A stretch of 64,000 bases of DNA from Sulfurospirillum barnesii SES-3 (lineage in GTDB: Bacteria; Campylobacterota; Campylobacteria; Campylobacterales; Sulfurospirillaceae), in assembly GCF_000265295.1 (NCBI RefSeq), contig NC_018002.1, positions 2,418,001 through 2,482,000 on the forward strand, given 5' to 3'. The translations under genes and the position numbers were made by a program. Of the stretch, positions 1 to 64,000 are shown piece by piece; the stretch's first letter is position 1, and the number at the start of each line of letters is the position of its first letter. Under the pieces are notes generated by a model. That model was not told the origin of the DNA and did no database searches. It saw only the letters and a list, made by a program, of their open reading frames with translations.

Positions 1-962
1 CCCGTAAGAGTATCTAGGCTATTTGTGCCATCTGAGCTAATTTGAATGGCTCTACCATCAGTCGATGTAAGGTTGAGTTGTCCCTGTGCATCAACGCTTG
101 CAGAAACACCTGTAGTTGACGTAAACTGATTAATCGCATCAACTAAAACACCATTGCTATCATTCGCTTCAACCGCTAAAGAAGCCGCAACAATAGTTCC
201 ATTAATGGTGAGATCTTCAACAGTTCCTGCAGCAATCGCTTGATCACCTGTTTGGGTTAAACTCCAACTTGCAGTAACCCCTGTGGTTTCAGAGTTTTTA
301 TTAATCACCGAAGCCAATGCCCCAATACCTGTACCCGCACTGGTACTAATGGTAACCGATTCAAATACGATATTATTAGCTGCACCACTTTCAGGAGTAT
401 ACGTAACCGTTGCTGTACCAAGAGCTGTACCCATAGCACTGGTTTCAAAACGGGTTTGACCAATTTTATCAGAACTGGTTGCATCAATACTCATACTAAC
501 GGTTTGGTTAGAGTAAGCACCGATTTGGAACTCTGCATTGGTAAAACTACCTGAAAGCAAGTTTTTACCGTTGAATGAGGTTGAGCCTGCAATGTTGTCT
601 AGGGATTCAACCAATTTAGAAATATCGGATTGAAGCGCTTTACGAGATGCGGGACTTTGACCATCTTGTGCTGCTTGAGTCGCTTTAGTTTTGATGGTAT
701 CAAGAATTTTAATCTGTTCATCCATCGCACCGTCTGCAATTTGAGCGATAGATACACCATCGTTCGCATTAGAAACCGCTTGACCCAAAGCATTTGCTTG
801 TGAACGAAGAGAATCGGCAATTGACATACCTGAAGCATCATCAGCCGCTGTGTTGATTCTCAAACCTGAAGAGAGTTTAGACAAAGAGCTACTAAGAGCG
901 CTATTAGTCTTTGTGAGGTTCGTTTGTGCTGCAAGAGCAGAGACGTTAGTGTTAATACGCAT
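1..962 (-). CDS. Flagellin, N-terminal 320 residues (3' end beyond window)
   Basis: Structural subunit of the flagellar filament, exported by the flagellar type III system. Translation on the minus strand from ATG at 962-960 begins MRINTNVSALAAQTNLTK and continues with SSGLRINTAADDASGMSIA, the classical conserved flagellin D0/D1 N-terminal domain, followed by a Ser/Thr/Ala-rich variable region. The frame stays open to base 1, so the conserved C-terminal domain lies outside the window. A good sigma-28-type promoter stands upstream at 1017-1043, as expected for a late flagellar gene. Whether it corresponds to flaA or flaB cannot be decided here. Confidence 0.95.
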   Translation of the reverse strand, partial: MRINTNVSALAAQTNLTKTNSALSSSLSKLSSGLRINTAADDASGMSIADSLRSQANALGQAVSNANDGVSIAQIADGAMDEQIKILDTIKTKATQAAQDGQSPASRKALQSDISKLVESLDNIAGSTSFNGKNLLSGSFTNAEFQIGAYSNQTVSMSIDATSSDKIGQTRFETSAMGTALGTATVTYTPESGAANNIVFESVTISTSAGTGIGALASVINKNSETTGVTASWSLTQTGDQAIAAGTVEDLTINGTIVAASLAVEANDSNGVLVDAINQFTSTTGVSASVDAQGQLNLTSTDGRAIQISSDGTNSLDTLT

Positions 963-1016
963 GATAAATCCTTTTATCGTTTTATTTCTCGGGCTTCCTT
1001 GCCTTTGATGTAAACT

Positions 1017-1043
1017 ACATCGTCACCTCAAAAAAAAACTTTA
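1017..1043 (-). promoter_or_regulatory. Sigma-28 (FliA) promoter of the flagellin gene
   Basis: On the minus strand TAAAGTTT (1043-1036) is followed after 11 bases by GACGATGT (1024-1017). This closely resembles the FliA consensus TAAAGTTT-N11-GCCGATAA. It lies about 55 bases upstream of the flagellin start. Confidence 0.8.
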
Positions 1044-1109
1044 GCGTTTGGCATAGATTTTTTTTTTCGATAGAATACAAAAAAATGTTTACATGTAACC
1101 TATATTATT

Positions 1110-3194
1110 ATGGAAAAATCATTGAAAAATCTCATCATTGTGGAATCACCCACTAAAGCCAAAACGATTAAAAATTTTTTAGGTAAAAATTACACCGTTG
1201 TCGCCTCTAAAGGGCATATTCGAGACCTTCCCAAAAGCAGTTTTGGCATTAAAATAGAAAACCAAACCTTTATCCCCGAATACCGTGTACCAAAAGATCA
1301 CGCCAGTGTGGTTAAAGAGATGAAAGAGCTGGCAAAAGAAGCCGATCAAGTCTATATCGCAACCGATGAGGATAGAGAAGGAGAAGCCATTGGGTTTCAC
1401 ATTGCCACCGCCATTGGTAAAGACCCTAAAAGCTTGCCACGTATTGTTTTTCATGAAATTACTAAACATGCCATTACCCATGCGCTAGAAAATCCTCGCA
1501 CTTTAGATGAAAGCAGTATTAACGCACAACAAGCCAGACGCCTGCTCGATAGAATTGTAGGCTATAAACTCTCTCCCCTGCTCTCCTCAAAAATCCAAAA
1601 AGGCTTAAGTGCGGGGCGTGTGCAATCTTCTAGCCTTAAAATAATTGTCGATAGAGAAAAAGAGATAAAAGCCTTTCAGTCAGAAGAGTTTTGGAGCCTT
1701 GATGCACTCTTTAACAAAACCATTGACGCTTTATTGGTTGAGTTTGAGGGTGAAAAAATTGAAAAAATGAGCATAGGCAATCAAGAGCGTGCCTATGCCA
1801 TCAAAGAAAAACTTTTAAAAGAAGCTTTTCATGTCGCCCTTTTGGAGAAAAAAGAGCGTGAGAGTTCTCCCAGCCCTGCTTTTATGACCTCAACCTTACA
1901 ACAAAGTGCCTCCAGTGCGTTGGGGTATTCGCCTAAAAAAACGATGATGCTCGCACAAACCTTGTACGAGGGTGTTAAGACCCATCAAGGCGTTCAAGGG
2001 GTTATTACCTATATGAGAACCGACTCGCTTAATATCTCTAAAGAGGCGATTGAAGCGGCACGTGAGCAGATTTTAAATCAATACGGCAAAGCCTATCTGC
2101 CTGAAAAAGCTCGTTTTTATGCCAACAAAAGCAAAAGCGCACAAGAAGCACACGAAGCGATTCGTCCGACCATTTTGGAGTTCACCCCAGCGATTGCAAG
2201 TGCGTATTTGGCTTCTGATGAGCTCAAACTCTACGCACTCATCTACAACCGCTTTTTAGCCTCACAAATGAACAATGCCCGTTTTGAATCCCAAACGCTT
2301 ATCTTTGAAAGCCAAAGTGGTAAGTTTAAAGCCAGTGGTCGCAAACTCCTTTTTGATGGCTTTTACAAAGTCTATGGCGATAATGACAAAGATAAATTGC
2401 TTCCAGATTTAGCGCTTAAACAAGACGTTGCGTTAAGTAAACTTGATGCCAATCAACACTTTACAGAGCCACCTTCTCGCTACTCAGAAGCCAGTTTGAT
2501 TAAAAAATTAGAGAGCCTTGGTATTGGCAGACCTTCCACGTATGCGCCAACTATCTCGGTGTTAAGTGCACGTGAATACATCAATATTGAAAAGAAGCAA
2601 ATTGTCCCTACTGAAGTGGCGTTTCAAGTCACGGAGCTTTTAGAGCAACACTTTCCTCAAATTGTAGACTCCTCTTTTACCTCAAACATGGAAGAGCGCC
2701 TAGACCTCATTGCGGAGGATAAAGAGGATTGGCAAGCCATTTTATGGAATTTTTACGAACCGTTTGAAGCGCAAGTTGCCAAAGGAAAAACAGAGATTCA
2801 GAGCCAAAAAGTTATTGTCTTCACAGGCGAAATGTGCCCTGAGTGTGGTAAAGAGCTTGTGCGACGAAAAGGGCGTTTTGGTGAGTTTATTGCATGCAGT
2901 ACGTATCCTACATGTAAATACACACAAAACCTTAAAAAAGTGAGTGAAAGTGCTCCTAAAGAGCATGTCAAGCTTGCGGTACCTTGTCCTGAGTGTGGTG
3001 GCGATATTATTGAGCGAAGCTCCCGTCGAGGCAAATTTTTTGGCTGTGGTAATTACCCCAAATGCAAATTTATCTCCAATTACGAACCCACTGATAAAAA
3101 ATGCCCTGAATGTGGCTACATTATGGCAAAACGAGAACTACGTAAAAAAGAGATTTATGAGTGCATTAAATGCAAACACAAAGAAGAGGCGTAA
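1110..3194 (+). CDS. topA: DNA topoisomerase I (type IA)
   Basis: Relaxes negatively supercoiled DNA through a transient 5'-phosphotyrosine bond. The 694-residue protein has an N-terminal Toprim domain (LIIVESPTKAKTI near residues 8-20; acidic DEDREGE near 86-92) and the active-site tyrosine in ITYMRTDSL (Tyr301). Three C-terminal four-cysteine zinc ribbons begin CPECG and occupy about residues 575-690. Length and architecture are normal for TopA. No clear ribosome-binding site precedes the ATG; a TTACATGTAA copy and an AT-rich TATATTAT lie directly upstream. It is followed by bioB 60 bases downstream on the same strand. Confidence 0.97.
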   Translation: MEKSLKNLIIVESPTKAKTIKNFLGKNYTVVASKGHIRDLPKSSFGIKIENQTFIPEYRVPKDHASVVKEMKELAKEADQVYIATDEDREGEAIGFHIATAIGKDPKSLPRIVFHEITKHAITHALENPRTLDESSINAQQARRLLDRIVGYKLSPLLSSKIQKGLSAGRVQSSSLKIIVDREKEIKAFQSEEFWSLDALFNKTIDALLVEFEGEKIEKMSIGNQERAYAIKEKLLKEAFHVALLEKKERESSPSPAFMTSTLQQSASSALGYSPKKTMMLAQTLYEGVKTHQGVQGVITYMRTDSLNISKEAIEAAREQILNQYGKAYLPEKARFYANKSKSAQEAHEAIRPTILEFTPAIASAYLASDELKLYALIYNRFLASQMNNARFESQTLIFESQSGKFKASGRKLLFDGFYKVYGDNDKDKLLPDLALKQDVALSKLDANQHFTEPPSRYSEASLIKKLESLGIGRPSTYAPTISVLSAREYINIEKKQIVPTEVAFQVTELLEQHFPQIVDSSFTSNMEERLDLIAEDKEDWQAILWNFYEPFEAQVAKGKTEIQSQKVIVFTGEMCPECGKELVRRKGRFGEFIACSTYPTCKYTQNLKKVSESAPKEHVKLAVPCPECGGDIIERSSRRGKFFGCGNYPKCKFISNYEPTDKKCPECGYIMAKRELRKKEIYECIKCKHKEEA

Positions 3195-3254
3195 GCACTC
3201 TTCTTTTCTTCCAAAACCATCTCACCTATCTTTACATGTAAGGAAAAATACCTG

Positions 3255-4112
3255 ATGAAAAAACCTATTTTTTTATGTTCTATTTGCAATATTTCCAGCG
3301 GAAGTTGTGCGGAGGATTGTGGGTTTTGTACCCAGAGTGCCCATCACAATGCCGATATTGAGCGCTACAAATACAAAGCCATTGAGCAAATTGTTCATGA
3401 AGCAAAATGTGCTTCAAGCAATGGTGCCCTTGGTTTTTGTTTGGTGACCTCTGGTCTTGGACTGGATGATAAAAAACTTGCCTTCGTGTGTGAAGCAGCC
3501 CGTGCGGTTAAACGTGAATTACCTCAACTTCTTTTAATCGCTTGTAATGGAACGGCGAGTGTTGAGCAACTCAAAGCCCTTAAAGAAGCAGGAGTCAATG
3601 CGTATAACCATAATTTAGAGAGTTCCAAAGAGTTTTACTCTAACATCTGCACAACCCATTCATGGGAAGGGCGTTATCAAACCTGTTTAAATGTCAAAGA
3701 GGTGGGGCTCTTTTTATTTACAGGAGGGATTGTGGGATTGGGAGAGAGTGAAGCGGATAGAGCCTCTTTACTCCAAAGTATTTGCGAACTCTCCCCTGCA
3801 ACAGTACCCCTTAATTTTTACATCTCAAATCCTGCATTGCCTCTTAAAGCGACCCCTTTAAGTGAAGCAGAAGCGCTTGATATTATCAAAGAATTTAGAG
3901 CCAAACTTCCTAAAGAGAGTGTTTTAATGATAGCAGGAGGACGTGAACAAACCTTTAGCCCACACTGTGATATTTTTGCAGCAGGGGCGGATTCTATTAT
4001 TATTGGAGACTATCTTACCACCAAAGGGGAAGCTCCGATGCGGGATAGAGCCATGATTGAACATTTGGGCTACACGGTTGCCACACTCTGTCAGCATGTG
4101 ACACCTGCATAA
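3255..4112 (+). CDS. bioB: Biotin synthase
   Basis: Radical-SAM enzyme that inserts sulfur into dethiobiotin. The SAM-binding cluster motif C-x3-C-x2-C is at Cys18, Cys22 and Cys25 (CAEDCGFC), followed by TQSAHH. Later conserved pieces are YNHNLESS and the C-terminal GGREQ segment. At 285 residues it is shorter than the E. coli enzyme, as is usual in Campylobacterota. It follows topA after a 60-base gap carrying a TTACATGTAA copy whose last bases merge with the AAGGA ribosome-binding site. Confidence 0.95.
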   Translation: MKKPIFLCSICNISSGSCAEDCGFCTQSAHHNADIERYKYKAIEQIVHEAKCASSNGALGFCLVTSGLGLDDKKLAFVCEAARAVKRELPQLLLIACNGTASVEQLKALKEAGVNAYNHNLESSKEFYSNICTTHSWEGRYQTCLNVKEVGLFLFTGGIVGLGESEADRASLLQSICELSPATVPLNFYISNPALPLKATPLSEAEALDIIKEFRAKLPKESVLMIAGGREQTFSPHCDIFAAGADSIIIGDYLTTKGEAPMRDRAMIEHLGYTVATLCQHVTPA

Positions 4113-4138
4113 ATCGTTTCATACGAAATAAAATTTGC

Positions 4139-4144
4139 TATAAT
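4139..4144 (+). promoter_or_regulatory. -10 box upstream of gltA
   Basis: TGCTATAAT sits about 42 bases before the gltA start in an AT-rich stretch, with no convincing -35. This is normal for Campylobacterota sigma-70 promoters. Confidence 0.6.
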
Positions 4145-4185
4145 AAATCCTAATGTAAGTTCAATCGTTTTTAGAAAGGATACGT

Positions 4186-5472
4186 ATGAGTAAAGATACT
4201 GTGACCCTTATTGACAATCGCACAGGTAAGGAATTTGAATTTCCCATTCTTAAGGCGACACTGGGTTCGGATGTGGTTGATATATCCTCTTTTTATGCCA
4301 ATACTGGCATGTTTACACTGGATCGTGGGTTTACCTCCACCGCAAGCTGCCGTTCAAAAATTACCTACATTGATGGGGATATTGGTAAACTCATGTACCG
4401 TGGATACGATATTGCCTATCTAGCAACGAAAAAATCATTCTTAGATACAGCGTATTTGCTTTTACACAACGAACTGCCCAACAGAGAAGAGTATAAAAAC
4501 TTTTTAATGGAACTTAAAAAGCGCTCTTTTGTGCATGAAAGTATGCGTAAACTCTTCGATGCATTCCCTGATAACGCTCATCCTATGGCCATTTTATCGG
4601 CAGCTGTTTCAGCCCTTTCTACCTTTTACTTTGACCATTTAGATATGGACTCCCCTGAGCAAGCTAAAGAGATGGCACATCGTATTGTGGCAAAAATTCC
4701 TACGATTGCAGCATTTTCCTACCGTTATTCACAGGGACTTCCTATTATTTATCCCGACTTAGACAAAGGCTTTACGGAGAACTTTTTATATATGATACGA
4801 GGGTATCCTCATCATCATATTGATTTAAAGCCTATTGAAGTTAAAGCATTGGATACGATTTTCACCCTGCATGCTGACCATGAGCAAAATGCCTCAACCA
4901 CTGCTGTTCGTGTGGTTGCTTCTACACATGCACATCCTTATGCCGCTATTTCAGCTGGTATTGGAGCACTTTGGGGTCGTGCACATGGTGGAGCAAATGA
5001 GTCTGTGATTCGTCAGTTAGAATTAATTGGGAATGTTGATAATGTCGATAAATTTATTGCTAAGGCAAAAGATCCTAATGATCCGTTTCGATTGATGGGA
5101 TTTGGTCATAGGGTCTATAAAAACTTTGACCCACGAGCAACCATCTTGAAAAATCTCCAAAAGCAGTTGGTGAATGACCTGTGCATTGACACAGAATTAA
5201 TGGCAGTGGCACACCGTATTGAAGAAATTGCTTTAAATGATGAGTATTTTATCAAACGAAAACTCTACCCTAATATTGACTTTTATTCAGGACTTATTTT
5301 ACAAGCGCTTAAAATTCCTAAAGAGATGTTTGCGGTTATTTTTGTGATTGGAAGAACTCCAGGATGGATTGCACAATGGATTGAGTTAAAAGAACAACCT
5401 GATATGAAGATTGCACGCCCTCGCCAGCACTATCTAGGACCTGTCGAGCGAACACCAAAATTTGATATTTAA
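4186..5472 (+). CDS. gltA: Citrate synthase
   Basis: Condenses oxaloacetate and acetyl-CoA to citrate, the entry to the TCA cycle. The 428-residue protein contains the active-site segments HADHEQNASTTAVR and GFGHRVYKNFDPRA and the aspartate region DFYSG, all in order and at normal spacing for the hexameric Gram-negative type. It has its own promoter (TATAAT at 4139), an AAGGA ribosome-binding site and a strong terminator immediately downstream, so it appears monocistronic. Confidence 0.97.
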   Translation: MSKDTVTLIDNRTGKEFEFPILKATLGSDVVDISSFYANTGMFTLDRGFTSTASCRSKITYIDGDIGKLMYRGYDIAYLATKKSFLDTAYLLLHNELPNREEYKNFLMELKKRSFVHESMRKLFDAFPDNAHPMAILSAAVSALSTFYFDHLDMDSPEQAKEMAHRIVAKIPTIAAFSYRYSQGLPIIYPDLDKGFTENFLYMIRGYPHHHIDLKPIEVKALDTIFTLHADHEQNASTTAVRVVASTHAHPYAAISAGIGALWGRAHGGANESVIRQLELIGNVDNVDKFIAKAKDPNDPFRLMGFGHRVYKNFDPRATILKNLQKQLVNDLCIDTELMAVAHRIEEIALNDEYFIKRKLYPNIDFYSGLILQALKIPKEMFAVIFVIGRTPGWIAQWIELKEQPDMKIARPRQHYLGPVERTPKFDI

Positions 5473-5478
5473 ACGCTC

Positions 5479-5518
5479 TTACATGTAAGGATATTTTTCC
5501 TTACATGTAAACTTTTTT
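5479..5518 (+). terminator. gltA terminator built from two TTACATGTAA copies
   Basis: Two copies of TTACATGTAA (5479-5488 and 5501-5510) with flanking AAGGA/TCC bases form a long stem. The stem is followed by a T-rich run at 5512-5518. The downstream gene is convergent, so the structure probably works in both directions. Confidence 0.75.
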
Positions 5519-6227
5519 ATTTTAATTTAATGCGATACCCACCCTCAAATGCTTGTAAATCATAACGATAATGCCCATCCAATAAAATCGCTAAACGGTA
5601 AAAATCTTTATGCTCTCCAAGCGTAACGGAGACAAAGTGTGATTTTAAAAAGGGAAGCGTTTTTGTCGTAAAAGAGCGTACTCTTTTAAAATCAAGGACA
5701 ATTTTATAGGGGTCTACCACTAAAAAATCACGGAGTTTGCTATCTTTCGTAAAAAGGATTAATTCATTTTCATCGAGTAAAAAAGAGATACCCTCTGCTA
5801 AAACCAAAGGTTTTTCACGCTTCTCTTGTATGGTTGGGGTAGGGGCAAGAAGAGATATTTTACTTTGAATCTTTTCAGTTGCCTCTTTAGAAAGAGTTGT
5901 ACTAGATACAGGGGGAGTAACGGATACTTTCTCTTTCACAGGAATGCTATGGCTAAGGACTAAAGGATGATGCCAATCAACCATATGATGTAACACTTTT
6001 TCTTCATAGCCGATGGAGCCATCAATATTTTGAAAGCTAATGGTAACACTTTTTAAAATACGTGCGCTACTAGGAAGCGTAAAGGAGATGTTTTTAAACT
6101 CTTCAATATGCTCTTCAATATCCGTCATTTTACCGACATCCTCCGTAGAAGAGAGGCTCTTAAAAGGATTTTCTCTTGCTTCTAGCGTTATGATTAACAC
6201 TAAAAAAAGCCAAAAAAATTTCTGCAT
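5517..6227 (-). CDS. Secreted AMIN-domain protein
   Basis: A 236-residue protein with an N-terminal signal peptide (FFWLFLVLIITLEA). The C-terminal AMIN-type beta domain spans roughly residues 145-236 and includes DPYKIVLDFKRV and the final YRIKLK. AMIN domains bind peptidoglycan or target proteins to septa and envelope complexes. No catalytic domain is attached, so it is probably an envelope-binding protein rather than an amidase. It follows the FtsB-like gene by 10 bases at the end of the recA-eno-ftsB-like operon, which fits a role in division or the cell wall. Confidence 0.7.
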   Translation of the reverse strand: MQKFFWLFLVLIITLEARENPFKSLSSTEDVGKMTDIEEHIEEFKNISFTLPSSARILKSVTISFQNIDGSIGYEEKVLHHMVDWHHPLVLSHSIPVKEKVSVTPPVSSTTLSKEATEKIQSKISLLAPTPTIQEKREKPLVLAEGISFLLDENELILFTKDSKLRDFLVVDPYKIVLDFKRVRSFTTKTLPFLKSHFVSVTLGEHKDFYRLAILLDGHYRYDLQAFEGGYRIKLK

Positions 6228-6237
6228 TCACATACTC

Positions 6238-6504
6238 CTATCGATCAGGGTCTAGTTGACGCAACTCAAAATACTCTTTTTGTAAAATGGAATTCTCTTC
6301 TTTAAGGCTTTGAATCTTTTGGCTTAAGGTATCCTTGTCGGCTTGAAGATTTAAAAGAATATCTAAGGAGCTTTTTCCAAAAAGAACATCACCAATATAA
6401 AGACCAAAACCTATAACAAGGACAATAAGCGATAATAATTTTAAATAAAAGAGGGCTTTGCCCTCTTGTGGATTGTGTTCAAGTTCGTCTAAAACATCAC
6501 TCAT
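6238..6504 (-). CDS. FtsB/DivIC-like septum formation protein
   Basis: An 88-residue protein with one transmembrane segment (near residues 23-42, [20 protein letters not shown]). A short leucine-zipper coiled coil follows ([19 protein letters not shown], about 57-75). This is the architecture of FtsB/DivIC, bitopic proteins linking early and late divisome components. Its start overlaps the eno stop by 4 bases (ATGA), and FtsB next to enolase is a well-known arrangement in many bacteria, which strengthens the call. Confidence 0.75.
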
Positions 6505-7772
6505 TTAGCAAAAAGTTTTGTTCCTATATACTCGCCATAAACGACTTCATTTTCAATCTCTAATAAACGATTATACTTTGCAGTTCGCTCACCACGTGCG
6601 GTTGCACCTGTTTTAATCTCACCTGCATTGAGAGCCACGGCAAAATCAGCAATAAACGCATCTTCGCTCTCGCCACTTCGATGGCTCATCACGCATTTAT
6701 AATTGTTACGTTGGGCAAGACGTACCGTTTGCATGGTTTCCGTAACGGTTCCAATTTGGTTTGGTTTAATCAAAATGGCATTTCCAATACCTTTTTCAAT
6801 TCCCTCCGCCAAAATTTTCTTATTGGTCACAAACAAATCATCGCCCACCAATTGTATTTTTGAACCTAATTTTTCAGTTAAAAGTTTCCAACCTTCCCAA
6901 TCATCCTCACTCAAACCATCTTCAATAGAAACAATTGGGTATTTTGCGCAGAGATTTTCATAATATGTCACGAGCTCAGCACTGCTTAAAACACGATTTT
7001 CAGACGCTAATTTATACCCACCCTCACAGACAAGCTCACTGCTTGCCACATCTAAGGCGATAGCTATATCCACGCCTGCTTTGTAGCCTGCTTTTTCAAT
7101 CGCTTGCATAATCACTTTAATCGGCTCTTCATTGTCTTTAAGATTAGGAGCGAAACCACCCTCATCTCCAAGAGCGGTACTCTCTCCCATAGAAGCAATA
7201 ATTTTTTTCAGCTGATGATAGACTTCCACACATGATCTCAGTGCGTCTGAAAAATTCTCAAACTGAAGTGGCATAATCATATACTCTTGAAAATCAACAC
7301 TGTTATTCGCATGGCTTCCACCGTTAATAATGTTAAACATCGGTGTTGGAAGCGTCATGGCATTGGCACCACCTAAATAGCGATACAAAGGTACATCTAA
7401 ACTCTGAGCTGCCGCACGAGCGACTGCCATAGAGACACCAAGGACGGCATTGGCACCCAAACGGCCATAATTTTCTGTGCCATCAAGGTTTTTCATCGTT
7501 TCATCAATCACTGCTTGGTTAAACGGGCTTAAGCCAATGAGCTCATCCGAAATTTCTGTGTTCACATTTTCGCATGCTTTTAACACACCTTTACCCATAT
7601 AGCGACTGTCCGCATCTCTAAGTTCCAACGCTTCTCGCTTACCAGTACTTGCACCACTAGGCACAATCGCACTGGCAACGGTACCATCACTCAATGTTAC
7701 ACGAGCACGAACGGTTGGGTTACCCCGACTGTCCAAAACCTCATCTGCATTTATATCTTCGATATAGATCAT
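6501..7772 (-). CDS. eno: Enolase (phosphopyruvate hydratase)
   Basis: Interconverts 2-phosphoglycerate and phosphoenolpyruvate. The 423-residue protein shows the N-terminal [19 protein letters not shown], the metal-binding region [23 protein letters not shown], and the catalytic Lys/His region [10 protein letters not shown] and CVMSHRSGE. Length and motif order are normal. Translationally coupled to recA upstream (4-base overlap) and to the FtsB-like gene downstream. Confidence 0.97.
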
Positions 7773-8824
7773 TCATCTTCCTTTATATCATCAACGCCAC
7801 ATGCCATCACCATGGCATTGCCACTGATGGCTTGTTTGATTTTTTCTTCAATTTCTAGGGCAACCGCCTTGTTTTCTTTTAAAAAGGCTTTGACATTTTC
7901 ACGTCCTTGCCCCAATTTGGTTTCATTGTAACTAAACCACGCACCACTTTTATCGATAATATCGAGTTTTACACCATAATCAACAATTTCGCCCTCTTTA
8001 GAAATCCCCTCGCCAAACATAATATCAAACTCTGCTTGACGAAATGGAGGAGCCACTTTGTTTTTAATGACTTTGGCTTTCACTCTGTTACCAATTTGCT
8101 CTTCACCTTGCTTTAACGTCGCAATTTTACGTACATCAATACGTACAGAAGCATAAAATTTGAGTGCATTTCCACCCGTAGTTGTCTCAGGAGAACCATA
8201 CCCCATCGTTCCAATTTTCATACGAATTTGATTAATAAAAATAACCGTGGTGTTCATTTTATGCACAACAGCAGTAAGTTTACGAAGGGCTTGACTCATA
8301 AGTCGTGCTTGAAGTCCTACATGGGTATCGCCCATATCCCCTTCAATTTCACTCTTTGGTGTCAATGCAGCTACAGAGTCAATAACAATCACATCCACCG
8401 CGCCACTGCGTGCAAGGGTTTCAACAATATCTAAAGCCTGCTCACCAAAATCAGGTTGTGAAACCAATAGGTTTTCAATATCAACCCCCAAATTCCCCGC
8501 ATATTTAACGTCTAAGGCGTGTTCAGCGTCCACAAACGCACAGATGCTTCCTTTGGCTTGCGCTTCGGCAACGATTTGAAGTGATAGTGTTGTTTTACCA
8601 GAACTCTCAGGTCCATACACTTCAATAATTCTCCCCTGTGGAATGCCACCGATACCAAGGGCTAAATCTAAACCAATCGAGCCTGTACTAATAGAAGCAA
8701 TAGGCTCAACCACCTTATCACCAAGCCTTACAAGTGCGCCTTTTCCAAACGCCTTATCAATCTGCTTTATCGCAAGTTCGAGAGCTTTTCTCTTATTTTC
8801 ATCGATTTGCATGTGACCCCTCAT
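7769..8824 (-). CDS. recA: Recombinase RecA
   Basis: ATP-dependent strand-exchange protein and SOS co-protease. Walker [10 protein letters not shown] is near residues 70-78, and the Walker B region [11 protein letters not shown] and loop L2 region [12 protein letters not shown] follow. A start at the internal Met5 ([10 protein letters not shown], 8812) is equally plausible and gives a more usual N-terminus. Total length about 350 residues, normal for RecA. It is first in the recA-eno-ftsB-like-AMIN cluster. Confidence 0.97.
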
Positions 8825-8963
8825 TTCATAGTGTTATTATTTTATCATTTCGAGCTTGAAAAAGCCCTTTGAGGTGATTGTAGTCAAAAATAAATAAAGG
8901 GGCTCAAAATATTTCAATCTGCAATATGTTACAATGCAAAAAGATTTACATGTAAGGATTTTT

Positions 8964-9830
8964 GTGAAAACACTTAGCGTAGCGCACTCCCCCGATGCTG
9001 ATGATATTTTTATGTATTATGCCATCAAATTTGGCTGGGTTGACACAGGGAATGTCTGCTTTGACAATATCGCTCTAGACATTGAAACCCTCAACGTTGA
9101 AGCCCTTAAAACTACCTATGACATTAGCGCCATTAGCTTTGCCTTGTACCCAAAAATTCGAAACGATTATGCACTTTTACGCACAGCGGTCAGCTTTGGT
9201 GAGGGCTATGGTCCCAAACTGGTGAAGAAAAAAGAGAGCACGCTCAAACGTAATTTTAAAGTCGCCCTAAGTGGGACGCACACCACCAACGCTCTTTTAT
9301 TTAAAATCGCCTATCCTGAAGCACGTATTGTGTATAAAAATTTTTTAGAAATTGAACATGCTGTGCTTAGTGGTGAAGTAGATGCAGGGGTTTTGATTCA
9401 TGAGAGTATTTTAGATTTTAGTGATACCCTTGTGGTCGAGCGTGAGCTATGGGATATTTGGAAAGAGTTAACCCCCAATAAAGAGCTTCCTCTGCCTCTT
9501 GGCGGTATGGCATTGCGCCGTTCTATGCCATTATTGCAAGCGATTCATTGTGAAAAAACGCTCATTAAAGCGGTTGATGTTGCCCATACGCATCAACAGC
9601 TTCTCTCCAAAATGTTGCTTGAGCGTAATCTGGTTCGGGTTGATGATGCGACGCTGAAAACGTATTTGGGTCTGTATGCTAACGCTCACTCCATCGAAAT
9701 GAACGACCTACAATATGAAGCCATTGATACCCTTTTTGAACTTGGCTATCAGCATGGTTTTTACGACCAAAGCATCAAGGCAAAAGATTATCTTATTCCG
9801 CATGAATACGAAGCACTTAGGATGCGCTAA
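8964..9830 (+). CDS. mqnD: 1,4-dihydroxy-6-naphthoate synthase (futalosine menaquinone pathway)
   Basis: Periplasmic-binding-protein-fold enzyme of the alternative menaquinone route used by Campylobacterota. The N-terminal AHSPDADDIFMYYAI, the SGTHTTNALLF segment and the PLPLGGMALRR segment are typical of MqnD. I chose the GTG at 8964 because an AAGGA ribosome-binding site, merged with a TTACATGTAA copy at 8946-8955, sits at the right distance. An upstream ATG at 8934 would add ten unconserved residues. The stop overlaps the fliQ start (TAATG). Confidence 0.88.
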   Translation: MKTLSVAHSPDADDIFMYYAIKFGWVDTGNVCFDNIALDIETLNVEALKTTYDISAISFALYPKIRNDYALLRTAVSFGEGYGPKLVKKKESTLKRNFKVALSGTHTTNALLFKIAYPEARIVYKNFLEIEHAVLSGEVDAGVLIHESILDFSDTLVVERELWDIWKELTPNKELPLPLGGMALRRSMPLLQAIHCEKTLIKAVDVAHTHQQLLSKMLLERNLVRVDDATLKTYLGLYANAHSIEMNDLQYEAIDTLFELGYQHGFYDQSIKAKDYLIPHEYEALRMR

Positions 9831-10096
9831 TGGAAGCCAAACTCATTGGTTTAGGTGTTGAAACCTTTAAAATTGCTCTTTACCTCTCTTTACCCATGCT
9901 TTTAGCGGGAATGATTGCAGGTCTTTCCATTAGTATTTTTCAAGCGGTTACCCAAATCAATGAATCAACACTGAGTTTTGTTCCTAAAATTTTAATTACC
10001 ATTGTGGTTGCTATTTTTACCATGCCATGGATGATGAACATGATGATAGAATTTACCACCCGCCTATTCGACATGATTCCTACGTTCATTTTTTAA
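9830..10096 (+). CDS. fliQ: Flagellar export protein FliQ
   Basis: Small inner-membrane component of the flagellar type III export gate. 88 residues with two transmembrane helices and the family-typical AVTQINESTLSFVPKI between them. Length matches FliQ. Translationally coupled to mqnD and followed one base later by murB, a mixed housekeeping/flagellar arrangement common in Campylobacterota. Confidence 0.95.
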   Translation: MEAKLIGLGVETFKIALYLSLPMLLAGMIAGLSISIFQAVTQINESTLSFVPKILITIVVAIFTMPWMMNMMIEFTTRLFDMIPTFIF

Positions 10097-10097
10097 G

Positions 10098-10871
10098 ATG
10101 ACAAAAACAATTCATTTTTCAAGCTATTCAAGTATTAAAATTGGTCCGAGCGTGGATGTCTTTCTTTTAGATTCACTGATGCCACTCCCTTTGGATTATC
10201 GCTTAATTGGTGGTGCAAACAACCTTTTAATCAGCCCAACACCTCCACCCCTTGCTATGTTGGACAAGTCTTTTGATTTCATTCGATTAGAAGAAAATGT
10301 GTTACATGTAGGTGGAGCCACACCCAGTGGTAAAATCCTCTCCTTTGCTAAAAAACACAACCTTGCAAGCTTTGAGCTGATGCAAAAACTCCCAGGAACC
10401 CTAGGCGGTATGGTTGCTATGAATGCGGGGCTTAAAGAGTGGGAAGTGTTCAATAACCTCCGTGCGATTCGCACTGAAAACGGATGGATAGAAAAATCTA
10501 AGATAAACCATGGCTACCGCTTTGCGAACATTGATGGCATCGTGTATGAAGCCACCTTTACATGTAACGAGGGTTTTGATGAAAGTCTACTAGCAATGTT
10601 TAAGCAAATGCGTGACAATCAACCTAAAGAGGCCAGCGCAGGCAGCTGTTTTAAAAATCCAAAAGGGCACTATGCTGGGAAACTGATTGAAGAAGCGGGA
10701 TTTAAAGGCAAACGAATTGGCGCTATGATGTTTAGTCCCGTACATGCCAACTTTTTGGTGAACACAGGGGGTGGAACGTTTGAAGATGCACTGAAGCTCA
10801 TCACGGAGGTGAAAGCAGAGGTTTTCAAGCGTTTTGGAGTGGAACTTGAAGAGGAAATTATTATCCTCTAG
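10098..10871 (+). CDS. murB: UDP-N-acetylenolpyruvoylglucosamine reductase, short form
   Basis: FAD-dependent reductase that makes UDP-MurNAc in peptidoglycan synthesis. 257 residues with LIGGANNLL (FAD-binding), KLPGTLGGMVAMNAG, the catalytic serine in EASAGSCFKNPKG, and AGKLIEEAGFKG. It is the short type seen in Helicobacter and Campylobacter. Last gene of the mqnD-fliQ-murB run; a TTACATGTAA copy lies just past the stop. Confidence 0.93.
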   Translation: MTKTIHFSSYSSIKIGPSVDVFLLDSLMPLPLDYRLIGGANNLLISPTPPPLAMLDKSFDFIRLEENVLHVGGATPSGKILSFAKKHNLASFELMQKLPGTLGGMVAMNAGLKEWEVFNNLRAIRTENGWIEKSKINHGYRFANIDGIVYEATFTCNEGFDESLLAMFKQMRDNQPKEASAGSCFKNPKGHYAGKLIEEAGFKGKRIGAMMFSPVHANFLVNTGGGTFEDALKLITEVKAEVFKRFGVELEEEIIIL

Positions 10872-10902
10872 CGCTTTACATGTAAACATTCTAAACGCTA
10901 TT

Positions 10903-11667
10903 TTACCTTTTCTGCACCAACGCATGAATCTGTTTTTTATCCTGTTTGCATCGATACGCAATAATATTTACCGTCCCTTTTCCTGCATATTTTGTCATTT
11001 CATACTTATCAGGAAATGCTTCAATTAATCGAGGTAATTTCTCAAATCCATACGTTCGAGGGTCAAAATCTGGTTTCGCTCTTTTAATAAAGGAACCAAC
11101 CGAGCTCACATTTACAAAGCCATCATCATCTTGATACTTGTCAGATGCAATTCTTAAGAGACTATGTATTTCATTAATATCATCGCTTATGACTTTTTCA
11201 TTCCCTTCGTTAGATGTTTTTTCATTGATGTCATCTTCTAAATTTTCTAGGAAAATAAACTCGTCACATGAGTTTTTAAAAGCTTCAGGAGTCTTTTTTT
11301 CACCAACACCCATCACATAGATACCTGACTCATGTATTTTAATGGATAGGGGCGTAAAATCACTGTCACTTGAGACAATCACAAAAGCATCGTAAATTCC
11401 CCGATGCAATAACTCTATCGCATCAATCACCAATGCCATATCGGTTGCATTCTTTCCTGCGACATAATCAAATTGCTGCTCAGCCTTAATCGCCAATCTT
11501 TTTATTTCACTCTCCCAGTGTTTAAGGCCCTCTTTTTTCCAATTGCCATAGGCTCTTTTGACAACGATACGTCCATGTGTAGAAATTTCACGAATGACAT
11601 ATTCAATTTTAGAGAGTTGTGTATTATCTGCATCAATTAATAATGCAATTTTTTGTAAAGATTTCAT
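10903..11667 (-). CDS. NYN-domain (LabA/PIN-like) protein with OST-HTH/LOTUS domain
   Basis: 254 residues. The N-terminal NYN domain, a PIN-related RNase fold, shows the acidic residues in ALLIDADNT, ATDMALVIDAIEL and VSSDSDFTPL. The C-terminal part (about 165-235) matches an OST-HTH/LOTUS RNA-binding domain (DDGFVNVSSVGSFIKR, then YGFEKLPRLIEAF). The combination suggests RNA recognition with possible cleavage. The gene stands alone between convergent murB and tsaD. Confidence 0.8.
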   Translation of the reverse strand: MKSLQKIALLIDADNTQLSKIEYVIREISTHGRIVVKRAYGNWKKEGLKHWESEIKRLAIKAEQQFDYVAGKNATDMALVIDAIELLHRGIYDAFVIVSSDSDFTPLSIKIHESGIYVMGVGEKKTPEAFKNSCDEFIFLENLEDDINEKTSNEGNEKVISDDINEIHSLLRIASDKYQDDDGFVNVSSVGSFIKRAKPDFDPRTYGFEKLPRLIEAFPDKYEMTKYAGKGTVNIIAYRCKQDKKQIHALVQKR

Positions 11668-11715
11668 CGCATAACCTCCCTTGTCTCTTTATGGTTTACT
11701 CTCTAAAAATAATGT

Positions 11716-12720
11716 TCACGTATAAAACATATCTTTGGAGGAACTACGCACTTTTAAATCCTCTAAACGTACAAAAGCACCTTTCTTATACGCTTCCACA
11801 CCACATCGACCAATCATCGCCGCATTATCGGAGCAAAACTCCATCTTAGCGGTGTGTAATAGCGCTTTTTTAGAAGCGCAAAAGCTTTCAAGCGCATCTC
11901 TTAAATAGAGATTTGCACTCGCCCCACCTACCACACCAAAGTGCTCCACTTTTCGCTCTTTATAGGCTTTTTTTATTTTTTGCATCAAATGCGCTACGGC
12001 TACACGTTGAAACGAAGCACAAATATCGCACAGGGTTTGCTCATCCATATTTTCTTGCGCCTCAATGCAAAGCCTCACTTGATTTTTAAGCCCTGAGTAA
12101 CTAAACGCCAATAAAGAGGATGACGTACCTTGCAGAGGAATGGTAAAATCAAAGCGTTTAGCATCACCTCTTTTGGCATAACTCTCAATAACCGCACCCG
12201 CAGGATAAGCAAGTCCTAGCATTTTTCCTACTTTATCAAAACTCTCACCAAAGCTATCATCCATGGTGCTTGCTAGCAATTCAATGTGCTCTAAACTCTT
12301 TACATGTAAAAGCTGCGTATGCCCTCCAGAGACAAGCAAAACATCCATAGGAAAACGTGTTTCATCTTCAATGAACAAAGAGCAAATATGCCCTTTGAGA
12401 TGATTAATCCCAAGCAAAGGAAGCCCCAGCGCTACGCTAAGTGCTTTTGCCATACTGACCCCCTCCACCAGAGTGACAGAAAGCCCTGGTTCGTTGGTTA
12501 CAGCAATTGCTTTAAGCTCTGAAAAATAAACTTGAGTCTCTTCTAAAATCTTAGGCAATGTCACAGCATGCAGTCGTGCGGCAAGTTCTGGTACGACCCC
12601 ACCGTACTTAGCATGTTCCGCGTCTTGAGAAATTTTTTTGTGAAATAAAAGCTTTTTATCATCAATGCGTGTGATGGCAATAGAGCTATCATCACAGCTA
12701 CTTTCAATACTTAAAATCAT
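11716..12720 (-). CDS. tsaD: tRNA N6-adenosine threonylcarbamoyltransferase
   Basis: Transfers threonylcarbamoyl to A37 of ANN-decoding tRNAs with TsaB/TsaE. Starts MILSIESSCDDSS; the metal-binding GINHLKGH and the GGHTQLL and GGASANLYLRD segments are present. I place the start at 12720, where ATG overlaps the stop of the upstream peptidase gene (ATGA), rather than seven codons earlier, because family members begin just before the ILSIESSCDD strand. About 334 residues, normal size. Confidence 0.94.
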   Translation of the reverse strand: MILSIESSCDDSSIAITRIDDKKLLFHKKISQDAEHAKYGGVVPELAARLHAVTLPKILEETQVYFSELKAIAVTNEPGLSVTLVEGVSMAKALSVALGLPLLGINHLKGHICSLFIEDETRFPMDVLLVSGGHTQLLHVKSLEHIELLASTMDDSFGESFDKVGKMLGLAYPAGAVIESYAKRGDAKRFDFTIPLQGTSSSLLAFSYSGLKNQVRLCIEAQENMDEQTLCDICASFQRVAVAHLMQKIKKAYKERKVEHFGVVGGASANLYLRDALESFCASKKALLHTAKMEFCSDNAAMIGRCGVEAYKKGAFVRLEDLKVRSSSKDMFYT

Positions 12721-13463
12721 GAGACAATCTTTATATGCCACGGCTCAAAACGCACTCCATCGCCATTGCCGATGGTATAACGCATGGAGACATAGGAGAG
12801 CTTTTGGAGCCTCCAGAACTCTTCTGTACGGGCAAAGTTTGCTGTAAAATTTTGATGCCCCCATCCTTTTTTACCGACATCAAAATCGCCAATAGAATGA
12901 TACGAATACGCAGGAGGAACGAGAGAACGAGATGCCATGGTAACATTGCCATTTTCACTCTCAATTTTTTCAAGATGTAAACGTAACTGCTTCACCATAC
13001 TGCGAACACCTGAAGTTAAAATGAGCGAATCTCCTATATCTTTCATAAGGCGCTCTAGAAGAGGGGCATAATCACCAAAAACATAATGCCCTGTGCCACC
13101 AATTTTCACCACTTCTTTTTTGTTAATCACGGCACTCATCTGATCAATGGTTCTGTGTCCATAAAACCCATACTTACGAGGGTCTGTATAAAAAACCTCT
13201 TCAATATAGGCAAGCTCTAAAGGGCTAAAAGGCTCAATTTTGGGATAATTTTTTGCAATTTTTAGTGTTTCATCTAACGAGATGAGATTGAAATTGGCAT
13301 GCCCTATGGTGCGTTCTACTAAGGTAAGTTTTTTAAGAACCGATGCTAAAAGCAGTTGCTGCTCTTTACTAAGCCAGACATCTTCTGTCTCTAAGGTATC
13401 CGCATATGCTCCATTGCCTAAAAGACTTACGCCTAAAAATCCTAAAAAATCCCTTCGTTGCAT
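12717..13463 (-). CDS. Tat-exported M15-type D-Ala-D-Ala carboxypeptidase-like protein
   Basis: 248 residues. The N-terminus MQRRDFLGFLGVSLLG has the twin-arginine pattern, so export in folded form is likely. Zinc-peptidase features of the M15 family are SYHSIGDFDVGK (His and Asp ligands) and the C-terminal EPWHIKI (third ligand), preceded by the LILTSGVRS segment. Substrate is probably peptidoglycan. It overlaps tsaD by 4 bases. Confidence 0.78.
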   Translation of the reverse strand: MQRRDFLGFLGVSLLGNGAYADTLETEDVWLSKEQQLLLASVLKKLTLVERTIGHANFNLISLDETLKIAKNYPKIEPFSPLELAYIEEVFYTDPRKYGFYGHRTIDQMSAVINKKEVVKIGGTGHYVFGDYAPLLERLMKDIGDSLILTSGVRSMVKQLRLHLEKIESENGNVTMASRSLVPPAYSYHSIGDFDVGKKGWGHQNFTANFARTEEFWRLQKLSYVSMRYTIGNGDGVRFEPWHIKIVS

Positions 13464-13493
13464 AAAGACCCTATGTAATGATTTTATCTGTGA

Positions 13494-16379
13494 TTATAAC
13501 ATGTGACGTTGGTTTTTCAACATCACTTCTACCGCATTCGCATCCACGGGCTTACTAAATAAATAACCTTGCATCAACTCACATCCGCTGCTGTGAATAA
13601 ACTCTTTTTGGACTTTCGTCTCTACCCCCTCAGCCAGAACAACCAACCCCAAACCTCGTCCTAACTCGATAATTGTTCGAGCAATCGCTCGATCTTCACT
13701 GCTGTCCTCTAAATTTTGCACAAAGCTCTGATCAATTTTAAGTTTGGTAATAGGTAACTGCTTCAAATAGGCTAAAGAAGAGTGCCCTGTCCCAAAATCA
13801 TCAATGGAAATATCCAATCCCAACTCACGAAAACGCTTCAAAAGTGCAATGGATTTTGTGGTATCTTTCATAATAAACCGCTCTACAATTTCCATCTCGA
13901 TCCATTCTGCCTTACACCCACTCTCTTTAAGGCTTTGCAATATAAAATCAATTAAATGCCCAGATTCGAGTTGTTTACCTGCAATATTAATGGCCACTTT
14001 TCCTGGATGTAACCCTTTGTCATACCAGACTTTAAATTGTCGCATTGCTTCACGAATCACCCAATTACCAAGTTCAATAATCAATTCACTCTCTTCTGCA
14101 ATATGAATAAAATACCCAGGTGCCGTCAAGCCTCTTTGAGGATGATTCCAACGCAACAACGCTTCAAAGCCTACAATCTCCCCTGTTTTAAGATTAACCT
14201 GCGGCTGATAATACAGAGCAAATTCCTCATTTTTTAACGCTTTATATAAACTTTTTTCCACTTCTAAATGCTCATTGGTCTCTTGATTCATCTCTTGATC
14301 AAAAAAGACATAACGGTTGCGTCCCTGAGATTTGGCTTTATACATCGCAATATCAGCATTTTTCAGCAATTTACTGGCGATGGCTCCATCATTAGGATAA
14401 ACACTCACCCCAATACTCATGGTAATTCTAAAACTCTCGTTGCTAAAAATAAACGGTTCTTGAAATGCACCCACTAATTTTTTAATTGCCACAAAAATAT
14501 CGTTAACATCCTTGCATCCATCCAAGAGCACAATAAACTCATCCCCACTTAAACGAGCTACCGTATCGGTCTCACGAACACTGTGTTGCATCCGTTTTGA
14601 AATGGTTTTTAAAAGCATATCCCCTGCATCATGCCCGAGGGAATCATTGATGGTTTTAAATTTATCAATATCCACAAACATAATGCCCAAAACCTTATTA
14701 TCACGGCTTGCCTTTTTCATAGCCTGTGAAAGCCTGTCTTGCAGTAAATTACGGTTAGGAAGTCCTGTTAAAATATCATGTTCAACTTGATGCATCAAAA
14801 GTTTTTTCTGCTTTTTATTTTCCTCTTCCAATGCTTTTCGTGCCGTAATATCACGTACAGAACAGTGGTGAATCTTTCCTTGATTCATAAAAATAGTCGT
14901 CATAACCACGCTCAGCCATAAAAATGTTCCATCAAACGCTTGCGCATACCATTCAAACTTGTGCACGCCCTCTTTCGCAGCAATGGAGTTCATCCAATGT
15001 GACTTGTCACAAGAATTTTGCCCATCAGGCTGATAATCAGGCGATACCTCCGCTAAGGTCACATTGATGAGTTGCTTTTTATCCTTCGCTTTAAACATTT
15101 TCATAATGGCTTCATTGCAATCAATAAAGACACCCTCTTTTAAAAGCCAAATCCCATCAGCAGATTTTTGGTACAAGGTTTCAAACACCATTTTTTGTTC
15201 TTTAATTTGCTTATTGTTTAACAAAAGATGGTTTTCATAACGAGACAAAATGGAGCGTAATTTAACAGAGATGATAAACATTAATACGACAATAAGGGAC
15301 ATAATCACAACTGAGATAAGCACTAGATTGGCAATATTGGCTTGCATTTTTGTTTTGAGTATCTTTTCTTGTTCTAAAAATGCATTATTCTCTTCTAAAA
15401 GGTAGGTTCCCGTACCAATGACCCATTTAAATTGGGGGATAGGACGAATAAAAGAGACCTTTTGCCTGTCTTTGTCAATGGGATGATACGAAGCGGTGTA
15501 GTTCATAAAAAATCCCTCCGCAATTTGCTTTCCACCCTCCACAATATCACGAATGACAAACTGATCATTGACCACAACATCTAGTCTATTTTTGCCTATA
15601 AATTCATGGTTTCCATGAGAAATAGTATAACCGTCATAATCGTACGCAAAAATATAACCATACTCACCGTACTTTGTATTTAAAAGTACTTTTTGCGTCT
15701 CTTTTTTGATTTTTTCTAAAATGGTATCTTCGTAGCGTCCACTGATAATAAAAATATCCAGTGGAGCAAAATGCTTAGAATAGCCTATTTTTTTACGATA
15801 AACCTGTTCATGTGGATTTTTCCAACTCCATGTAGAGGCGTAAGCGGAGTATTTTTTTAAAGACTCAATAGAGTCTCTAATGATAAAATTTCCCTCACCA
15901 TCTTTCATATTGATTAAATTCTTACCCTCAAGTGATTCATTCACACCATGCATAATGCATTTACCCTCAAAGTCAAAAATTGTATAATACCCACTCAAAT
16001 CATTAAAAAAGCGTACATCTTTGAGTTTGGATTTAATATTTTCAATAATCTTTTCATGCGGTAACGAAGAGTTTTCATAGTAGGTATCCGACATAATTTT
16101 ATACCCTAGGTTGACAATGTTTTCAACCTCTTCTTTGGCCTCATTACGCAATAAGGTCTCATTAACATTAATATAATCAATCAGTTTATCAATCCGCTCT
16201 TGGGCTTGAATTTTAGAGCGCTTCACATACGAAATACGTGCTTGTTCAAGAGAACGGACATAATCGGCTTGTTCAAAAGAAATCACCATTGCCAAAATAA
16301 TTACAAAGGTAAGGAGTACGGCTATTACAGGCAAAAAAACAATCCATTTAACAATATTTTGTTTTTTTATACTTAACAA
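13494..16379 (-). CDS. Membrane Cache-PAS-GGDEF-EAL cyclic-di-GMP signalling protein
   Basis: 961 residues. A transmembrane segment near 12-33 and another near 345-368 enclose a large periplasmic double-Cache-like sensor (repeated YGYIFAYDYDG-type segments). A PAS domain follows (about 395-515), then GGDEF (about 545-700, with RLSGDEFIVLLDG) and EAL (about 715-955, with FEALLRWNHP and DDFGTGHSSLAYL). Both output motifs look catalytically intact, SGDEF being a common active variant. It could make and degrade c-di-GMP according to an external ligand. It is followed upstream by the FmdE-like gene 17 bases away. Confidence 0.9.
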   Translation of the reverse strand: MLSIKKQNIVKWIVFLPVIAVLLTFVIILAMVISFEQADYVRSLEQARISYVKRSKIQAQERIDKLIDYINVNETLLRNEAKEEVENIVNLGYKIMSDTYYENSSLPHEKIIENIKSKLKDVRFFNDLSGYYTIFDFEGKCIMHGVNESLEGKNLINMKDGEGNFIIRDSIESLKKYSAYASTWSWKNPHEQVYRKKIGYSKHFAPLDIFIISGRYEDTILEKIKKETQKVLLNTKYGEYGYIFAYDYDGYTISHGNHEFIGKNRLDVVVNDQFVIRDIVEGGKQIAEGFFMNYTASYHPIDKDRQKVSFIRPIPQFKWVIGTGTYLLEENNAFLEQEKILKTKMQANIANLVLISVVIMSLIVVLMFIISVKLRSILSRYENHLLLNNKQIKEQKMVFETLYQKSADGIWLLKEGVFIDCNEAIMKMFKAKDKKQLINVTLAEVSPDYQPDGQNSCDKSHWMNSIAAKEGVHKFEWYAQAFDGTFLWLSVVMTTIFMNQGKIHHCSVRDITARKALEEENKKQKKLLMHQVEHDILTGLPNRNLLQDRLSQAMKKASRDNKVLGIMFVDIDKFKTINDSLGHDAGDMLLKTISKRMQHSVRETDTVARLSGDEFIVLLDGCKDVNDIFVAIKKLVGAFQEPFIFSNESFRITMSIGVSVYPNDGAIASKLLKNADIAMYKAKSQGRNRYVFFDQEMNQETNEHLEVEKSLYKALKNEEFALYYQPQVNLKTGEIVGFEALLRWNHPQRGLTAPGYFIHIAEESELIIELGNWVIREAMRQFKVWYDKGLHPGKVAINIAGKQLESGHLIDFILQSLKESGCKAEWIEMEIVERFIMKDTTKSIALLKRFRELGLDISIDDFGTGHSSLAYLKQLPITKLKIDQSFVQNLEDSSEDRAIARTIIELGRGLGLVVLAEGVETKVQKEFIHSSGCELMQGYLFSKPVDANAVEVMLKNQRHML

Positions 16380-16396
16380 TGGCTACTCCAAAAAAG

Positions 16397-16990
16397 TTAA
16401 TGTAAGAGTATTACTTTATCAAAATTTTCTAAAATTTTAGCCACCCTTTCTTGCCATAAATGGGCAAAGAGCCTCTTTTCTTCTACCGTGGGTACGCCTG
16501 TAAAATATTGAGGCATTAAGGTGTCCATACGTGAATCAGGGGGAATACACGAGGGCTGATACGCCACATTGATTTCCGCTGTGGTATCGGTTCTTCTAAG
16601 CTTTACATGTAAGGCAATATCCGCATTAAAATGCATCAATCCTGTACGAGAAAAATGCCCATTTATCCCTTTAAATCCCCACACATCCGTTGCCCCTGTA
16701 ATCAGGGAAAAGACATTGGCAACGACACCTGTTACCCCTTCTTCTAAAGCTTCTTTAAAAAAAACTTCAATCCCACCTCTTAAAGGCAAGGTATCAGGAT
16801 AAAGCCTCTTAAGCCCTTCACGCACCATTAAATATGCACCTGCAATGCTAGGGCAACTATGCCCTGCACTCTTTACCACATCGGTGTATGAAAAACATAT
16901 TTTTCCCTCTTCAAAAGCGCCTAAGACCTCAGAGAGTGGGTCATACATGGTGATAGCCTCAACCGTATTAAAAAATGCAGGATACTTCAT
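16397..16990 (-). CDS. FmdE-like protein
   Basis: 197 residues, cytosolic. The segment SAGHSCPSIAGAYLM resembles the HGHxCPG metal-binding motif of the FmdE family, found beside formylmethanofuran dehydrogenase genes and in many anaerobes. Function in this group is unknown. The host sequence immediately upstream is the insertion target of the 11.8-kb element. The nearest -10-like box (TATAAT at 17030-17025) belongs to the inserted element, so its present promoter may be element-supplied. Confidence 0.6.
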   Translation of the reverse strand: MKYPAFFNTVEAITMYDPLSEVLGAFEEGKICFSYTDVVKSAGHSCPSIAGAYLMVREGLKRLYPDTLPLRGGIEVFFKEALEEGVTGVVANVFSLITGATDVWGFKGINGHFSRTGLMHFNADIALHVKLRRTDTTAEINVAYQPSCIPPDSRMDTLMPQYFTGVPTVEEKRLFAHLWQERVAKILENFDKVILLH

Positions 16991-17016
16991 GATTTTTCCT
17001 TCGATGATTTTTTTTA

Positions 17017-17030
17017 CATTGTAGATTATA
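17017..17030 (-). other. Element right end (RE)/host junction with CT core
   Basis: Minus strand reads ATATAAT-CT-ACAATG. The element side plus core (ATAATCT) matches the 5' donor guide of the bridge RNA over 7 bases. The core plus host side (CTACAATG) is complementary to the 3' target guide at 7 of 8 bases. TATAAT is the last six bases of the element. Confidence 0.8.
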
Positions 17031-17117
17031 TGATAAAAGTCAAGAGAGGCATTTATTTTAAGAGATTTTGATTATTTTGAAGTTTTAGAGGGGTTAGAGG
17101 CGATTAAGCCTCTAGCC

Positions 17118-17336
17118 TCATTTTTGAGAGAGTTGAGTGATAAGCAAGTCGAGTTTTCCATCAATTTTAGCGATGAGTTTATGTTGTTCTTGCCCCTCTT
17201 TGATTGCTTTTTTGATGGCGATTACATCCGCTTCTAAGAATTTTACTTTCTCTCGTAAAGAAGTGAAGAAGCCAACAATAAAAACAATCTGAACGGCTAA
17301 AGTCAAAATAAATTCAGGCGTAACGGAGAAATTCAT
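17118..17336 (-). CDS. Small membrane/coiled-coil protein of the element (possible holin)
   Basis: 72 residues: a transmembrane helix near 8-27 (LTLAVQIVFIVGFFTSL), then an amphipathic coiled coil (KVKFLEADVIAIKKAI and onward). The layout recalls XhlA-type haemolysin/holin accessory proteins, but no clear family match is visible. It is the last gene of the 119/114/72-residue operon, overlapping the stop of the gene upstream (TAATG). A GC-rich hairpin (stem TAGAGGC/GCCTCTA, about 17092-17113) lies at its 3' end. Confidence 0.7.
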   Translation of the reverse strand: MNFSVTPEFILTLAVQIVFIVGFFTSLREKVKFLEADVIAIKKAIKEGQEQHKLIAKIDGKLDLLITQLSQK

Positions 17337-17680
17337 TAAGCGCCTACTTTAACTTCTCTCATTTGAACAAAAAGCTTATCAGCTTTAACGCCATTGAATG
17401 TTTTACCAATCAGTGCATTTTGAATCTCGACATCGGTTACACCAATTTTAGCCAAAAAGCCAAAGTAGGTTTTAGAACCTGTGTCATTAGAAACCTGAAC
17501 ACGCACATCATGGTAACCTGTAATACCTGTATCAGTACCACTCTCAGATTTTTTTACAAAACCCTCGTATTCGCCATCAAGCATAGCAGAACAAAAAGCA
17601 CTTGCAGAAGTATCATCCGCAGGAACAGAAAAAGACTTAGTGGTCGCCCCCAAAGTGTTATAAATCAATGTTTTTGCCAT
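17336..17680 (-). CDS. Small beta-rich protein, paralogue of its neighbour; putative virion protein
   Basis: 114 residues, no signal peptide or membrane segment, rich in predicted short beta strands. It is distantly related to the 119-residue product upstream: both contain a LMxG-type segment (AMLDGEYEGFVKK here, PLMEGKLEIYDKK there), a GT-x-T run and a basic strand at the same spacing. Adjacent paralogous small proteins at the front of an operon suggest abundant structural components, perhaps capsid subunits. No database family is recognised, so this is inference from context. Confidence 0.75.
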   Translation of the reverse strand: MAKTLIYNTLGATTKSFSVPADDTSASAFCSAMLDGEYEGFVKKSESGTDTGITGYHDVRVQVSNDTGSKTYFGFLAKIGVTDVEIQNALIGKTFNGVKADKLFVQMREVKVGA

Positions 17681-17683
17681 GTT

Positions 17684-18043
17684 TTACTCCTTAGCACTTA
17701 ACGAACCAATAAGATTCGAATAATCACATTTTGCATCTGATTCAAAACCACAATCAAACGCACCGATAACAATCGCTTTACAATCAGCAAAGCTCTTACC
17801 TTGCTTAATGTGAGGAACGCTAACAGAAGCACTCATAGTAACATTTTTAGAAATCTTTTTACCCACAGAAAAACGAATATAGTTCATTTCAGTAGGAACG
17901 CTTGTAGCCGTACCACCCTCGAATTTTTTATCATAAATTTCGAGTTTACCCTCCATAAGAGGTTGAAGCACTGCTAAATCAGCCGCCGACATATCGGCAT
18001 AAACAGTCTTAACAGTTTTACCGCCAATGATTTGTTTAATCAT
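17684..18043 (-). CDS. Small beta-rich protein, paralogue of its neighbour; putative virion protein
   Basis: 119 residues, cytosolic-looking and beta-rich, with three cysteines in the C-terminal part (DCKAIVIGAFDCGF, KCDY). First gene of a three-gene operon preceded by a strong GGAGAAAAAAA ribosome-binding site and by the inverted-repeat element at 18110-18180. The relation to the 114-residue neighbour is described there. High-level expression and a structural role are likely; function is not proven by any recognised domain. Confidence 0.75.
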   Translation of the reverse strand: MIKQIIGGKTVKTVYADMSAADLAVLQPLMEGKLEIYDKKFEGGTATSVPTEMNYIRFSVGKKISKNVTMSASVSVPHIKQGKSFADCKAIVIGAFDCGFESDAKCDYSNLIGSLSAKE

Positions 18044-18109
18044 TTTTTTTCTCCTTAATTTCTTGTAATTTGTTTTTGCAAAAACTAAAAAGAAGTTTAT
18101 AAAAATAAA

Positions 18110-18180
18110 AAAAAATCAAATCATGGGTGTTTTAAAACACGATAAAAAGGGCTTTTCAAAAGGGGGTGATTTGATTTTTT
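18110..18180. repeat. Inverted-repeat hairpin element, copy 1
   Basis: Fourteen-base arms, AAAAAATCAAATCA (18110-18123) and its exact complement (18167-18180), enclose a 43-base loop with GGGTGTTTTAAAACACG and two AAAAGGG runs. A second copy with conserved arms and loop core is at 21754-21826 in the same orientation. Each copy lies just upstream of an element operon (119-residue gene here, 254-residue gene there). Possible roles: operator/attenuator, origin, or packaging signal. Confidence 0.8.
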
Positions 18181-18231
18181 AAAAAAGCTCTTATTATTTA
18201 AAACATATTTTAAAGAAAAAAGGAGGCTTTT

Positions 18232-18546
18232 TTGACAATAGACAATGAAGATTTTAAAACATTGTTTGAGGTTGCGTTTGATATTACAGACGTAGGGGTA
18301 TTAAAATGTTTTGAGTGTGGGGAAAGGTTAGAAGAAAAAGAGGATTTGAGCGGTGTTACATGTAAAAACGCTCATGAGATAGGTTATCTTGAATACATAG
18401 CAAAATATGCAAACATGTTAAAAGATTTCTTTGATAATGCAGAAATGAGCATGGATTTCTCAAAAAAGGTTATCACGCCATCAAGTGTTCTTTATTGTGG
18501 GAATAATGTACTTTTTGCAAACAAAACAATTTTAAGGAGTTTATAA
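18232..18546 (+). CDS. Small protein with zinc-ribbon-like cysteines
   Basis: 104 residues starting at TTG 18232, chosen because AGGAGG lies five bases upstream. Residues CFECGE followed by VTCKNAH give a CxxC-x(n)-C-x3-H arrangement that could bind one zinc, reminiscent of small phage regulators such as Mu Com, without a firm match. First gene of the plus-strand block, opposite in direction to the rest of the element. Confidence 0.65.
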   Translation: MTIDNEDFKTLFEVAFDITDVGVLKCFECGERLEEKEDLSGVTCKNAHEIGYLEYIAKYANMLKDFFDNAEMSMDFSKKVITPSSVLYCGNNVLFANKTILRSL

Positions 18547-18548
18547 AA

Positions 18549-19166
18549 ATGCAACATAGAGACGTAAAAGCAGGAGATGTTCACGTCATTCATAATTTTA
18601 AATTTATGAGTGAAAGTGAAAGAGATTTATATAAAGCGAAAGAGGAAGATTTAGACAAAATTTGCCTAGTGGTTGAGCCTTATGGGTTTTATGCATTAAA
18701 GAGTATTGAGCCGATTCAATGGAAACCACTTAGCACAATTACTGTATCCGTGGAAGATTTTGAGGTGTATACGAAAGAGCAGATAATCACAATGCTTAAT
18801 AAAAAAGCAGAGGCTTACAACGTGAGCGGAACGGAATACAAATGTGGATATACACGTAATGGAAAAGAGGTGTTTGGAATAGAAGTTGATTGTGGGGCAT
18901 TGCCAAATGCAACAACTAAAGCAATCACAATTCCAAATCATAACTCATTGAACAAATATTGGATTAACTCAGGGGAAAGCTACACAATGCCAAAAGACAG
19001 AAGCTCAACAATGCCCCTACCTTATATTCCTGTAAATGCAAACACTGCGAATAATGGAGCATGGATAAATCTCTTCCTACAAAACGGAACTATAAAAATT
19101 CAAACTTATGCAAATCTAACAATATACACAGAAACAAAAATTGTTTTAAACTATACAAAGGAGTAA
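18549..19166 (+). CDS. Putative receptor-binding protein with tail-fibre-like C-terminus
   Basis: 205 residues. From about residue 95 the sequence YKCGYTRNGKEVFGIEVDCG, then ALPNATTK, and the final IYTETKIVLNYTKE follow the layout of a widespread C-terminal domain of siphophage tail fibres (G-x-x-IY/F-x-K-x-x-D-x-GALPN-x-TTK ... LxYTK). The N-terminal 90 residues would attach it to the virion. This is the best single hint that the element is viral. It is second in the plus-strand block, three bases after the zinc-ribbon gene. Confidence 0.75.
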   Translation: MQHRDVKAGDVHVIHNFKFMSESERDLYKAKEEDLDKICLVVEPYGFYALKSIEPIQWKPLSTITVSVEDFEVYTKEQIITMLNKKAEAYNVSGTEYKCGYTRNGKEVFGIEVDCGALPNATTKAITIPNHNSLNKYWINSGESYTMPKDRSSTMPLPYIPVNANTANNGAWINLFLQNGTIKIQTYANLTIYTETKIVLNYTKE

Positions 19167-19168
19167 AA

Positions 19169-19366
19169 ATGCACAGTTACATTATGCAGAACGAAAAAGA
19201 TTATCGCACAGCGGTAAACGGTCAAGGGCATGGGGTTGTTTTAATTAAAAAAGTTGGAGAGCTTGAAAAAGCTTTTGGGTATTTTAAAAGCATTGATAAA
19301 GATATGATCGCTCTTTCAGAGCGAGAAGAAGCAGAGATAAACGCTATCATAAACCCTACGTTTTAA
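19169..19366 (+). CDS. Small hypothetical protein of the element
   Basis: 65 residues from ATG 19169, with AAGGAG at the right spacing and start three bases after the receptor-binding gene. The sequence is mixed alpha/beta (HGVVLIKKVGELEKAFGYF, then SEREEAEINAI), with no membrane segment or recognisable domain. Its position after a fibre-like gene would suit a fibre chaperone, but that is a guess. Confidence 0.65.
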   Translation: MHSYIMQNEKDYRTAVNGQGHGVVLIKKVGELEKAFGYFKSIDKDMIALSEREEAEINAIINPTF

Positions 19367-19403
19367 GAGAGTGTGCTTTGCACATTCTCATCCTCTTTTT
19401 TTT
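19367..19403 (+). terminator. Rho-independent terminator of the plus-strand block
   Basis: GAGAGTGTGC (19367-19376) pairs with GCACATTCTC (19380-19389), one mismatch, TTT loop. A run of T follows at about 19395-19403. Confidence 0.85.
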
Positions 19404-19713
19404 ACATGTAAAAATCATCCTATTACGTCACGCTTAAAAGAGAGGAGGCTTGCGCCTCAGCACTTTGTTACATAACCGTTTTAAAGAATGGGGAATTAAG
19501 AGCGGGCTTTTAGGGTGGCGTTTGGAAAATAGTTTGCATTATTTTATGTATTTTGCGTTCTATTCTTTATTGCAGTTTGACCGAGTGGCGATGAGGCAAA
19601 GCCTACTTTGTGCTACGGCACTCTATCACTACAAACGGGGGCAAAGCCCCAGATTTGTAGTGATGTGCCTATACCCCTAAAGGGGTGAAGAGAAGAGAGA
19701 AAGAATGCTAAAG
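19404..19713. other. Hairpin-rich non-coding region between convergent element operons
   Basis: About 310 bases without a convincing gene. It contains GAGGCTTGCGCCTC (19446-19459 region), AGGCAAAGCCT (19594-19604) and a very stable hairpin with an 11-base outer stem (ATCACTACAAA 19625-19635 / 19654-19664) and inner GGGGC/GCCCC. A further hairpin is ACCCC/GGGGT (19673-19686). Clusters like this form the intergenic origin/packaging region of ssDNA phages, but bidirectional termination is a simpler function for part of it. Confidence 0.6.
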
Positions 19714-20076
19714 CTAACCCATTTTAGTTTTAAAAAGTGCACTATAAAGACTATCAATATTCTGACCTTCTATTTCTAGGTTTTGGATACAAAGTTGTGC
19801 GATTTCTTTTTCATTTTTAGAGAGTTTTACATTATTGATAATAATCTGCTTAGCCATGCGTGTATCTGTTTTCATAATGCCTTTAAAGAGCGGATGATAG
19901 AGCATATCATCCACGGGGGGCATGGTGTCATTTTCGTACTCTATTTTTAAAATCTCAGTCACTTTCATTGTGCTGATGGACTCATAAAAGGTGAGCACAG
20001 CGCCTACACTTTTTGCTTCAATGTGGTTTACGATAGTGCGTGAACCTTGTTTAAGTTGCACTCTATATTTTGGCAT
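19714..20076 (-). CDS. Hypothetical protein of the element
   Basis: 120 residues, soluble. N-terminal half with YRVQLKQGSRTIVNHIEA and a YES motif suggests a small alpha/beta domain; the C-terminal half is helical and charged (KLSKNEKEIAQLCIQNLEI). No family recognised. Last gene of the 254-288-120 operon, one base after the preceding gene. Confidence 0.7.
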   Translation of the reverse strand: MPKYRVQLKQGSRTIVNHIEAKSVGAVLTFYESISTMKVTEILKIEYENDTMPPVDDMLYHPLFKGIMKTDTRMAKQIIINNVKLSKNEKEIAQLCIQNLEIEGQNIDSLYSALFKTKMG

Positions 20077-20943
20077 TTATTCAGCTCCTAACATTTTTGA
20101 AATTCTTTTGACGTAGTCTTTTGATAATTCACACTCTTTCAAACCATTTTCAGCAGAATCAACGCCTAAAAGATTACAAATTGATTTTAAATTATCGTTT
20201 GGCTCAACATATGGAGAACCACCTAGAATTTGATTTAATCGTTTAAGGTACTCTTTCATAAGTTCACACTCTTTTAAGCCATTTTCAGCGGTATCTACGC
20301 CTAAGAGATAGCAAATTTGTTTTAGGTTTTCGAGTTGAACGGGGGAGGGAGTAGCGCCTAGGTTTTTAACTATTGGGGAAAAGTCAGAGTAACAACATTC
20401 AATACCATCAGCAAAACAAAAAAAATCAAACATTTCATAATGCCAACGAATGGCAGTACTATTAGGATATTTATCAAAATAAAATGTTTTTGTAAAAAAA
20501 GTATTAAAACCGTTATGACCAACATTACCAGAAGTGTAAGGATTCACACAATCAAAAAGAAAAGAATAAGCACTATCTAAAGAAGAATCAAAATGGTGTT
20601 CCCCATTAACATAAACAGAAGTATCCTCAACAGAGGAAAAACTAGGAGGAAATAGTGGACCATAAGTATAAGGAGTATGACGGCAAAGAGCATAAACATC
20701 ATCATACCTAATAGCGAAAAGAGGAGGAGAAACTCCAGTAAGACCACCCTGACCAGTAAGCCAAAATTCAAGATTATAGAAAAAAATGGGATTATTATTA
20801 TTAGGAGCATAAAAGGGAATAAAAACAAACTCACCAGTAAAAACATTCTCAACAGGGTCAAAAATAGGAAATTTGTTATAACCATTAACGACATTAAGAT
20901 GAGAAACAAGTGAAAGCAAATGAGAACGCAAAGGAGACATCAT
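20077..20943 (-). CDS. Putative virion protein with two C-terminal repeats
   Basis: 288 residues. The first 200 are aromatic, proline- and glycine-rich with many likely beta strands (NPIFFYNLEFWLTGQGG, TPYTYGPLFPPSF), typical of an exposed structural protein such as a spike or capsid subunit. The last 75 residues are two tandem copies of a helical unit of about 37 residues (LLGVDTAENGLKECEL and LLGVDSAENGLKECEL), suggesting duplicated protein-binding helices. No family recognised. Ribosome-binding site AAGGATAG upstream; middle gene of its operon. Confidence 0.75.
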   Translation of the reverse strand: MMSPLRSHLLSLVSHLNVVNGYNKFPIFDPVENVFTGEFVFIPFYAPNNNNPIFFYNLEFWLTGQGGLTGVSPPLFAIRYDDVYALCRHTPYTYGPLFPPSFSSVEDTSVYVNGEHHFDSSLDSAYSFLFDCVNPYTSGNVGHNGFNTFFTKTFYFDKYPNSTAIRWHYEMFDFFCFADGIECCYSDFSPIVKNLGATPSPVQLENLKQICYLLGVDTAENGLKECELMKEYLKRLNQILGGSPYVEPNDNLKSICNLLGVDSAENGLKECELSKDYVKRISKMLGAE

Positions 20944-20951
20944 AACTATCC

Positions 20952-21716
20952 TTATTTATTAATATAACCCATTGTATTTACAAGCTGAAAAAACGCCTCT
21001 GAAAGCCCCGTTACTTTGCCGTTTGTGTCTTTTACAAACATGAAATCAGCAACGTGGTTCAAGTCTTCAATGTTGAGGACTGCACCCGTCTCACGACCTA
21101 GCATTTTTTTAATGAGCATTTCATCTTGAGCGGTGAATGATTTTGTGAAAAGTTTAAACAAAAGGGTTTCATTGTAACGGGATGCCATTGCGTTGCCGAA
21201 TTGAAAATGGAGGTTTTCCCGTTGGTAGACTGATTGCTTAGTGTTTAAAGCAGAGTTATAAGTATCAGTAGAACGGGGAGTTGGGTTAGTTAAAGCAGAA
21301 CCATTAGCCTTAAAACCTTGATGTGTAGCAACTACATTTGCCAAAGCGATATTTTCTTGACGGGAAGAATTAAAGTAAGGAATACGCTTTAATAACTTAA
21401 TACCTTTATATTTCCTTAATTTGTTTAAACCTCTTTTTGCAGGGTCAATAATCAAGTAACCAAAAAGAGCCTCTGCAACATTAAAAATTCTTTCAATGAT
21501 TTTTTCTTGATATTGAACACCCAAAAAAACTAAACCAAACATAGATACACTCATAGCCGATTCAACCGCTTCTTTTAAAATGGGATTATCAATATCTTTG
21601 GTAAAATCTTTCATAATTTTACGTGATTCTTCATAAGCGGTCATATAGAGAATTGTTTCAAAAAACTCCTCTGCAGTGTTCTGCCCTATTTGCTTAATTT
21701 GTTTACCATCTGACAT
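20952..21716 (-). CDS. Hypothetical membrane-associated protein of the element
   Basis: 254 residues. A hydrophobic stretch near 50-70 (SVSMFGLVFLGVQ) and another near 78-92 (VAEALFGYLIIDP) may contact membrane. The remainder is helical and basic (RGLNKLRKYKGIKLLKRI). First gene of the 254-288-120 operon, preceded by the second inverted-repeat element. A role in virion assembly or as minor capsid protein is possible; no domain is recognised. Confidence 0.7.
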   Translation of the reverse strand: MSDGKQIKQIGQNTAEEFFETILYMTAYEESRKIMKDFTKDIDNPILKEAVESAMSVSMFGLVFLGVQYQEKIIERIFNVAEALFGYLIIDPAKRGLNKLRKYKGIKLLKRIPYFNSSRQENIALANVVATHQGFKANGSALTNPTPRSTDTYNSALNTKQSVYQRENLHFQFGNAMASRYNETLLFKLFTKSFTAQDEMLIKKMLGRETGAVLNIEDLNHVADFMFVKDTNGKVTGLSEAFFQLVNTMGYINK

Positions 21717-21753
21717 AAAACATCCTTTTTTTTTAAAGAATGTTAAAATAAAA

Positions 21754-21826
21754 CAAAAAAATCAAATCATGGGTACGTTAAGACACGATAAAAAGGGAAT
21801 TCAAAAGGGAGGTGATTTGATTTTTT
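21754..21826. repeat. Inverted-repeat hairpin element, copy 2
   Basis: Fifteen-base perfect arms (21754-21768 and 21812-21826) around a 43-base loop. The loop shares ATGGGT, ACACGATAAAAAGGG and TTCAAAAGGG with copy 1 at 18110-18180, and similarity continues into the right flank (CTTATTATTTA). It lies between the end of the small-membrane-protein operon and the start of the 254-residue gene. Confidence 0.8.
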
Positions 21827-21832
21827 TAAAAA

Positions 21833-21853
21833 GAAAAAAGCCAAATCAATGGC
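21833..21853 (-). terminator. Terminator at the end of the small-membrane-protein operon
   Basis: On the minus strand AGCC-attgattt-GGCT is followed by six T. It begins just past the stop of the 69-residue membrane protein. Confidence 0.6.
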
Positions 21854-21856
21854 TTA

Positions 21857-22066
21857 TTATTTATCTCTAACATATTGTTTTAAATGTTCAGGAACTTCCA
21901 TTTTTTTTCCAAAAGCTTTTTCATAAGCTTCAATATACTGTTCAACAGGATTTGGAGCAAAATAATAATCATAAATATCACGACCAAAAAAGACAAAAAA
22001 GAACAAAGAAAAAAATAAAAAAATATAAAGCCATCCAAAAAATTGTTCTCTTATCTTTTTAAACAT
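21857..22066 (-). CDS. Small single-pass membrane protein, paralogue 2
   Basis: 69 residues from ATG 22066, chosen for the AAGGGA ribosome-binding site and alignment with its neighbour. One transmembrane helix near residues 10-29 (FGWLYIFLFFSLFFFVFF), then a soluble tail with EAYEKAFGKKMEVPEHLK. The tail is nearly the same as that of the 70-residue protein upstream, so the two are tandem duplicates. Possibly a virion membrane protein or minor coat protein. Confidence 0.7.
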   Translation of the reverse strand: MFKKIREQFFGWLYIFLFFSLFFFVFFGRDIYDYYFAPNPVEQYIEAYEKAFGKKMEVPEHLKQYVRDK

Positions 22067-22084
22067 TTTACAATCCCTTTTCAC

Positions 22085-22297
22085 CTAATTTTTAGGAAGA
22101 GTCTCACGAAGATAGTCAGGAATATCCATTTTTTTACCATAAGCCTTTTCATATGCTTCCATCTGTATTTCTAAAGAAGAGGGGATAGTAGGAAAAATAA
22201 AAGGCTTGACTACAAACCAAAGAAAAAGAAAAAAAACAATAACCTCCAAAAAAATATAAAGCAAACCTAAAAAATCATCTTTTATTTTTTGAAACAT
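22085..22297 (-). CDS. Small single-pass membrane protein, paralogue 1
   Basis: 70 residues from ATG 22297; a longer start at 22342 would lack a counterpart in the paralogue. It begins MFQKIKDDFLGLLYIFLEV, parallel to MFKKIREQFFGWLYIFLFF of the next gene, with one transmembrane helix and the tail EAYEKAYGKKMDIPDYL. Function unknown; likely related to virion or envelope given the surrounding genes. Confidence 0.7.
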   Translation of the reverse strand: MFQKIKDDFLGLLYIFLEVIVFFLFLWFVVKPFIFPTIPSSLEIQMEAYEKAYGKKMDIPDYLRETLPKN

Positions 22298-22386
22298 ATT
22301 TACCAATCCCCAACCAATTAATATTAAAGAGAAAAAAAACAAAAATAATCAACAATTTATATTTTTCATATAACACTTTTCATTGC

Positions 22387-22608
22387 TCATTTTGGAAGAT
22401 AACTAGATTTATAATTATCTAAATTTTCTTTTCCACCCAGGCCATAATACATTTTCTTATAAATATCAGCTGAAGAAGGATAACCAAGATAATTAAATTT
22501 ATAAGCTAGAAAAACACAAAAAAGAAAAAAGAAAAAAAGAAAAAAAACTTTAAAAATATGCAAAATAAAAAAACGCTTATAATTTAAATTAAATTTATTT
22601 TTTAACAT
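22387..22608 (-). CDS. Small single-pass membrane protein, more distant relative
   Basis: 73 residues with a basic N-terminus (KNKFNLNYKRF) and a phenylalanine-rich transmembrane helix near 14-36. The soluble tail carries YKKMYYGLGGKENLDNY, a loose echo of the EAYEKAYGKKM tail in the next two genes. Start overlaps the stop of the 371-residue gene (TAATG), so the two are translationally coupled. Confidence 0.7.
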   Translation of the reverse strand: MLKNKFNLNYKRFFILHIFKVFFLFFFFLFCVFLAYKFNYLGYPSSADIYKKMYYGLGGKENLDNYKSSYLPK

Positions 22609-23723
22609 TATACCGAACCTCCCAATCCCTTAATAATATTTTCATAAATTACAGAATTATGCTCATAACCATAAATAGATGATATATCAAAAGGGGTAAC
22701 GATGTCAATATCTTCTTCATCTAATTCAAAATTATTAATATCTGTCTTTTCAACAGCTACAACCGCATTTTTAACCAATTCAGCTTCACGAGGTTCAAGC
22801 TTTGCAATGGTGTTCCCGTCTAAATCTTTCACAGTTTGAGCGGTTTTATTATATTCAAAAGCCTCTTTACTTAGCTCAATCTCCTCAGAGCGTAAAGCGT
22901 AATGTTCTTTTTCTTGTTCATTGTCAACTGCTTTTAATTTAACAAGCTCATCAAGAGCATTATTCACACCTACAATAGAAGCATTAAAAGGTTTAACATT
23001 TTCAGAAAGTTTATCTAAAGAGGTAGCAACAACTTGAACGGATGGATTAGCAAATTTTTGAGCTTCAATTTGTAAAGTGGCGGAAGATATATCTAAAAGT
23101 TGTTGTTGAATCAACAAACTTGATTTTAACGTAGTATTAAGATTTACAAGTTCTTTACTCAAGGAGTTAGAAAGAACACCAACCGCCTCAACAATTGCGC
23201 CAACACCTTTGGCGTTTACAGATGCAAGAGAATCGACAGATTTTACAAGAGCTTTAGAGTTATTGGATAAAACGGTAGGGAGAGCTTCTCCTTGAGAATA
23301 AGCAGTAAAAGGAGTAGCCACAACCTCAGGCGCTTTCTCTAAAACCTTATGATTCATTTCTTCCAAATCTTTTAAAGCAGCAAGTTGAGTTTCATACGAT
23401 TTTTGAAGCGACTCATAACGCTCTACAGCTTGAAGCTCAGAATCTGTTAAAGATGCTTTTTCATCATCTGTAAAATAATCATAAATAAGAGGAGCCGCCA
23501 AAGAAACGGCTAAGCCTAAAAGATTAGACCTACCAATAGTCTTCCCCCCAGCTTTACCGTTTGAGCCAAAAACAGATTCTACAGACTTATTAACAACGGT
23601 GCTAACATTTGTAGAAATAGGAGGAGTAGCGACAGTAGGAGCAGGAACCTTTACGGCTCCATTACCTACATATTTAACATTGTTTGAGGGCTGATTAACA
23701 TAATCAACAGCAACCGCACCCAT
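22608..23723 (-). CDS. Putative structural protein with long helical region
   Basis: 371 residues. A Pro/Thr/Val-rich N-terminus (about 1-60) is followed by a hydrophobic segment near 72-84 (LLGLAVSLAAPLIYDYF). A long alpha-helical, partly coiled-coil region with heptad patterns follows (about 90-290). The GSNGKAGGKT stretch is not a proper Walker A motif, so I do not call an ATPase. The architecture could suit a minor virion or DNA-pilot protein. Coupled to genes on both sides by TAATG overlaps. Confidence 0.7.
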   Translation of the reverse strand: MGAVAVDYVNQPSNNVKYVGNGAVKVPAPTVATPPISTNVSTVVNKSVESVFGSNGKAGGKTIGRSNLLGLAVSLAAPLIYDYFTDDEKASLTDSELQAVERYESLQKSYETQLAALKDLEEMNHKVLEKAPEVVATPFTAYSQGEALPTVLSNNSKALVKSVDSLASVNAKGVGAIVEAVGVLSNSLSKELVNLNTTLKSSLLIQQQLLDISSATLQIEAQKFANPSVQVVATSLDKLSENVKPFNASIVGVNNALDELVKLKAVDNEQEKEHYALRSEEIELSKEAFEYNKTAQTVKDLDGNTIAKLEPREAELVKNAVVAVEKTDINNFELDEEDIDIVTPFDISSIYGYEHNSVIYENIIKGLGGSV

Positions 23724-24280
23724 TATGCCACCTCTTTGACTGAAACGTCAGGTGCCATCATAAACAAGTCATCTTCATCTTTTAAAACATAAACAATCAT
23801 GTATGAGCTAGAACTAGAATCATTCCAAAGCATTTCCGAAGAAACAACAGTATATTCATTTTTCTTACCCGTTACGGTAACCTCTGTGCCATCAGGCAAA
23901 GAACCATATTTACCATTCAATGAGGGGAATGAAGAGGATGAAGCAGATGAAAAACTCTGAACAATACGCTCTAAAGTCGGAAACGAATCAATTGTAAAAT
24001 TTTCCATTAAAACAGGATTACCCAAAACAGGACTAAAAAAAATAGAAAAGGGAGTAGAAGGCTCACATGTAAAAGTAAAATTATAGGTAACCCCATCAAT
24101 CTCAAAAGAACCAGAAGTAGAGTATACTATATCCCCAAAATTCCAACCACGATAAGTAACTTTACCCTCATCATCCATGCATCTAAAAACAAGAATAAAG
24201 GTATTTTCAGAACCATACCATTCCCCAAAGATAGACTTAGAACGACGGTCAAGGTATTCAAGCATTACAGAAATTTGCAT
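23723..24280 (-). CDS. Hypothetical beta-rich protein of the element
   Basis: 185 residues, beta-rich with aromatic strands (ENTFILVFRCMDDEGKV, YRGWNFGDIVYSTSG) and a serine-rich linker near 110-120 (SFSSASSSSFPS). No membrane segment or known domain. Neighbourhood and composition suggest a virion surface or assembly protein. Its stop overlaps the start of the 371-residue gene. Confidence 0.7.
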   Translation of the reverse strand: MQISVMLEYLDRRSKSIFGEWYGSENTFILVFRCMDDEGKVTYRGWNFGDIVYSTSGSFEIDGVTYNFTFTCEPSTPFSIFFSPVLGNPVLMENFTIDSFPTLERIVQSFSSASSSSFPSLNGKYGSLPDGTEVTVTGKKNEYTVVSSEMLWNDSSSSSYMIVYVLKDEDDLFMMAPDVSVKEVA

Positions 24281-24291
24281 AAGAGCCCCTT

Positions 24292-24612
24292 TTACTTCAT
24301 AATCGCATAATTTTTATCAAAAACAACATCAAGAGACTTTAAAGACTCATGAACGAGCTTAACATTATCAAGCGTAGGGGCTTGATTAAGCTCAACTTTT
24401 TGGATGTAATCTGCTAGAATTTCAGAACAACGGGTTAAGCCTATGACATCATTTTTAAGAACGTCATTATTTGATAAAGTAGAATCAGTATTAAACTTTT
24501 CCACAACCTCAGAAGCAACCAATAAACCACCACCTATTGCAGGGTTAAACACCGTAGCAATTTTACCAACGCCATTTAAAACAGCGCTCCAATCATAACT
24601 TTTTAAATCCAT
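24292..24612 (-). CDS. Hypothetical small protein of the element
   Basis: 106 residues with one weak hydrophobic stretch near 18-35 (ATVFNPAIGGGLLVASEV) and an otherwise helical charged body. It lies between the M15 peptidase and the 185-residue gene. A holin or accessory lysis role is possible from position but not supported by strong hydrophobicity. Confidence 0.65.
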   Translation of the reverse strand: MDLKSYDWSAVLNGVGKIATVFNPAIGGGLLVASEVVEKFNTDSTLSNNDVLKNDVIGLTRCSEILADYIQKVELNQAPTLDNVKLVHESLKSLDVVFDKNYAIMK

Positions 24613-24621
24613 TTTTTTTCC

Positions 24622-24993
24622 TTATTTCATAATTTTAATTATTGGATTTGGTTTGTCTAAATCCAAATCAACGTGAATAAATGTAGGGTAAATTAACACA
24701 CGACAAAACCCAACATTTAAAAGAGCCGACAAAATAACAAATCTTGCACCATCGCTAGGGATAGAAATATCCACCGCCAATCCTTTAACATGTGCACTAT
24801 CCTTAACACCTCCTATCTTTTTATTATGTGCTTCACAACGGCACGCTGAGTTAATTTTAAAAGGCATATTTGCCAACTTCCTAGCATCTTCCAACATCAA
24901 AACAAGCGTATAGCTAATATTGTTCAATGAACAACCGCATTTACATGTAAACTCTTCTTTTTTGAAGTGTTTTATAGTTTTCCAATCAATCAT
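24622..24993 (-). CDS. M15-family peptidase, candidate endolysin of the element
   Basis: 123 residues. The zinc ligands of the Peptidase_M15_3 family are visible: His68 in SAHVKGLAVDIS, Asp75, and His107 in FIHVDLD. The supporting segment is FKINSACRCEAHNKKIGG. Such small peptidases cleave peptidoglycan cross-links and act as phage endolysins. An extra CKCGC cluster near residue 17-21 is typical of the N-terminal strand in this family. Start is two bases from the rep stop. It is unrelated in sequence to the chromosomal Tat-exported M15 protein at 12717. Confidence 0.85.
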   Translation of the reverse strand: MIDWKTIKHFKKEEFTCKCGCSLNNISYTLVLMLEDARKLANMPFKINSACRCEAHNKKIGGVKDSAHVKGLAVDISIPSDGARFVILSALLNVGFCRVLIYPTFIHVDLDLDKPNPIIKIMK

Positions 24994-24995
24994 TT

Positions 24996-26411
24996 TTAAA
25001 CCGCCTCACCTAAGAATTTTTGGAATTTTTTAATAAAATAATCTTTTGAATCGTATGCCACATCCAAATGGTACATATGGTCGTAAGATTGCTCTATATG
25101 GTCAAATACACGATTAACAAAGGTATGTTTTTGCTGATAGAGAATCTCATCATCTCTTTCTAATTTTTCAAGACGATTAAAACGGTCTAAGCGTCTGGAG
25201 TAAACATCTTGCAAGACTGTTTTTTCATGTTTAGATTGTGTGTATTCTTCAACCTTATTCATAGCATCACAAATTGTAGAGGGTAGCACATCTCCATAAT
25301 GGCTAAGGGTAGTACTCAAGAAGGCTTTAAAGGCATTATGAACATAAAGAAAGTCAGTTGTAAACGGTTTTTTAAATGTTTCTATAACGTCCGTTTTTAC
25401 ATGACCATTAAAGGTTTGAATCGTATCCCACAGGGGGTGAATTTCACTTCTTTGAAAGCGTTTTCGAATTGTCTCAGGTTCAAGCAAAAGCTTAGAGCCA
25501 TCTTTGTTAGTTTTATAGCCTAGCATGATTTCTAACGTGTTTTTATCGTCCAAATCTCTTAAGCTAAAATCATCCAAGCAACGCCCCCAAATGTTGTTAA
25601 GGTTATTTAAAATCACCTCAAAACCATCTAGCACTTCATCATTAATCACCATGTTTTTAAGTTTTTCACGCCTTAGTTGAAACTCAATTCTAAAGACTTC
25701 TTGTGATTCGCTATAGTTAGGATTTGTTTTCCAAAGCGTTTGAATAAAGCCTTTATTTGGGAATTTTTGTATTTCTTTTGTTTTATTGTAAACACGCATT
25801 AAATAATCACCACCGCCACGCATGAAGCCTTGAAATTTGCGCCCGTTTTGATAAAAAGAATCCGTGGAGGAGCTTTCATCATTGTAATAGCGATTGTTTC
25901 TAGTTCGTGATTTAATGCGGTGAAAATCAAGAACGGAAAAGGTATAGCCTTGAACGTCACAGTGCAAATGGATTTCACTGATTTTGATTTGAAAAGCGCT
26001 GATAATGTTCTCTTTTAAAAATTGATTGATTTTTTGAACAGCGCCAAGATAGCCAAAGCGTTGAAGAAAAGAGGAGCGGAACTCAACTTTGCAAAAAGGA
26101 CTTTGATCACATGTGATTGTTATTTTTTTGAGATGAATTGTAACGTCAGCGTTTGCAATCGTAACGCTAAAGCCTCTTACTGTGGAGGGAGCCACTTGAA
26201 ACAAAGAGCCTTTAAAATCGTGCTGAAATTGTGAAACATTTTTGTTTTCATTGCGATTTGTTTGAGATTGTGATTTAATCCCTAGTAATTTATCAATGAG
26301 GAGATTATAAAAGCTTATGTCTTTTGAAGTTATCAATAAAGAGAGGTAAAGGTGATATTTTAATGTGTCTACATTTTGCCAAAGTTTCACGAATTTTTGC
26401 TCTTTTTGCAT
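24996..26411 (-). CDS. Rolling-circle replication initiator, Rep_trans-like
   Basis: 471 residues. Motifs expected of the Rep_trans family (as in RstA of CTX phage and pT181-type Rep) appear in order. ISEIHLHCDVQGY (about 144-156) supplies the metal/acidic strand; FQGFMRGGGDYLMRVYNK (193-210) includes the probable nicking tyrosine Tyr208; VFRIEFQLRREK (239-250) supplies the conserved R-x-E. The C-terminal 200 residues are helical and may bind origin DNA. It would nick one strand to start rolling-circle synthesis. Hairpins that could be its binding site lie directly upstream (26443-26516). Confidence 0.85.
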   Translation of the reverse strand: MQKEQKFVKLWQNVDTLKYHLYLSLLITSKDISFYNLLIDKLLGIKSQSQTNRNENKNVSQFQHDFKGSLFQVAPSTVRGFSVTIANADVTIHLKKITITCDQSPFCKVEFRSSFLQRFGYLGAVQKINQFLKENIISAFQIKISEIHLHCDVQGYTFSVLDFHRIKSRTRNNRYYNDESSSTDSFYQNGRKFQGFMRGGGDYLMRVYNKTKEIQKFPNKGFIQTLWKTNPNYSESQEVFRIEFQLRREKLKNMVINDEVLDGFEVILNNLNNIWGRCLDDFSLRDLDDKNTLEIMLGYKTNKDGSKLLLEPETIRKRFQRSEIHPLWDTIQTFNGHVKTDVIETFKKPFTTDFLYVHNAFKAFLSTTLSHYGDVLPSTICDAMNKVEEYTQSKHEKTVLQDVYSRRLDRFNRLEKLERDDEILYQQKHTFVNRVFDHIEQSYDHMYHLDVAYDSKDYFIKKFQKFLGEAV

Positions 26412-26442
26412 TGAGTACCTTTTTTAATTTTTGTCCCACTTA

Positions 26443-26516
26443 GCCCCCCTTGATAAACCATTGTGGGGGCAAAGTGATTTTTGCTTATTAAGTCGGTGCG
26501 AGGTTTAAACACCGAC
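26443..26516. other. Two stable hairpins upstream of rep; candidate double-strand origin
   Basis: GCCCCC (26443-26448) pairs with GGGGGC (26465-26470). GTCGGTG (26492-26498) pairs with CACCGAC (26510-26516) across an 11-base loop. They lie in the 140-base gap between rep and the gene before it. Rolling-circle initiators usually act on hairpins close to their own gene, so this is a plausible nick region. Confidence 0.5.
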
Positions 26517-26524
26517 CAAATAAA

Positions 26525-26550
26525 CAAAAAAAAAGGGCGGTTAAGCCCTT
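26525..26550 (-). terminator. Terminator after the ssDNA-binding-like gene
   Basis: Minus strand AAGGGC-TTAACC-GCCCTT, then nine T (26534-26525), directly after the stop of the 157-residue gene. It would limit read-through into rep. Confidence 0.8.
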
Positions 26551-26553
26551 TGG

Positions 26554-27027
26554 TTATGCGACCTTTTCCCAACTCTTCCAAATAGGGGAAAGGACTTCTT
26601 GCCCAAAATCTTTAACAAATCCTAAAGCACCCTTTAACATGTAAGTAGCGCCCATTTCTAAAGAGGTATACATCTCTTCACTCACGGTTTGGGTTAGAGT
26701 ACCGCCTTTAAACGTGAAAGTGATTTTGTAACGGTTTGGGTAAAATGTAGGAAAGCCATCAGAATCAAGAACGGGTAAACGGCTATCTTTGTCTATTCTC
26801 TCTTTCCCTTTGATAATCTCTTTTGCGGTAATTTCAGCGGATAAAGTCACCTCATTGGCGTTTACTCTTTGATTGTGTAATGCCATCATACGGTTAAAAT
26901 CTTCCATGGTGAAATTCCCTGCTAAAGGATTCATATCTTTAATCTCTACATTGTTTACAGCCTCACCGTTTTCAATCGTAGTCACAGGAACTTGCTTACC
27001 ATTAATTTCTTTCATTGTTGTTTTCAT
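26554..27027 (-). CDS. Putative ssDNA-binding protein
   Basis: 157 residues. The central part (about 55-140) has alternating strands (EVTLSAEITAKEII, RYKITFTFKGGTLTQTV, TYMLKGALGFV) consistent with an OB-fold-like barrel. It stands immediately before the rolling-circle initiator, the usual place of an ssDNA-binding protein in filamentous and related phages. No motif proves it, so the call rests on context and fold impression. Confidence 0.5.
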   Translation of the reverse strand: MKTTMKEINGKQVPVTTIENGEAVNNVEIKDMNPLAGNFTMEDFNRMMALHNQRVNANEVTLSAEITAKEIIKGKERIDKDSRLPVLDSDGFPTFYPNRYKITFTFKGGTLTQTVSEEMYTSLEMGATYMLKGALGFVKDFGQEVLSPIWKSWEKVA

Positions 27028-27218
27028 GCTATGTTTTCCTTTAAAAATTTTTCTTTTTGATATGAATTTAAAATTCGATTTGACACCAATTGAGGTGAAA
27101 CGCCACTTTCTCGAATAATATCTGCTCTAGTGATTGAACATTTTGCCCCACCTTTTTTTAATAAATTTAAAACAGATACGTAAATTTCATAATCTGCTTT
27201 TGATACTTCAAATCTCAT
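27024..27218 (-). CDS. Small helix-turn-helix protein
   Basis: 64 residues. ITRADIIRESGVSPQLVSNRILNSYQ (split across about 29-54) reads as a helix-turn-helix with a recognition helix beginning at the SPQLVSN turn. A 4-base overlap with the ssDNA-binding-like gene puts it in the replication operon. It probably regulates element transcription or copy number. Confidence 0.65.
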   Translation of the reverse strand: MRFEVSKADYEIYVSVLNLLKKGGAKCSITRADIIRESGVSPQLVSNRILNSYQKEKFLKENIA

Positions 27219-27224
27219 TTTTTT

Positions 27225-27380
27225 TTAAAACCTATCTAAAACACGACCACGAGAATCTTCTACAATTACATCAAATGTATTTTTACAAAAAAGATTTTTT
27301 ACCTTTTGAGCTTTACTAACCGCTTGAGCATAAGTAACGCATGTATCTATCACATTGCCATTCATTAAAATTTTAAACAT
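27225..27380 (-). CDS. 51-residue hypothetical protein
   Basis: Reads MFKILMNGNVIDTCVTYAQ at the N-terminus and ends GRVLDRF. A good AGGGG ribosome-binding site precedes the ATG at 27380. It overlaps the preceding gene by 16 bases and is followed 6 bases later by the helix-turn-helix gene, so it fills the operon without a gap. Composition is that of a small alpha/beta protein. Function unknown. Confidence 0.6.
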   Translation of the reverse strand: MFKILMNGNVIDTCVTYAQAVSKAQKVKNLFCKNTFDVIVEDSRGRVLDRF

Positions 27381-27676
27381 AATTGCCCCTTTTCACGGAA
27401 AGCATTAAAACGAAGAACAATCTCATGAGCCAATCTTTGAGCGCTCCCAAAAGTGCGTTCATAGTTGTAAACATTGCCCGAATGGTAAAGCTTTATCTCA
27501 CCGCATGGATATTTAGCGCCCTCATGTTCAAGATGAAGAAGAACAGAACGAAAGGTTAAATCATCATGTACAGAATAGCCGAGAATAAAATCATTAATAA
27601 AAAGCTCTTTATCAAATTGAAAAAGAGGAAATGGAGAGGGTTTTTTTGGAATCTTATTAAAAACAATATCAGACAT
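27365..27676 (-). CDS. Hypothetical protein of the replication operon
   Basis: 103 residues, soluble, no known domain. Contains SVLLHLEHEGAKYPCGEIKL and a C-terminal helix (SAQRLAHEIVLRFNAFREK). Its start overlaps the 3' end of the recombinase gene by 8 bases, so the recombinase and this gene are almost certainly cotranscribed and coupled. This ties the IS110-type recombinase to the replicon rather than to a separate insertion sequence. Confidence 0.7.
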   Translation of the reverse strand: MSDIVFNKIPKKPSPFPLFQFDKELFINDFILGYSVHDDLTFRSVLLHLEHEGAKYPCGEIKLYHSGNVYNYERTFGSAQRLAHEIVLRFNAFREKGQLCLKF

Positions 27677-28625
27677 TTACGAATCCTTGATTAAATTTAA
27701 TGTAAACAGCTCTAAAGATATGAGCCATACAAGCTACAAGAGCCACCATTTTTGCTTTTCCACCCAAGACCATACGGTCATATTTTTCTTTGATAATGGG
27801 ATTAAAACGAAGAGAGACCATAGCCGACATGTAGAGAAGTTTTCTAACGAGAGAACTTCCACGCTTAGAAATTTTCTCTCTTTTATAAACAGAAGAGCCA
27901 CTCTCAAAAACACGAGGTGAAAGACCTACAAAGCTTTGAAGTTGTTTCAATGTGTAATTTTGAGAACTAAGAAAAATGGGGATGAGTTCTAAAAGAAGAG
28001 CATAACCTACACCCTTAATATCACTTTTAATTGATTCAACATGGGGATAAAGGGCAATAAGAACTTTTTGCGCTTCTTTTGAAAGTTGTTTTTTAACTTC
28101 CTTGATTAAAGAAAGAAGGGAAGATAAGGCATTATCAAGATAGAGAACATCATTATCTTTTTGGGAATGGATAAAATTTTTTAACTGTGTATTCAACTTA
28201 CTGAGCAATGACAAAGAAGCGTTATATTTTTTGAGTATTTTTTGAGATTGATTGAACGTAGTTTTAAAATCATCTTCACTTAATGTTTGGATGTATTTTG
28301 TAATACCTAAAGAATCAATGACATCATTTTTTTTACGAGCATTTAAATGTTTTAAGTAATGATGCATGGTATAAGGATTAACCATCACCTGCTTAAAATT
28401 AGCCTCATGGCAGAGCTTTTGGAGTACGTGCATATAATTTGAAGTAGCTTCATAGCCAAAAAAGAAAGAAGATTTTTTATAGGTTTTTTGGAGATAATCA
28501 AAAAAGCCTAAAATCGAAGATTCATTATTAAAGATAGTCAAACTATCATATTTTAATCCATCAAGAGAAAAAGAAATATCCAAAGTATCTTTGGAAACAT
28601 CAACACCTACAAAAACTTTACTCAT
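27669..28625 (-). CDS. IS110-family DEDD recombinase acting as the element's integrase
   Basis: 318 residues. The RuvC-like N-terminal domain carries the DEDD residues Asp9 (FVGVDVSKD), Glu59 (GYEATSNY), Asp101 and Asp104 (KNDVIDS). The C-terminal Transposase_20 domain has GLSPRVFESGSS with Ser242, at the position of the catalytic serine in this family, and ISKRGSSLVRKLLYMSAM. IS110 enzymes recombine donor and target DNA at a dinucleotide core using a bridge RNA encoded next to the gene. Here that RNA is recognisable upstream and its guides match the ends of the complete 11.8-kb element. Ribosome-binding site AAGGGG. Confidence 0.93.
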   Translation of the reverse strand: MSKVFVGVDVSKDTLDISFSLDGLKYDSLTIFNNESSILGFFDYLQKTYKKSSFFFGYEATSNYMHVLQKLCHEANFKQVMVNPYTMHHYLKHLNARKKNDVIDSLGITKYIQTLSEDDFKTTFNQSQKILKKYNASLSLLSKLNTQLKNFIHSQKDNDVLYLDNALSSLLSLIKEVKKQLSKEAQKVLIALYPHVESIKSDIKGVGYALLLELIPIFLSSQNYTLKQLQSFVGLSPRVFESGSSVYKREKISKRGSSLVRKLLYMSAMVSLRFNPIIKEKYDRMVLGGKAKMVALVACMAHIFRAVYIKFNQGFVNV

Positions 28626-28649
28626 GGTAAACCCCTTTTTATGTATAAT

Positions 28650-28773
28650 GTGTACTTCTTTTTACTTGTAAACGTGCTCATATGACACTAGATTATTATT
28701 AAAAGTTAGTACACGAATTCCCCTTATCTACAATACAGGCTTGAAGCCTTAGTACAATAACAGGATGAATTCG
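28650..28773 (-). ncRNA. Bridge RNA with target-binding and donor-binding loops
   Basis: Minus-strand transcript, minimal region. Loop 1: outer stem CGAATTC (28773-28767) / GAATTCG (28720-28714) and apical hairpin AGGCTTCAAGCCT (28749-28737). Its 5' guide TTATTGTACT (28760-28751) matches the host flank of the LE at 9 of 10, and its 3' guide TATTGTAGAT (28735-28726) matches the plus strand at 17017-17026 at 9 of 10. Loop 2: outer stem GTGTACT (28714-28708) / AGTACAC (28656-28650). Its 5' guide ends ATAATCT, identical to the RE end, and its 3' guide TTACAAG (28671-28665) is complementary to the LE start CTTGTAA. The true 5' end is probably nearer 28795. Confidence 0.85.
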
Positions 28774-28795
28774 CATATCGGAATAACGAGAGAAT

Positions 28796-28810
28796 CTTAC
28801 AAGTACAATA
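28796..28810 (-). other. Element left end (LE)/host junction with CT core
   Basis: Minus strand reads TATTGTA-CT-TGTAAG. Host side plus core matches the 5' target guide of the bridge RNA (TATTGTACT, 9 bases). Core plus element side (CTTGTAA) is complementary to the 3' donor guide (7 bases). The core dinucleotide is 28803-28802. Confidence 0.8.
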
Positions 28811-28855
28811 TAAATCCTAGTTCATTGATTTACTTCATCGCTAAAGGTTAGATAT

Positions 28856-29467
28856 ATGCAAGCAGTGTGGGATGAGAAGTTTAAAGAGGCGGATTTTATC
28901 TATGGAGAAGCGCCAAATGCCTTTGTTCAAGAGAATTTTGATCGTCTGGAAAATGCCCAAAACATTCTTTGTCTGGGAGAAGGTGAGGGACGCAATGCGC
29001 TTTTCTTAGCAGAACAAGGCATTGCACATGTTGAGGCCTTAGATGCATCGTTTGTTGCCCTTTCAAAACTAAGACGCTATGCCAAAGAGCGTTATCTTCG
29101 CATTACCGTTCATCATACGCTGCTAAACCAGTGGGATGCCCCCACCAATCTCTACGATGCGATTGTGTGTACCTATTTGCATCTCCCCAACGATGAACAG
29201 CCTCTCTTGTTTGAGAAATCACTGCAAGCCCTCAAAGAAAAAGGGCTCTTTATTGCAGAATTTTTCAGTAAAAGCCAACTGCAATTTAAAAGCGGGGGTC
29301 CACGGGATGAAAAGATACTTTATGACCTTCATGAACTCAGCCAAATCCTTAAAAAACTTCCATGCCATGTGCATAAGCTCTCGCAAGAAATTGTGATACT
29401 CAATGAAGGGGAAAAACATAAAGGCAGAGGAAGCGTTATTCGTATGATTTTAGAAAAAACCGCCTAA
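28856..29467 (+). CDS. Class I SAM-dependent methyltransferase
   Basis: 203 residues. SAM-binding motif I is ILCLGEGEGRNALFLAEQG (about 38-56), followed by the acidic VEALDAS and an IVCTYLHLP motif. The type resembles TehB/YgiT-neighbour small methyltransferases; the substrate is unknown. It begins 52 bases from the insertion junction and originally lay divergent to the FmdE-like gene. Confidence 0.85.
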   Translation: MQAVWDEKFKEADFIYGEAPNAFVQENFDRLENAQNILCLGEGEGRNALFLAEQGIAHVEALDASFVALSKLRRYAKERYLRITVHHTLLNQWDAPTNLYDAIVCTYLHLPNDEQPLLFEKSLQALKEKGLFIAEFFSKSQLQFKSGGPRDEKILYDLHELSQILKKLPCHVHKLSQEIVILNEGEKHKGRGSVIRMILEKTA

Positions 29468-30006
29468 GGCTGAATCGTCCCATAATAACGGCTTCGTTCA
29501 CTATTTTCAACCCATACATACGAAGGATCATCGTTTAATTTTCCCCAATAGAGTACCCCCGAATTTCGCCATGGATCTAGCAAAATACCCGTGGGAAAAG
29601 GGGCATTTTTAGCCACAACCACCACACTGTTATGCTCATCAAACGCACCCTTATTCGCCACACCCCATCGTAAATCAAAACTTTCATAATGCCCTTTTTT
29701 GAGGTGTGCCATCATATCCTCACTCCACTCATAACACAAGCCTCGCTCTTTAATACCTGTGTTGATTAAAAAATTATGAAACGTAGGCGGAGAGACCAGT
29801 CCATACTTCTTCGCTAAAGTCTGAGGGTAGCTTAACGCTTCATACGCCAACAGCCGAGCCTCTGGATAGCTAACATTTTCACCTAAGTGCATCAACTCCT
29901 GTGTTAATGTTTCTAAACCATCACGCTTTACATGTAACGCATCGTATTTCACACTGCATCCCACAAAAAAGAGCATGATGACAATACCAAGAACCCCGTG
30001 CTTCAT
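29464..30006 (-). CDS. Lipoprotein of unknown function
   Basis: 180 residues with a lipoprotein signal peptide ending FFVGCSVKYD (Cys about residue 17). The mature part has a GLCYEWSEDM segment and RWGVANKGAFDEHNSVVVVA, suggesting a papain-like or transglutaminase-like fold with Cys and His, but this is only a pattern impression. Start overlaps the phosphoesterase stop by 4 bases; the 3' end overlaps the convergent methyltransferase gene by 4 bases. Confidence 0.7.
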   Translation of the reverse strand: MKHGVLGIVIMLFFVGCSVKYDALHVKRDGLETLTQELMHLGENVSYPEARLLAYEALSYPQTLAKKYGLVSPPTFHNFLINTGIKERGLCYEWSEDMMAHLKKGHYESFDLRWGVANKGAFDEHNSVVVVAKNAPFPTGILLDPWRNSGVLYWGKLNDDPSYVWVENSERSRYYGTIQP

Positions 30007-31124
30007 GCGTTTGGCTTTAAAATAAGTTTGACAATTTCACTAGGAGCCATCACCCTCACTGCAGGTCCCCAGTATCCTGCGCCGTTGCTGACAAACACCT
30101 GTGTGGTTTTTGAATGCTGATACAATCCACTAAGATACGGTTGATCCAATAAGACTAAAAGCCCAAACGGAAAAATTTGCCCACCGTGGGTATGCCCACT
30201 TATCATCAAATCGACGTTCTCATCTTTTAACTCTTTAATGAATTTTGGCTGATGCGCCAATAAAATTGTTGGCAATTCAGGCGCTACATGTAAAAAGGCT
30301 TGAGGGGCATCAGGGGGCGAAAAATCAAAGCGTTTGCCTATCATATCCATCACGCCTACAAGATTAATCGTATTGTGAATGACCATAGAACGATTGGGTA
30401 AAATATGCACGCCTAAAGATTCTACATGCGCCATAATGTCATGAACTCCATAAAAATACTCATGATTGCCTGGAACAAAATAGACACCTAAACGGCTTTT
30501 TATCGTACCTAAGCTGTCTAATTTATCTCCAATTTCATGCACGGGCATATCCACCAAATCACCTGTAATCACAACAATATCAGCATTAAGGGTATTTATT
30601 TTGTCTACAATGTCATCCATGAATGCTTTACCCAAAACTTTACCAATATGCACATCACTAATCTGCACAATGCTAAGCTCCTCACGCAATCCTTGAATCA
30701 GCACTTCCACCTCTTTAATCACAGGCGCTTTCATACCGTTGAAAAAACCTTTGAGCATGTACGAGAGTGCCAAAAGAAGCATGGTCACATCAAAGACCAT
30801 TTTCAGGAAAAGACGTCTGGAGTAATCGTGCGGAATTTTGGCATACGGGATGTGAAACAAATCATAAAGCAGTGCCACACAAAAAAGCATAAAAGAGACC
30901 CCAATCATCGCTGAAAAAAGAGCATACAAAAAAGGATCCAATCCATCTAAACGCAAAAACATAAAATAAGAAATTTCACACAGCGTGATCAGCACCATGC
31001 CCACTTTAATGGGCAGCTGAATCTTGCGTAAAAAATCTAAACGCTTTAAGAAGCGTTGATAGCTGTAAAGATTAATAAGCGATAAAACAATAAGCGCTAC
31101 CAACGCAAAGGAAAGGCGAAACAT
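30003..31124 (-). CDS. Membrane-bound metallophosphoesterase (YkuE/YaeI-like)
   Basis: 373 residues. Four transmembrane helices occupy the first 130 residues. The calcineurin-like domain follows with the metal motifs in order: QISDVHIGK, VITGDLVD, VPGNHEYFYG and ISGHTHGGQIFP. Relatives hydrolyse lipid phosphates such as UDP-diacylglucosamine or act on unknown substrates. Followed by a coupled lipoprotein gene. Confidence 0.88.
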   Translation of the reverse strand: MFRLSFALVALIVLSLINLYSYQRFLKRLDFLRKIQLPIKVGMVLITLCEISYFMFLRLDGLDPFLYALFSAMIGVSFMLFCVALLYDLFHIPYAKIPHDYSRRLFLKMVFDVTMLLLALSYMLKGFFNGMKAPVIKEVEVLIQGLREELSIVQISDVHIGKVLGKAFMDDIVDKINTLNADIVVITGDLVDMPVHEIGDKLDSLGTIKSRLGVYFVPGNHEYFYGVHDIMAHVESLGVHILPNRSMVIHNTINLVGVMDMIGKRFDFSPPDAPQAFLHVAPELPTILLAHQPKFIKELKDENVDLMISGHTHGGQIFPFGLLVLLDQPYLSGLYQHSKTTQVFVSNGAGYWGPAVRVMAPSEIVKLILKPNA

Positions 31125-31130
31125 TGTATT

Positions 31131-32459
31131 TTATTTTAAAGACTCAAAATAACGCTTGCTCTCAATGGAAACTACTTTTGAAAGTAAAAGAAGCGCAATT
31201 AAGTTTGGAATCGCCATTAACCCATTCATTAAGTCCGAGAAATTCCATACAAATTCCAATTTCATCATTGCTCCAACCATAACACCTGCAATAAACAAAA
31301 CACGATACAGACGAATAAAACGCTCACCAAAAATATACTCAAACGCTTTTTCACCATAATAACTCCACCCTAAAATTGTAGAGTATGCAAACAAAACCGT
31401 AGCAATAACCACAACGACCACACCAAAAGAACCCAAATGCAAGCCAAAGCTTTGCATGGTCAGTGTTCCTGCACTCACCCCTTCTTGCCAAAACGGTGAA
31501 ATTAAAATAATTAAAGCTGTCATCGTACACACGACTAAGGTGTCAATAAAGGTTTGAGTCATGCTCACCAATGCTTGTCTCACAGGATCATTGGTTTTAG
31601 CAGCAGCTGCTGCGATAGGGGCAGAACCCAAACCTGATTCGTTGGAGAAGACACCTCGTGCCACACCAAAACGAATGGCTGCTGCCATCGTAGCACCTAC
31701 AAACCCACCACCTGCGGCAATGGGGTTAAACGCATGGTAAAAAATCAGTCCAAAGGCGCCACCAATTTTATCGGCGTTCATCACTAAAATAATCAATGCC
31801 ACGGAAATATATGCCACAATCATAAAGGGAACCAACACAGACGTAAACTTTCCAATGGACTTAATACCCCCTAAAATAACCAGCGCAGTTAATGTTAGAA
31901 GCACCAAACCTGTCACCCAATGAGGAATTGCCATTTGTGTCTCTAAAATAGTTGCAACAGCATTGGCTTGTGTCATATTGCCAATACCAAAGGCGGCAAG
32001 AGCCGTAAAAACCGCAAACATCATACCAAGGCGAGGCATATCTAAGCCGTACGTTAGGTAATACATTGGTCCACCTTTATAGCCATGGTGCCCTCTTTGA
32101 CGGTACTTGACTGCCAAAACGGCCTCAGAGTATTTGGTTGCCATTCCCACTAAACCCGTGACCCACATCCAAAAAATAGCTCCTGGTCCACCTAGCGTAA
32201 TGGCCGTTGCGACACCAACAATATTTCCAATGCCCACCGTTGCAGCAAGGGCTGTCATCAGGGCAGCAAAATGGCTAATTTCACCCTCACCATCGCTCTC
32301 TTTATGAAAAATAAGCTTCAAGGCATGCGGTAATGCCCAAAATTGCATTCCTTTTAAAATAATCGTTAAATAAACACCTGTTCCTACCAATAAAATCAAC
32401 ATCGGAGGACCCCAAACAATGGCTGAAAGGTTTGAAATAATCGTTTCTAATAATTCCAC
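31131..32459 (-). CDS. Sodium:alanine/glycine symporter (AGCS family)
   Basis: 442 residues, about 11 transmembrane helices. The family signature region GGPGAIFWMWVTGLVGMATKYSE and the segment GVFSNESGLGSAPIAAAAA (both split here across helices) are clear, as is YYGEKAFEYIFG near the end. Imports alanine or glycine with sodium. It lies 12 bases after the NCS2 permease gene. Confidence 0.92.
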   Translation of the reverse strand: MELLETIISNLSAIVWGPPMLILLVGTGVYLTIILKGMQFWALPHALKLIFHKESDGEGEISHFAALMTALAATVGIGNIVGVATAITLGGPGAIFWMWVTGLVGMATKYSEAVLAVKYRQRGHHGYKGGPMYYLTYGLDMPRLGMMFAVFTALAAFGIGNMTQANAVATILETQMAIPHWVTGLVLLTLTALVILGGIKSIGKFTSVLVPFMIVAYISVALIILVMNADKIGGAFGLIFYHAFNPIAAGGGFVGATMAAAIRFGVARGVFSNESGLGSAPIAAAAAKTNDPVRQALVSMTQTFIDTLVVCTMTALIILISPFWQEGVSAGTLTMQSFGLHLGSFGVVVVVIATVLFAYSTILGWSYYGEKAFEYIFGERFIRLYRVLFIAGVMVGAMMKLEFVWNFSDLMNGLMAIPNLIALLLLSKVVSIESKRYFESLK

Positions 32460-32471
32460 AAAAGCTCCTTT

Positions 32472-33728
32472 TTAATAGCCATCAAAATGGCGTGTTTTTG
32501 GCAAAATAAAATTCAACAAAATACCTACAATAGCGCCTAATCCAATACCACTAAACTTCACACCACCCAAATCAAAACTCATGCCCCCAATAGCAAAAAC
32601 CAAAATAATGGAGACAATAATCATATTACGAGGCTCTGCCATATCAACATTGCCTTTAATCAATGTCTCCATACCGATAGAAGCAATAAGCCCAAACAAG
32701 AGCAATAAAATACCCCCCATTACAGGCACAGGAATCGTCGCTAAAAATCCACCCAGTTTTCCAACAAAAGCTAACACAATAGCACACAATGCCGCCCATG
32801 TCATCACAGCAGGATTGTACGCTTTAGTAATGGTAACAGCTCCCGTCACTTCAGAATAAGTAGTATTGGGAGGTCCTCCTAAGAAGGAAGCTAACATCGT
32901 TGCTAATCCATCGCCCAAAAGTGTTTTTTTCAAACCTGGCTTTTCCAAATAATCCCGTTTGGTAACATTACTAATCGCCAACATATCCCCCACATGCTCA
33001 ACAGCAGGGGCAATAGCAATAGGTAAAATATATAAAATCGCCTCCCAATTAAGCTCAGGTGCTGTAAAAGACGGGATCGCAAACCATGGAGCATTGATCA
33101 TCGCATCAAAACGTACCACACCAAGCATAAGGGCGACACCATACCCACCAATAATGCCAAACATAATAGGCAAGAGTCGAAAAACACCCTTACCAAGTAA
33201 GGTAATCAACACCGTAATCACCAAGGCAACCAGAGAAATGGTTATGGCTTGAGCAAAAGGAACTAAAACGATCGCACCATCCCCCGTCTTACCCATTGCC
33301 ATATTGACCGCAACAGGAGAGAGAATCAACCCAATGGTCATAATCACAGGACCCGTGACGACAGGAGGCAAAAGCCTATGAATAAAATTACTGCCTCGAA
33401 GATGAATTAAAAGGCTCAACAGTACATAAAATAAACCTGCTGCCACCAATCCACTCATAGTGCCTGCAATACCCCACGTTTTTACGCCATACAAAATAGG
33501 CGCAATAAAGGCAAACGAAGAAGCCAAAAAAACAGGAGGAATTGGTTTGCGTGTTACAAGTTGGAAAAGCAATGTTCCAGCACCTGCCGTAAAAAGGGCT
33601 ACGTTAGAATCCAGTCCTGTAAGCATAGGTACGAGCACCAATGCGCCAAAGGCAACAAATAAAAATTGTAAGCCAACAATGCTCTCTTTGAGCCTAAAAA
33701 CATAATCTGTACGATGGAGCATCCACAC
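32472..33728 (-). CDS. NCS2-family uracil/xanthine permease
   Basis: 418 residues with about 12 to 14 transmembrane helices. Family motifs VEHVGDMLAISNVT and GPPNTTYSEVTGAV are present, closest in style to UraA/RutG-type uracil transporters. Proton-coupled nucleobase uptake is expected; exact substrate not decidable. A TTATAATA box lies about 45 to 55 bases upstream of the start. Confidence 0.9.
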   Translation of the reverse strand: MWMLHRTDYVFRLKESIVGLQFLFVAFGALVLVPMLTGLDSNVALFTAGAGTLLFQLVTRKPIPPVFLASSFAFIAPILYGVKTWGIAGTMSGLVAAGLFYVLLSLLIHLRGSNFIHRLLPPVVTGPVIMTIGLILSPVAVNMAMGKTGDGAIVLVPFAQAITISLVALVITVLITLLGKGVFRLLPIMFGIIGGYGVALMLGVVRFDAMINAPWFAIPSFTAPELNWEAILYILPIAIAPAVEHVGDMLAISNVTKRDYLEKPGLKKTLLGDGLATMLASFLGGPPNTTYSEVTGAVTITKAYNPAVMTWAALCAIVLAFVGKLGGFLATIPVPVMGGILLLLFGLIASIGMETLIKGNVDMAEPRNMIIVSIILVFAIGGMSFDLGGVKFSGIGLGAIVGILLNFILPKTRHFDGY

Positions 33729-33816
33729 CTCTTTATACGAATTTTTTGAAAGATTTTAGAATTTTAAAAGTCTTATTATAATAGACAAAAAAAGAAAAAA
33801 AAGAAAAAAATTGTTC

Positions 33817-34884
33817 TTATTTTAAGCAATAATGTCGAACTTCTTTGTCAATTTGAAACACCTCATCTAAACTTTGAGGGAGTGCATCTTCAAAAAAGCG
33901 GTAGGCTTTTTTAGTGCGTTCAGCCAGTTCTAAAATAGAGATTTCACGGTTGTAAAATTGAGCAATACCCACTTCATTCGCAGCATTAATAACAACACCT
34001 CGCTTAGGATTAGCCAGCACATCGTCTTTAATTTCCCAAATAGGATAACGCGCTTTATCAATGTTTTGAAACGAAAAAGAACCAATACTGACCAAATCAA
34101 TCGGTGGCAAAATAGCCTCTTGTACCTCACCCAAAAGAGCAAATGCAATGGGTAGTTTCATATCCGCCTTAGCTAAATGAGCGGTGGTACTGCCATCTTG
34201 AAAATCAACAAAGGCATGAATGATAGATTTTGGCTCAATAATAGCGTCTAGCTTTTCACACCCAAAAAGCCACTTTGCCTCTAACAGTTCAAAAAGCTTA
34301 TTGGTCATGGTTGCGCTATCAATGGTGATTTTGGGGCCCATACTCCAATTAGGATGCTTGAGTGCATCTTCAAACGACATAGAAGCAAGTTTTTCCAAAG
34401 GTGTATCACGAAAGGCACCACCACTGGCGGTAATAATCATTTTTGAGATGGGACGATTGCCCAACAAATACCAAAGTCCAAAATGTTCACTATCAATGGG
34501 CGTAATTTTTTTGGTGTCCAGTAAATGCCCTGCAACCACCAAAGATTCTTTATTGGCAAGGGCGAGGCGCTTGCCTAAACGCAGTGCTTCAATACTAGGA
34601 GCAAGCCCCACAAAACCGACTAAAGCATTGACAACTAAAAAACTCTCTGTTTTTTGCATGAGTTCTAAAATGCCCTCTTTACCCACAAAAACATGTGGAT
34701 GGTTGACCAAAGAGCGGTCTTTTTCATCCGCAATGGCAACGTATTTAGGGTGATGTTCTTTAATTTGTTCATTTAAAAGAGCTATATTTTTCCCCGCCAC
34801 CAACGCTTCAACCTCAATGCCAAAACGCTTAGCGATGAGCAGCGCATTAAGCCCAATCGAGCCTGTGGATCCTAAGAGTACCAC
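33817..34884 (-). CDS. dxr: 1-deoxy-D-xylulose 5-phosphate reductoisomerase
   Basis: Second enzyme of the MEP isoprenoid pathway. 355 residues with the NADPH-binding VLLGSTGSIGLNAL at the extreme N-terminus, ANKESLVVAG, the metal-binding PIDSEHFG, and the ASGGAFRDTP and KHPNWSMGPKITIDSATM segments. Starts at GTG 34884 directly after the cdsA stop, a classic cdsA-dxr pair. Slightly short, as in Helicobacter. Confidence 0.95.
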   Translation of the reverse strand: MVLLGSTGSIGLNALLIAKRFGIEVEALVAGKNIALLNEQIKEHHPKYVAIADEKDRSLVNHPHVFVGKEGILELMQKTESFLVVNALVGFVGLAPSIEALRLGKRLALANKESLVVAGHLLDTKKITPIDSEHFGLWYLLGNRPISKMIITASGGAFRDTPLEKLASMSFEDALKHPNWSMGPKITIDSATMTNKLFELLEAKWLFGCEKLDAIIEPKSIIHAFVDFQDGSTTAHLAKADMKLPIAFALLGEVQEAILPPIDLVSIGSFSFQNIDKARYPIWEIKDDVLANPKRGVVINAANEVGIAQFYNREISILELAERTKKAYRFFEDALPQSLDEVFQIDKEVRHYCLK

Positions 34885-35649
34885 TTACGCCAACCCTCGA
34901 AGTAAAATAACCATAACCACACCACCAAACAAATAGCCATCGAGTCTATCAAGCATACCACCGTGTCCTGGGAAAAGGGTGCCACTGTCTTTTACCCCTG
35001 CTTCACGCTTTAAATAGCTCTCAAACAAATCCCCAAATACAGAAGATACTGAGGCTAAAAGGGCAATAAATGCAGAGAGCCAAAAAGGGATAAAAAAGGT
35101 GCCATAAAGCGCACCAACAACACTTCCAATCACAATGCCACCCACAACACCCTCAAGTGTTTTATTCGGAGATGAGGGAGAAAAAGAGGTTTTACCCATA
35201 CTTTTACCCACAAAATAGGCTCCCGTATCGGTGAGTGCTACAATAAAAACCAACCACACCAATACCGACATGCCAAAATCATGATAAAGAGCATAAAGAA
35301 AGAGCATAGAAATGGACGGATAAAGAAACGGGGCTAAGAGTTTATAATCCACTTTTTTTGTGTATGCCATAATGGAGAGGGAGAGAATTAAGATAAGATA
35401 GATTAAATCATCAGGATTGGGATAGACATAGGCGATTAACCATAAAAGCACTGCGTACACATACAGTTTAACATCCCGTACACCAAAAAGATTCATCGCT
35501 TCATGAAAAGCGAACAAATAAACAACACCCAATACCAGCCATGTTAAAATGGAATTATCTAAAAAGGCAAGCAAGGTTGCAAAACCTAGCATCACTAAGC
35601 CTGTGACAACACGCTGTTTATTGGATTCGTAGAGTGTTTTAAAATTCAT
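34885..35649 (-). CDS. cdsA: Phosphatidate cytidylyltransferase
   Basis: Makes CDP-diacylglycerol, the branch point of phospholipid synthesis. About 254 residues with 7 or 8 transmembrane helices and the C-terminal CDS signature around VFGDLFESYLKREAGVKD, then PGHGGMLDRLDG. I use ATG 35649 (MNFKTLYESNKQR), which has AAGAG upstream, rather than the in-frame ATG at 35691. Directly followed by dxr. Confidence 0.92.
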   Translation of the reverse strand: MNFKTLYESNKQRVVTGLVMLGFATLLAFLDNSILTWLVLGVVYLFAFHEAMNLFGVRDVKLYVYAVLLWLIAYVYPNPDDLIYLILILSLSIMAYTKKVDYKLLAPFLYPSISMLFLYALYHDFGMSVLVWLVFIVALTDTGAYFVGKSMGKTSFSPSSPNKTLEGVVGGIVIGSVVGALYGTFFIPFWLSAFIALLASVSSVFGDLFESYLKREAGVKDSGTLFPGHGGMLDRLDGYLFGGVVMVILLRGLA

Positions 35650-35709
35650 AAGAACTCTTTGATAGTGGTATTTTATATAAGAAGCAATCATAGCAAACCA
35701 AAGGTGAGG

Positions 35710-36036
35710 CTAAGCTTTAATGTCTAAATGCCCACTTGTGACAAAAGGTACCGCTTCAGGCTCTTCTTCCGTTTCTGCTTCTTCAGGCTTCTCCTTGCTT
35801 GAGCTAGAGGCATTTTCTTGGTCGTGCTTATGGCGTTCATGCTCATTTTCAGGGTCAATTTTATAGCTCTCTTCAGGAGGCCGTACTTCTTGCACCTCAT
35901 CCTCTTTTTCGGCTTGCATGGCAGCAGCCAGTGCATTTTGCATCTGAACACTGTTTTGATAATCCATCTGTTTCGCCGCTTGTGCTGGCATCATTTGGTT
36001 TGCATACACCACACTACCAATAGGACCTACTGCCAT
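35710..36036 (-). CDS. Hypothetical acidic low-complexity protein
   Basis: 108 residues. The N-terminus MAVGPIGSVVYANQMMPA is followed by a Gln/Ala/Met-rich helix. A Glu/Lys/Ser-rich, probably disordered C-terminal half follows (ENASSSSKEKPEEAE, EEPEAVPF). No known domain. A GGAGG ribosome-binding site and a TTACATGTAA copy (36048-36057) precede it. Confidence 0.7.
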   Translation of the reverse strand: MAVGPIGSVVYANQMMPAQAAKQMDYQNSVQMQNALAAAMQAEKEDEVQEVRPPEESYKIDPENEHERHKHDQENASSSSKEKPEEAETEEEPEAVPFVTSGHLDIKA

Positions 36037-36062
36037 ACCTTCCTCCTTTACATGTAAAACTC

Positions 36063-36266
36063 ACTCTTTGTAAATTTTGAGTGTCTGATACGTCTCATAA
36101 GCAACATTCGCTCCCGCTGATTTTGACACGCTTTCTAGGCAAAGCCTAAAAAGCTACGTTGCACTAGGCACTAAAGCTTGGCTCTTTCGAGCCAGAGAGC
36201 CAGAAAGGAGACTTACTCTTTGTAAATTTTGAGTGTCTGATATGTCTCATAAGCAACATTCGCTCC
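36063..36266. repeat. Duplicated 3' end of the NFACT gene flanking a 100-base insert
   Basis: 36063-36114 repeats 36215-36266 over 52 bases with one visible difference (C for T, silent). The second copy is the genuine end of the NFACT gene; the first encodes the same 17 C-terminal residues followed by TGA. The spacer contains hairpins TAGGCAAAGCCTA (36136-36148) and GGCTCTTTCGAGCC. It may be the scar of an element that integrated in the gene's 3' end and restored it, or a local duplication. Confidence 0.85.
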
Positions 36267-37538
36267 ATCAAAAGGCTTCACGTTTTTGCGTTGTGTATAA
36301 TCGACCAAATAGCCACCTTTTTGAGAGAGGCTAAAATCCACACACAACTTTGCTGCAAAAATTAAAATAGGCTCAGGCACACTCTGCTTTTCGGTGCAAA
36401 TAATCACATGCGCTGAGGGCATATCTTTTACATGTAACCACATATCGCTCTTTTTTGCCTCTTGCAACAGAGCAAGATTGCCCTTCTCATTTTTACCCAA
36501 TAAAATGCGGTACCCCTCCAGCCAAAACGTTTCATAATTGCTATCATCGCCTTTTTGCTTCTGCTTGGTGACTTTGGGCGTTAAAATGTGTATCTCTTCC
36601 AAATCCCGTGCCGCTTCAATCACCCCCATCATCCGCTCCAAGAAGAGTCGTTTCTCTTCCAAATTTTCCCGTTGCCTGTGAATAGAAAAGGCTTTTTGGC
36701 GCAATTTTTTCGACTTTTTATAAAGCATATTGGCGGCGTGTTGAGGCGAATGCGCTAGGGGTAACTCAATGCTCACAAGCGCTCCATCAAAGTCATAAAG
36801 TTCCACACGCTCTTGATAATTTTTAATGCTATACACATGCGCTAGTACCAGCGTTGCTTCTTTATGCGCCTGCTCACTTTTGGCTAAAAGTTCTTCCTCA
36901 TTTTCTAAAGCATTCATGGCTTGCCTGAGCTTTTCACTCTTTCGCTCCAGCACCGCTTTTTTTTGGTTTTTTAGCTCACAAAGCTTTACATGTAAACGCT
37001 TTTTATAGCTCTCTTGCAAATAATCTTCCACGCTTCCTTCTATCGTAAAAGGCTTCTCTTTGAGCTCTTTAGGAGGTAATGGCTCCAACACCTCTCCCAC
37101 TTTCACACTGCGAAAACTCACACTCGCATCAATGTGCCGCAAGGCCTCTAACACCACCTCATTTTCATCTAAGATAATCGCATTGGTGTTGCGTCCTGTA
37201 AATTCCAGTTGTAAAGTGGTCTCAAAGGCTTTGTAACTCGAACTTGAAAGCACGCAAATACGCCAAATACGGTTACTCTCCTCTACTTTCATAGAAACAA
37301 TTTTTGCATTGGCAAAGCGCTTGTGTAAAAGCACATCAAAAGGAGCGTTATAGCGTTTGGATTGTTTAAAATCGCTCTTATAAAACAGATACGAATCATT
37401 CCGTGAGAGGTCGATAAAAAGGGCCTCACCTGCTTCAAACACAATGCGTAAAACATTATCGTCCACACGGTAAATGGAGGAAATTTTGTGGTATTGGTGT
37501 AAAAAATTATTAATTAAAATCAGCTCTTTATGTTTCAT
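36213..37538 (-). CDS. NFACT-family (RqcH/fibronectin-binding-like) protein
   Basis: 441 residues. N-terminal NFACT-N domain with TGRNTNAIILDE, a central coiled coil (about 185-300), and the C-terminal NFACT-R region with FWLEGYRILLGKNEKGN, WLHVKDMPSAHVII and a KNVKPFDGANVAYETYQTL end. Relatives bind stalled 50S-peptidyl-tRNA complexes (RqcH) and add alanine tails. The protein lacks the long insertions of the full Firmicute form. Its last 17 codons are duplicated downstream. Confidence 0.82.
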   Translation of the reverse strand: MKHKELILINNFLHQYHKISSIYRVDDNVLRIVFEAGEALFIDLSRNDSYLFYKSDFKQSKRYNAPFDVLLHKRFANAKIVSMKVEESNRIWRICVLSSSSYKAFETTLQLEFTGRNTNAIILDENEVVLEALRHIDASVSFRSVKVGEVLEPLPPKELKEKPFTIEGSVEDYLQESYKKRLHVKLCELKNQKKAVLERKSEKLRQAMNALENEEELLAKSEQAHKEATLVLAHVYSIKNYQERVELYDFDGALVSIELPLAHSPQHAANMLYKKSKKLRQKAFSIHRQRENLEEKRLFLERMMGVIEAARDLEEIHILTPKVTKQKQKGDDSNYETFWLEGYRILLGKNEKGNLALLQEAKKSDMWLHVKDMPSAHVIICTEKQSVPEPILIFAAKLCVDFSLSQKGGYLVDYTQRKNVKPFDGANVAYETYQTLKIYKE

Positions 37539-37541
37539 TCA

Positions 37542-38684
37542 TCACTTTCGTAAAATAGCACGAATCAGTCTAAAAATTTCTGTCGTGCTTTTGGTCACCA
37601 ACTGCTTGGTACGCTCTTTTTCCATCGCCTCTTCTAAATGTATAGGGTAACGCATAATGGAAAACAGTGCGTCAATCTCCTCACACATCTCCAAATCATC
37701 GGCAATGCCACCTCCCAGCGCAATGAGTGGGACTCCCGCCCTGCGAGCACGTTTAGAAACCCCACTGAGCACTTTTCCCATCAGGGATTGCGTATCAATA
37801 CGCCCCTCACCTGTAATGACCAGCGTTGCCCCTTTAAGCGTTTCATCAAAATGCATCGCATCTAAAATAATCTCAATGCCTGAGCGAAGCGACGCATTTT
37901 TTAAAAATGCCAGTATACCACCGCCCATACCACCTGCTGCCCCTGAACCTGCCACATGCGCTATGCTTTTGCCATAAGAGCGTTCGAGCACCTCGCAAAA
38001 ATGCACCATACCCGCATCCAAACGCTCAACCATCAACGCATCAGCACCTTTTTGTGGGGCATACACATGCACACACCCTTTTGCCCCATACATGACATTG
38101 TCCACATCACATGCCACGCTAAATTCACACTGCTCGAGCAAAGGCTCAACGCCTGAAAAATCAACCTTCTCAACCTTTTCTAGTATCTCACCACCATACC
38201 CCAAAACATCGCCATTTTTATCTAAAAAACGGTACCCCAATGCTTGAAGCATCCCAAGCCCTGCATCATTGGTCGCACTGCCCCCAATACCCACAATAAA
38301 TTTGCGACACCCTCTTAAAAGCGCATCCTTAATCAACTCTCCCACCCCATACGTGGTCGTTTTTAATGGGTTACGCTGCTCTTTTGGTACCAAAGGAAGC
38401 CCAGAGGCCTGCGCCATTTCTATTACCGCTGTCATGCCATCACTTAAAATGCCATACTGCGCTTCAATGGGTTGCATCAACGGGTTATGCACGTTACATG
38501 TAATAATTTTTCCATCACGATTTTGCATTAAGGCATGAAGCATTCCCTCACCACCATCGGCAATAAAACACGGTGTTACCTCCGCCTCTACGTAAACGTT
38601 TTTAATGCCCTCTTCTATCCATCCTGAAAGTTCTTGCGAACTTGCACACCCTTTAAAAGAATCAATTGCTATGACAACATTCAT
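37542..38684 (-). CDS. Glycerate kinase (GlxK type 1)
   Basis: 380 residues. Characteristic segments are VIAIDSFKGCASSQEL, GGEGMLHAL, GIGGSATNDAGLGMLQALG, GSGAAGGMGGG and VITGEGRIDTQSLMGK. Phosphorylates glycerate. Three bases separate it from the NFACT gene, and its start overlaps the ogt stop by 4 bases, forming an operon with ogt. Confidence 0.93.
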   Translation of the reverse strand: MNVVIAIDSFKGCASSQELSGWIEEGIKNVYVEAEVTPCFIADGGEGMLHALMQNRDGKIITCNVHNPLMQPIEAQYGILSDGMTAVIEMAQASGLPLVPKEQRNPLKTTTYGVGELIKDALLRGCRKFIVGIGGSATNDAGLGMLQALGYRFLDKNGDVLGYGGEILEKVEKVDFSGVEPLLEQCEFSVACDVDNVMYGAKGCVHVYAPQKGADALMVERLDAGMVHFCEVLERSYGKSIAHVAGSGAAGGMGGGILAFLKNASLRSGIEIILDAMHFDETLKGATLVITGEGRIDTQSLMGKVLSGVSKRARRAGVPLIALGGGIADDLEMCEEIDALFSIMRYPIHLEEAMEKERTKQLVTKSTTEIFRLIRAILRK

Positions 38685-39136
38685 CGGTATTTTTGCTCCA
38701 ACGCTAAAAGATATTCTTTACGCCAAACCCCACTGCTGTATCCCCCTATGCTTCCATCTTTAGCAATCACACGGTGGCAAGGAATCACAATGGCAATCGG
38801 GTTTTTACCATTGGCATTAGCCACCGCACGCACAGCTTTGGACTGTTTGAGCAGTTCTGCCTCATGGCTATACGAAATGGTCTCACCGTAGGGAATACGC
38901 TGAAGTACACGCCACACCCCTTGCTGAAAGAAAGTGCCTTTGGGATTCAATGGCACACTAAAATTTTTGAGTTTGCCTGCAAAATAGGCTTCTAACTCTT
39001 TTTTAAGTAGTTCAATGTGTTGATTTGAATCTTTGAGGATTTCACCATTATCGTCAAAATCTAAAGCGCAAATGCCACGCTCATCAGCTGAGATCAGCAA
39101 CAACCCAACAGGCGATGAAAATGAACAGTAAACCAT
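38681..39136 (-). CDS. ogt: Methylated-DNA-protein cysteine methyltransferase
   Basis: Suicide repair of O6-alkylguanine. 151 residues with the active-site IVIPCHRVIAKDGSIGGY and the recognition helix region SKAVRAVANANGKNP. Size normal for Ogt without the Ada domain. Sits between the acetyltransferase and glycerate kinase genes, 1 base and a 4-base overlap away. Confidence 0.94.
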   Translation of the reverse strand: MVYCSFSSPVGLLLISADERGICALDFDDNGEILKDSNQHIELLKKELEAYFAGKLKNFSVPLNPKGTFFQQGVWRVLQRIPYGETISYSHEAELLKQSKAVRAVANANGKNPIAIVIPCHRVIAKDGSIGGYSSGVWRKEYLLALEQKYR

Positions 39137-39137
39137 G

Positions 39138-39623
39138 CTAGCTCCTTAGTGCTTTGTGCATACAGACGCTGTTTTCCATCCCCACATAAGGTCCATAATT
39201 GGGAATGACCGCATACCCCATTTTGGCATAAAGCGCAATCGCTTCAGGCTGACCTTTGCCTGTCTCCAAACACGCTTCGCTAAAGCCAAGCTCCACTGCC
39301 CACGCTTCTAATTCGCATAAAAGTTGTGAAGAAAAGCCACGCCTGCGACAGTTTGGGTCCACAAACATGCGTTTGATCTCAACCGTTTTGGCATCAATTT
39401 TTTTAAAGCACCCGCATGCCACGGGAACATCATTTTCATAACCAACCAAAGCCGTTTCAATGGGATCAATCACATTGTGCTTGTCATACAGTGCTTGCTC
39501 TTTTCCATAGCGTGCATTTAGCTCTGCATCCAATGCCTTTGTTAAAGCACAAAAATCTTGATGACTGTTGTTTCTTTTACATGTAACCATTTGGGGGAAT
39601 CTCTTACTAATGATTTTATTCAT
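39138..39623 (-). CDS. GNAT-family N-acetyltransferase
   Basis: 161 residues with the acetyl-CoA-binding motif RRRGFSSQLLCELEAWA (about 104-120) and preceding strand VEIKRMFVDP. Substrate unknown. The N-terminus contains a TTACATGTAA copy within codons. A long palindrome at 39646-39672 lies just upstream and may be its operator. First gene of the acetyltransferase-ogt-glycerate kinase-NFACT run. Confidence 0.85.
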   Translation of the reverse strand: MNKIISKRFPQMVTCKRNNSHQDFCALTKALDAELNARYGKEQALYDKHNVIDPIETALVGYENDVPVACGCFKKIDAKTVEIKRMFVDPNCRRRGFSSQLLCELEAWAVELGFSEACLETGKGQPEAIALYAKMGYAVIPNYGPYVGMENSVCMHKALRS

Positions 39624-39645
39624 TATACTCTTTTTGATGCTATTT

Positions 39646-39672
39646 CACTAAAATGAATAATTCATTTTAGTG
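39646..39672. promoter_or_regulatory. 27-base palindrome upstream of the acetyltransferase gene
   Basis: CACTAAAATGAAT (39646-39658), a central A, and the exact complement (39660-39672). It lies 23 bases before the acetyltransferase start. The size and perfect symmetry suggest a dimeric repressor operator, although a terminator for a convergent transcript is possible. Confidence 0.55.
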
Positions 39673-39746
39673 TCTAAAGATAGTTTGCCAAAACAAAATC
39701 TGTGCGTTTTGACAAACTATAAAACGTCTAATACGTATCGTACAGC

Positions 39747-41378
39747 TTATTGAACTTTAAAATCATCCATTTTGCAGGATAGCTTTTCAGTCATTGAATT
39801 AAGATGATCTATAGCGAGCATCATCTCTTTGGTACTTTTGGTGTTATCCAAAGAAGACAAACCTACCGTTGTAAGATTATGTGCTATTTCTTGAATTTGA
39901 GAAGAGGTTTCATCTGCTTGTTGAGCGCTCTGTTCTGCAACTTTTGTAATTTTAGTCATAGTGTGAGAGACATCCGTGAGTGCTGTTTCAATATGAGATG
40001 AAGTTTCCATAACATGTTTTACTTTTTCAATGTCTCTTTGCATGGTTTCACTTAAATCACTAATGGATTGCGTAATAACATTGATCGTTGTATTGGTCTC
40101 AACCAAAGATTTTTGGGTTCTTTCGGCCAATTTTCTTACCTCATCAGCAACCACAGCAAAGCCTCTTCCATGTTCCCCCGCACGAGCTGCTTCTATGGCA
40201 GCATTCAGCGCTAAGAGATTGGTTTGATCGGCAATATCAGATATAACACCAAGCACATTTTTGACTTGTTGTGTATCTTCAACAAGGTGAAGAAGTTTCT
40301 CAGATAACGCAAGCTCACTTTGCGAGTTTTCTCTAATTTTCTCCATAATACCCATCGTTATGACTCTGGTCTCATTGAGTTTTTCAGAAGCTTTGGTAAT
40401 CTCTTGCTTACTTGCATTGAGCGTGCTTGAGCTATTAACAGCAGATTGTCTCATAGGTTCAACTTTTTGAACCGCATCTTGTAGCATTGCTGATTCATGG
40501 TAAACCCTTGTTTCAATGGCTTTGGCTGTTGCAATGAGCTCTTCTGATGCAGTTGCATTTTCAATGGTAAGACTTTTAGCCTCAGCTACAGTGATTCTTA
40601 TTTTTTCAACAAACGTATTGAGCAACATAGAGACATCTACGATTTCATCGTCTCCTTCTAGTTCAAGTTTTTTGGTCAAATCGCCATCACCTTTGACAAG
40701 TTCAGTAACAGCGTTATTGATCATTGTAAGCTTTGATGTAATCGCTTTTATTGTCAGAAAAATTATCACTAAAATAACGACACATGCGAACAGAACGGTA
40801 ACAATCATTGCGGTACTGCTTTTTTGCAATATTGCAGTCGCATCTTCTTCATCCTGTAGCGCTTCCTTATTTGCCATTTCGACCAGTTTATCCACCATGG
40901 CTCTATGCGCTTCATAGGTAGCACTGAGTATGCCACTGGAAAGCGCTTGTGCTTTTTCTCTCTGGTGTGCTTTGAGCGCAGGAACATACTCTTTTTCCAT
41001 TATTTCAAAAAACTCAAACGCTGGTGTTTTGGTATCTTCTAATATCAATTTTCGCATCCCAGTATGTTTAAGATTTTCATCCCAGTATGTTTGTCTTTCC
41101 CTATAGTCTTTTTTAAGAGAATCTATTTTGGCAATCAATTCATTTAAAGATTTTTCATCTGTGGCCTCAAGCATCATATAGGCGACAAGTCGGCTTTCAA
41201 TGATATACTCAGGAGGAGGAAGAATGTCGGCTATCAGATCTTTGGAGAGGATAATATCGTTGTATTTGTCCCCTTTTATTTTTGTGGCTTCGATACTCAG
41301 ATAAGAAACAACCGATACGGTCATTAACGCTAAAAAAGCACAAACCCCAAGCAGCATAAGTTTTGATTTAATGGTCAC
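39747..41378 (-). CDS. Methyl-accepting chemotaxis protein
   Basis: 543 residues. Transmembrane helix near 8-29, periplasmic helical sensor about 30-190, second helix near 192-212 ([18 protein letters not shown]), HAMP region about 213-265, and the signalling domain with the hairpin-tip motif [20 protein letters not shown]. Detects an unknown ligand and controls CheA. An imperfect hairpin (39678-39720) after the stop probably terminates transcription. Confidence 0.95.
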
Positions 41379-41568
41379 TCTACTTTCCTTATTTATAACG
41401 TAACTGTCATTTTATGAAATTAATGTATACAATTTATGTTTATTTTTGATTAAAATTTAATCAAAACAAGACAGGTTACCTTGTTCCCTATACCCGTGTG
41501 TAATTTGCATAATTTTTAAGCACAAAACGCACACAAAGCATGGTATGATTTTCATCAAGGAGCAGGCA

Positions 41569-41970
41569 ATGACACACCTCTTTACATACGGATCACTGAT
41601 GTTTGAAAATGTTTGGCACAAATTGGTTAAAGGCAACTATCTCGCCCAGAAAGCAACCCTGCATGGCTATGAGAGACGTGCCATTAAAGACGATGTTTAC
41701 CCTGTCATCTTTAAATCAAACACCTTCGTTGAAGGTGTGGTTTATTACGATATGTCAGACGAAGATTTGGTTATCCTTGATACTTTTGAAGGCGAGTATT
41801 ACGAACGTAAAGAGGTGGAGCTTCTGGTAGAAAACACTCCCATTAAAGCATCGGCGTATATTTTAAAAGAGGCTTATTTTCACTTAATCGATACCAAGCC
41901 ATGGAGTGATGCCCTCTTTGCACAAGAGGGCATTCAGACCTTTTTAGAAGAATACAAAGGCTTTCACTAA
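41569..41970 (+). CDS. Gamma-glutamylcyclotransferase/AIG2-like protein
   Basis: 133 residues from ATG 41569, chosen for the AAGGAG ribosome-binding site. It begins [16 protein letters not shown], with the substrate-binding YGSLM loop, and carries the probable catalytic glutamate in [11 protein letters not shown]. Likely acts on gamma-glutamyl amines. Its end overlaps the convergent chemoreceptor gene by 4 bases. Confidence 0.88.
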
Positions 41971-43613
41971 ACGCTAAAGTGCTCCATACGTTTTTGTAAA
42001 TCTTTAGAAATATGCATGAGTTCACTGACCGCAGCAACACTCTCTTGCATTGAACGGGTAGTGCTTTGTGACATCTGCGCAATAGAATGTACATTGCCTG
42101 CCAATCCTGAAACCTTTTGCGCTTGTTCTTCTGATGAGAGGCTCATCTCATGCGTTTTTATCAGTGAATCACTCGCTTGCGTATAGATCTGTTCCAACAT
42201 AGCACTTGCTTCATGCGTCATGTCATAACTTTTTTCAATTTGTGTGACCACATTTTCCATATTGGAAACCGCATTTTTCGTTTCGCTTTGAATGATGCCA
42301 ATCATCTGAGAAATCTCTTTGGTCGCCACATCGGTGCGGTCTGCTAGCTTTCGAATCTCATCGGCAACCACAGCAAACCCACGCCCTGCTTCACCTGCAC
42401 GGGCTGCTTCAATGGCGGCATTGAGGGCTAAAAGATTGGTTTGATCCGTAATCTCTTTAATCAAAGCAGCGCTCCCACCAATGCTTTGTGAATGATGATT
42501 CAAGGTTTCAATATGCATTGCCGAAGCTTTGACATTGCGGGTAACCTCCTCCATATGTAAGGCGGTTTGTGTCACAACATCACGCCCTTTTTCAGACAGT
42601 TGAGAACTCTGGCGTGAATTTTCCTCTGCTTGCTTAGAAATCAGCGCAATTGCATCAATTTTTGCGCTAATGCTCCCAATCTCTTGAACCAAAGAGAGGG
42701 ATGTTTGCTCTTGCTTGGACGCAAGTTCTTTTGAATTTTCAGAAGCCTTATGCACCTCTTCGGCTTTTTGCGCCAATACATTAGACGTTTGAATAATATG
42801 CAAAACAATGGTTTTAAGGTTAGCTTGCATTTTTAGCACTGCACCCAAAATACTCCCCTCATTTTTTACACTTAAATGACGTGTTAAATCTCCATTGGCA
42901 ATATAATTTGCAATTTCTGAAACCTCTTTTGGCTCAGCACCCAAAGAGCAGGTCAGATTTTTAGAGATACGCCATGCAACCCCACTAGCAAGAACAAAGG
43001 CAATCAACAGTAACACAATCATAAACTGTGCAAAACTTCCAGCGACTTCTCGTGCCTTAGGCGTTGCTAGCTGATTTTTTGCCTCTTCAAAATCAATAAA
43101 TTCATTAATAGCGCCTAACCATGCTTTAAATGCAGGGCTTAACTGTTCTAAAAGAAGAGCCTTTGCTCTACTATGCTCATTGCTTTGCTTCAGTGCAATA
43201 ACCTCTGCTATCAAAGGTATTGCCTTTTGTTCAACCCTTTTAATCTTCTCTAAAATAAGCCGTTCTTGTTCTTCAACACCCTCTTTTTGTGCAAAAATAG
43301 CATCCAAAGGCTTGGCGGATGCTTCATAAAACTGTTCTAAGCGTTTTATCTCATCTAGCACCTGTGTTAAAGCATTTTTATCGTCTATAAGCACTACATC
43401 ACGCAGGGCAATGGCTCGATCATGCACACTGCCTCTAAAATTAATCGCATAACGCTGTTTGAGAGAATTGACATCGGTGATTTCATACAGTGTTTCATCA
43501 ATAAAATTAACCTTTTGAATGCCTATGGCTGTAAGAATAAACATCAAGCCCACCACAAGCCCAAAACCACCCATAAGCTTTTTTCGTATACTCCACTGTG
43601 TCAAAAATATCAT
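41967..43613 (-). CDS. Methyl-accepting chemotaxis protein
   Basis: 548 residues. Transmembrane helices near 13-32 and 190-212 flank a four-helix-bundle-like sensor; a HAMP region (about 213-268) and the signalling domain with [18 protein letters not shown] follow. It is not a close duplicate of the other chemoreceptor in the window. Located upstream of, and on the same strand as, convergent AIG2-like gene. Confidence 0.95.
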
Positions 43614-43632
43614 TATTTTTCCTTTATCAAAC

Positions 43633-44157
43633 CTATGCTACAAGCGAGCGTTTAGGCTTCCCCGTAAAAAGCATTTTTACATACAAGACCGCTTTAGCAA
43701 CACTACGAGGAGAAAAACCAATAATCTTCTTTTCTTTTCCTTTCCCTCCAACGCTTTGCAAATACTCCACAACGCCAACACGCCCAAACAAGGCTGCAAA
43801 CATAATGGGCGTTCGTCCACCACCATTATCACTATCTACCTCAGCCCCCGCTTCAACCAAAGCTTTGCAAATCTCCAAATACCCTTTAAATGCGGCACCG
43901 CCTAAAGGTGTTTGGTACCTGTCGTTTCTCTGATCCACCAAAGCACCATAAGAGAGCAACATCCTAACCGTATCGCGTTCACCATTGTAAGCAGCCAACA
44001 TAAGAAGGGTGTTGCCTTTGGCATCCGATACGTTTACATGTAAACCACTTTTGAGCATAGATTCTAAAATATCGCACTCTCCATGGCGTGCAAAATCAAG
44101 CGCCATTTCTTGAAGCTCACCGTAGCGAGCCTCTTCTTCTTTACTGAGTGTTTCCAT
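43633..44157 (-). CDS. Ankyrin-repeat protein linked to catalase
   Basis: 174 residues with about three ankyrin repeats ([59 protein letters not shown], each partly quoted), followed by a basic tail with a possible membrane helix. One base follows the catalase stop, an arrangement like katA-ankB in other bacteria. A role in catalase maturation or haem loading is inferred from that precedent. Confidence 0.88.
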
Positions 44158-44158
44158 C

Positions 44159-45595
44159 TTAGATTCCTAATGCGTGACGCACACCAGTACCATAATCTGG
44201 ATCGACCTGATCAAATAAAGCAATTTGTCGCTCAATAATCTCTCTTGGCACACCTGCCATGGCAGAGGCAATATTGCCAAAAAGTTGTGCTTTTTGATCC
44301 AAACTCATCAGCCTAAACAGTGCTCTGGGTTGGGAAAAGTCATCATTTCCAATACGATGATCGTATCTATCGCCATCCCCATTGACAGGAAATGCAGGCT
44401 CGCTATACGTCTTATCTTCTTTAGCTCCCCCAAAACTGTTTGGTTCGTAGTAAGCATCCCCAAAATCAGGCACATCTAAACGCATTGAGCCATCCATATG
44501 GTAGGTGTTTACCTCTACTTTTGGACGGTTAATCGGCAACATCTCGTAGTGCGTTCCCACACGGTAACGGTGCGCATCCGCATACGAAAAGACTCTGGCT
44601 TGGAGCATTTTATCGGGTGAGAAACTAATGCCTGAAACGACATTGGAAGGGCTAAAGGAGGCTTGTTCTACCTCAGCAAAGTAATTTTGCGGATTGCGAT
44701 TCAGCTCCATCACACCCACATCGATCAATGGATAATCTCCATGCGGCCATACTTTGGTGAGATCAAAGGGATTAAAAGAGCAGACTTCTGCTTGCGCCTT
44801 GGTCATGATCTGAATTTTCAATTTCCATCTTGGAAACGCTTTACGCTCAATCGCAGCAAACAGATCTTCTTGCGAACTCTCACGTGATTTTGCCACAACC
44901 GCTTCAGCCTCGGCATTGGTATAGTTTTCGATGCCTTGTTCGGATTTAAAGTGAAATTTCACCCAAAATCGCTCGTTTTGCGCGTTGATAAGACTGTACG
45001 TATGTGAACCAAACCCATGAATATGGCGAAACCCTTTAGGAAGCCCACGATCGGACATTAAAATCGTCACTTGGTGTAAACTCTCAGGCGAAAGTGACCA
45101 AAAATCCCACATAGCCGCATTACTTCTCAGATTGGTTCGTGGATGGCGTTTTTGGGTGTGAATAAAATCGGGAAATTTTTGAGGATCGCGGATGAAAAAA
45201 ACAGGCGTGTTATTGCCCACCAAATCCCAATTGCCCTCATCGGTGTAAAACTTAATCGCAAACCCTCGCACATCGCGTTCGGCATCTGCAGCACCTCGCT
45301 CACCTGCAACGGTTGAAAAACGCAAAAAGAGCTCTGTTTCCACCCCTTTTTGAAGCACTTTGGCTTTGGTGTAACGTGAAATATCGTGCGTGATGGTCAG
45401 CGTTCCAAACGCAGCCGAACCTTTGGCATGAACCACACGCTCAGGAATACGCTCACGATTTTGATGCGCTAATTTTTCAAGAAGTTGATAATCTTGCATT
45501 AAGAGCGGCCCCCGTGAACCCGCACTTAAAGAATTTTGGTTGTCCGCTATGGGATTTCCAGCAGTTGTTGTCATTGTTTTTGAGTGTGTTTTCAT
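44159..45595 (-). CDS. katA: Monofunctional haem catalase
   Basis: Decomposes hydrogen peroxide. 478 residues with the catalytic histidine in [12 protein letters not shown], the [13 protein letters not shown] segment, the distal Asn region [13 protein letters not shown], and the haem-ligand tyrosine in [14 protein letters not shown]. Small-subunit type. AAGGA ribosome-binding site; promoter and a 34-base block shared with the peroxiredoxin gene lie upstream. Confidence 0.97.
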
Positions 45596-45640
45596 TGTTT
45601 ATCCTTTTTTACTCTACAAATTTCTTGAATAGCTAACAGA

Positions 45641-45687
45641 ATAGTAATATTTTAATAATTATTTGTCAATAGTAATTTTTATCATTT
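45641..45687 (-). promoter_or_regulatory. katA promoter and shared oxidative-stress operator
   Basis: TTGACA (45669-45664), 17-base spacer, TACTAT (45646-45641). The block 45654-45687, covering the -35 and upstream sequence, is identical over 34 bases to 46625-46658 before the peroxiredoxin gene. PerR is the likely regulator given the two targets. Confidence 0.8.
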
Positions 45688-45865
45688 AATAAATATAATA
45701 AAATATTTTATCGTCATTAGAACCAAAGATGATATATTGCTGCTACGAACGACTACACAATAGGATGTCTATAGAATGAAGGATAAAGAAAAGAATGTGA
45801 TGAGAAAAGAAAAGAATATGACAAGCCCCTTTATAAGGGGTCTTGTCTATTTACATGTAAAAAAA

Positions 45866-46573
45866 TTAAGAGAGAATCTCTTCAATGGTAATATAATCAC
45901 CCACACGACCTGTCATCTGCTCAACATCAGTCGCTACAGGCAATGTTTTTTTACCTGGTCTCCAACCTGCTGGGCATACTTCGCCTGTTTTGCTGGCATG
46001 TTGCCATGCTCTCACTTGGCGTAAAAATTCATTGACGTTTCGTCCAACCATTGGTGCTTGAACTTCTTGTGCGACACATACACCTTCTGGATTGATAAGG
46101 AAACGTCCACGAAGCGCAATACCTTCATCTTCAATCATAACACCAAACGCACGGCTTACTGTACCTGTTGGATCTGCACCGATAGTCAATTTTAGACCTG
46201 CTAAAATAGGTTCTGTCTCCACAAAACGTTTGTGTGAAAACTTAGTATCAGTAGAAACCGCTAAGATTTCAACACCAAGCTCTTGAAACTCATCGTATTT
46301 TGCATTCATCGCTGCGATTTCAGTGGGGCACACAAAGGTAAAATCCGCTGGATAAAAACAAACTACATGCCATTTACCTTTATAATCTTCACTGTTAACC
46401 GTTGTATAGTGACCTGTTTTTGCGTCATACGCATCCATTTTAAATTCTGGGGCTTTTTGTAAAACTAAAGATGAACTCATTGATTTTTTCTCCTGTACTT
46501 TCATTTCTGAATTTTGATTTTCTTGATTTGTTTGAGAAGCTTTTGCTTCAACCGTATTGGTGTCACATGCCAT
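45866..46573 (-). CDS. Typical 2-Cys peroxiredoxin with N-terminal extension
   Basis: Reduces peroxides through a peroxidatic cysteine in DFTFVCPTEIA and a resolving cysteine in TGEVCPAGWRPGK. 235 residues, about 30 longer than AhpC/Prx1 proteins because of the polar leader starting MACDTNTVEAKASQTNQ. The first ATG has AAGGAG at good distance; a second AGGAG precedes the internal ATG MSSSLVLQKAPEF, so two forms may be made. The promoter is shared in type with katA. Confidence 0.9.
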   Translation of the reverse strand: MACDTNTVEAKASQTNQENQNSEMKVQEKKSMSSSLVLQKAPEFKMDAYDAKTGHYTTVNSEDYKGKWHVVCFYPADFTFVCPTEIAAMNAKYDEFQELGVEILAVSTDTKFSHKRFVETEPILAGLKLTIGADPTGTVSRAFGVMIEDEGIALRGRFLINPEGVCVAQEVQAPMVGRNVNEFLRQVRAWQHASKTGEVCPAGWRPGKKTLPVATDVEQMTGRVGDYITIEEILS

Positions 46574-46611
46574 AATTTCTCCTTATCGTTTTAATTTGAT
46601 TTGGTGATGGA

Positions 46612-46658
46612 ATTCTAGCAAAAGAATAATTATTTGTCAATAGTAATTTTTATCATTT
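46612..46658 (-). promoter_or_regulatory. Peroxiredoxin promoter and shared oxidative-stress operator
   Basis: TTGACA (46640-46635), 17-base spacer, TAGAAT (46617-46612). Bases 46625-46658 are identical to the block before katA. Confidence 0.8.
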
Positions 46659-46725
46659 GAGAAACTGTTTGCTATTTATTGAAAACAAGATATAATAACT
46701 CCAATTTAAATTAAGGAGTATTATC

Positions 46726-46953
46726 ATGAAATGTAATGTTGGAAAAACCGATAAAATGCTTCGGATGATTGCAGGTATTTTAATTGCCATTTTAAGTGTT
46801 ATTTACAACAGTTGGTTTGGACTGATTGGTGTGGTTGTTTTAGCAACGGCTATCATTCGTTTTTGCCCTGCTTACCTTCCTTTTGGTATTGACACTTCTA
46901 AAAATGATGATGAAAGCTCTTGCGGAAGTGGCGGCTGCGGCTGCGGGCGATAA
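46726..46953 (+). CDS. DUF2892-family small membrane protein
   Basis: 75 residues: MKCNVGKTDKMLRMIAGI, then two transmembrane helices, then PAYLPFGIDTS and a cysteine/glycine-rich tail (SCGSGGCGCG). The DUF2892 fold is often fused to rhodanese domains and linked to sulfur metabolism. TATAAT at 46691-46696 and AAGGAG before the start suggest its own promoter. Confidence 0.88.
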   Translation: MKCNVGKTDKMLRMIAGILIAILSVIYNSWFGLIGVVVLATAIIRFCPAYLPFGIDTSKNDDESSCGSGGCGCGR

Positions 46954-47064
46954 GCGCTTAGACTCTTCTTTGAGGGGAACTCTTTCTCCTCAACCAACCT
47001 CTTTTCTTCGCTTAAACCATTTTTTGCTAAAATATCCCAATTTACTATTGTAAGGTGTATGATT

Positions 47065-48330
47065 ATGGGACAAACCATTACTGAAAAAATTTTTAGCGAC
47101 CACGTCGGTCATCCTGTGTTTGCGGGTGAAATTGTCAAAAGTAAAATTGACATGGTGATTGGTAACGATATTACCACACCTATTTCTATTCGAGCGTTTG
47201 AAGAGAGTGGCGCTACCACGCTTGCCAATCCTGATGGCTTTAGTATCGTTATGGATCACTACATTCCTGCTAAAGACATTGCCAGTGCCAATCAAGCCAA
47301 AATCAGTCGTGAATTTGCATATAAACACGACCTCAAACACTATTTTGATGAAAAAGACATGGGTATTGAACACGCCCTTTTGCCCGAAAAAGGCTTAATC
47401 GTTCCAGGCGATGTCATCATCGGTGCAGATTCGCACACCTGTACACACGGCGCTCTTGGTGCCTTTGCCACGGGCATGGGTTCGACTGACTTAGCGTTTG
47501 CGATGATTACAGGTGAGAACTGGTTTAAAGTACCTGAATCTATTAAAGTTGTTTTTAGCGGAAAACCTAAAAAACATGTTTACGGAAAAGATTTAATCCT
47601 TGAGGTGATTCGCCTTTTAGGCGTGGATGGTGCATTGTACCGAGCCTTAGAGTTCACAGGGGATACCATTGCACATTTAAGCATGGATGACCGTTTTTCA
47701 CTCTGTAACATGGCGATTGAAGCGGGTGCAAAAAGCGGTATCGTTGCCGTCGATGATATTACCAAAGCTTTTTTAAACGACAAAAGTCTTGCACGAGAGG
47801 CAAAATTTTTCTACTCTGATGCGGATGCAACCTATGTTCAAGTGCTTCACATTGATGTTGCCAATCTTGACCCTGTTATTGCCTATCCTTTCTTACCATC
47901 CAATGGAAAGTCGATTAACCAAGCGGTTCAAGATGATTTAACCATTGACCAAGTCTTTATTGGGAGTTGTACGAATGGCCGTTTGGAAGATTTACGTATT
48001 GCTGCTAGTATTCTTAAAGGTCGCAAAGTCGCACGTAAAACCCGTTTAATCATCACCCCTGCAACTCAAAAAATCTCCTTACAAGCACAAAAAGAAGGCT
48101 TAGTCGATATTTTTGTAGAAGCAGGAGCCGTCTTTAGCAATCCCACATGTGGGGCATGTTTGGGTGGCTATATGGGGATTTTAGGTGAAGGTGAACGCTG
48201 TGTCTCCACGACCAATCGTAACTTTGTAGGACGCATGGGAGCACGAAGTAGTGAAATCTACCTTGCCAACTCCGCTGTTGCAGCAGCCAGTGCGGTGATG
48301 GGCAAAATCACCGATCCAAGAACGCTTTAA
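47065..48330 (+). CDS. leuC: 3-isopropylmalate dehydratase large subunit
   Basis: Aconitase-family enzyme of leucine synthesis. About 421 residues with DSHTCTHGALGAFATGMGS, GSCTNGRLEDLR and CGACLGGYMG; the three cysteines bind the 4Fe-4S cluster. I use ATG 47065 because AAGG is nine bases before it, whereas the ATG at 47059 is only three away. The HACN/LeuC archaeal-type homoaconitase is a near relative, so substrate assignment is by context only. Stop overlaps mobA. Confidence 0.9.
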   Translation: MGQTITEKIFSDHVGHPVFAGEIVKSKIDMVIGNDITTPISIRAFEESGATTLANPDGFSIVMDHYIPAKDIASANQAKISREFAYKHDLKHYFDEKDMGIEHALLPEKGLIVPGDVIIGADSHTCTHGALGAFATGMGSTDLAFAMITGENWFKVPESIKVVFSGKPKKHVYGKDLILEVIRLLGVDGALYRALEFTGDTIAHLSMDDRFSLCNMAIEAGAKSGIVAVDDITKAFLNDKSLAREAKFFYSDADATYVQVLHIDVANLDPVIAYPFLPSNGKSINQAVQDDLTIDQVFIGSCTNGRLEDLRIAASILKGRKVARKTRLIITPATQKISLQAQKEGLVDIFVEAGAVFSNPTCGACLGGYMGILGEGERCVSTTNRNFVGRMGARSSEIYLANSAVAAASAVMGKITDPRTL

Positions 48331-48908
48331 TGACTTATATCCCGCTGCCTTTAGTCATTGTCGCTGGCGGGAAAAGTTCACGCATGGGAAGTGATAAAGC
48401 CTTGCTTCCCTTTGGCGATTTTAAAACCCTAACAGAGTACCAAATTGCAAGGCTTCAACCCTATTTTAAAAGTGTACATGTAAGCACAAAAAAACGTGAT
48501 AAATTTGATTTTGAAGCCTTATTTATTAACGACAATGCAACCTATGAAGCGCATTCGCCCTTGATTGCATTACTCTCTATTTTAGAATATTTTAACACGC
48601 CTGTATGCGTCCTTAGTGTTGACACCCCTTTTGTTACCCCTGAAATTTTTGAAAAACTCTATCAAACACTTCAAGAGAGCACTGATGCGATTATTGCAAC
48701 ATCACCTACTTCATCACACCCCTTGTGCGCCATTTATGCTCCCTCCATTCAAGAAAATATTCGTACCTGTTTAAAGAGAGATGAACATAAAATTCGCACC
48801 GTACTCAATCAAAGTACTACGCAATACGTACCGTTTGAAGAAGATACACCTTTTTTAAATCTCAACCGCTTCGAAGATTATGTATATGCAAAGAAGCTTC
48901 TAGGATGA
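48330..48908 (+). CDS. mobA: Molybdenum cofactor guanylyltransferase
   Basis: Adds GMP to molybdopterin to form MGD. 192 residues with the N-terminal nucleotide-binding VIVAGGKSSRMGSDKALLPFG (partly quoted) and the acidic VLSVDTPFVTP. Start overlaps leuC (TAATG). moaC lies 2.5 kb downstream, also on the plus strand. Confidence 0.92.
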   Translation: MTYIPLPLVIVAGGKSSRMGSDKALLPFGDFKTLTEYQIARLQPYFKSVHVSTKKRDKFDFEALFINDNATYEAHSPLIALLSILEYFNTPVCVLSVDTPFVTPEIFEKLYQTLQESTDAIIATSPTSSHPLCAIYAPSIQENIRTCLKRDEHKIRTVLNQSTTQYVPFEEDTPFLNLNRFEDYVYAKKLLG

Positions 48909-48944
48909 TACAAACTAAAATAAACCTCACATAGGAGTTTACCC

Positions 48945-49232
48945 ATGGTAAAACACATTGTTTTTTTTAAACTTGTTGATGCTTCACAAGCCAACAAAAA
49001 TGCTGTTAAAGAGCGCATTATGAGCCTTAAAGGTAACATTGATGAACTGATTCATCTGGAAGTAGGTGTTAATTTCTCTCCTGAAGAGCGGGCCTTTGAT
49101 CTTGCACTGATTAGTGATTTTAAAACGAAAGAAGATTTGCAGGCCTATGCGATACATCCTTTACATGTAAAAGTTGTTGAGTTCTTAAAATCAATACAAA
49201 CGCTCAGTAAAATCGTTGATTATGAATATTAA
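48945..49232 (+). CDS. Dabb (stress-responsive alpha/beta barrel) protein
   Basis: 95 residues beginning MVKHIVFFKLVDA, the typical first strand of the Dabb domain, with the second half AFDLALISDFKTKEDLQAYA followed by HPLHVKVVEFL. Ferredoxin-like dimeric barrel; function unknown. AGGAG upstream. Contains a TTACATGTAA copy in codons. Confidence 0.88.
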   Translation: MVKHIVFFKLVDASQANKNAVKERIMSLKGNIDELIHLEVGVNFSPEERAFDLALISDFKTKEDLQAYAIHPLHVKVVEFLKSIQTLSKIVDYEY

Positions 49233-50283
49233 AGTTTTCAAAAAGCAGCGTTTTTTTCTTTTTCTCTGTCATTTTCCTCTAGCACTCATGGCTCTTGATA
49301 CAAGTGCTTTAGAAAAAAAAGCCTCCTACGGTGACGCATCGGCTGCTTATGCGTTAGCGCAACAGTATGAGGCACAAAATGATAAAGAGAGTGCTTTTAT
49401 ATGGTATAAGAAAGCAGCTACTTTGAGTCTAGAAGAAAAAACAGCCCACACCAAAGCACTGGAAGATTCAATAGTGGAACGCTTACAAAAAATTGAACGC
49501 ACCGAAGCAGTGTATAGTTCATTTTTAGACAATTATGATGACGCCGATACCTATCAGTCAATGAAGCAAATGATTACGCAAAGCTTTGATATTGCACCTT
49601 ACAAAATGAACTACCTCTTACCCGCAACGTATGATAAAGTCACGCACGACAATAGAAAGCATCAAGAGAGTAAATTTCAACTCAGCTTCCAAAAAGACCT
49701 TGTCGATAATCTTTTTGGCTTACATGAGAGTATTGTACTAGCGTATACGCAAACATCATGGTGGCAAACAAGCGAAGACTCTGCGCCTTTTCGTGAGACA
49801 AACTATCAGCCCGAACTTTTTGTTATTATGCCTCACTTTGACACTGAAAGCTTTATTAAAGCCTATCAATTTGGAATTTTACACGAATCAAACGGCAAAG
49901 ATAGTGAAAAGTCACGTTCATGGAATCGTCTTTATGCAAAAGGCTTTTTTCAAGCAGGCAATCTTATTGTCTCTCCACGTATCTGGTACCGCATCAAAGA
50001 AGATGAACACAGCGATGATAATCCAAACATTGAGGATTATTTAGGATACGGTGACTTGGAGCTCATTTATCCATGGAAAAAACATACCTTTAAACTTTTG
50101 CTACGCAACAATCTTCACTTTGATACAGAAAACAAAGGCGCTGTTCAACTGGATTGGACTTTTCCATTGTGGGAAGAAAATCTTTTTGGATACATACAAC
50201 TCTATAGTGGTTATGCAGAGAGCCTTATTGACTACAATAAACGTACCGAACGTATTGGCATAGGCTTTGCGCTTTCACGCTAA
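49222..50283 (+). CDS. pldA: Outer-membrane phospholipase A (PldA) with Sel1-like N-terminal region
   Basis: About 353 residues. Signal peptide, then one Sel1-like helical repeat (ASYGDASAAYALAQQYEAQN, then AFIWYKKAATLS). The beta-barrel phospholipase follows: FGILHESNGKDSEKSRSWNR carries the catalytic His and Ser, and later strands end in the aromatic pattern of an outer-membrane protein. ATG 49222 is preferred over the TTG six bases upstream. The 5' end overlaps the Dabb gene by 11 bases. Confidence 0.85.
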   Translation: MNIKVFKKQRFFLFLCHFPLALMALDTSALEKKASYGDASAAYALAQQYEAQNDKESAFIWYKKAATLSLEEKTAHTKALEDSIVERLQKIERTEAVYSSFLDNYDDADTYQSMKQMITQSFDIAPYKMNYLLPATYDKVTHDNRKHQESKFQLSFQKDLVDNLFGLHESIVLAYTQTSWWQTSEDSAPFRETNYQPELFVIMPHFDTESFIKAYQFGILHESNGKDSEKSRSWNRLYAKGFFQAGNLIVSPRIWYRIKEDEHSDDNPNIEDYLGYGDLELIYPWKKHTFKLLLRNNLHFDTENKGAVQLDWTFPLWEENLFGYIQLYSGYAESLIDYNKRTERIGIGFALSR

Positions 50284-50343
50284 ACGCAGTAAAGAGAAGA
50301 ACAACGCTACGTGTTGTACCTTCTCTTTACATGTAATGCTTCG

Positions 50344-50619
50344 TTAAAAATCTCTTGAAGAACGTCTTGGGCGCTCTTCCCGTGGTCTTGCTTCATTAAC
50401 TTTTAAAGTTCTTCCACCAATCTCTTTTTCATTGGTTGCTTCAATAGCAGCTTTTGCTTCTGAATCATTTGGCATTTCAACAAAACCAAAACCTTTTGAA
50501 CGACCCGTATCTCTATCGCTGATGATTCTAGCACTTGAAACCTCACCATACGCAGAAAACATCTCTTTTAACTCATCGCCCGTCATCTCATACTTGACAT
50601 TGCCTACATAAATATTCAT
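50344..50619 (-). CDS. RRM-domain RNA-binding protein
   Basis: 91 residues from ATG 50619, chosen for GAGGAG ten bases upstream. Single RRM with RNP2 IYVGNVKY and RNP1 SKGFGFVEMP, ending in an Arg-rich tail (RPREERPRRSSRDF). Resembles small glycine-rich Rbp proteins of cyanobacteria and Campylobacterota that bind RNA, often in the cold. Monocistronic. Confidence 0.92.
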   Translation of the reverse strand: MNIYVGNVKYEMTGDELKEMFSAYGEVSSARIISDRDTGRSKGFGFVEMPNDSEAKAAIEATNEKEIGGRTLKVNEARPREERPRRSSRDF

Positions 50620-50857
50620 CGTGAACACACTCCTCTTTTTTAAATCACTCAATGTTACCTTTTGCCCGTAAATACGTTACTTAGAGGGTAACATAAATGA
50701 CTTTATTCAATCATTGTAGCATAATAATAAACATTTCTATACTCAGAATCCTCCCTTTTTCTTTAGAATGAGAAAAATTGACACACTCTTATCACACAGC
50801 GCTTAAGAGAAATGGTGCTATAATCAGTCTAATCAATATAAATGTAACGAGGTGCGT

Positions 50858-51331
50858 ATGCAATTAACCCATTTGGATGAAAAAGATAGACCAAAAATGG
50901 TCGATGTCAGTGATAAAGAGGATACATTTCGTATCGCTATTGCGAGTGGCACAATTACAATGAGTCAAACAGCCTTTCATCAAATTATTTCCCAACAGAC
51001 AAAAAAAGGTCCTGTGCTCCAAACTGCTGTGATTGCAGCTATTATGGGAACAAAAAAAACCAGTGACCTCATTCCTATGTGCCACCCCTTAATGCTCACT
51101 TCTGTCAATTGCGATGTGGAAGAGCTTCCCACACTTCCAGGATTTAAACTCACTGTAACTGCAAAACTCAAAGGACAAACTGGTGTTGAAATGGAAGCGC
51201 TTATGGGTGTTAGTATTGGACTTCTAACCATCTATGATATGGCAAAAGCCATTGATAAATCTATGGTCATTAATGCCATTCAGCTTGAATCAAAAAGTGG
51301 AGGGAAGAGTGGAAACTACACCCGAACTTAA
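50858..51331 (+). CDS. moaC: Cyclic pyranopterin monophosphate synthase MoaC
   Basis: Second step of molybdopterin synthesis with MoaA. 157 residues from ATG 50858 (a GTG six bases earlier is possible). Conserved segments are [27 protein letters not shown] and [14 protein letters not shown], then the final [14 protein letters not shown] at 50819-50824 upstream. Confidence 0.95.
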
Positions 51332-51566
51332 ACTTGATTATCCGTGTCATTGGGAATACAAACTGGTTTTAAGTGTAGAACATGACATCATAAGCATTGT
51401 GCAAGAGCTACTTGAAGAGCGTATTCATGATATACGAAAATCACAAAATAGCACCAAAGGTAACTATGCAAGCTACACCTTACGTGTTTTAGTCCACAAT
51501 ACCGATGACAGAAAAACGCTATTCGAACGACTCAAACAACATCAACATATTAAATTCGTACTTTAG
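51309..51566 (+). CDS. DUF493/YbeD-like small protein
   Basis: 85 residues from GTG 51309 (AGGGA upstream), overlapping moaC by 23 bases. [14 protein letters not shown] and the ending [15 protein letters not shown] fit the YbeD family, a small ferredoxin-like ACT-type fold of unknown function. Follows moaC in the same transcript. Confidence 0.82.
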
Positions 51567-51578
51567 AAGGAATACCTT

Positions 51579-52799
51579 ATGGAATCTACACAACATATCT
51601 TTTCAGTAACCCTTAAAGAAAATAAAGAAAATCCTCAACTGTTACATCTCATTCAAGAGATGAGTTTTGAGCTTACACGCAAGAAAGTCCAACGCCTTAA
51701 AGATGAAAAAAATATCCAAAACCGTATTGGAGAGCTTTTTGAACTTTACTGTAAAGTGCTTCACGATGAGGGACTGAAAACTCCTAAAGCCGTAGAACAT
51801 GTTATTAATGGTCTTTTGCGTGCAACAAGCCATGATAAAGAAGCGTTTTTATACAAAACGATTTATGAAAAAGAGCAGCTTGAAAAGAGTATTTTTATTC
51901 AAAAACAGCATATTAGAGAAGAAATTTCACAAACATTTTCCACGCTTGAAGCTCATATTGAAAACCTTACAGACGACACAAAACACGCCGCCTTTATTGC
52001 ACTAAATGATGCAAAACTAAGAGGCATTGAAATGTTAGGTATTTTAAAAGAAACGGTGCAAGAAGCGCTTTTAACAACGCTTGAAAAAGGGCATGACCTT
52101 ACCGATACCATTCATACCATCAGTAAAAATTTAACCTACCTGAGCATTCAAGAGGGACAATTAACAAAGCAACGTATTTTGGATATTTCACAGACCATTA
52201 TCACTGCAAGCATTGACATTGCCGATGAAGATTTTGCTCACGCAAGAGAGATTCTTGAGGGATCTATTAACGGTGTGCATGATGGCATTACAAAAGCACT
52301 TGAAAAATTTAAAAATGATTTTAAATACATGCCAACTGAAGATATTGAAAGCCTCTTGCAAATGGATTTATCACTTTTACGAAAAGAACTTCTTAAAATT
52401 GATGAAGAGTTTATTGTTATGCTCAGCGTATTTGCTTCACAATCAGAGGGTATTTCTTCTGGCATTATTAAAGAGATGATTGAAGAGATGAATAGCTCTG
52501 TAGCAAAACTTAAAAGAACTACCAACGAAGTTAAAGAGCTCCTCTCCGAGCGTATTGAAACCCTAAAAGGTGAGGCTGAAAAAAAATTAGAATCCTTCAA
52601 AAAAGATGTGAATGTCTTTGAAAAAATTGCTTCCGCAAAAGTAGAATCCCTCAAACAATTCGAATTTGAAAGCGATAAAGCAAAACAGGTAGCCAATGAG
52701 GCTAAAAAATTAGGTTTTCGTGCATGGGAAGTTGCTAAGAACATGGTAGACGGTGCGGTTAAAGGAGCCAAAGAAGCTATCAAAAAAGATGAAAAATAA
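51579..52799 (+). CDS. Large alpha-helical coiled-coil protein of unknown function
   Basis: 406 residues, almost entirely helical and charged, without membrane segments. Coiled-coil heptads are strongest near 300-365 (SVAKLKRTTNEVKELLSERI, EAEKKLESFKKDVNVFE). Length and composition resemble proteins found only in Campylobacterota. It follows the YbeD-like gene by 12 bases and ends in a terminator made from two TTACATGTAA copies. Confidence 0.8.
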   Translation: MESTQHIFSVTLKENKENPQLLHLIQEMSFELTRKKVQRLKDEKNIQNRIGELFELYCKVLHDEGLKTPKAVEHVINGLLRATSHDKEAFLYKTIYEKEQLEKSIFIQKQHIREEISQTFSTLEAHIENLTDDTKHAAFIALNDAKLRGIEMLGILKETVQEALLTTLEKGHDLTDTIHTISKNLTYLSIQEGQLTKQRILDISQTIITASIDIADEDFAHAREILEGSINGVHDGITKALEKFKNDFKYMPTEDIESLLQMDLSLLRKELLKIDEEFIVMLSVFASQSEGISSGIIKEMIEEMNSSVAKLKRTTNEVKELLSERIETLKGEAEKKLESFKKDVNVFEKIASAKVESLKQFEFESDKAKQVANEAKKLGFRAWEVAKNMVDGAVKGAKEAIKKDEK

Positions 52800-52801
52800 C
52801 G

Positions 52802-52830
52802 TTACATGTAAGGATTTTCCTTACATGTAA
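52802..52830 (+). terminator. Terminator built from two TTACATGTAA copies
   Basis: GTTACATGTAAGGA (52801-52814) and its exact complement (52818-52831) with a short TTT loop. Each arm is a copy of the repeated palindrome. There is no strong T-run afterwards. Confidence 0.65.
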
Positions 52831-52844
52831 CGCATTAAATTCTG

Positions 52845-53093
52845 CTACTTCAATCCTTTTGAGGAGGTAAGCATAACCTTATCATCCACAAATTTAATTT
52901 TAATATACTGCGTTTCATCACCCCACATACAATCACGCATTCCAATAAAACTATCACAATGATTAGCTTTCCCAAAAATATCACGTACCTCAGTATACGT
53001 CATACCTACATGAAGCTTATCGTAATTTTCTTTTGTCATACTAGAGCATCCTGTGATGAAAAGCATCACAACAATCATAAAAAGATACCGCAT
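52845..53093 (-). CDS. SmpA/OmlA (BamE-like) lipoprotein
   Basis: About 82 residues from ATG 53093 with AAGGAG upstream. Lipoprotein signal MRYLFMIVVMLFITGCSS, then KLHVGMTYTEVRDIFGKANHCD, the BamE-like SmpA/OmlA fold, and a KIKFVDDKVMLTSS strand. Probably an outer-membrane lipoprotein; BamE itself cannot be assigned. Confidence 0.8.
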   Translation of the reverse strand: MRYLFMIVVMLFITGCSSMTKENYDKLHVGMTYTEVRDIFGKANHCDSFIGMRDCMWGDETQYIKIKFVDDKVMLTSSKGLK

Positions 53094-53186
53094 CACCACT
53101 CCTTGTTTTATCTCCATGGAATAGCCTAGCACATTTTGACTGTTCGTTAGCTTTTCATCCTAAAAAGACTCCTCTCCTAAACTCTA

Positions 53187-54647
53187 TCAATAACGATAAC
53201 GAAGTGAGGCACGCACATTTTGAGCTGTTTGCACAGCCCCTGCTGTTTCATTAACTTTTTGAGGTGAACCTGTCCATCCAAAAAAACTATCACTACCTGT
53301 GTAGTCATAGTCAATATACAAGTAACTCAACTGTGCGGTCAAGTTCTTACCGACAAGTGGCAAGGTATAATAGACTTCATAGGCATCACCACGAGCAGCT
53401 AATTTTGAACCAACAAGGGTATCCTCTCCATAAGTAAAGCTTCTCCAATATTTACTACCATGATTGTACTCTAAGCCCAATCGATGCCCTGCAAAGAAGC
53501 TTGGGACCTGAATACCTGCGTAAATAGAAGAACCTGTTTCACTATCCGTACTTCCCAGCATACCTGTTGCAGTACCTGTTGTTGTACCTAAGACACTATT
53601 ATTTGGATCTGTTTTGCTAAAGGCATAAGAGATAAAGAAAATACTATCATCTAAGAAATCACTGATACCATCACCAATACCATTAACTTGTAAGGATAAT
53701 GCACCGCCTGTTAAATCACCCACATCTGCAAATTTAAAAGAGGTAGCTGATAGCATATTAATATCCATCATATTCCAGCCTTTAAAAGCATTTGCCATGA
53801 CTTTATATTGACCATTGTCATAGACTTGAAAAATAAGCCCCGCTAAATCCATATTGGGCGTATCTCCATCTTCTGAATAGCTTGAATTAAATCCGCCACT
53901 ACTGTCCATAGAATAAGATCCCCTTGTCTCAGAGAATCCCCGACCTAAACAAAGTTTGACATACATACCAGAAATACCTGTTAGTTTGTCTAAATCAAAC
54001 TTAAAGCTCGCACCGTCAAATTCCATATTGATATTATGCCCAATTGGAGAAGCTGGGTTTTCATTATCTGCTCTAAGATTGGTTAAGAACCCATCAATAG
54101 AGGGACGACGACCAAAGCTTGCCGTATATGGCATGTCACCCATATTTCCAAAATACAAGAAATAGGCTTCTCTTAATTTGATAGTACTGTCATTTGGTTT
54201 TTGTGTACCATACCAATCAAAAGACTGAAACATAGTTCCATTCGTTGACATATTGGTTTGACCGAAGGCTTTATAGGCTCCTAGTGATCCTTTAAAGACT
54301 AAATTATCCGCAGGTTGTGCAGCCATACCAAGAATCAGTTTATTCGTCCAAACACCATTTCGTTCATCTTGCGCAACAGTACCCATTGCATTAGCTGATT
54401 TATTTACCTTATAATCAACCGCATCATAAGAGGTACGTAAATCTACGCTCCACTTGATATTATCATTGGCATCATGCGCTTTTACCTCTGATATTTGCGC
54501 TTTAAGCGCATCAATGTTAATTTTTGATTGAGCATTTTTAAGTTCAGCCATCTGAGCTTTTAATGCTTCTATTTCTTGTCGAAGTGAATCATCGGCACCC
54601 AATACATACGAAAGCCCTAAAGAGAGTATTACCAGTGTTTTTTTCAT
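53187..54647 (-). CDS. DUF3373-type outer-membrane porin
   Basis: 486 residues. Signal peptide MKKTLVILSLGLSYVLGAD, a short coiled coil (EIEALKAQMAELKNAQ) that would anchor to peptidoglycan, then a long beta-barrel with aromatic-rich strands, ending LRYRY. Matches the DUF3373 family seen in Campylobacterota. Followed by the 113-residue cytochrome-like gene. Confidence 0.85.
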   Translation of the reverse strand: MKKTLVILSLGLSYVLGADDSLRQEIEALKAQMAELKNAQSKINIDALKAQISEVKAHDANDNIKWSVDLRTSYDAVDYKVNKSANAMGTVAQDERNGVWTNKLILGMAAQPADNLVFKGSLGAYKAFGQTNMSTNGTMFQSFDWYGTQKPNDSTIKLREAYFLYFGNMGDMPYTASFGRRPSIDGFLTNLRADNENPASPIGHNINMEFDGASFKFDLDKLTGISGMYVKLCLGRGFSETRGSYSMDSSGGFNSSYSEDGDTPNMDLAGLIFQVYDNGQYKVMANAFKGWNMMDINMLSATSFKFADVGDLTGGALSLQVNGIGDGISDFLDDSIFFISYAFSKTDPNNSVLGTTTGTATGMLGSTDSETGSSIYAGIQVPSFFAGHRLGLEYNHGSKYWRSFTYGEDTLVGSKLAARGDAYEVYYTLPLVGKNLTAQLSYLYIDYDYTGSDSFFGWTGSPQKVNETAGAVQTAQNVRASLRYRY

Positions 54648-54682
54648 TGTTTATCTTTTATAGTAAAATTTATTTAACCACA

Positions 54683-55024
54683 TTAGCACGCAGGAACATT
54701 ACCACTATCACTGGCAAACTCAATGCAAAAATCCCTAATATCTGGCATAAATTTTTCAAATTTTTCGCCTTTTAGAAACTCTTCTAATCCAGGGTATTTC
54801 TTAGAATACTCGGCAATAAACTTCTCAGCTTTACCATCAAAAAGAACTTTCCATTCTGCTTGTGTATGTTCAGTAGCGAATTTAGCACCATTCATACCCG
54901 ATTCTTTTTTCATGTATTTTAAATAATACTTTTGCCCCTTCGCAGCATCTGCTAAAGCAGATGTACCTAATAACCCAACAATCATCAACGTCGAAACGAA
55001 GAAATTGAGAACTTTTTTCATCAC
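54683..55024 (-). CDS. Cytochrome-c-like periplasmic protein without haem motif, copy 1
   Basis: 113 residues. Signal peptide ending ALADA, then AKGQKYYLKYMKKESGMNG, reminiscent of a class I cytochrome c N-terminal helix, but the CXXCH is missing. HTQAEW and the C-terminal FASDSGNVPAC are shared with the paralogue at 62494. Function unknown; perhaps a derived thiol or metal protein in the periplasm. It lies 36 bases after the porin stop on the same strand. Confidence 0.75.
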   Translation of the reverse strand: MMKKVLNFFVSTLMIVGLLGTSALADAAKGQKYYLKYMKKESGMNGAKFATEHTQAEWKVLFDGKAEKFIAEYSKKYPGLEEFLKGEKFEKFMPDIRDFCIEFASDSGNVPAC

Positions 55025-55292
55025 AATCCTTTAATATTAAGATACGCTGATGATAACAAAAGTAAAGTAAATTTAAATTTAAAAGAGTATTTTAGAGATA
55101 TTAGTAAAAATTTATTTTACCTATAAGTAACAATAAGAGCAGAAAGAGAGGGGGGAGTATAAATGACATATAACGAAGCATAAAAGGTATAAGTAGAATT
55201 AGAAAGAAAGATAAGTTATAGCATTTATCAAGGGAATAAGTGTTAATTTAGATTGTTTATTATTAGAATAAAGATAAGAGGAAGAATCACGG
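55025..55292. other. Intergenic region upstream of the cytochrome-like gene and past 5S
   Basis: About 270 AT-rich bases with no gene recognised. It holds the promoter region of the cytochrome-like gene on the minus strand and the end of the rRNA transcript, in which I see no strong terminator. Confidence 0.5.
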
Positions 55293-55408
55293 AACTGGCA
55301 GCGACCTACGTTTCCATCCCAGTAAGGGAGAGTATTATCGGCGATGAAGAGCTTAGCTTCCTGGTTCGAAATGGGACAGGGCGTTTCCTCTTCTCTATAG
55401 CCACCAGA
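55293..55408 (-). rRNA. rrf: 5S ribosomal RNA
   Basis: Minus strand starts CTGGTGGCTATAGAG and ends GCTGCCAG; these ends pair as helix I. The interior CCATTTCGAACCAGGAAG is the classical 5S core. Ends are approximate by a few bases. Confidence 0.93.
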
Positions 55409-55547
55409 ATCGTGAATTAAATCTATGTCATATTATAACGAAATAGGCTTAATTCACCATTCTTTTGGTGATTTTAGTATTGTCTAGTCAACATCACGCT
55501 TTACACTTAATAAGGAAGTGAAATAGCATTATCATACGTAATAATAT

Positions 55548-58462
<2,915 letters not shown>

Positions 58463-58776
58463 TATTCTAATGCACATTTCACTCCCTTATTAAATGTAAA
58501 CCATCTAACAAGTTGTAAATTGTTTTTTTTGCGTTTTGTTGACTTTGACAATAATAAATTAAATAACATCTTTATGTTCTTTCACCAGATAGCAAAGCTA
58601 TCTTAAAGAACCAAACCTAAAGTACAACGCAAAGCATCGTATTCTAAATTGTAGAACATAAACTTAGACTAAAAAGTCTAATATAAAAACAACTAAAATT
58701 GTTCTTATATTAGACGTTGTGTCCTCATTTTCACTAACAATGTCTCTTAGCAATCTTTCACCATCTCTCTAAAAAA
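58463..58776 (-). other. Spacer between tRNA-Ala and 23S with nut-like hairpin
   Basis: Contains a long hairpin with outer GTTCTTT/AAAGAAC arms and inner ATAGCAAAGCTAT (58589-58601), followed on the transcript side by TTCTTTAAG, a boxA-like sequence. A close copy lies before 16S at about 60537-60604. These are probably antitermination/processing signals. Confidence 0.6.
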
Positions 58777-58852
58777 TGGTGGAGAATAGCGGGATCGAAC
58801 CGCTGACCTCCTGCGTGCAAAGCAGGCGCTCTCCCAGCTGAGCTAATTCCCC
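58777..58852 (-). tRNA. tRNA-Ala (anticodon TGC)
   Basis: 76 bases from GGGGAATTAGCTCAG to the encoded CCA. Cloverleaf with anticodon TGC in CTTTGCACG and GGTTCGATCCC T arm. Confidence 0.97.
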
Positions 58853-58853
58853 A

Positions 58854-58930
58854 TGGTGGGCTTAAGAGGACTCGAACCTCTGACCTTACCCTTATCAGGG
58901 GTACGCTCTAACCACCTGAGCTATAAGCCC
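58854..58930 (-). tRNA. tRNA-Ile (anticodon GAT)
   Basis: 77 bases from GGGCTTATAGCTCAGG to the encoded CCA, anticodon GAT in CTGATAAG, T arm AGGTTCGAGTCCT. Only one base separates it from tRNA-Ala, the standard pair in the 16S-23S spacer. Confidence 0.97.
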
Positions 58931-59016
58931 CTTTTTCATTCAATCTCTCAAAACTAAATAAGCTTCCCTAGACAAGTGCTCGCCGGAGCACCATTGTGAG
59001 ATAGTGCCCCTATACT

Positions 59017-60527
<1,511 letters not shown>

Positions 60528-61006
60528 AAGTTTCGTTCTTTTAGCAGACAGCAAAGCTGTTTTAAAGAACCAAATACTAAAGCACAACGCAAGCGTCGCA
60601 CCAAAGCTATGAAGTGTTTTCTTCAATGACTTAAAGTATCTCTTTTTTTTCAAAGAGTTGATAATCTCTTTTTTCGCGTCACTGACTAAGGTCGCTTATT
60701 TAGATTTCAAAGATTGAATTTGACATTGTTAAAATGGTAATGAACTTGAAGCAAATCCCCTACTTTGGGTGCTTCTCTTTAACCCCGTTCTCTCAAACGA
60801 GGACGAAATTATATACCCATGTCCCTTAAAAGAAGATTAAAAGATTTTAAACGAAAATGGATATTTATTTTCATATACAATTTGATTAATTTTTCATTTA
60901 CTCTCTTTCCATATAATAGAGAACACAAAATAGCATTCCTTCTGATTAATTTTGATAGAATATGTCTTGTGTAAATACTGTTATTAACATCTAAAAGGAG
61001 AATCAC
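60528..61006. other. rRNA operon leader and promoter region
   Basis: On the minus strand it holds the 16S leader with GTTCTTT/AAAGAAC arms and inner ACAGCAAAGCTGT (60548-60560), near-identical to the pre-23S spacer. The far end carries, on the plus strand, TAGAAT (60956-60961), a probable -10 for the Bax-inhibitor-like gene. No clear rRNA promoter core was located. Confidence 0.55.
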
Positions 61007-61714
61007 ATGGGTCTGTATGATCGAAATTACATACACCAACACTCGCATGAGGGTGCCTATGAGCATGCAAAAGGCAAAGAAAGTTCTATAGGACTTTTCA
61101 TTAAGCAAACGTATCAGCTCTTTGCAGCTTCTCTTCTTGCCGCAAGTGTTGGGGCATATGTAGGTATAGGTATGGCAAGTACTGTTGCCTCTTGGTTTTG
61201 GGGAATTGTTATTTTAGAGTTTGTCTTTTTGTTTGGGCTTTATGCTGCAAAACGAAAAGCAGGTCTTAATTTAATATTGCTTTTTGGCTTTACTTTTCTA
61301 AGTGGGTTAACTCTCGCACCTTTACTTTCGAGTATTTTAGGGTTAAAAGGTGGAGCAAATATTGTTGCTAACGCATTTATTTTAACAACAGTTGCTTTTG
61401 GTGGACTTTCAGTTTTCGCAATGAACACGAAAAAAGATTTTACAACCATGGGCAAAATGTTATTCATTACATTAATCGTTGTTGTTGTTGCTGGATTGAT
61501 TAATATTTTCTTTCATAGTCCTATTTTGCAACTTGTTATTGCAAGTGTTAGCTCCATATTGTTTAGTGCATTTATTCTTTACGATACACAAAACATTATC
61601 AGAGGTGCTTATGAAACACCTATTGAAGGGGCTATTGCTCTTTATTTAGACTTTTTAAATCTTTTTATATCACTGCTACAAATTCTTGGGATTTTTGGTT
61701 CTAGAGACGAGTAG
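61007..61714 (+). CDS. Bax inhibitor-1/YccA family membrane protein
   Basis: 235 residues: a charged N-terminus (DRNYIHQHSHEGAY), then seven transmembrane helices including IKQTYQLFAASLLAASVGAY and the C-terminal LYDTQNIIRGAYETP with the aspartates that form the pH-sensitive pore of BI-1 proteins. AAGGAG upstream. In bacteria YccA modulates FtsH; BsYetJ leaks calcium. Exact role here unknown. Confidence 0.92.
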   Translation: MGLYDRNYIHQHSHEGAYEHAKGKESSIGLFIKQTYQLFAASLLAASVGAYVGIGMASTVASWFWGIVILEFVFLFGLYAAKRKAGLNLILLFGFTFLSGLTLAPLLSSILGLKGGANIVANAFILTTVAFGGLSVFAMNTKKDFTTMGKMLFITLIVVVVAGLINIFFHSPILQLVIASVSSILFSAFILYDTQNIIRGAYETPIEGAIALYLDFLNLFISLLQILGIFGSRDE

Positions 61715-61763
61715 TACCGTGCGGGGCAAAATGTTATGCAGGCCCCGCTCTTATTTATACCAG

Positions 61764-62306
61764 TTACTTCACAAGTTGGCTGATAATTTTAAATGCTTCA
61801 TGCGTAGCACTTCCTAGAAATTCAAACAAAATTGATTCCGTTGAACCTAAAAGACACCCCTCTTGTTCTAAACGACGAAGGGCTAAATCGTGATTGACTT
61901 GTTTTCGAGAACCCATCGCATCTGCACATGCGATAACATCAAAGCCTTTCTCAAGGAGATCCATAATACTTTGTTGCACACAAATATGACTTTCTATTCC
62001 TGCAACAATCACCGTTTTTACATGTAAAGTTTGTAATGTTTGCATCATATCTTCATTAAGGCAACAACTAAAGGTAGATTTTTCATAAACAGGCAGATTC
62101 CCTAAACATTGCGCAACAGAAGATATGGTTGCGCCCAATCCCTTGGTATATTGTTGATTGCATACAATGGGAATACCTAATGCTTGAACTCCTTTAATCA
62201 AGGTGATCAAATGTCTTTCAAGCGCATCTGCATTTTCAATATGAGGAAAAAGTTTTTCTTGGACATCAATAAGTAATAATACAGAGTGTCGAGAGTCTAA
62301 ACGCAT
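61764..62306 (-). CDS. Isochorismatase-family hydrolase
   Basis: 180 residues from ATG 62306, chosen for AAGAGG upstream. Catalytic Asp in VLLLIDVQEKLF, Lys in VYEKSTFSCC, and the Cys in IVAGIESHICVQQS, the expected triad. Substrate unknown (nicotinamidase-like fold). Contains a TTACATGTAA copy in codons. Confidence 0.9.
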   Translation of the reverse strand: MRLDSRHSVLLLIDVQEKLFPHIENADALERHLITLIKGVQALGIPIVCNQQYTKGLGATISSVAQCLGNLPVYEKSTFSCCLNEDMMQTLQTLHVKTVIVAGIESHICVQQSIMDLLEKGFDVIACADAMGSRKQVNHDLALRRLEQEGCLLGSTESILFEFLGSATHEAFKIISQLVK

Positions 62307-62493
62307 AAAAAACCTCTTTATATTCAAAATATATTGACAATTTTATCTGAATCTTTATGTGAAAAGGAAGTTAATCTCAATTGTATGGAGAAGCAAAAGA
62401 GGAGTATCGGTGTGGGCGAGAGCATAACTCCCACCCTAATTTTAGACTAACGTAAAATATACAGATGTGGGCAACAACCTGTTGCTTTCACAT

Positions 62494-62811
62494 TTAACAT
62501 GCTGGAACGTTACCACTGTCACTTGCATAGTTAAACAAAAAGTCATACACATGTTCAATATAAGAATCTTTCAAGGGCTTTGCATTTGGACAAAATTTCA
62601 ACATTTCATCATTGAGCTTACCACTCTCTTGAATCGCTTTCCACTCCGCTTGCGTATGTTTTTTTGCCATAGTAGCACCATCAAAACCGCAAGGACCTTT
62701 AAGCTCTTTAATAAAAAGTTTTTGACCTTTTCCTGCATCAGCAAGGGCTGCTGTACTTAGAAAACTTATACTTACCATAATTGCACAAAGCAATTTAAAG
62801 AATTTTGACAC
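62494..62811 (-). CDS. Cytochrome-c-like periplasmic protein without haem motif, copy 2
   Basis: 105 residues. Signal peptide ending ALADAG, then KGQKLFIKELKGPCGFDGA, KKHTQAEWKA and the C-terminal FLFNYASDSGNVPAC. It lacks CXXCH and is a clear paralogue of the 113-residue protein at 54683. Located between isochorismatase and rhodanese genes on the minus strand. Function unknown; haem binding is doubtful. Confidence 0.75.
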   Translation of the reverse strand: MSKFFKLLCAIMVSISFLSTAALADAGKGQKLFIKELKGPCGFDGATMAKKHTQAEWKAIQESGKLNDEMLKFCPNAKPLKDSYIEHVYDFLFNYASDSGNVPAC

Positions 62812-62889
62812 TCTATCTCCTTATATTAAAATTGATTTTAGAAATATAGAGATATAACATCTCTATATTTCTTTACATGTAATAGTTAA

Positions 62890-64000
62890 TTAACCTAAAG
62901 GCTCATTCACTTTAATTTCACATTTATTTGAAGTATCGCATTTGATATTTGCATCAAAGAAAAAGACACGACTCACATCCACTTTGGCATCTTTAAGCTT
63001 CATTTGTGCTTCCATCGCACGACCACCTGTGGCACAATTGATAATAACAACTTTACCCTTAGGAAGTTTGGCTGCAAAATCAACTGCGCTCATTTTACCT
63101 GCTTCAATATTGATGGCGCCTTTAATATGACCATTAGTAAATTCTGCTGGACTTCTTACATCTATAATCGCTACATTAGCAGGTACTGTTCCTGCTACGA
63201 TGTGTGCTTTATACCACTCGCCATCAACAGATCCTTCATCAACACCCAGTTTCACGCCATCAACCATAGCTGGTGCTTTTGGTGTTGCGTCAGCTTTGAC
63301 TTCGGCTTTTGACTCACCTTTCGTTGTTTGAAGCTTTGCCTCTTTCCATGCAGGAAGTCCGCCCGCATAAACACTTACTTTTGTATAACCTAATTCTAAG
63401 AGTTTATTGGCAACAACATGTGATTTATGACATTCATAACCTGCACAAAACGTAATAATAGGTGTATTTTTATCTACAGGGAATCGACCCATTAATTTGG
63501 GAAGTTCATCATCATTCATATATATAGAACCAGGAATACTCTCTGCTAAAAATTTAACGTACGGTCTAGCATCCATCATCAACGCACTACTGTTTTTAAA
63601 TGCACTTTGTGCAACAGGAGTTCCTACTTCTAAATAACTCTTAGTCGCCCACTCTGGCTCACCTGCTTGGTAAAGTTTTACGTTTGTAAAGCCTTTACTT
63701 TTCAAATGACCTGCAACAATAGGACTTTTTTCACAATCCCATCCACCACAATAAACAATAATCTCTTTATCTTTAGCCACTTTGTCAAGCTGTCCGATGT
63801 ATTTATCAATTTGTGTATCAGGAATATTCAAACTAGATGGAATGGTTCCTCCTAAATATTTAGGATTTGGACGGGCATCAATTAAAAGCGCCTTTGCACC
63901 ACTGCGTGTGCCATTGCCAATGGCAGCTTTAACATACGCATAATCAACATCTTGAAGTTTAAATTTCTCTATCAAGCCTTTGACGTGAGGTGTTGGTGCA
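62890..64000 (-). CDS. Triple-rhodanese-domain protein, 5' end beyond window
   Basis: At least 370 residues, open to the right edge. Three rhodanese domains: domain 1 with VYCGGWDCEKSP, domain 2 with TFCAGYECHKS, domain 3 with INCATGGRAMEAQ after a linker rich in Lys and Ala. Each has the cysteine-loop position, though the loops differ from the classical CRxGx[RT]. Probably periplasmic and involved in sulfane-sulfur or polysulfide handling, consistent with a sulfur-respiring organism. Confidence 0.88.
   Translation of the reverse strand, partial: APTPHVKGLIEKFKLQDVDYAYVKAAIGNGTRSGAKALLIDARPNPKYLGGTIPSSLNIPDTQIDKYIGQLDKVAKDKEIIVYCGGWDCEKSPIVAGHLKSKGFTNVKLYQAGEPEWATKSYLEVGTPVAQSAFKNSSALMMDARPYVKFLAESIPGSIYMNDDELPKLMGRFPVDKNTPIITFCAGYECHKSHVVANKLLELGYTKVSVYAGGLPAWKEAKLQTTKGESKAEVKADATPKAPAMVDGVKLGVDEGSVDGEWYKAHIVAGTVPANVAIIDVRSPAEFTNGHIKGAINIEAGKMSAVDFAAKLPKGKVVIINCATGGRAMEAQMKLKDAKVDVSRVFFFDANIKCDTSNKCEIKVNEPLG

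What the first reader, a model, noticed from the sequence alone, without database searches (positions are those of the whole stretch)
28650..28803. A bridge RNA whose four guides match the ends of an 11.8-kb element
Upstream of the IS110-type recombinase, the minus-strand transcript can form two loops. Each loop has an outer 7-bp stem, an internal loop and, at least in loop 1, a strong apical hairpin (AGGCTTCAAGCCT). Loop 1 guides TTATTGTACT (28760-28751) and TATTGTAGAT (28735-28726) match the host flanks: TATTGTACT at 28810-28802 on the minus strand, and CATTGTAGAT at 17017-17026 on the plus strand. Loop 2 guides match the element ends: ATAATCT at the RE, and TTACAAG complementary to CTTGTAA at the LE. 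All matches share one CT core. IS110/IS621 bridge RNAs have this organisation (established knowledge); the alignment here was read directly.
Basis: partly seen in the sequence, partly recalled or inferred. Interest (0 to 1): 0.95.

Follow-up and report, generated by a model that had tools for sequence, protein, structure and literature searches.

The report
Virus-like element integrating by guide RNA
A family of small, virus-like elements in Campylobacterales bacteria appears to choose where it inserts into the host chromosome with a short guide RNA, and near-identical copies in the same cell sit at different places because their guide sequences differ.

Summary
The window carries an 11,779-bp phage-like element (17025-28803, minus strand). 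Its IS110 recombinase keeps the catalytic residues of IS621. Upstream, four guides in canonical order match left target, right target and both element ends around one CT core. Ten same-genus copies decide the matter: the seven non-core bases of the left guide equal the copy's own left flank in 9 of 10 (6 of 7 in the tenth; 90 cross pairs, maximum 5; 0 of 1,000,000 permutations reach this), and the right guide is perfect in 6 of 7 testable. The donor loop is nearly constant. The guide-specified 14-mer lies intact at the orthologous empty site in several genomes. Two 96.9%-identical copies in one genome have identical recombinases but different left guides; another pair differs almost only by a swapped guide-recombinase module. 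Several distant relatives follow the same rule, others could not be confirmed. The carrier has lysis genes, but no capsid or packaging gene was recognised. The mechanism is known; for a phage-like genome that retargets naturally I found no report among the open-access papers listed. Transcript and activity are untested.

The parts
17025..28803 (-). the integrated element, 11,779 bp, from the left-end CT core to the base before the right-end CT
   Evidence: guide-specified ends; uninterrupted site between the same two genes in related genomes
28802..28810 (-). left target plus core, TATTGTACT (host flank)
   Evidence: identical to the LTG
17018..17024 (-). right target with core, CTACAAT (host flank)
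   Evidence: complementary to the RTG
17023..17029 (-). left donor = right end of the element plus core, ATAATCT
   Evidence: identical to the LDG
28797..28803 (-). right donor = left end of the element, CTTGTAA
   Evidence: complementary to the RDG
28650..28787 (-). predicted bridge RNA (5' end inferred from the junction promoter; no transcript data)
   Evidence: predicted fold; conserved region in ten copies
28714..28773 (-). target-binding loop with outer stem CGAATTC/GAATTCG
28751..28759 (-). left target guide TATTGTACT
28737..28749 (-). apical hairpin AGGCTTCAAGCCT
   Evidence: covaries among homologues
28728..28734 (-). right target guide ATTGTAG
28650..28714 (-). donor-binding loop with outer stem GTGTACT/AGTACAC, nearly constant among same-genus copies
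28690..28696 (-). left donor guide ATAATCT
28665..28671 (-). right donor guide TTACAAG
27669..28625 (-). IS110-group recombinase, 318 aa; D9, E59, D101, D104 and S242 taken to correspond to D11, E60, D102, D105 and S241 of IS621
   Evidence: Pfam PF01548 and PF02371; alignment with IS621 8wt6 and ISCro4 9t56, positions counted along it by hand with a 2-residue offset of the chain; IS621 residues named in PMC11208158
17038..17043 (-). -35-like TTGACT in the right end
   Evidence: 17 bp from a -10-like TAAGAT in the left end once the ends are joined; not the only candidate
28794..28799 (-). -10-like TAAGAT in the left end
   Evidence: not the only candidate
27024..27218 (-). 64-aa protein with sub-threshold winged-helix similarity
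24996..26411 (-). 471-aa replication protein, weakly related to gpII endonucleases of Thermus phages OH3, phiOH16 and Zuza27
24622..24993 (-). M15 peptidase / endolysin
   Evidence: PF08291 6.7e-16; phrog_894 3.6e-31
20952..21716 (-). 254-aa family-specific protein, conserved in distant relatives
20077..20943 (-). 288-aa protein with variable N-terminal and conserved C-terminal part (receptor-binding candidate, inferred)
17684..18043 (-). 119-aa conserved protein (structural candidate, inferred)
17336..17680 (-). 114-aa conserved protein; confident AlphaFold2 model without convincing structural match

Best explanation
This is a temperate, phage-like element that integrates and probably excises by bridge-RNA-guided recombination. 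Shown by sequence: the left end encodes a conserved stem-loop region. Its first loop holds a 9-nt guide identical to the host's left half-site plus CT, and a 7-nt guide complementary to the right half-site. Its second loop holds guides for the joined element ends. Each same-genus copy sits at the site that its own first loop specifies. Inferred: after excision the joined ends form a promoter (RE -35, LE -10) for RNA and recombinase. The recombinase bound to the RNA brings the circular element (donor) and chromosome (target) together, cuts beside CT with its serine, and exchanges strands as in IS621. New sites are reached by changing the guides, either by local change in the target loop or by swapping the whole guide-recombinase module between related elements.
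For: All four guides are present, in canonical order. LTG equals the copy's own left flank in 9 of 10 copies, with 6 of 7 non-core bases plus a possible G.T in the tenth; the 90 cross pairs average 2.34 of 7 with maximum 5; 0 of 1,000,000 permutations reach the observed sum. RTG is perfect in 6 of 7 and 4 of 5 in the seventh. The exact 14-mer lies at the orthologous site in genomes without the element there: window site 2 of 21 plus one 13/14; folD 10 of 22; flavin oxidoreductase 3 of 16. The window 14-mer occurs exactly in 2 of 24 genomes, both at that site. One pair of copies has identical recombinase protein and different LTGs; another is 99.97% identical over 11,881 bp with a different first ~1.2-1.36 kb. 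Stems of the first loop covary: 0 of 100,000 permutations for the outer stem, 30 of 100,000 for the apical hairpin. DEDD and serine align with IS621. Distant copies: LTG-flank repeats in L085, L087, L088, L092; predicted right target behind the right-end motif in L087, L088 and, up to the contig end, L089.
Against: No transcript, circle or recombination was observed. Minimum-energy folding gives the full two-loop form in 5 of 11 sequences (window, L025, L026, L032, L085); in L027, L028, L030, L031, L033 and partly L029 the first outer stem takes bases of the donor stem instead. For L090 and L091 I found neither a trusted LTG match nor the predicted right target; L086 has a differently shaped left end; L093 and L094 rest on repeats alone; L086 and L090 also have 9-11-nt repeats I could not place, and the distant repeats had no shuffle control. 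In L087 and L088 the bases at the core do not all pair with the guide. The RTG permutation test is weaker (4 of 5,040) because two pairs of copies share right targets. Promoter-like matches wholly inside the right end score as well as the junction one in the window, L026 and L031. No capsid or packaging gene was recognised.
Confidence: 0.92

Rival explanations
1. The match between guide and flank is a relic: host sequence was captured into the left end by imprecise excision or gene conversion, and the recombinase finds its site by protein contacts.
For: LTG and left flank are direct repeats about 50 bp apart in the window, and farther apart in copies with longer left ends, a geometry that conversion could exploit.
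Against: The right guide is complementary, not identical, and its partner lies more than 10 kb away at the other end; both lie at fixed places in a covarying stem-loop; genomes without the element hold the uninterrupted site; copies with identical recombinase protein use different left targets.
Confidence: 0.03
2. An ordinary IS110 insertion sequence happens to lie beside a cargo that is not moved by it.
For: Recombinase and RNA alone would make a typical IS of about 1.2 kb.
Against: The donor and target guides match an end 11.8 kb away; the seven copies with both ends are 10.4-13.2 kb long, and orthologous sites without an element exist; further element genes lie in the same order in six distant loci of other families (L086-L089, L093, L094).
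Confidence: 0.02
3. The carrier is not a virus but an integrative plasmid or satellite with a rolling-circle-type replication protein.
For: No capsid, ATPase, portal or terminase family was hit at E <= 0.001 in the proteins scanned against Pfam and PHROGs (several small ORFs were not scanned); the 254-aa protein has no relative in 50,697 phage records.
Against: Lysis genes that differ by member (M15 peptidase, phage lysozyme), a variable-tip protein, weak similarity of Rep to filamentous-phage gpII, and a related element in an IMG/VR viral contig.
Confidence: 0.18

Closest known systems
IS621 and IS110-group bridge RNAs (Durrant 2024 PMC11208160; Hiraizumi 2024 PMC11208158; passages read)
   Same: DEDD recombinase with catalytic serine; RNA region upstream in a long left end; target loop with 9-nt LTG and RTG; donor loop; CT core; variable first loop and conserved second loop; possibly a promoter from joined ends
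   Different: The carrier is a 10-13 kb phage-like genome instead of an IS of about 1.3 kb; the RTG pairs over 7 nt, against 4 in IS621 (longer in some orthologues)
Natural reprogramming of ISEc11/ISXne4 seekRNA (Siddiquee 2024 PMC11187229; passages read)
   Same: related elements with different target-matching stretches and different sites
   Different: insertion sequences, not phage-like genomes; here a whole module swap is also seen between copies 99.97% identical elsewhere
Filamentous phages with IS110 transposases: Thermus Zuza8/Zuza27/phiOH16 (PMC11437467, passages read), Neisseria Nf (Kawai 2005, as cited there)
   Same: virus-encoded IS110-type recombinase at one prophage end; Rep of the Thermus phages distantly related
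   Different: No guide RNA is mentioned in the passages read; these phages carry annotated coat and assembly genes, which I did not find here
TldR phage RNA-guided regulators (PMC13418256; search listing only)
   Same: temperate phage using an RNA-guided protein
   Different: regulates transcription, does not integrate

Membership tests
IS110-group bridge-RNA recombinase system | DEDD RuvC-like domain plus Tnp domain with catalytic serine | tested here: met
   PF01548 2.8e-13 and PF02371 5.4e-15; alignment to IS621 and ISCro4; D9, E59, D101, D104, S242 invariant in the six homologues aligned
IS110-group bridge-RNA recombinase system | structured RNA in the non-coding end upstream of the recombinase, with two internal-loop stems | tested here: met
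   stems present in sequence in the copies and first-loop stems covary; full two-loop form is the minimum-energy fold in 5 of 11 only; an Rfam scan gave no hit for it; no transcript data
IS110-group bridge-RNA recombinase system | target-loop guides match left and right target | tested here: met
   empty sites
IS110-group bridge-RNA recombinase system | donor-loop guides match the joined element ends | tested here: met
   one copy, L027, has TTATAAG, a possible wobble
IS110-group bridge-RNA recombinase system | CT core, no duplication beyond the core | tested here: met
   same-genus copies and empty sites; in distant L087/L088 the core appears to be TT
IS110-group bridge-RNA recombinase system | promoter formed by joined right and left ends | tested here: inconclusive
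   TTGAC[AT]-17/18-TAAGAT in 7 of 7, but matches inside the right end score as well in three (window, L026, L031)
IS110-group bridge-RNA recombinase system | RNA bound by the recombinase and directing recombination | not testable with these tools
   needs experiment
Filamentous phages (inoviruses) | Zot/gpI assembly ATPase | tested here: inconclusive
   no Zot family hit in the proteins scanned, but not every ORF was scanned
Filamentous phages (inoviruses) | gpII-type replication endonuclease | tested here: inconclusive
   weak tblastn match to OH3/phiOH16/Zuza27 (2e-4 to 3e-4) and phrog_33635 2.6e-7
Filamentous phages (inoviruses) | release without lysis genes (recalled) | tested here: not met
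   M15 endolysin in the window, phage lysozyme in relative L086

The most novel reading that the evidence does not exclude
A previously unrecognised family of small temperate viruses of Campylobacterales chooses its chromosomal attachment site by a reprogrammable guide RNA. Guide change and module swapping act as a natural attachment-site switch that lets near-identical prophages occupy different sites in one cell, mostly at the 5' ends of conserved host genes.
Probability: 0.7. Interest if true: 0.88.

Novelty: new variant of a known kind. Interest (0 to 1): 0.8.

Why it matters
Tyrosine and serine integrases read the attachment site with protein, so changing site means evolving the protein. 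Here a phage-like genome shows the same recombinase protein with different 9-nt guides at different sites. That gives a natural, testable example of RNA-programmed lysogeny. It suggests that phages with IS110 'transposases' should be re-read for bridge RNAs. It also offers naturally diversified guide-target pairs and a naturally carried 10-13 kb payload for work on bridge recombinases.

Tried and rejected
Rfam gave only rRNA and tRNA in the window. The single-sequence search of viral contigs with the recombinase found nothing, nor did Rep; the alignment of the 254-aa protein found one contig and that of the 114-aa protein none. The 119-aa protein gave a poor model (pLDDT 51). The 114-aa protein gave a good one (pLDDT 93), but Foldseek found nothing at E <= 0.001 in PDB or BFVD, and VIA-align gave at best Z 5.0 over 47-48 residues to ribosomal proteins, which I do not read as a relationship. 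MAFFT misaligned the target loop because the guides differ, so I cut the loop into segments by rule and hand-picked hairpins and tested stems by permutation instead of using a covariance model.

I considered and dropped an inovirus label: lysis genes are present, no assembly ATPase was seen. I looked for bridge-like structure in Thermus phages Zuza8/27 but had no prophage junction to test guides. The gene-start preference rests on few insertions, has an exception (L032, -298), and could reflect selection against gene disruption; I do not claim it as a targeting rule.

Rows dropped or unusable: L029, L032 and L033 have no right end, so RTG was testable in 7 of 10; recombinase matches of 25-39% identity in the genus were not treated as copies; fragments L007, L015, L018 and L022 belong to the loci L032 and L033; of the eleven distant regions taken out L095 was not examined; L120 was left out and added; L160-L163 were not examined at the L030 site.

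Full report
WHAT IS THERE. The window is part of a closed 2.51-Mb genome. Two contigs with a related element are titled Campylobacterales bacterium and Sulfurospirillum sp. and match by length contigs of two same-genus handles, so the host is taken to be a Sulfurospirillum relative (inference). On the minus strand an element runs from a CT at 28803-28802 to 17025. Its length of 11,779 bp is counted from the left CT to the base before the right CT. The first gene, 28625-27669, is an IS110-group recombinase: PF01548 2.8e-13, PF02371 5.4e-15. It aligns over nearly its length with IS621 (8wt6) and ISCro4 (9t56). Counting along that alignment (my count, with a 2-residue offset of the deposited chain), D9, E59, D101, D104 and S242 fall on D11, E60, D102, D105 and S241, the residues whose mutation abolished IS621 recombination (PMC11208158, passages read). 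They are invariant in the six homologues aligned.

CHECK OF THE OBSERVATION. Every coordinate in the finding is right. Read 5' to 3' on the minus strand, the 147 nt at 28796-28650 contain the left-target 9-mer TATTGTACT, the complement of the right-target 7-mer CTACAAT, the left-donor 7-mer ATAATCT and the complement of the right-donor 7-mer CTTGTAA, in that order. In 20,000 dinucleotide-preserving shuffles none held all four words and 48 held two or more. The first loop is closed by CGAATTC/GAATTCG and holds an apical hairpin; the second is closed by GTGTACT/AGTACAC; the two stems share one G, so the fold has 6 and 7 pairs.

THE DECISIVE TEST: DO RELATED INSERTIONS TRACK THE GUIDE? Searching 24 same-genus genomes gave recombinase matches in 10, some of them only distant. 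Ten copies in seven genomes keep the left end and the loops: the window, L025, L026, L027, L028, L029, L030, L031, L032, L033. Guides were then read from the loop by a text rule that does not look at the flanks. The seven non-core bases of the LTG equal the copy's own left flank in 9 of 10; in L030 six of seven agree and the seventh is a possible G.T pair. The 90 cross comparisons average 2.34 with a maximum of 5, and 0 of 1,000,000 permutations reached the observed sum. For the RTG, 7 copies have a right end: 6 are perfect over the five non-core bases and L030 has four; 4 of 5,040 permutations reach this, because the window and L025, and L027 and L028, share right targets. The donor loop is nearly constant in all ten.

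EMPTY SITES. The left-flank gene occurs in 22 of 24 genomes. In 20 of the 21 without the element at this site the right-flank gene lies beside it. Two of these 21 (L035, L055) hold the complete 14-mer TATTGTACTACAAT between the two genes and a third (L036) holds 13 of 14; the other 18 hold at best 12 anywhere in the locus. Across the 24 genomes the exact 14-mer occurs only at those two places; with up to one mismatch it occurs in 18 of 24. At the site of L026, ahead of folD (my reading of the protein), 10 of 22 genomes without the element there hold the complete guide-specified 14-mer. At the site of L027, ahead of a flavin oxidoreductase gene (my reading), 3 of 16 do. At the site of L030 none of the 21 loci examined reaches 14 (best 13), as expected, since that guide matches its own site at only 12 of 14. 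Filled and empty sites share only CT, so insertion is precise, without further duplication. Sites of the other copies were not examined in this way.

RETARGETING. Genome G003 holds two copies, L027 and L028, 96.9% identical, with identical recombinase proteins. Their LTGs are ATCACTCCT and AACCATACT, each matching its own site. Their substitutions are concentrated in the first 600 columns and in a stretch near 6,900-8,100; elsewhere there are a few gaps near 5,800-6,300 and five substitutions near 9,100-9,500. Genome G006 holds L026 and L031, 99.97% identical over 11,881 bp, but their first ~1.2-1.36 kb, which is the bridge-RNA region and the recombinase, is only about 80% identical. So there are two observable routes to a new site: local divergence of the target loop and 5' part of the gene, and replacement of the whole module. 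Half-guides also move alone: the window and L025 share the right guide but not the left.

STRUCTURE. Minimum-energy folding of eleven sequences gives the first-loop stem and apical hairpin in all, but the complete two-loop form in five (window, L025, L026, L032, L085). In L027, L028, L030, L031, L033 and partly L029 the first stem extends into bases of the donor stem. Pairs 1-4 of the apical hairpin are standard in 11 of 11, with up to four pair types at one position; pair 5 is standard in 6 of 11; permuting the 3' halves reaches the observed count in 18 of 20,000. Own 5' and 3' outer-stem strands pair better than exchanged ones: 0 of 100,000 permutations; apical hairpin by energy 30 of 100,000. 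Joining the ends places TTGAC[AT] of the right end 17 or 18 bp from TAAGAT of the left end in 7 of 7 copies. This is like the promoter reconstituted by IS621 (PMC11208160, passages read), but promoter-like matches inside the right end alone score equally in the window, L026 and L031.

DISTANT RELATIVES. An order-level search found recombinase relatives in 35 of 398 genomes at E <= 1e-20, the same-genus ones included. Of eleven distant regions taken out ten were examined (L085-L094). L086-L089, L093 and L094 share further genes of the element in the same order; L090 and L091 share little beyond the recombinase, and L085 and L092 are cut by contig ends. Four show a guide-flank repeat of 9-10 nt beside the left-end motif or site (L085, L087, L088, L092), two a weaker one (L093, L094), and four none that I trust (L086, L089 with no flank, L090, L091); these were picked by position, without a shuffle control. 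In the clade of L087-L089 the right target predicted from the RTG stands right behind the right-end motif: L087 7 of 7, L088 8 of 8, L089 6 of 6 up to the contig end; for L090 and L091 no such place was found, and L085 is cut.

WHAT CARRIES IT. Against Pfam and PHROGs the clear family matches among the window proteins scanned, besides the recombinase, are an M15 endolysin-like peptidase and a replication protein (some small ORFs were not scanned). The replication protein has weak similarity to gpII of Thermus filamentous phages. Relative L086 has a phage lysozyme and L087 another M15 peptidase. The 288-aa protein has a variable front and a conserved rear. No capsid, packaging or assembly gene was recognised in the proteins scanned, and the confident model of the 114-aa protein has no convincing structural match. 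The 254-aa protein is absent from 50,697 phage records at E <= 0.01, and one IMG/VR contig carries a relative together with the recombinase. I therefore call it phage-like and probably a virus, not an inovirus.

KNOWN OR NEW. The mechanism is that of IS110-group bridge RNAs, and natural reprogramming between insertion sequences has been described (PMC11187229, passages read). IS110 transposases in filamentous phages are known and thought to integrate them (PMC11437467, passages read). Eight searches of the open-access library listed no paper that, by title and start of abstract, describes a bridge RNA used by a phage; five of the lists were cut (20 of 21, 20 of 163, 20 of 556, 20 of 233, 15 of 185). 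Subscription papers and preprint servers were not searched, so priority is not established.

Noticed in passing
L026, L027, L028, L030, L031, L033, L025 and window 28803: The left end tends to lie at the 5' end of a host gene reading away from it: offsets about -6, -2, -1, 0, +7, -22, -67 and -52 relative to the start codon; gene starts were read by eye from ORFs. L032 is an exception (-298) and L029 has too little flank. Few cases, no formal test.
   Followed up: partly
L030 left target: The L030 guide GTACATGCT lies between two host alleles, GTACATACT and GTGCATGCT, seen at the orthologous site in other genomes, as if wobble pairing let it serve several hosts.
   Followed up: partly
window 20077-20943 and L027/L028 about 6,900-8,100 of the element: The element has a second variable region; the 288-aa protein has a variable N-terminus and a conserved, internally repeated C-terminus, like a receptor-binding protein.
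   Followed up: no
L094 (G133:C15): Two tandem sets of the related element genes lie within 20 kb.
   Followed up: no
L164 6406-6680, L165 6499-6773: Thermus phages Zuza27 and Zuza8 have a 275-nt strongly structured, conserved non-coding stretch just upstream (across the record start) of their IS110 transposase, a candidate bridge RNA.
   Followed up: partly
window 18232-19366: Three plus-strand ORFs against the direction of the other element genes, with matches in L025, L026 and L031 but not L027, L028 or L030 at E <= 1e-5: likely an accessory block.
   Followed up: no
L086 and L087: The lysis gene differs between relatives: phage lysozyme in L086 behind Rep, where the window has the M15 peptidase, and an M15_4 peptidase near the other end in L087.
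   Followed up: partly
window 55293-60529: An rRNA operon with tRNA-Ile and tRNA-Ala on the minus strand; ordinary.
   Followed up: no
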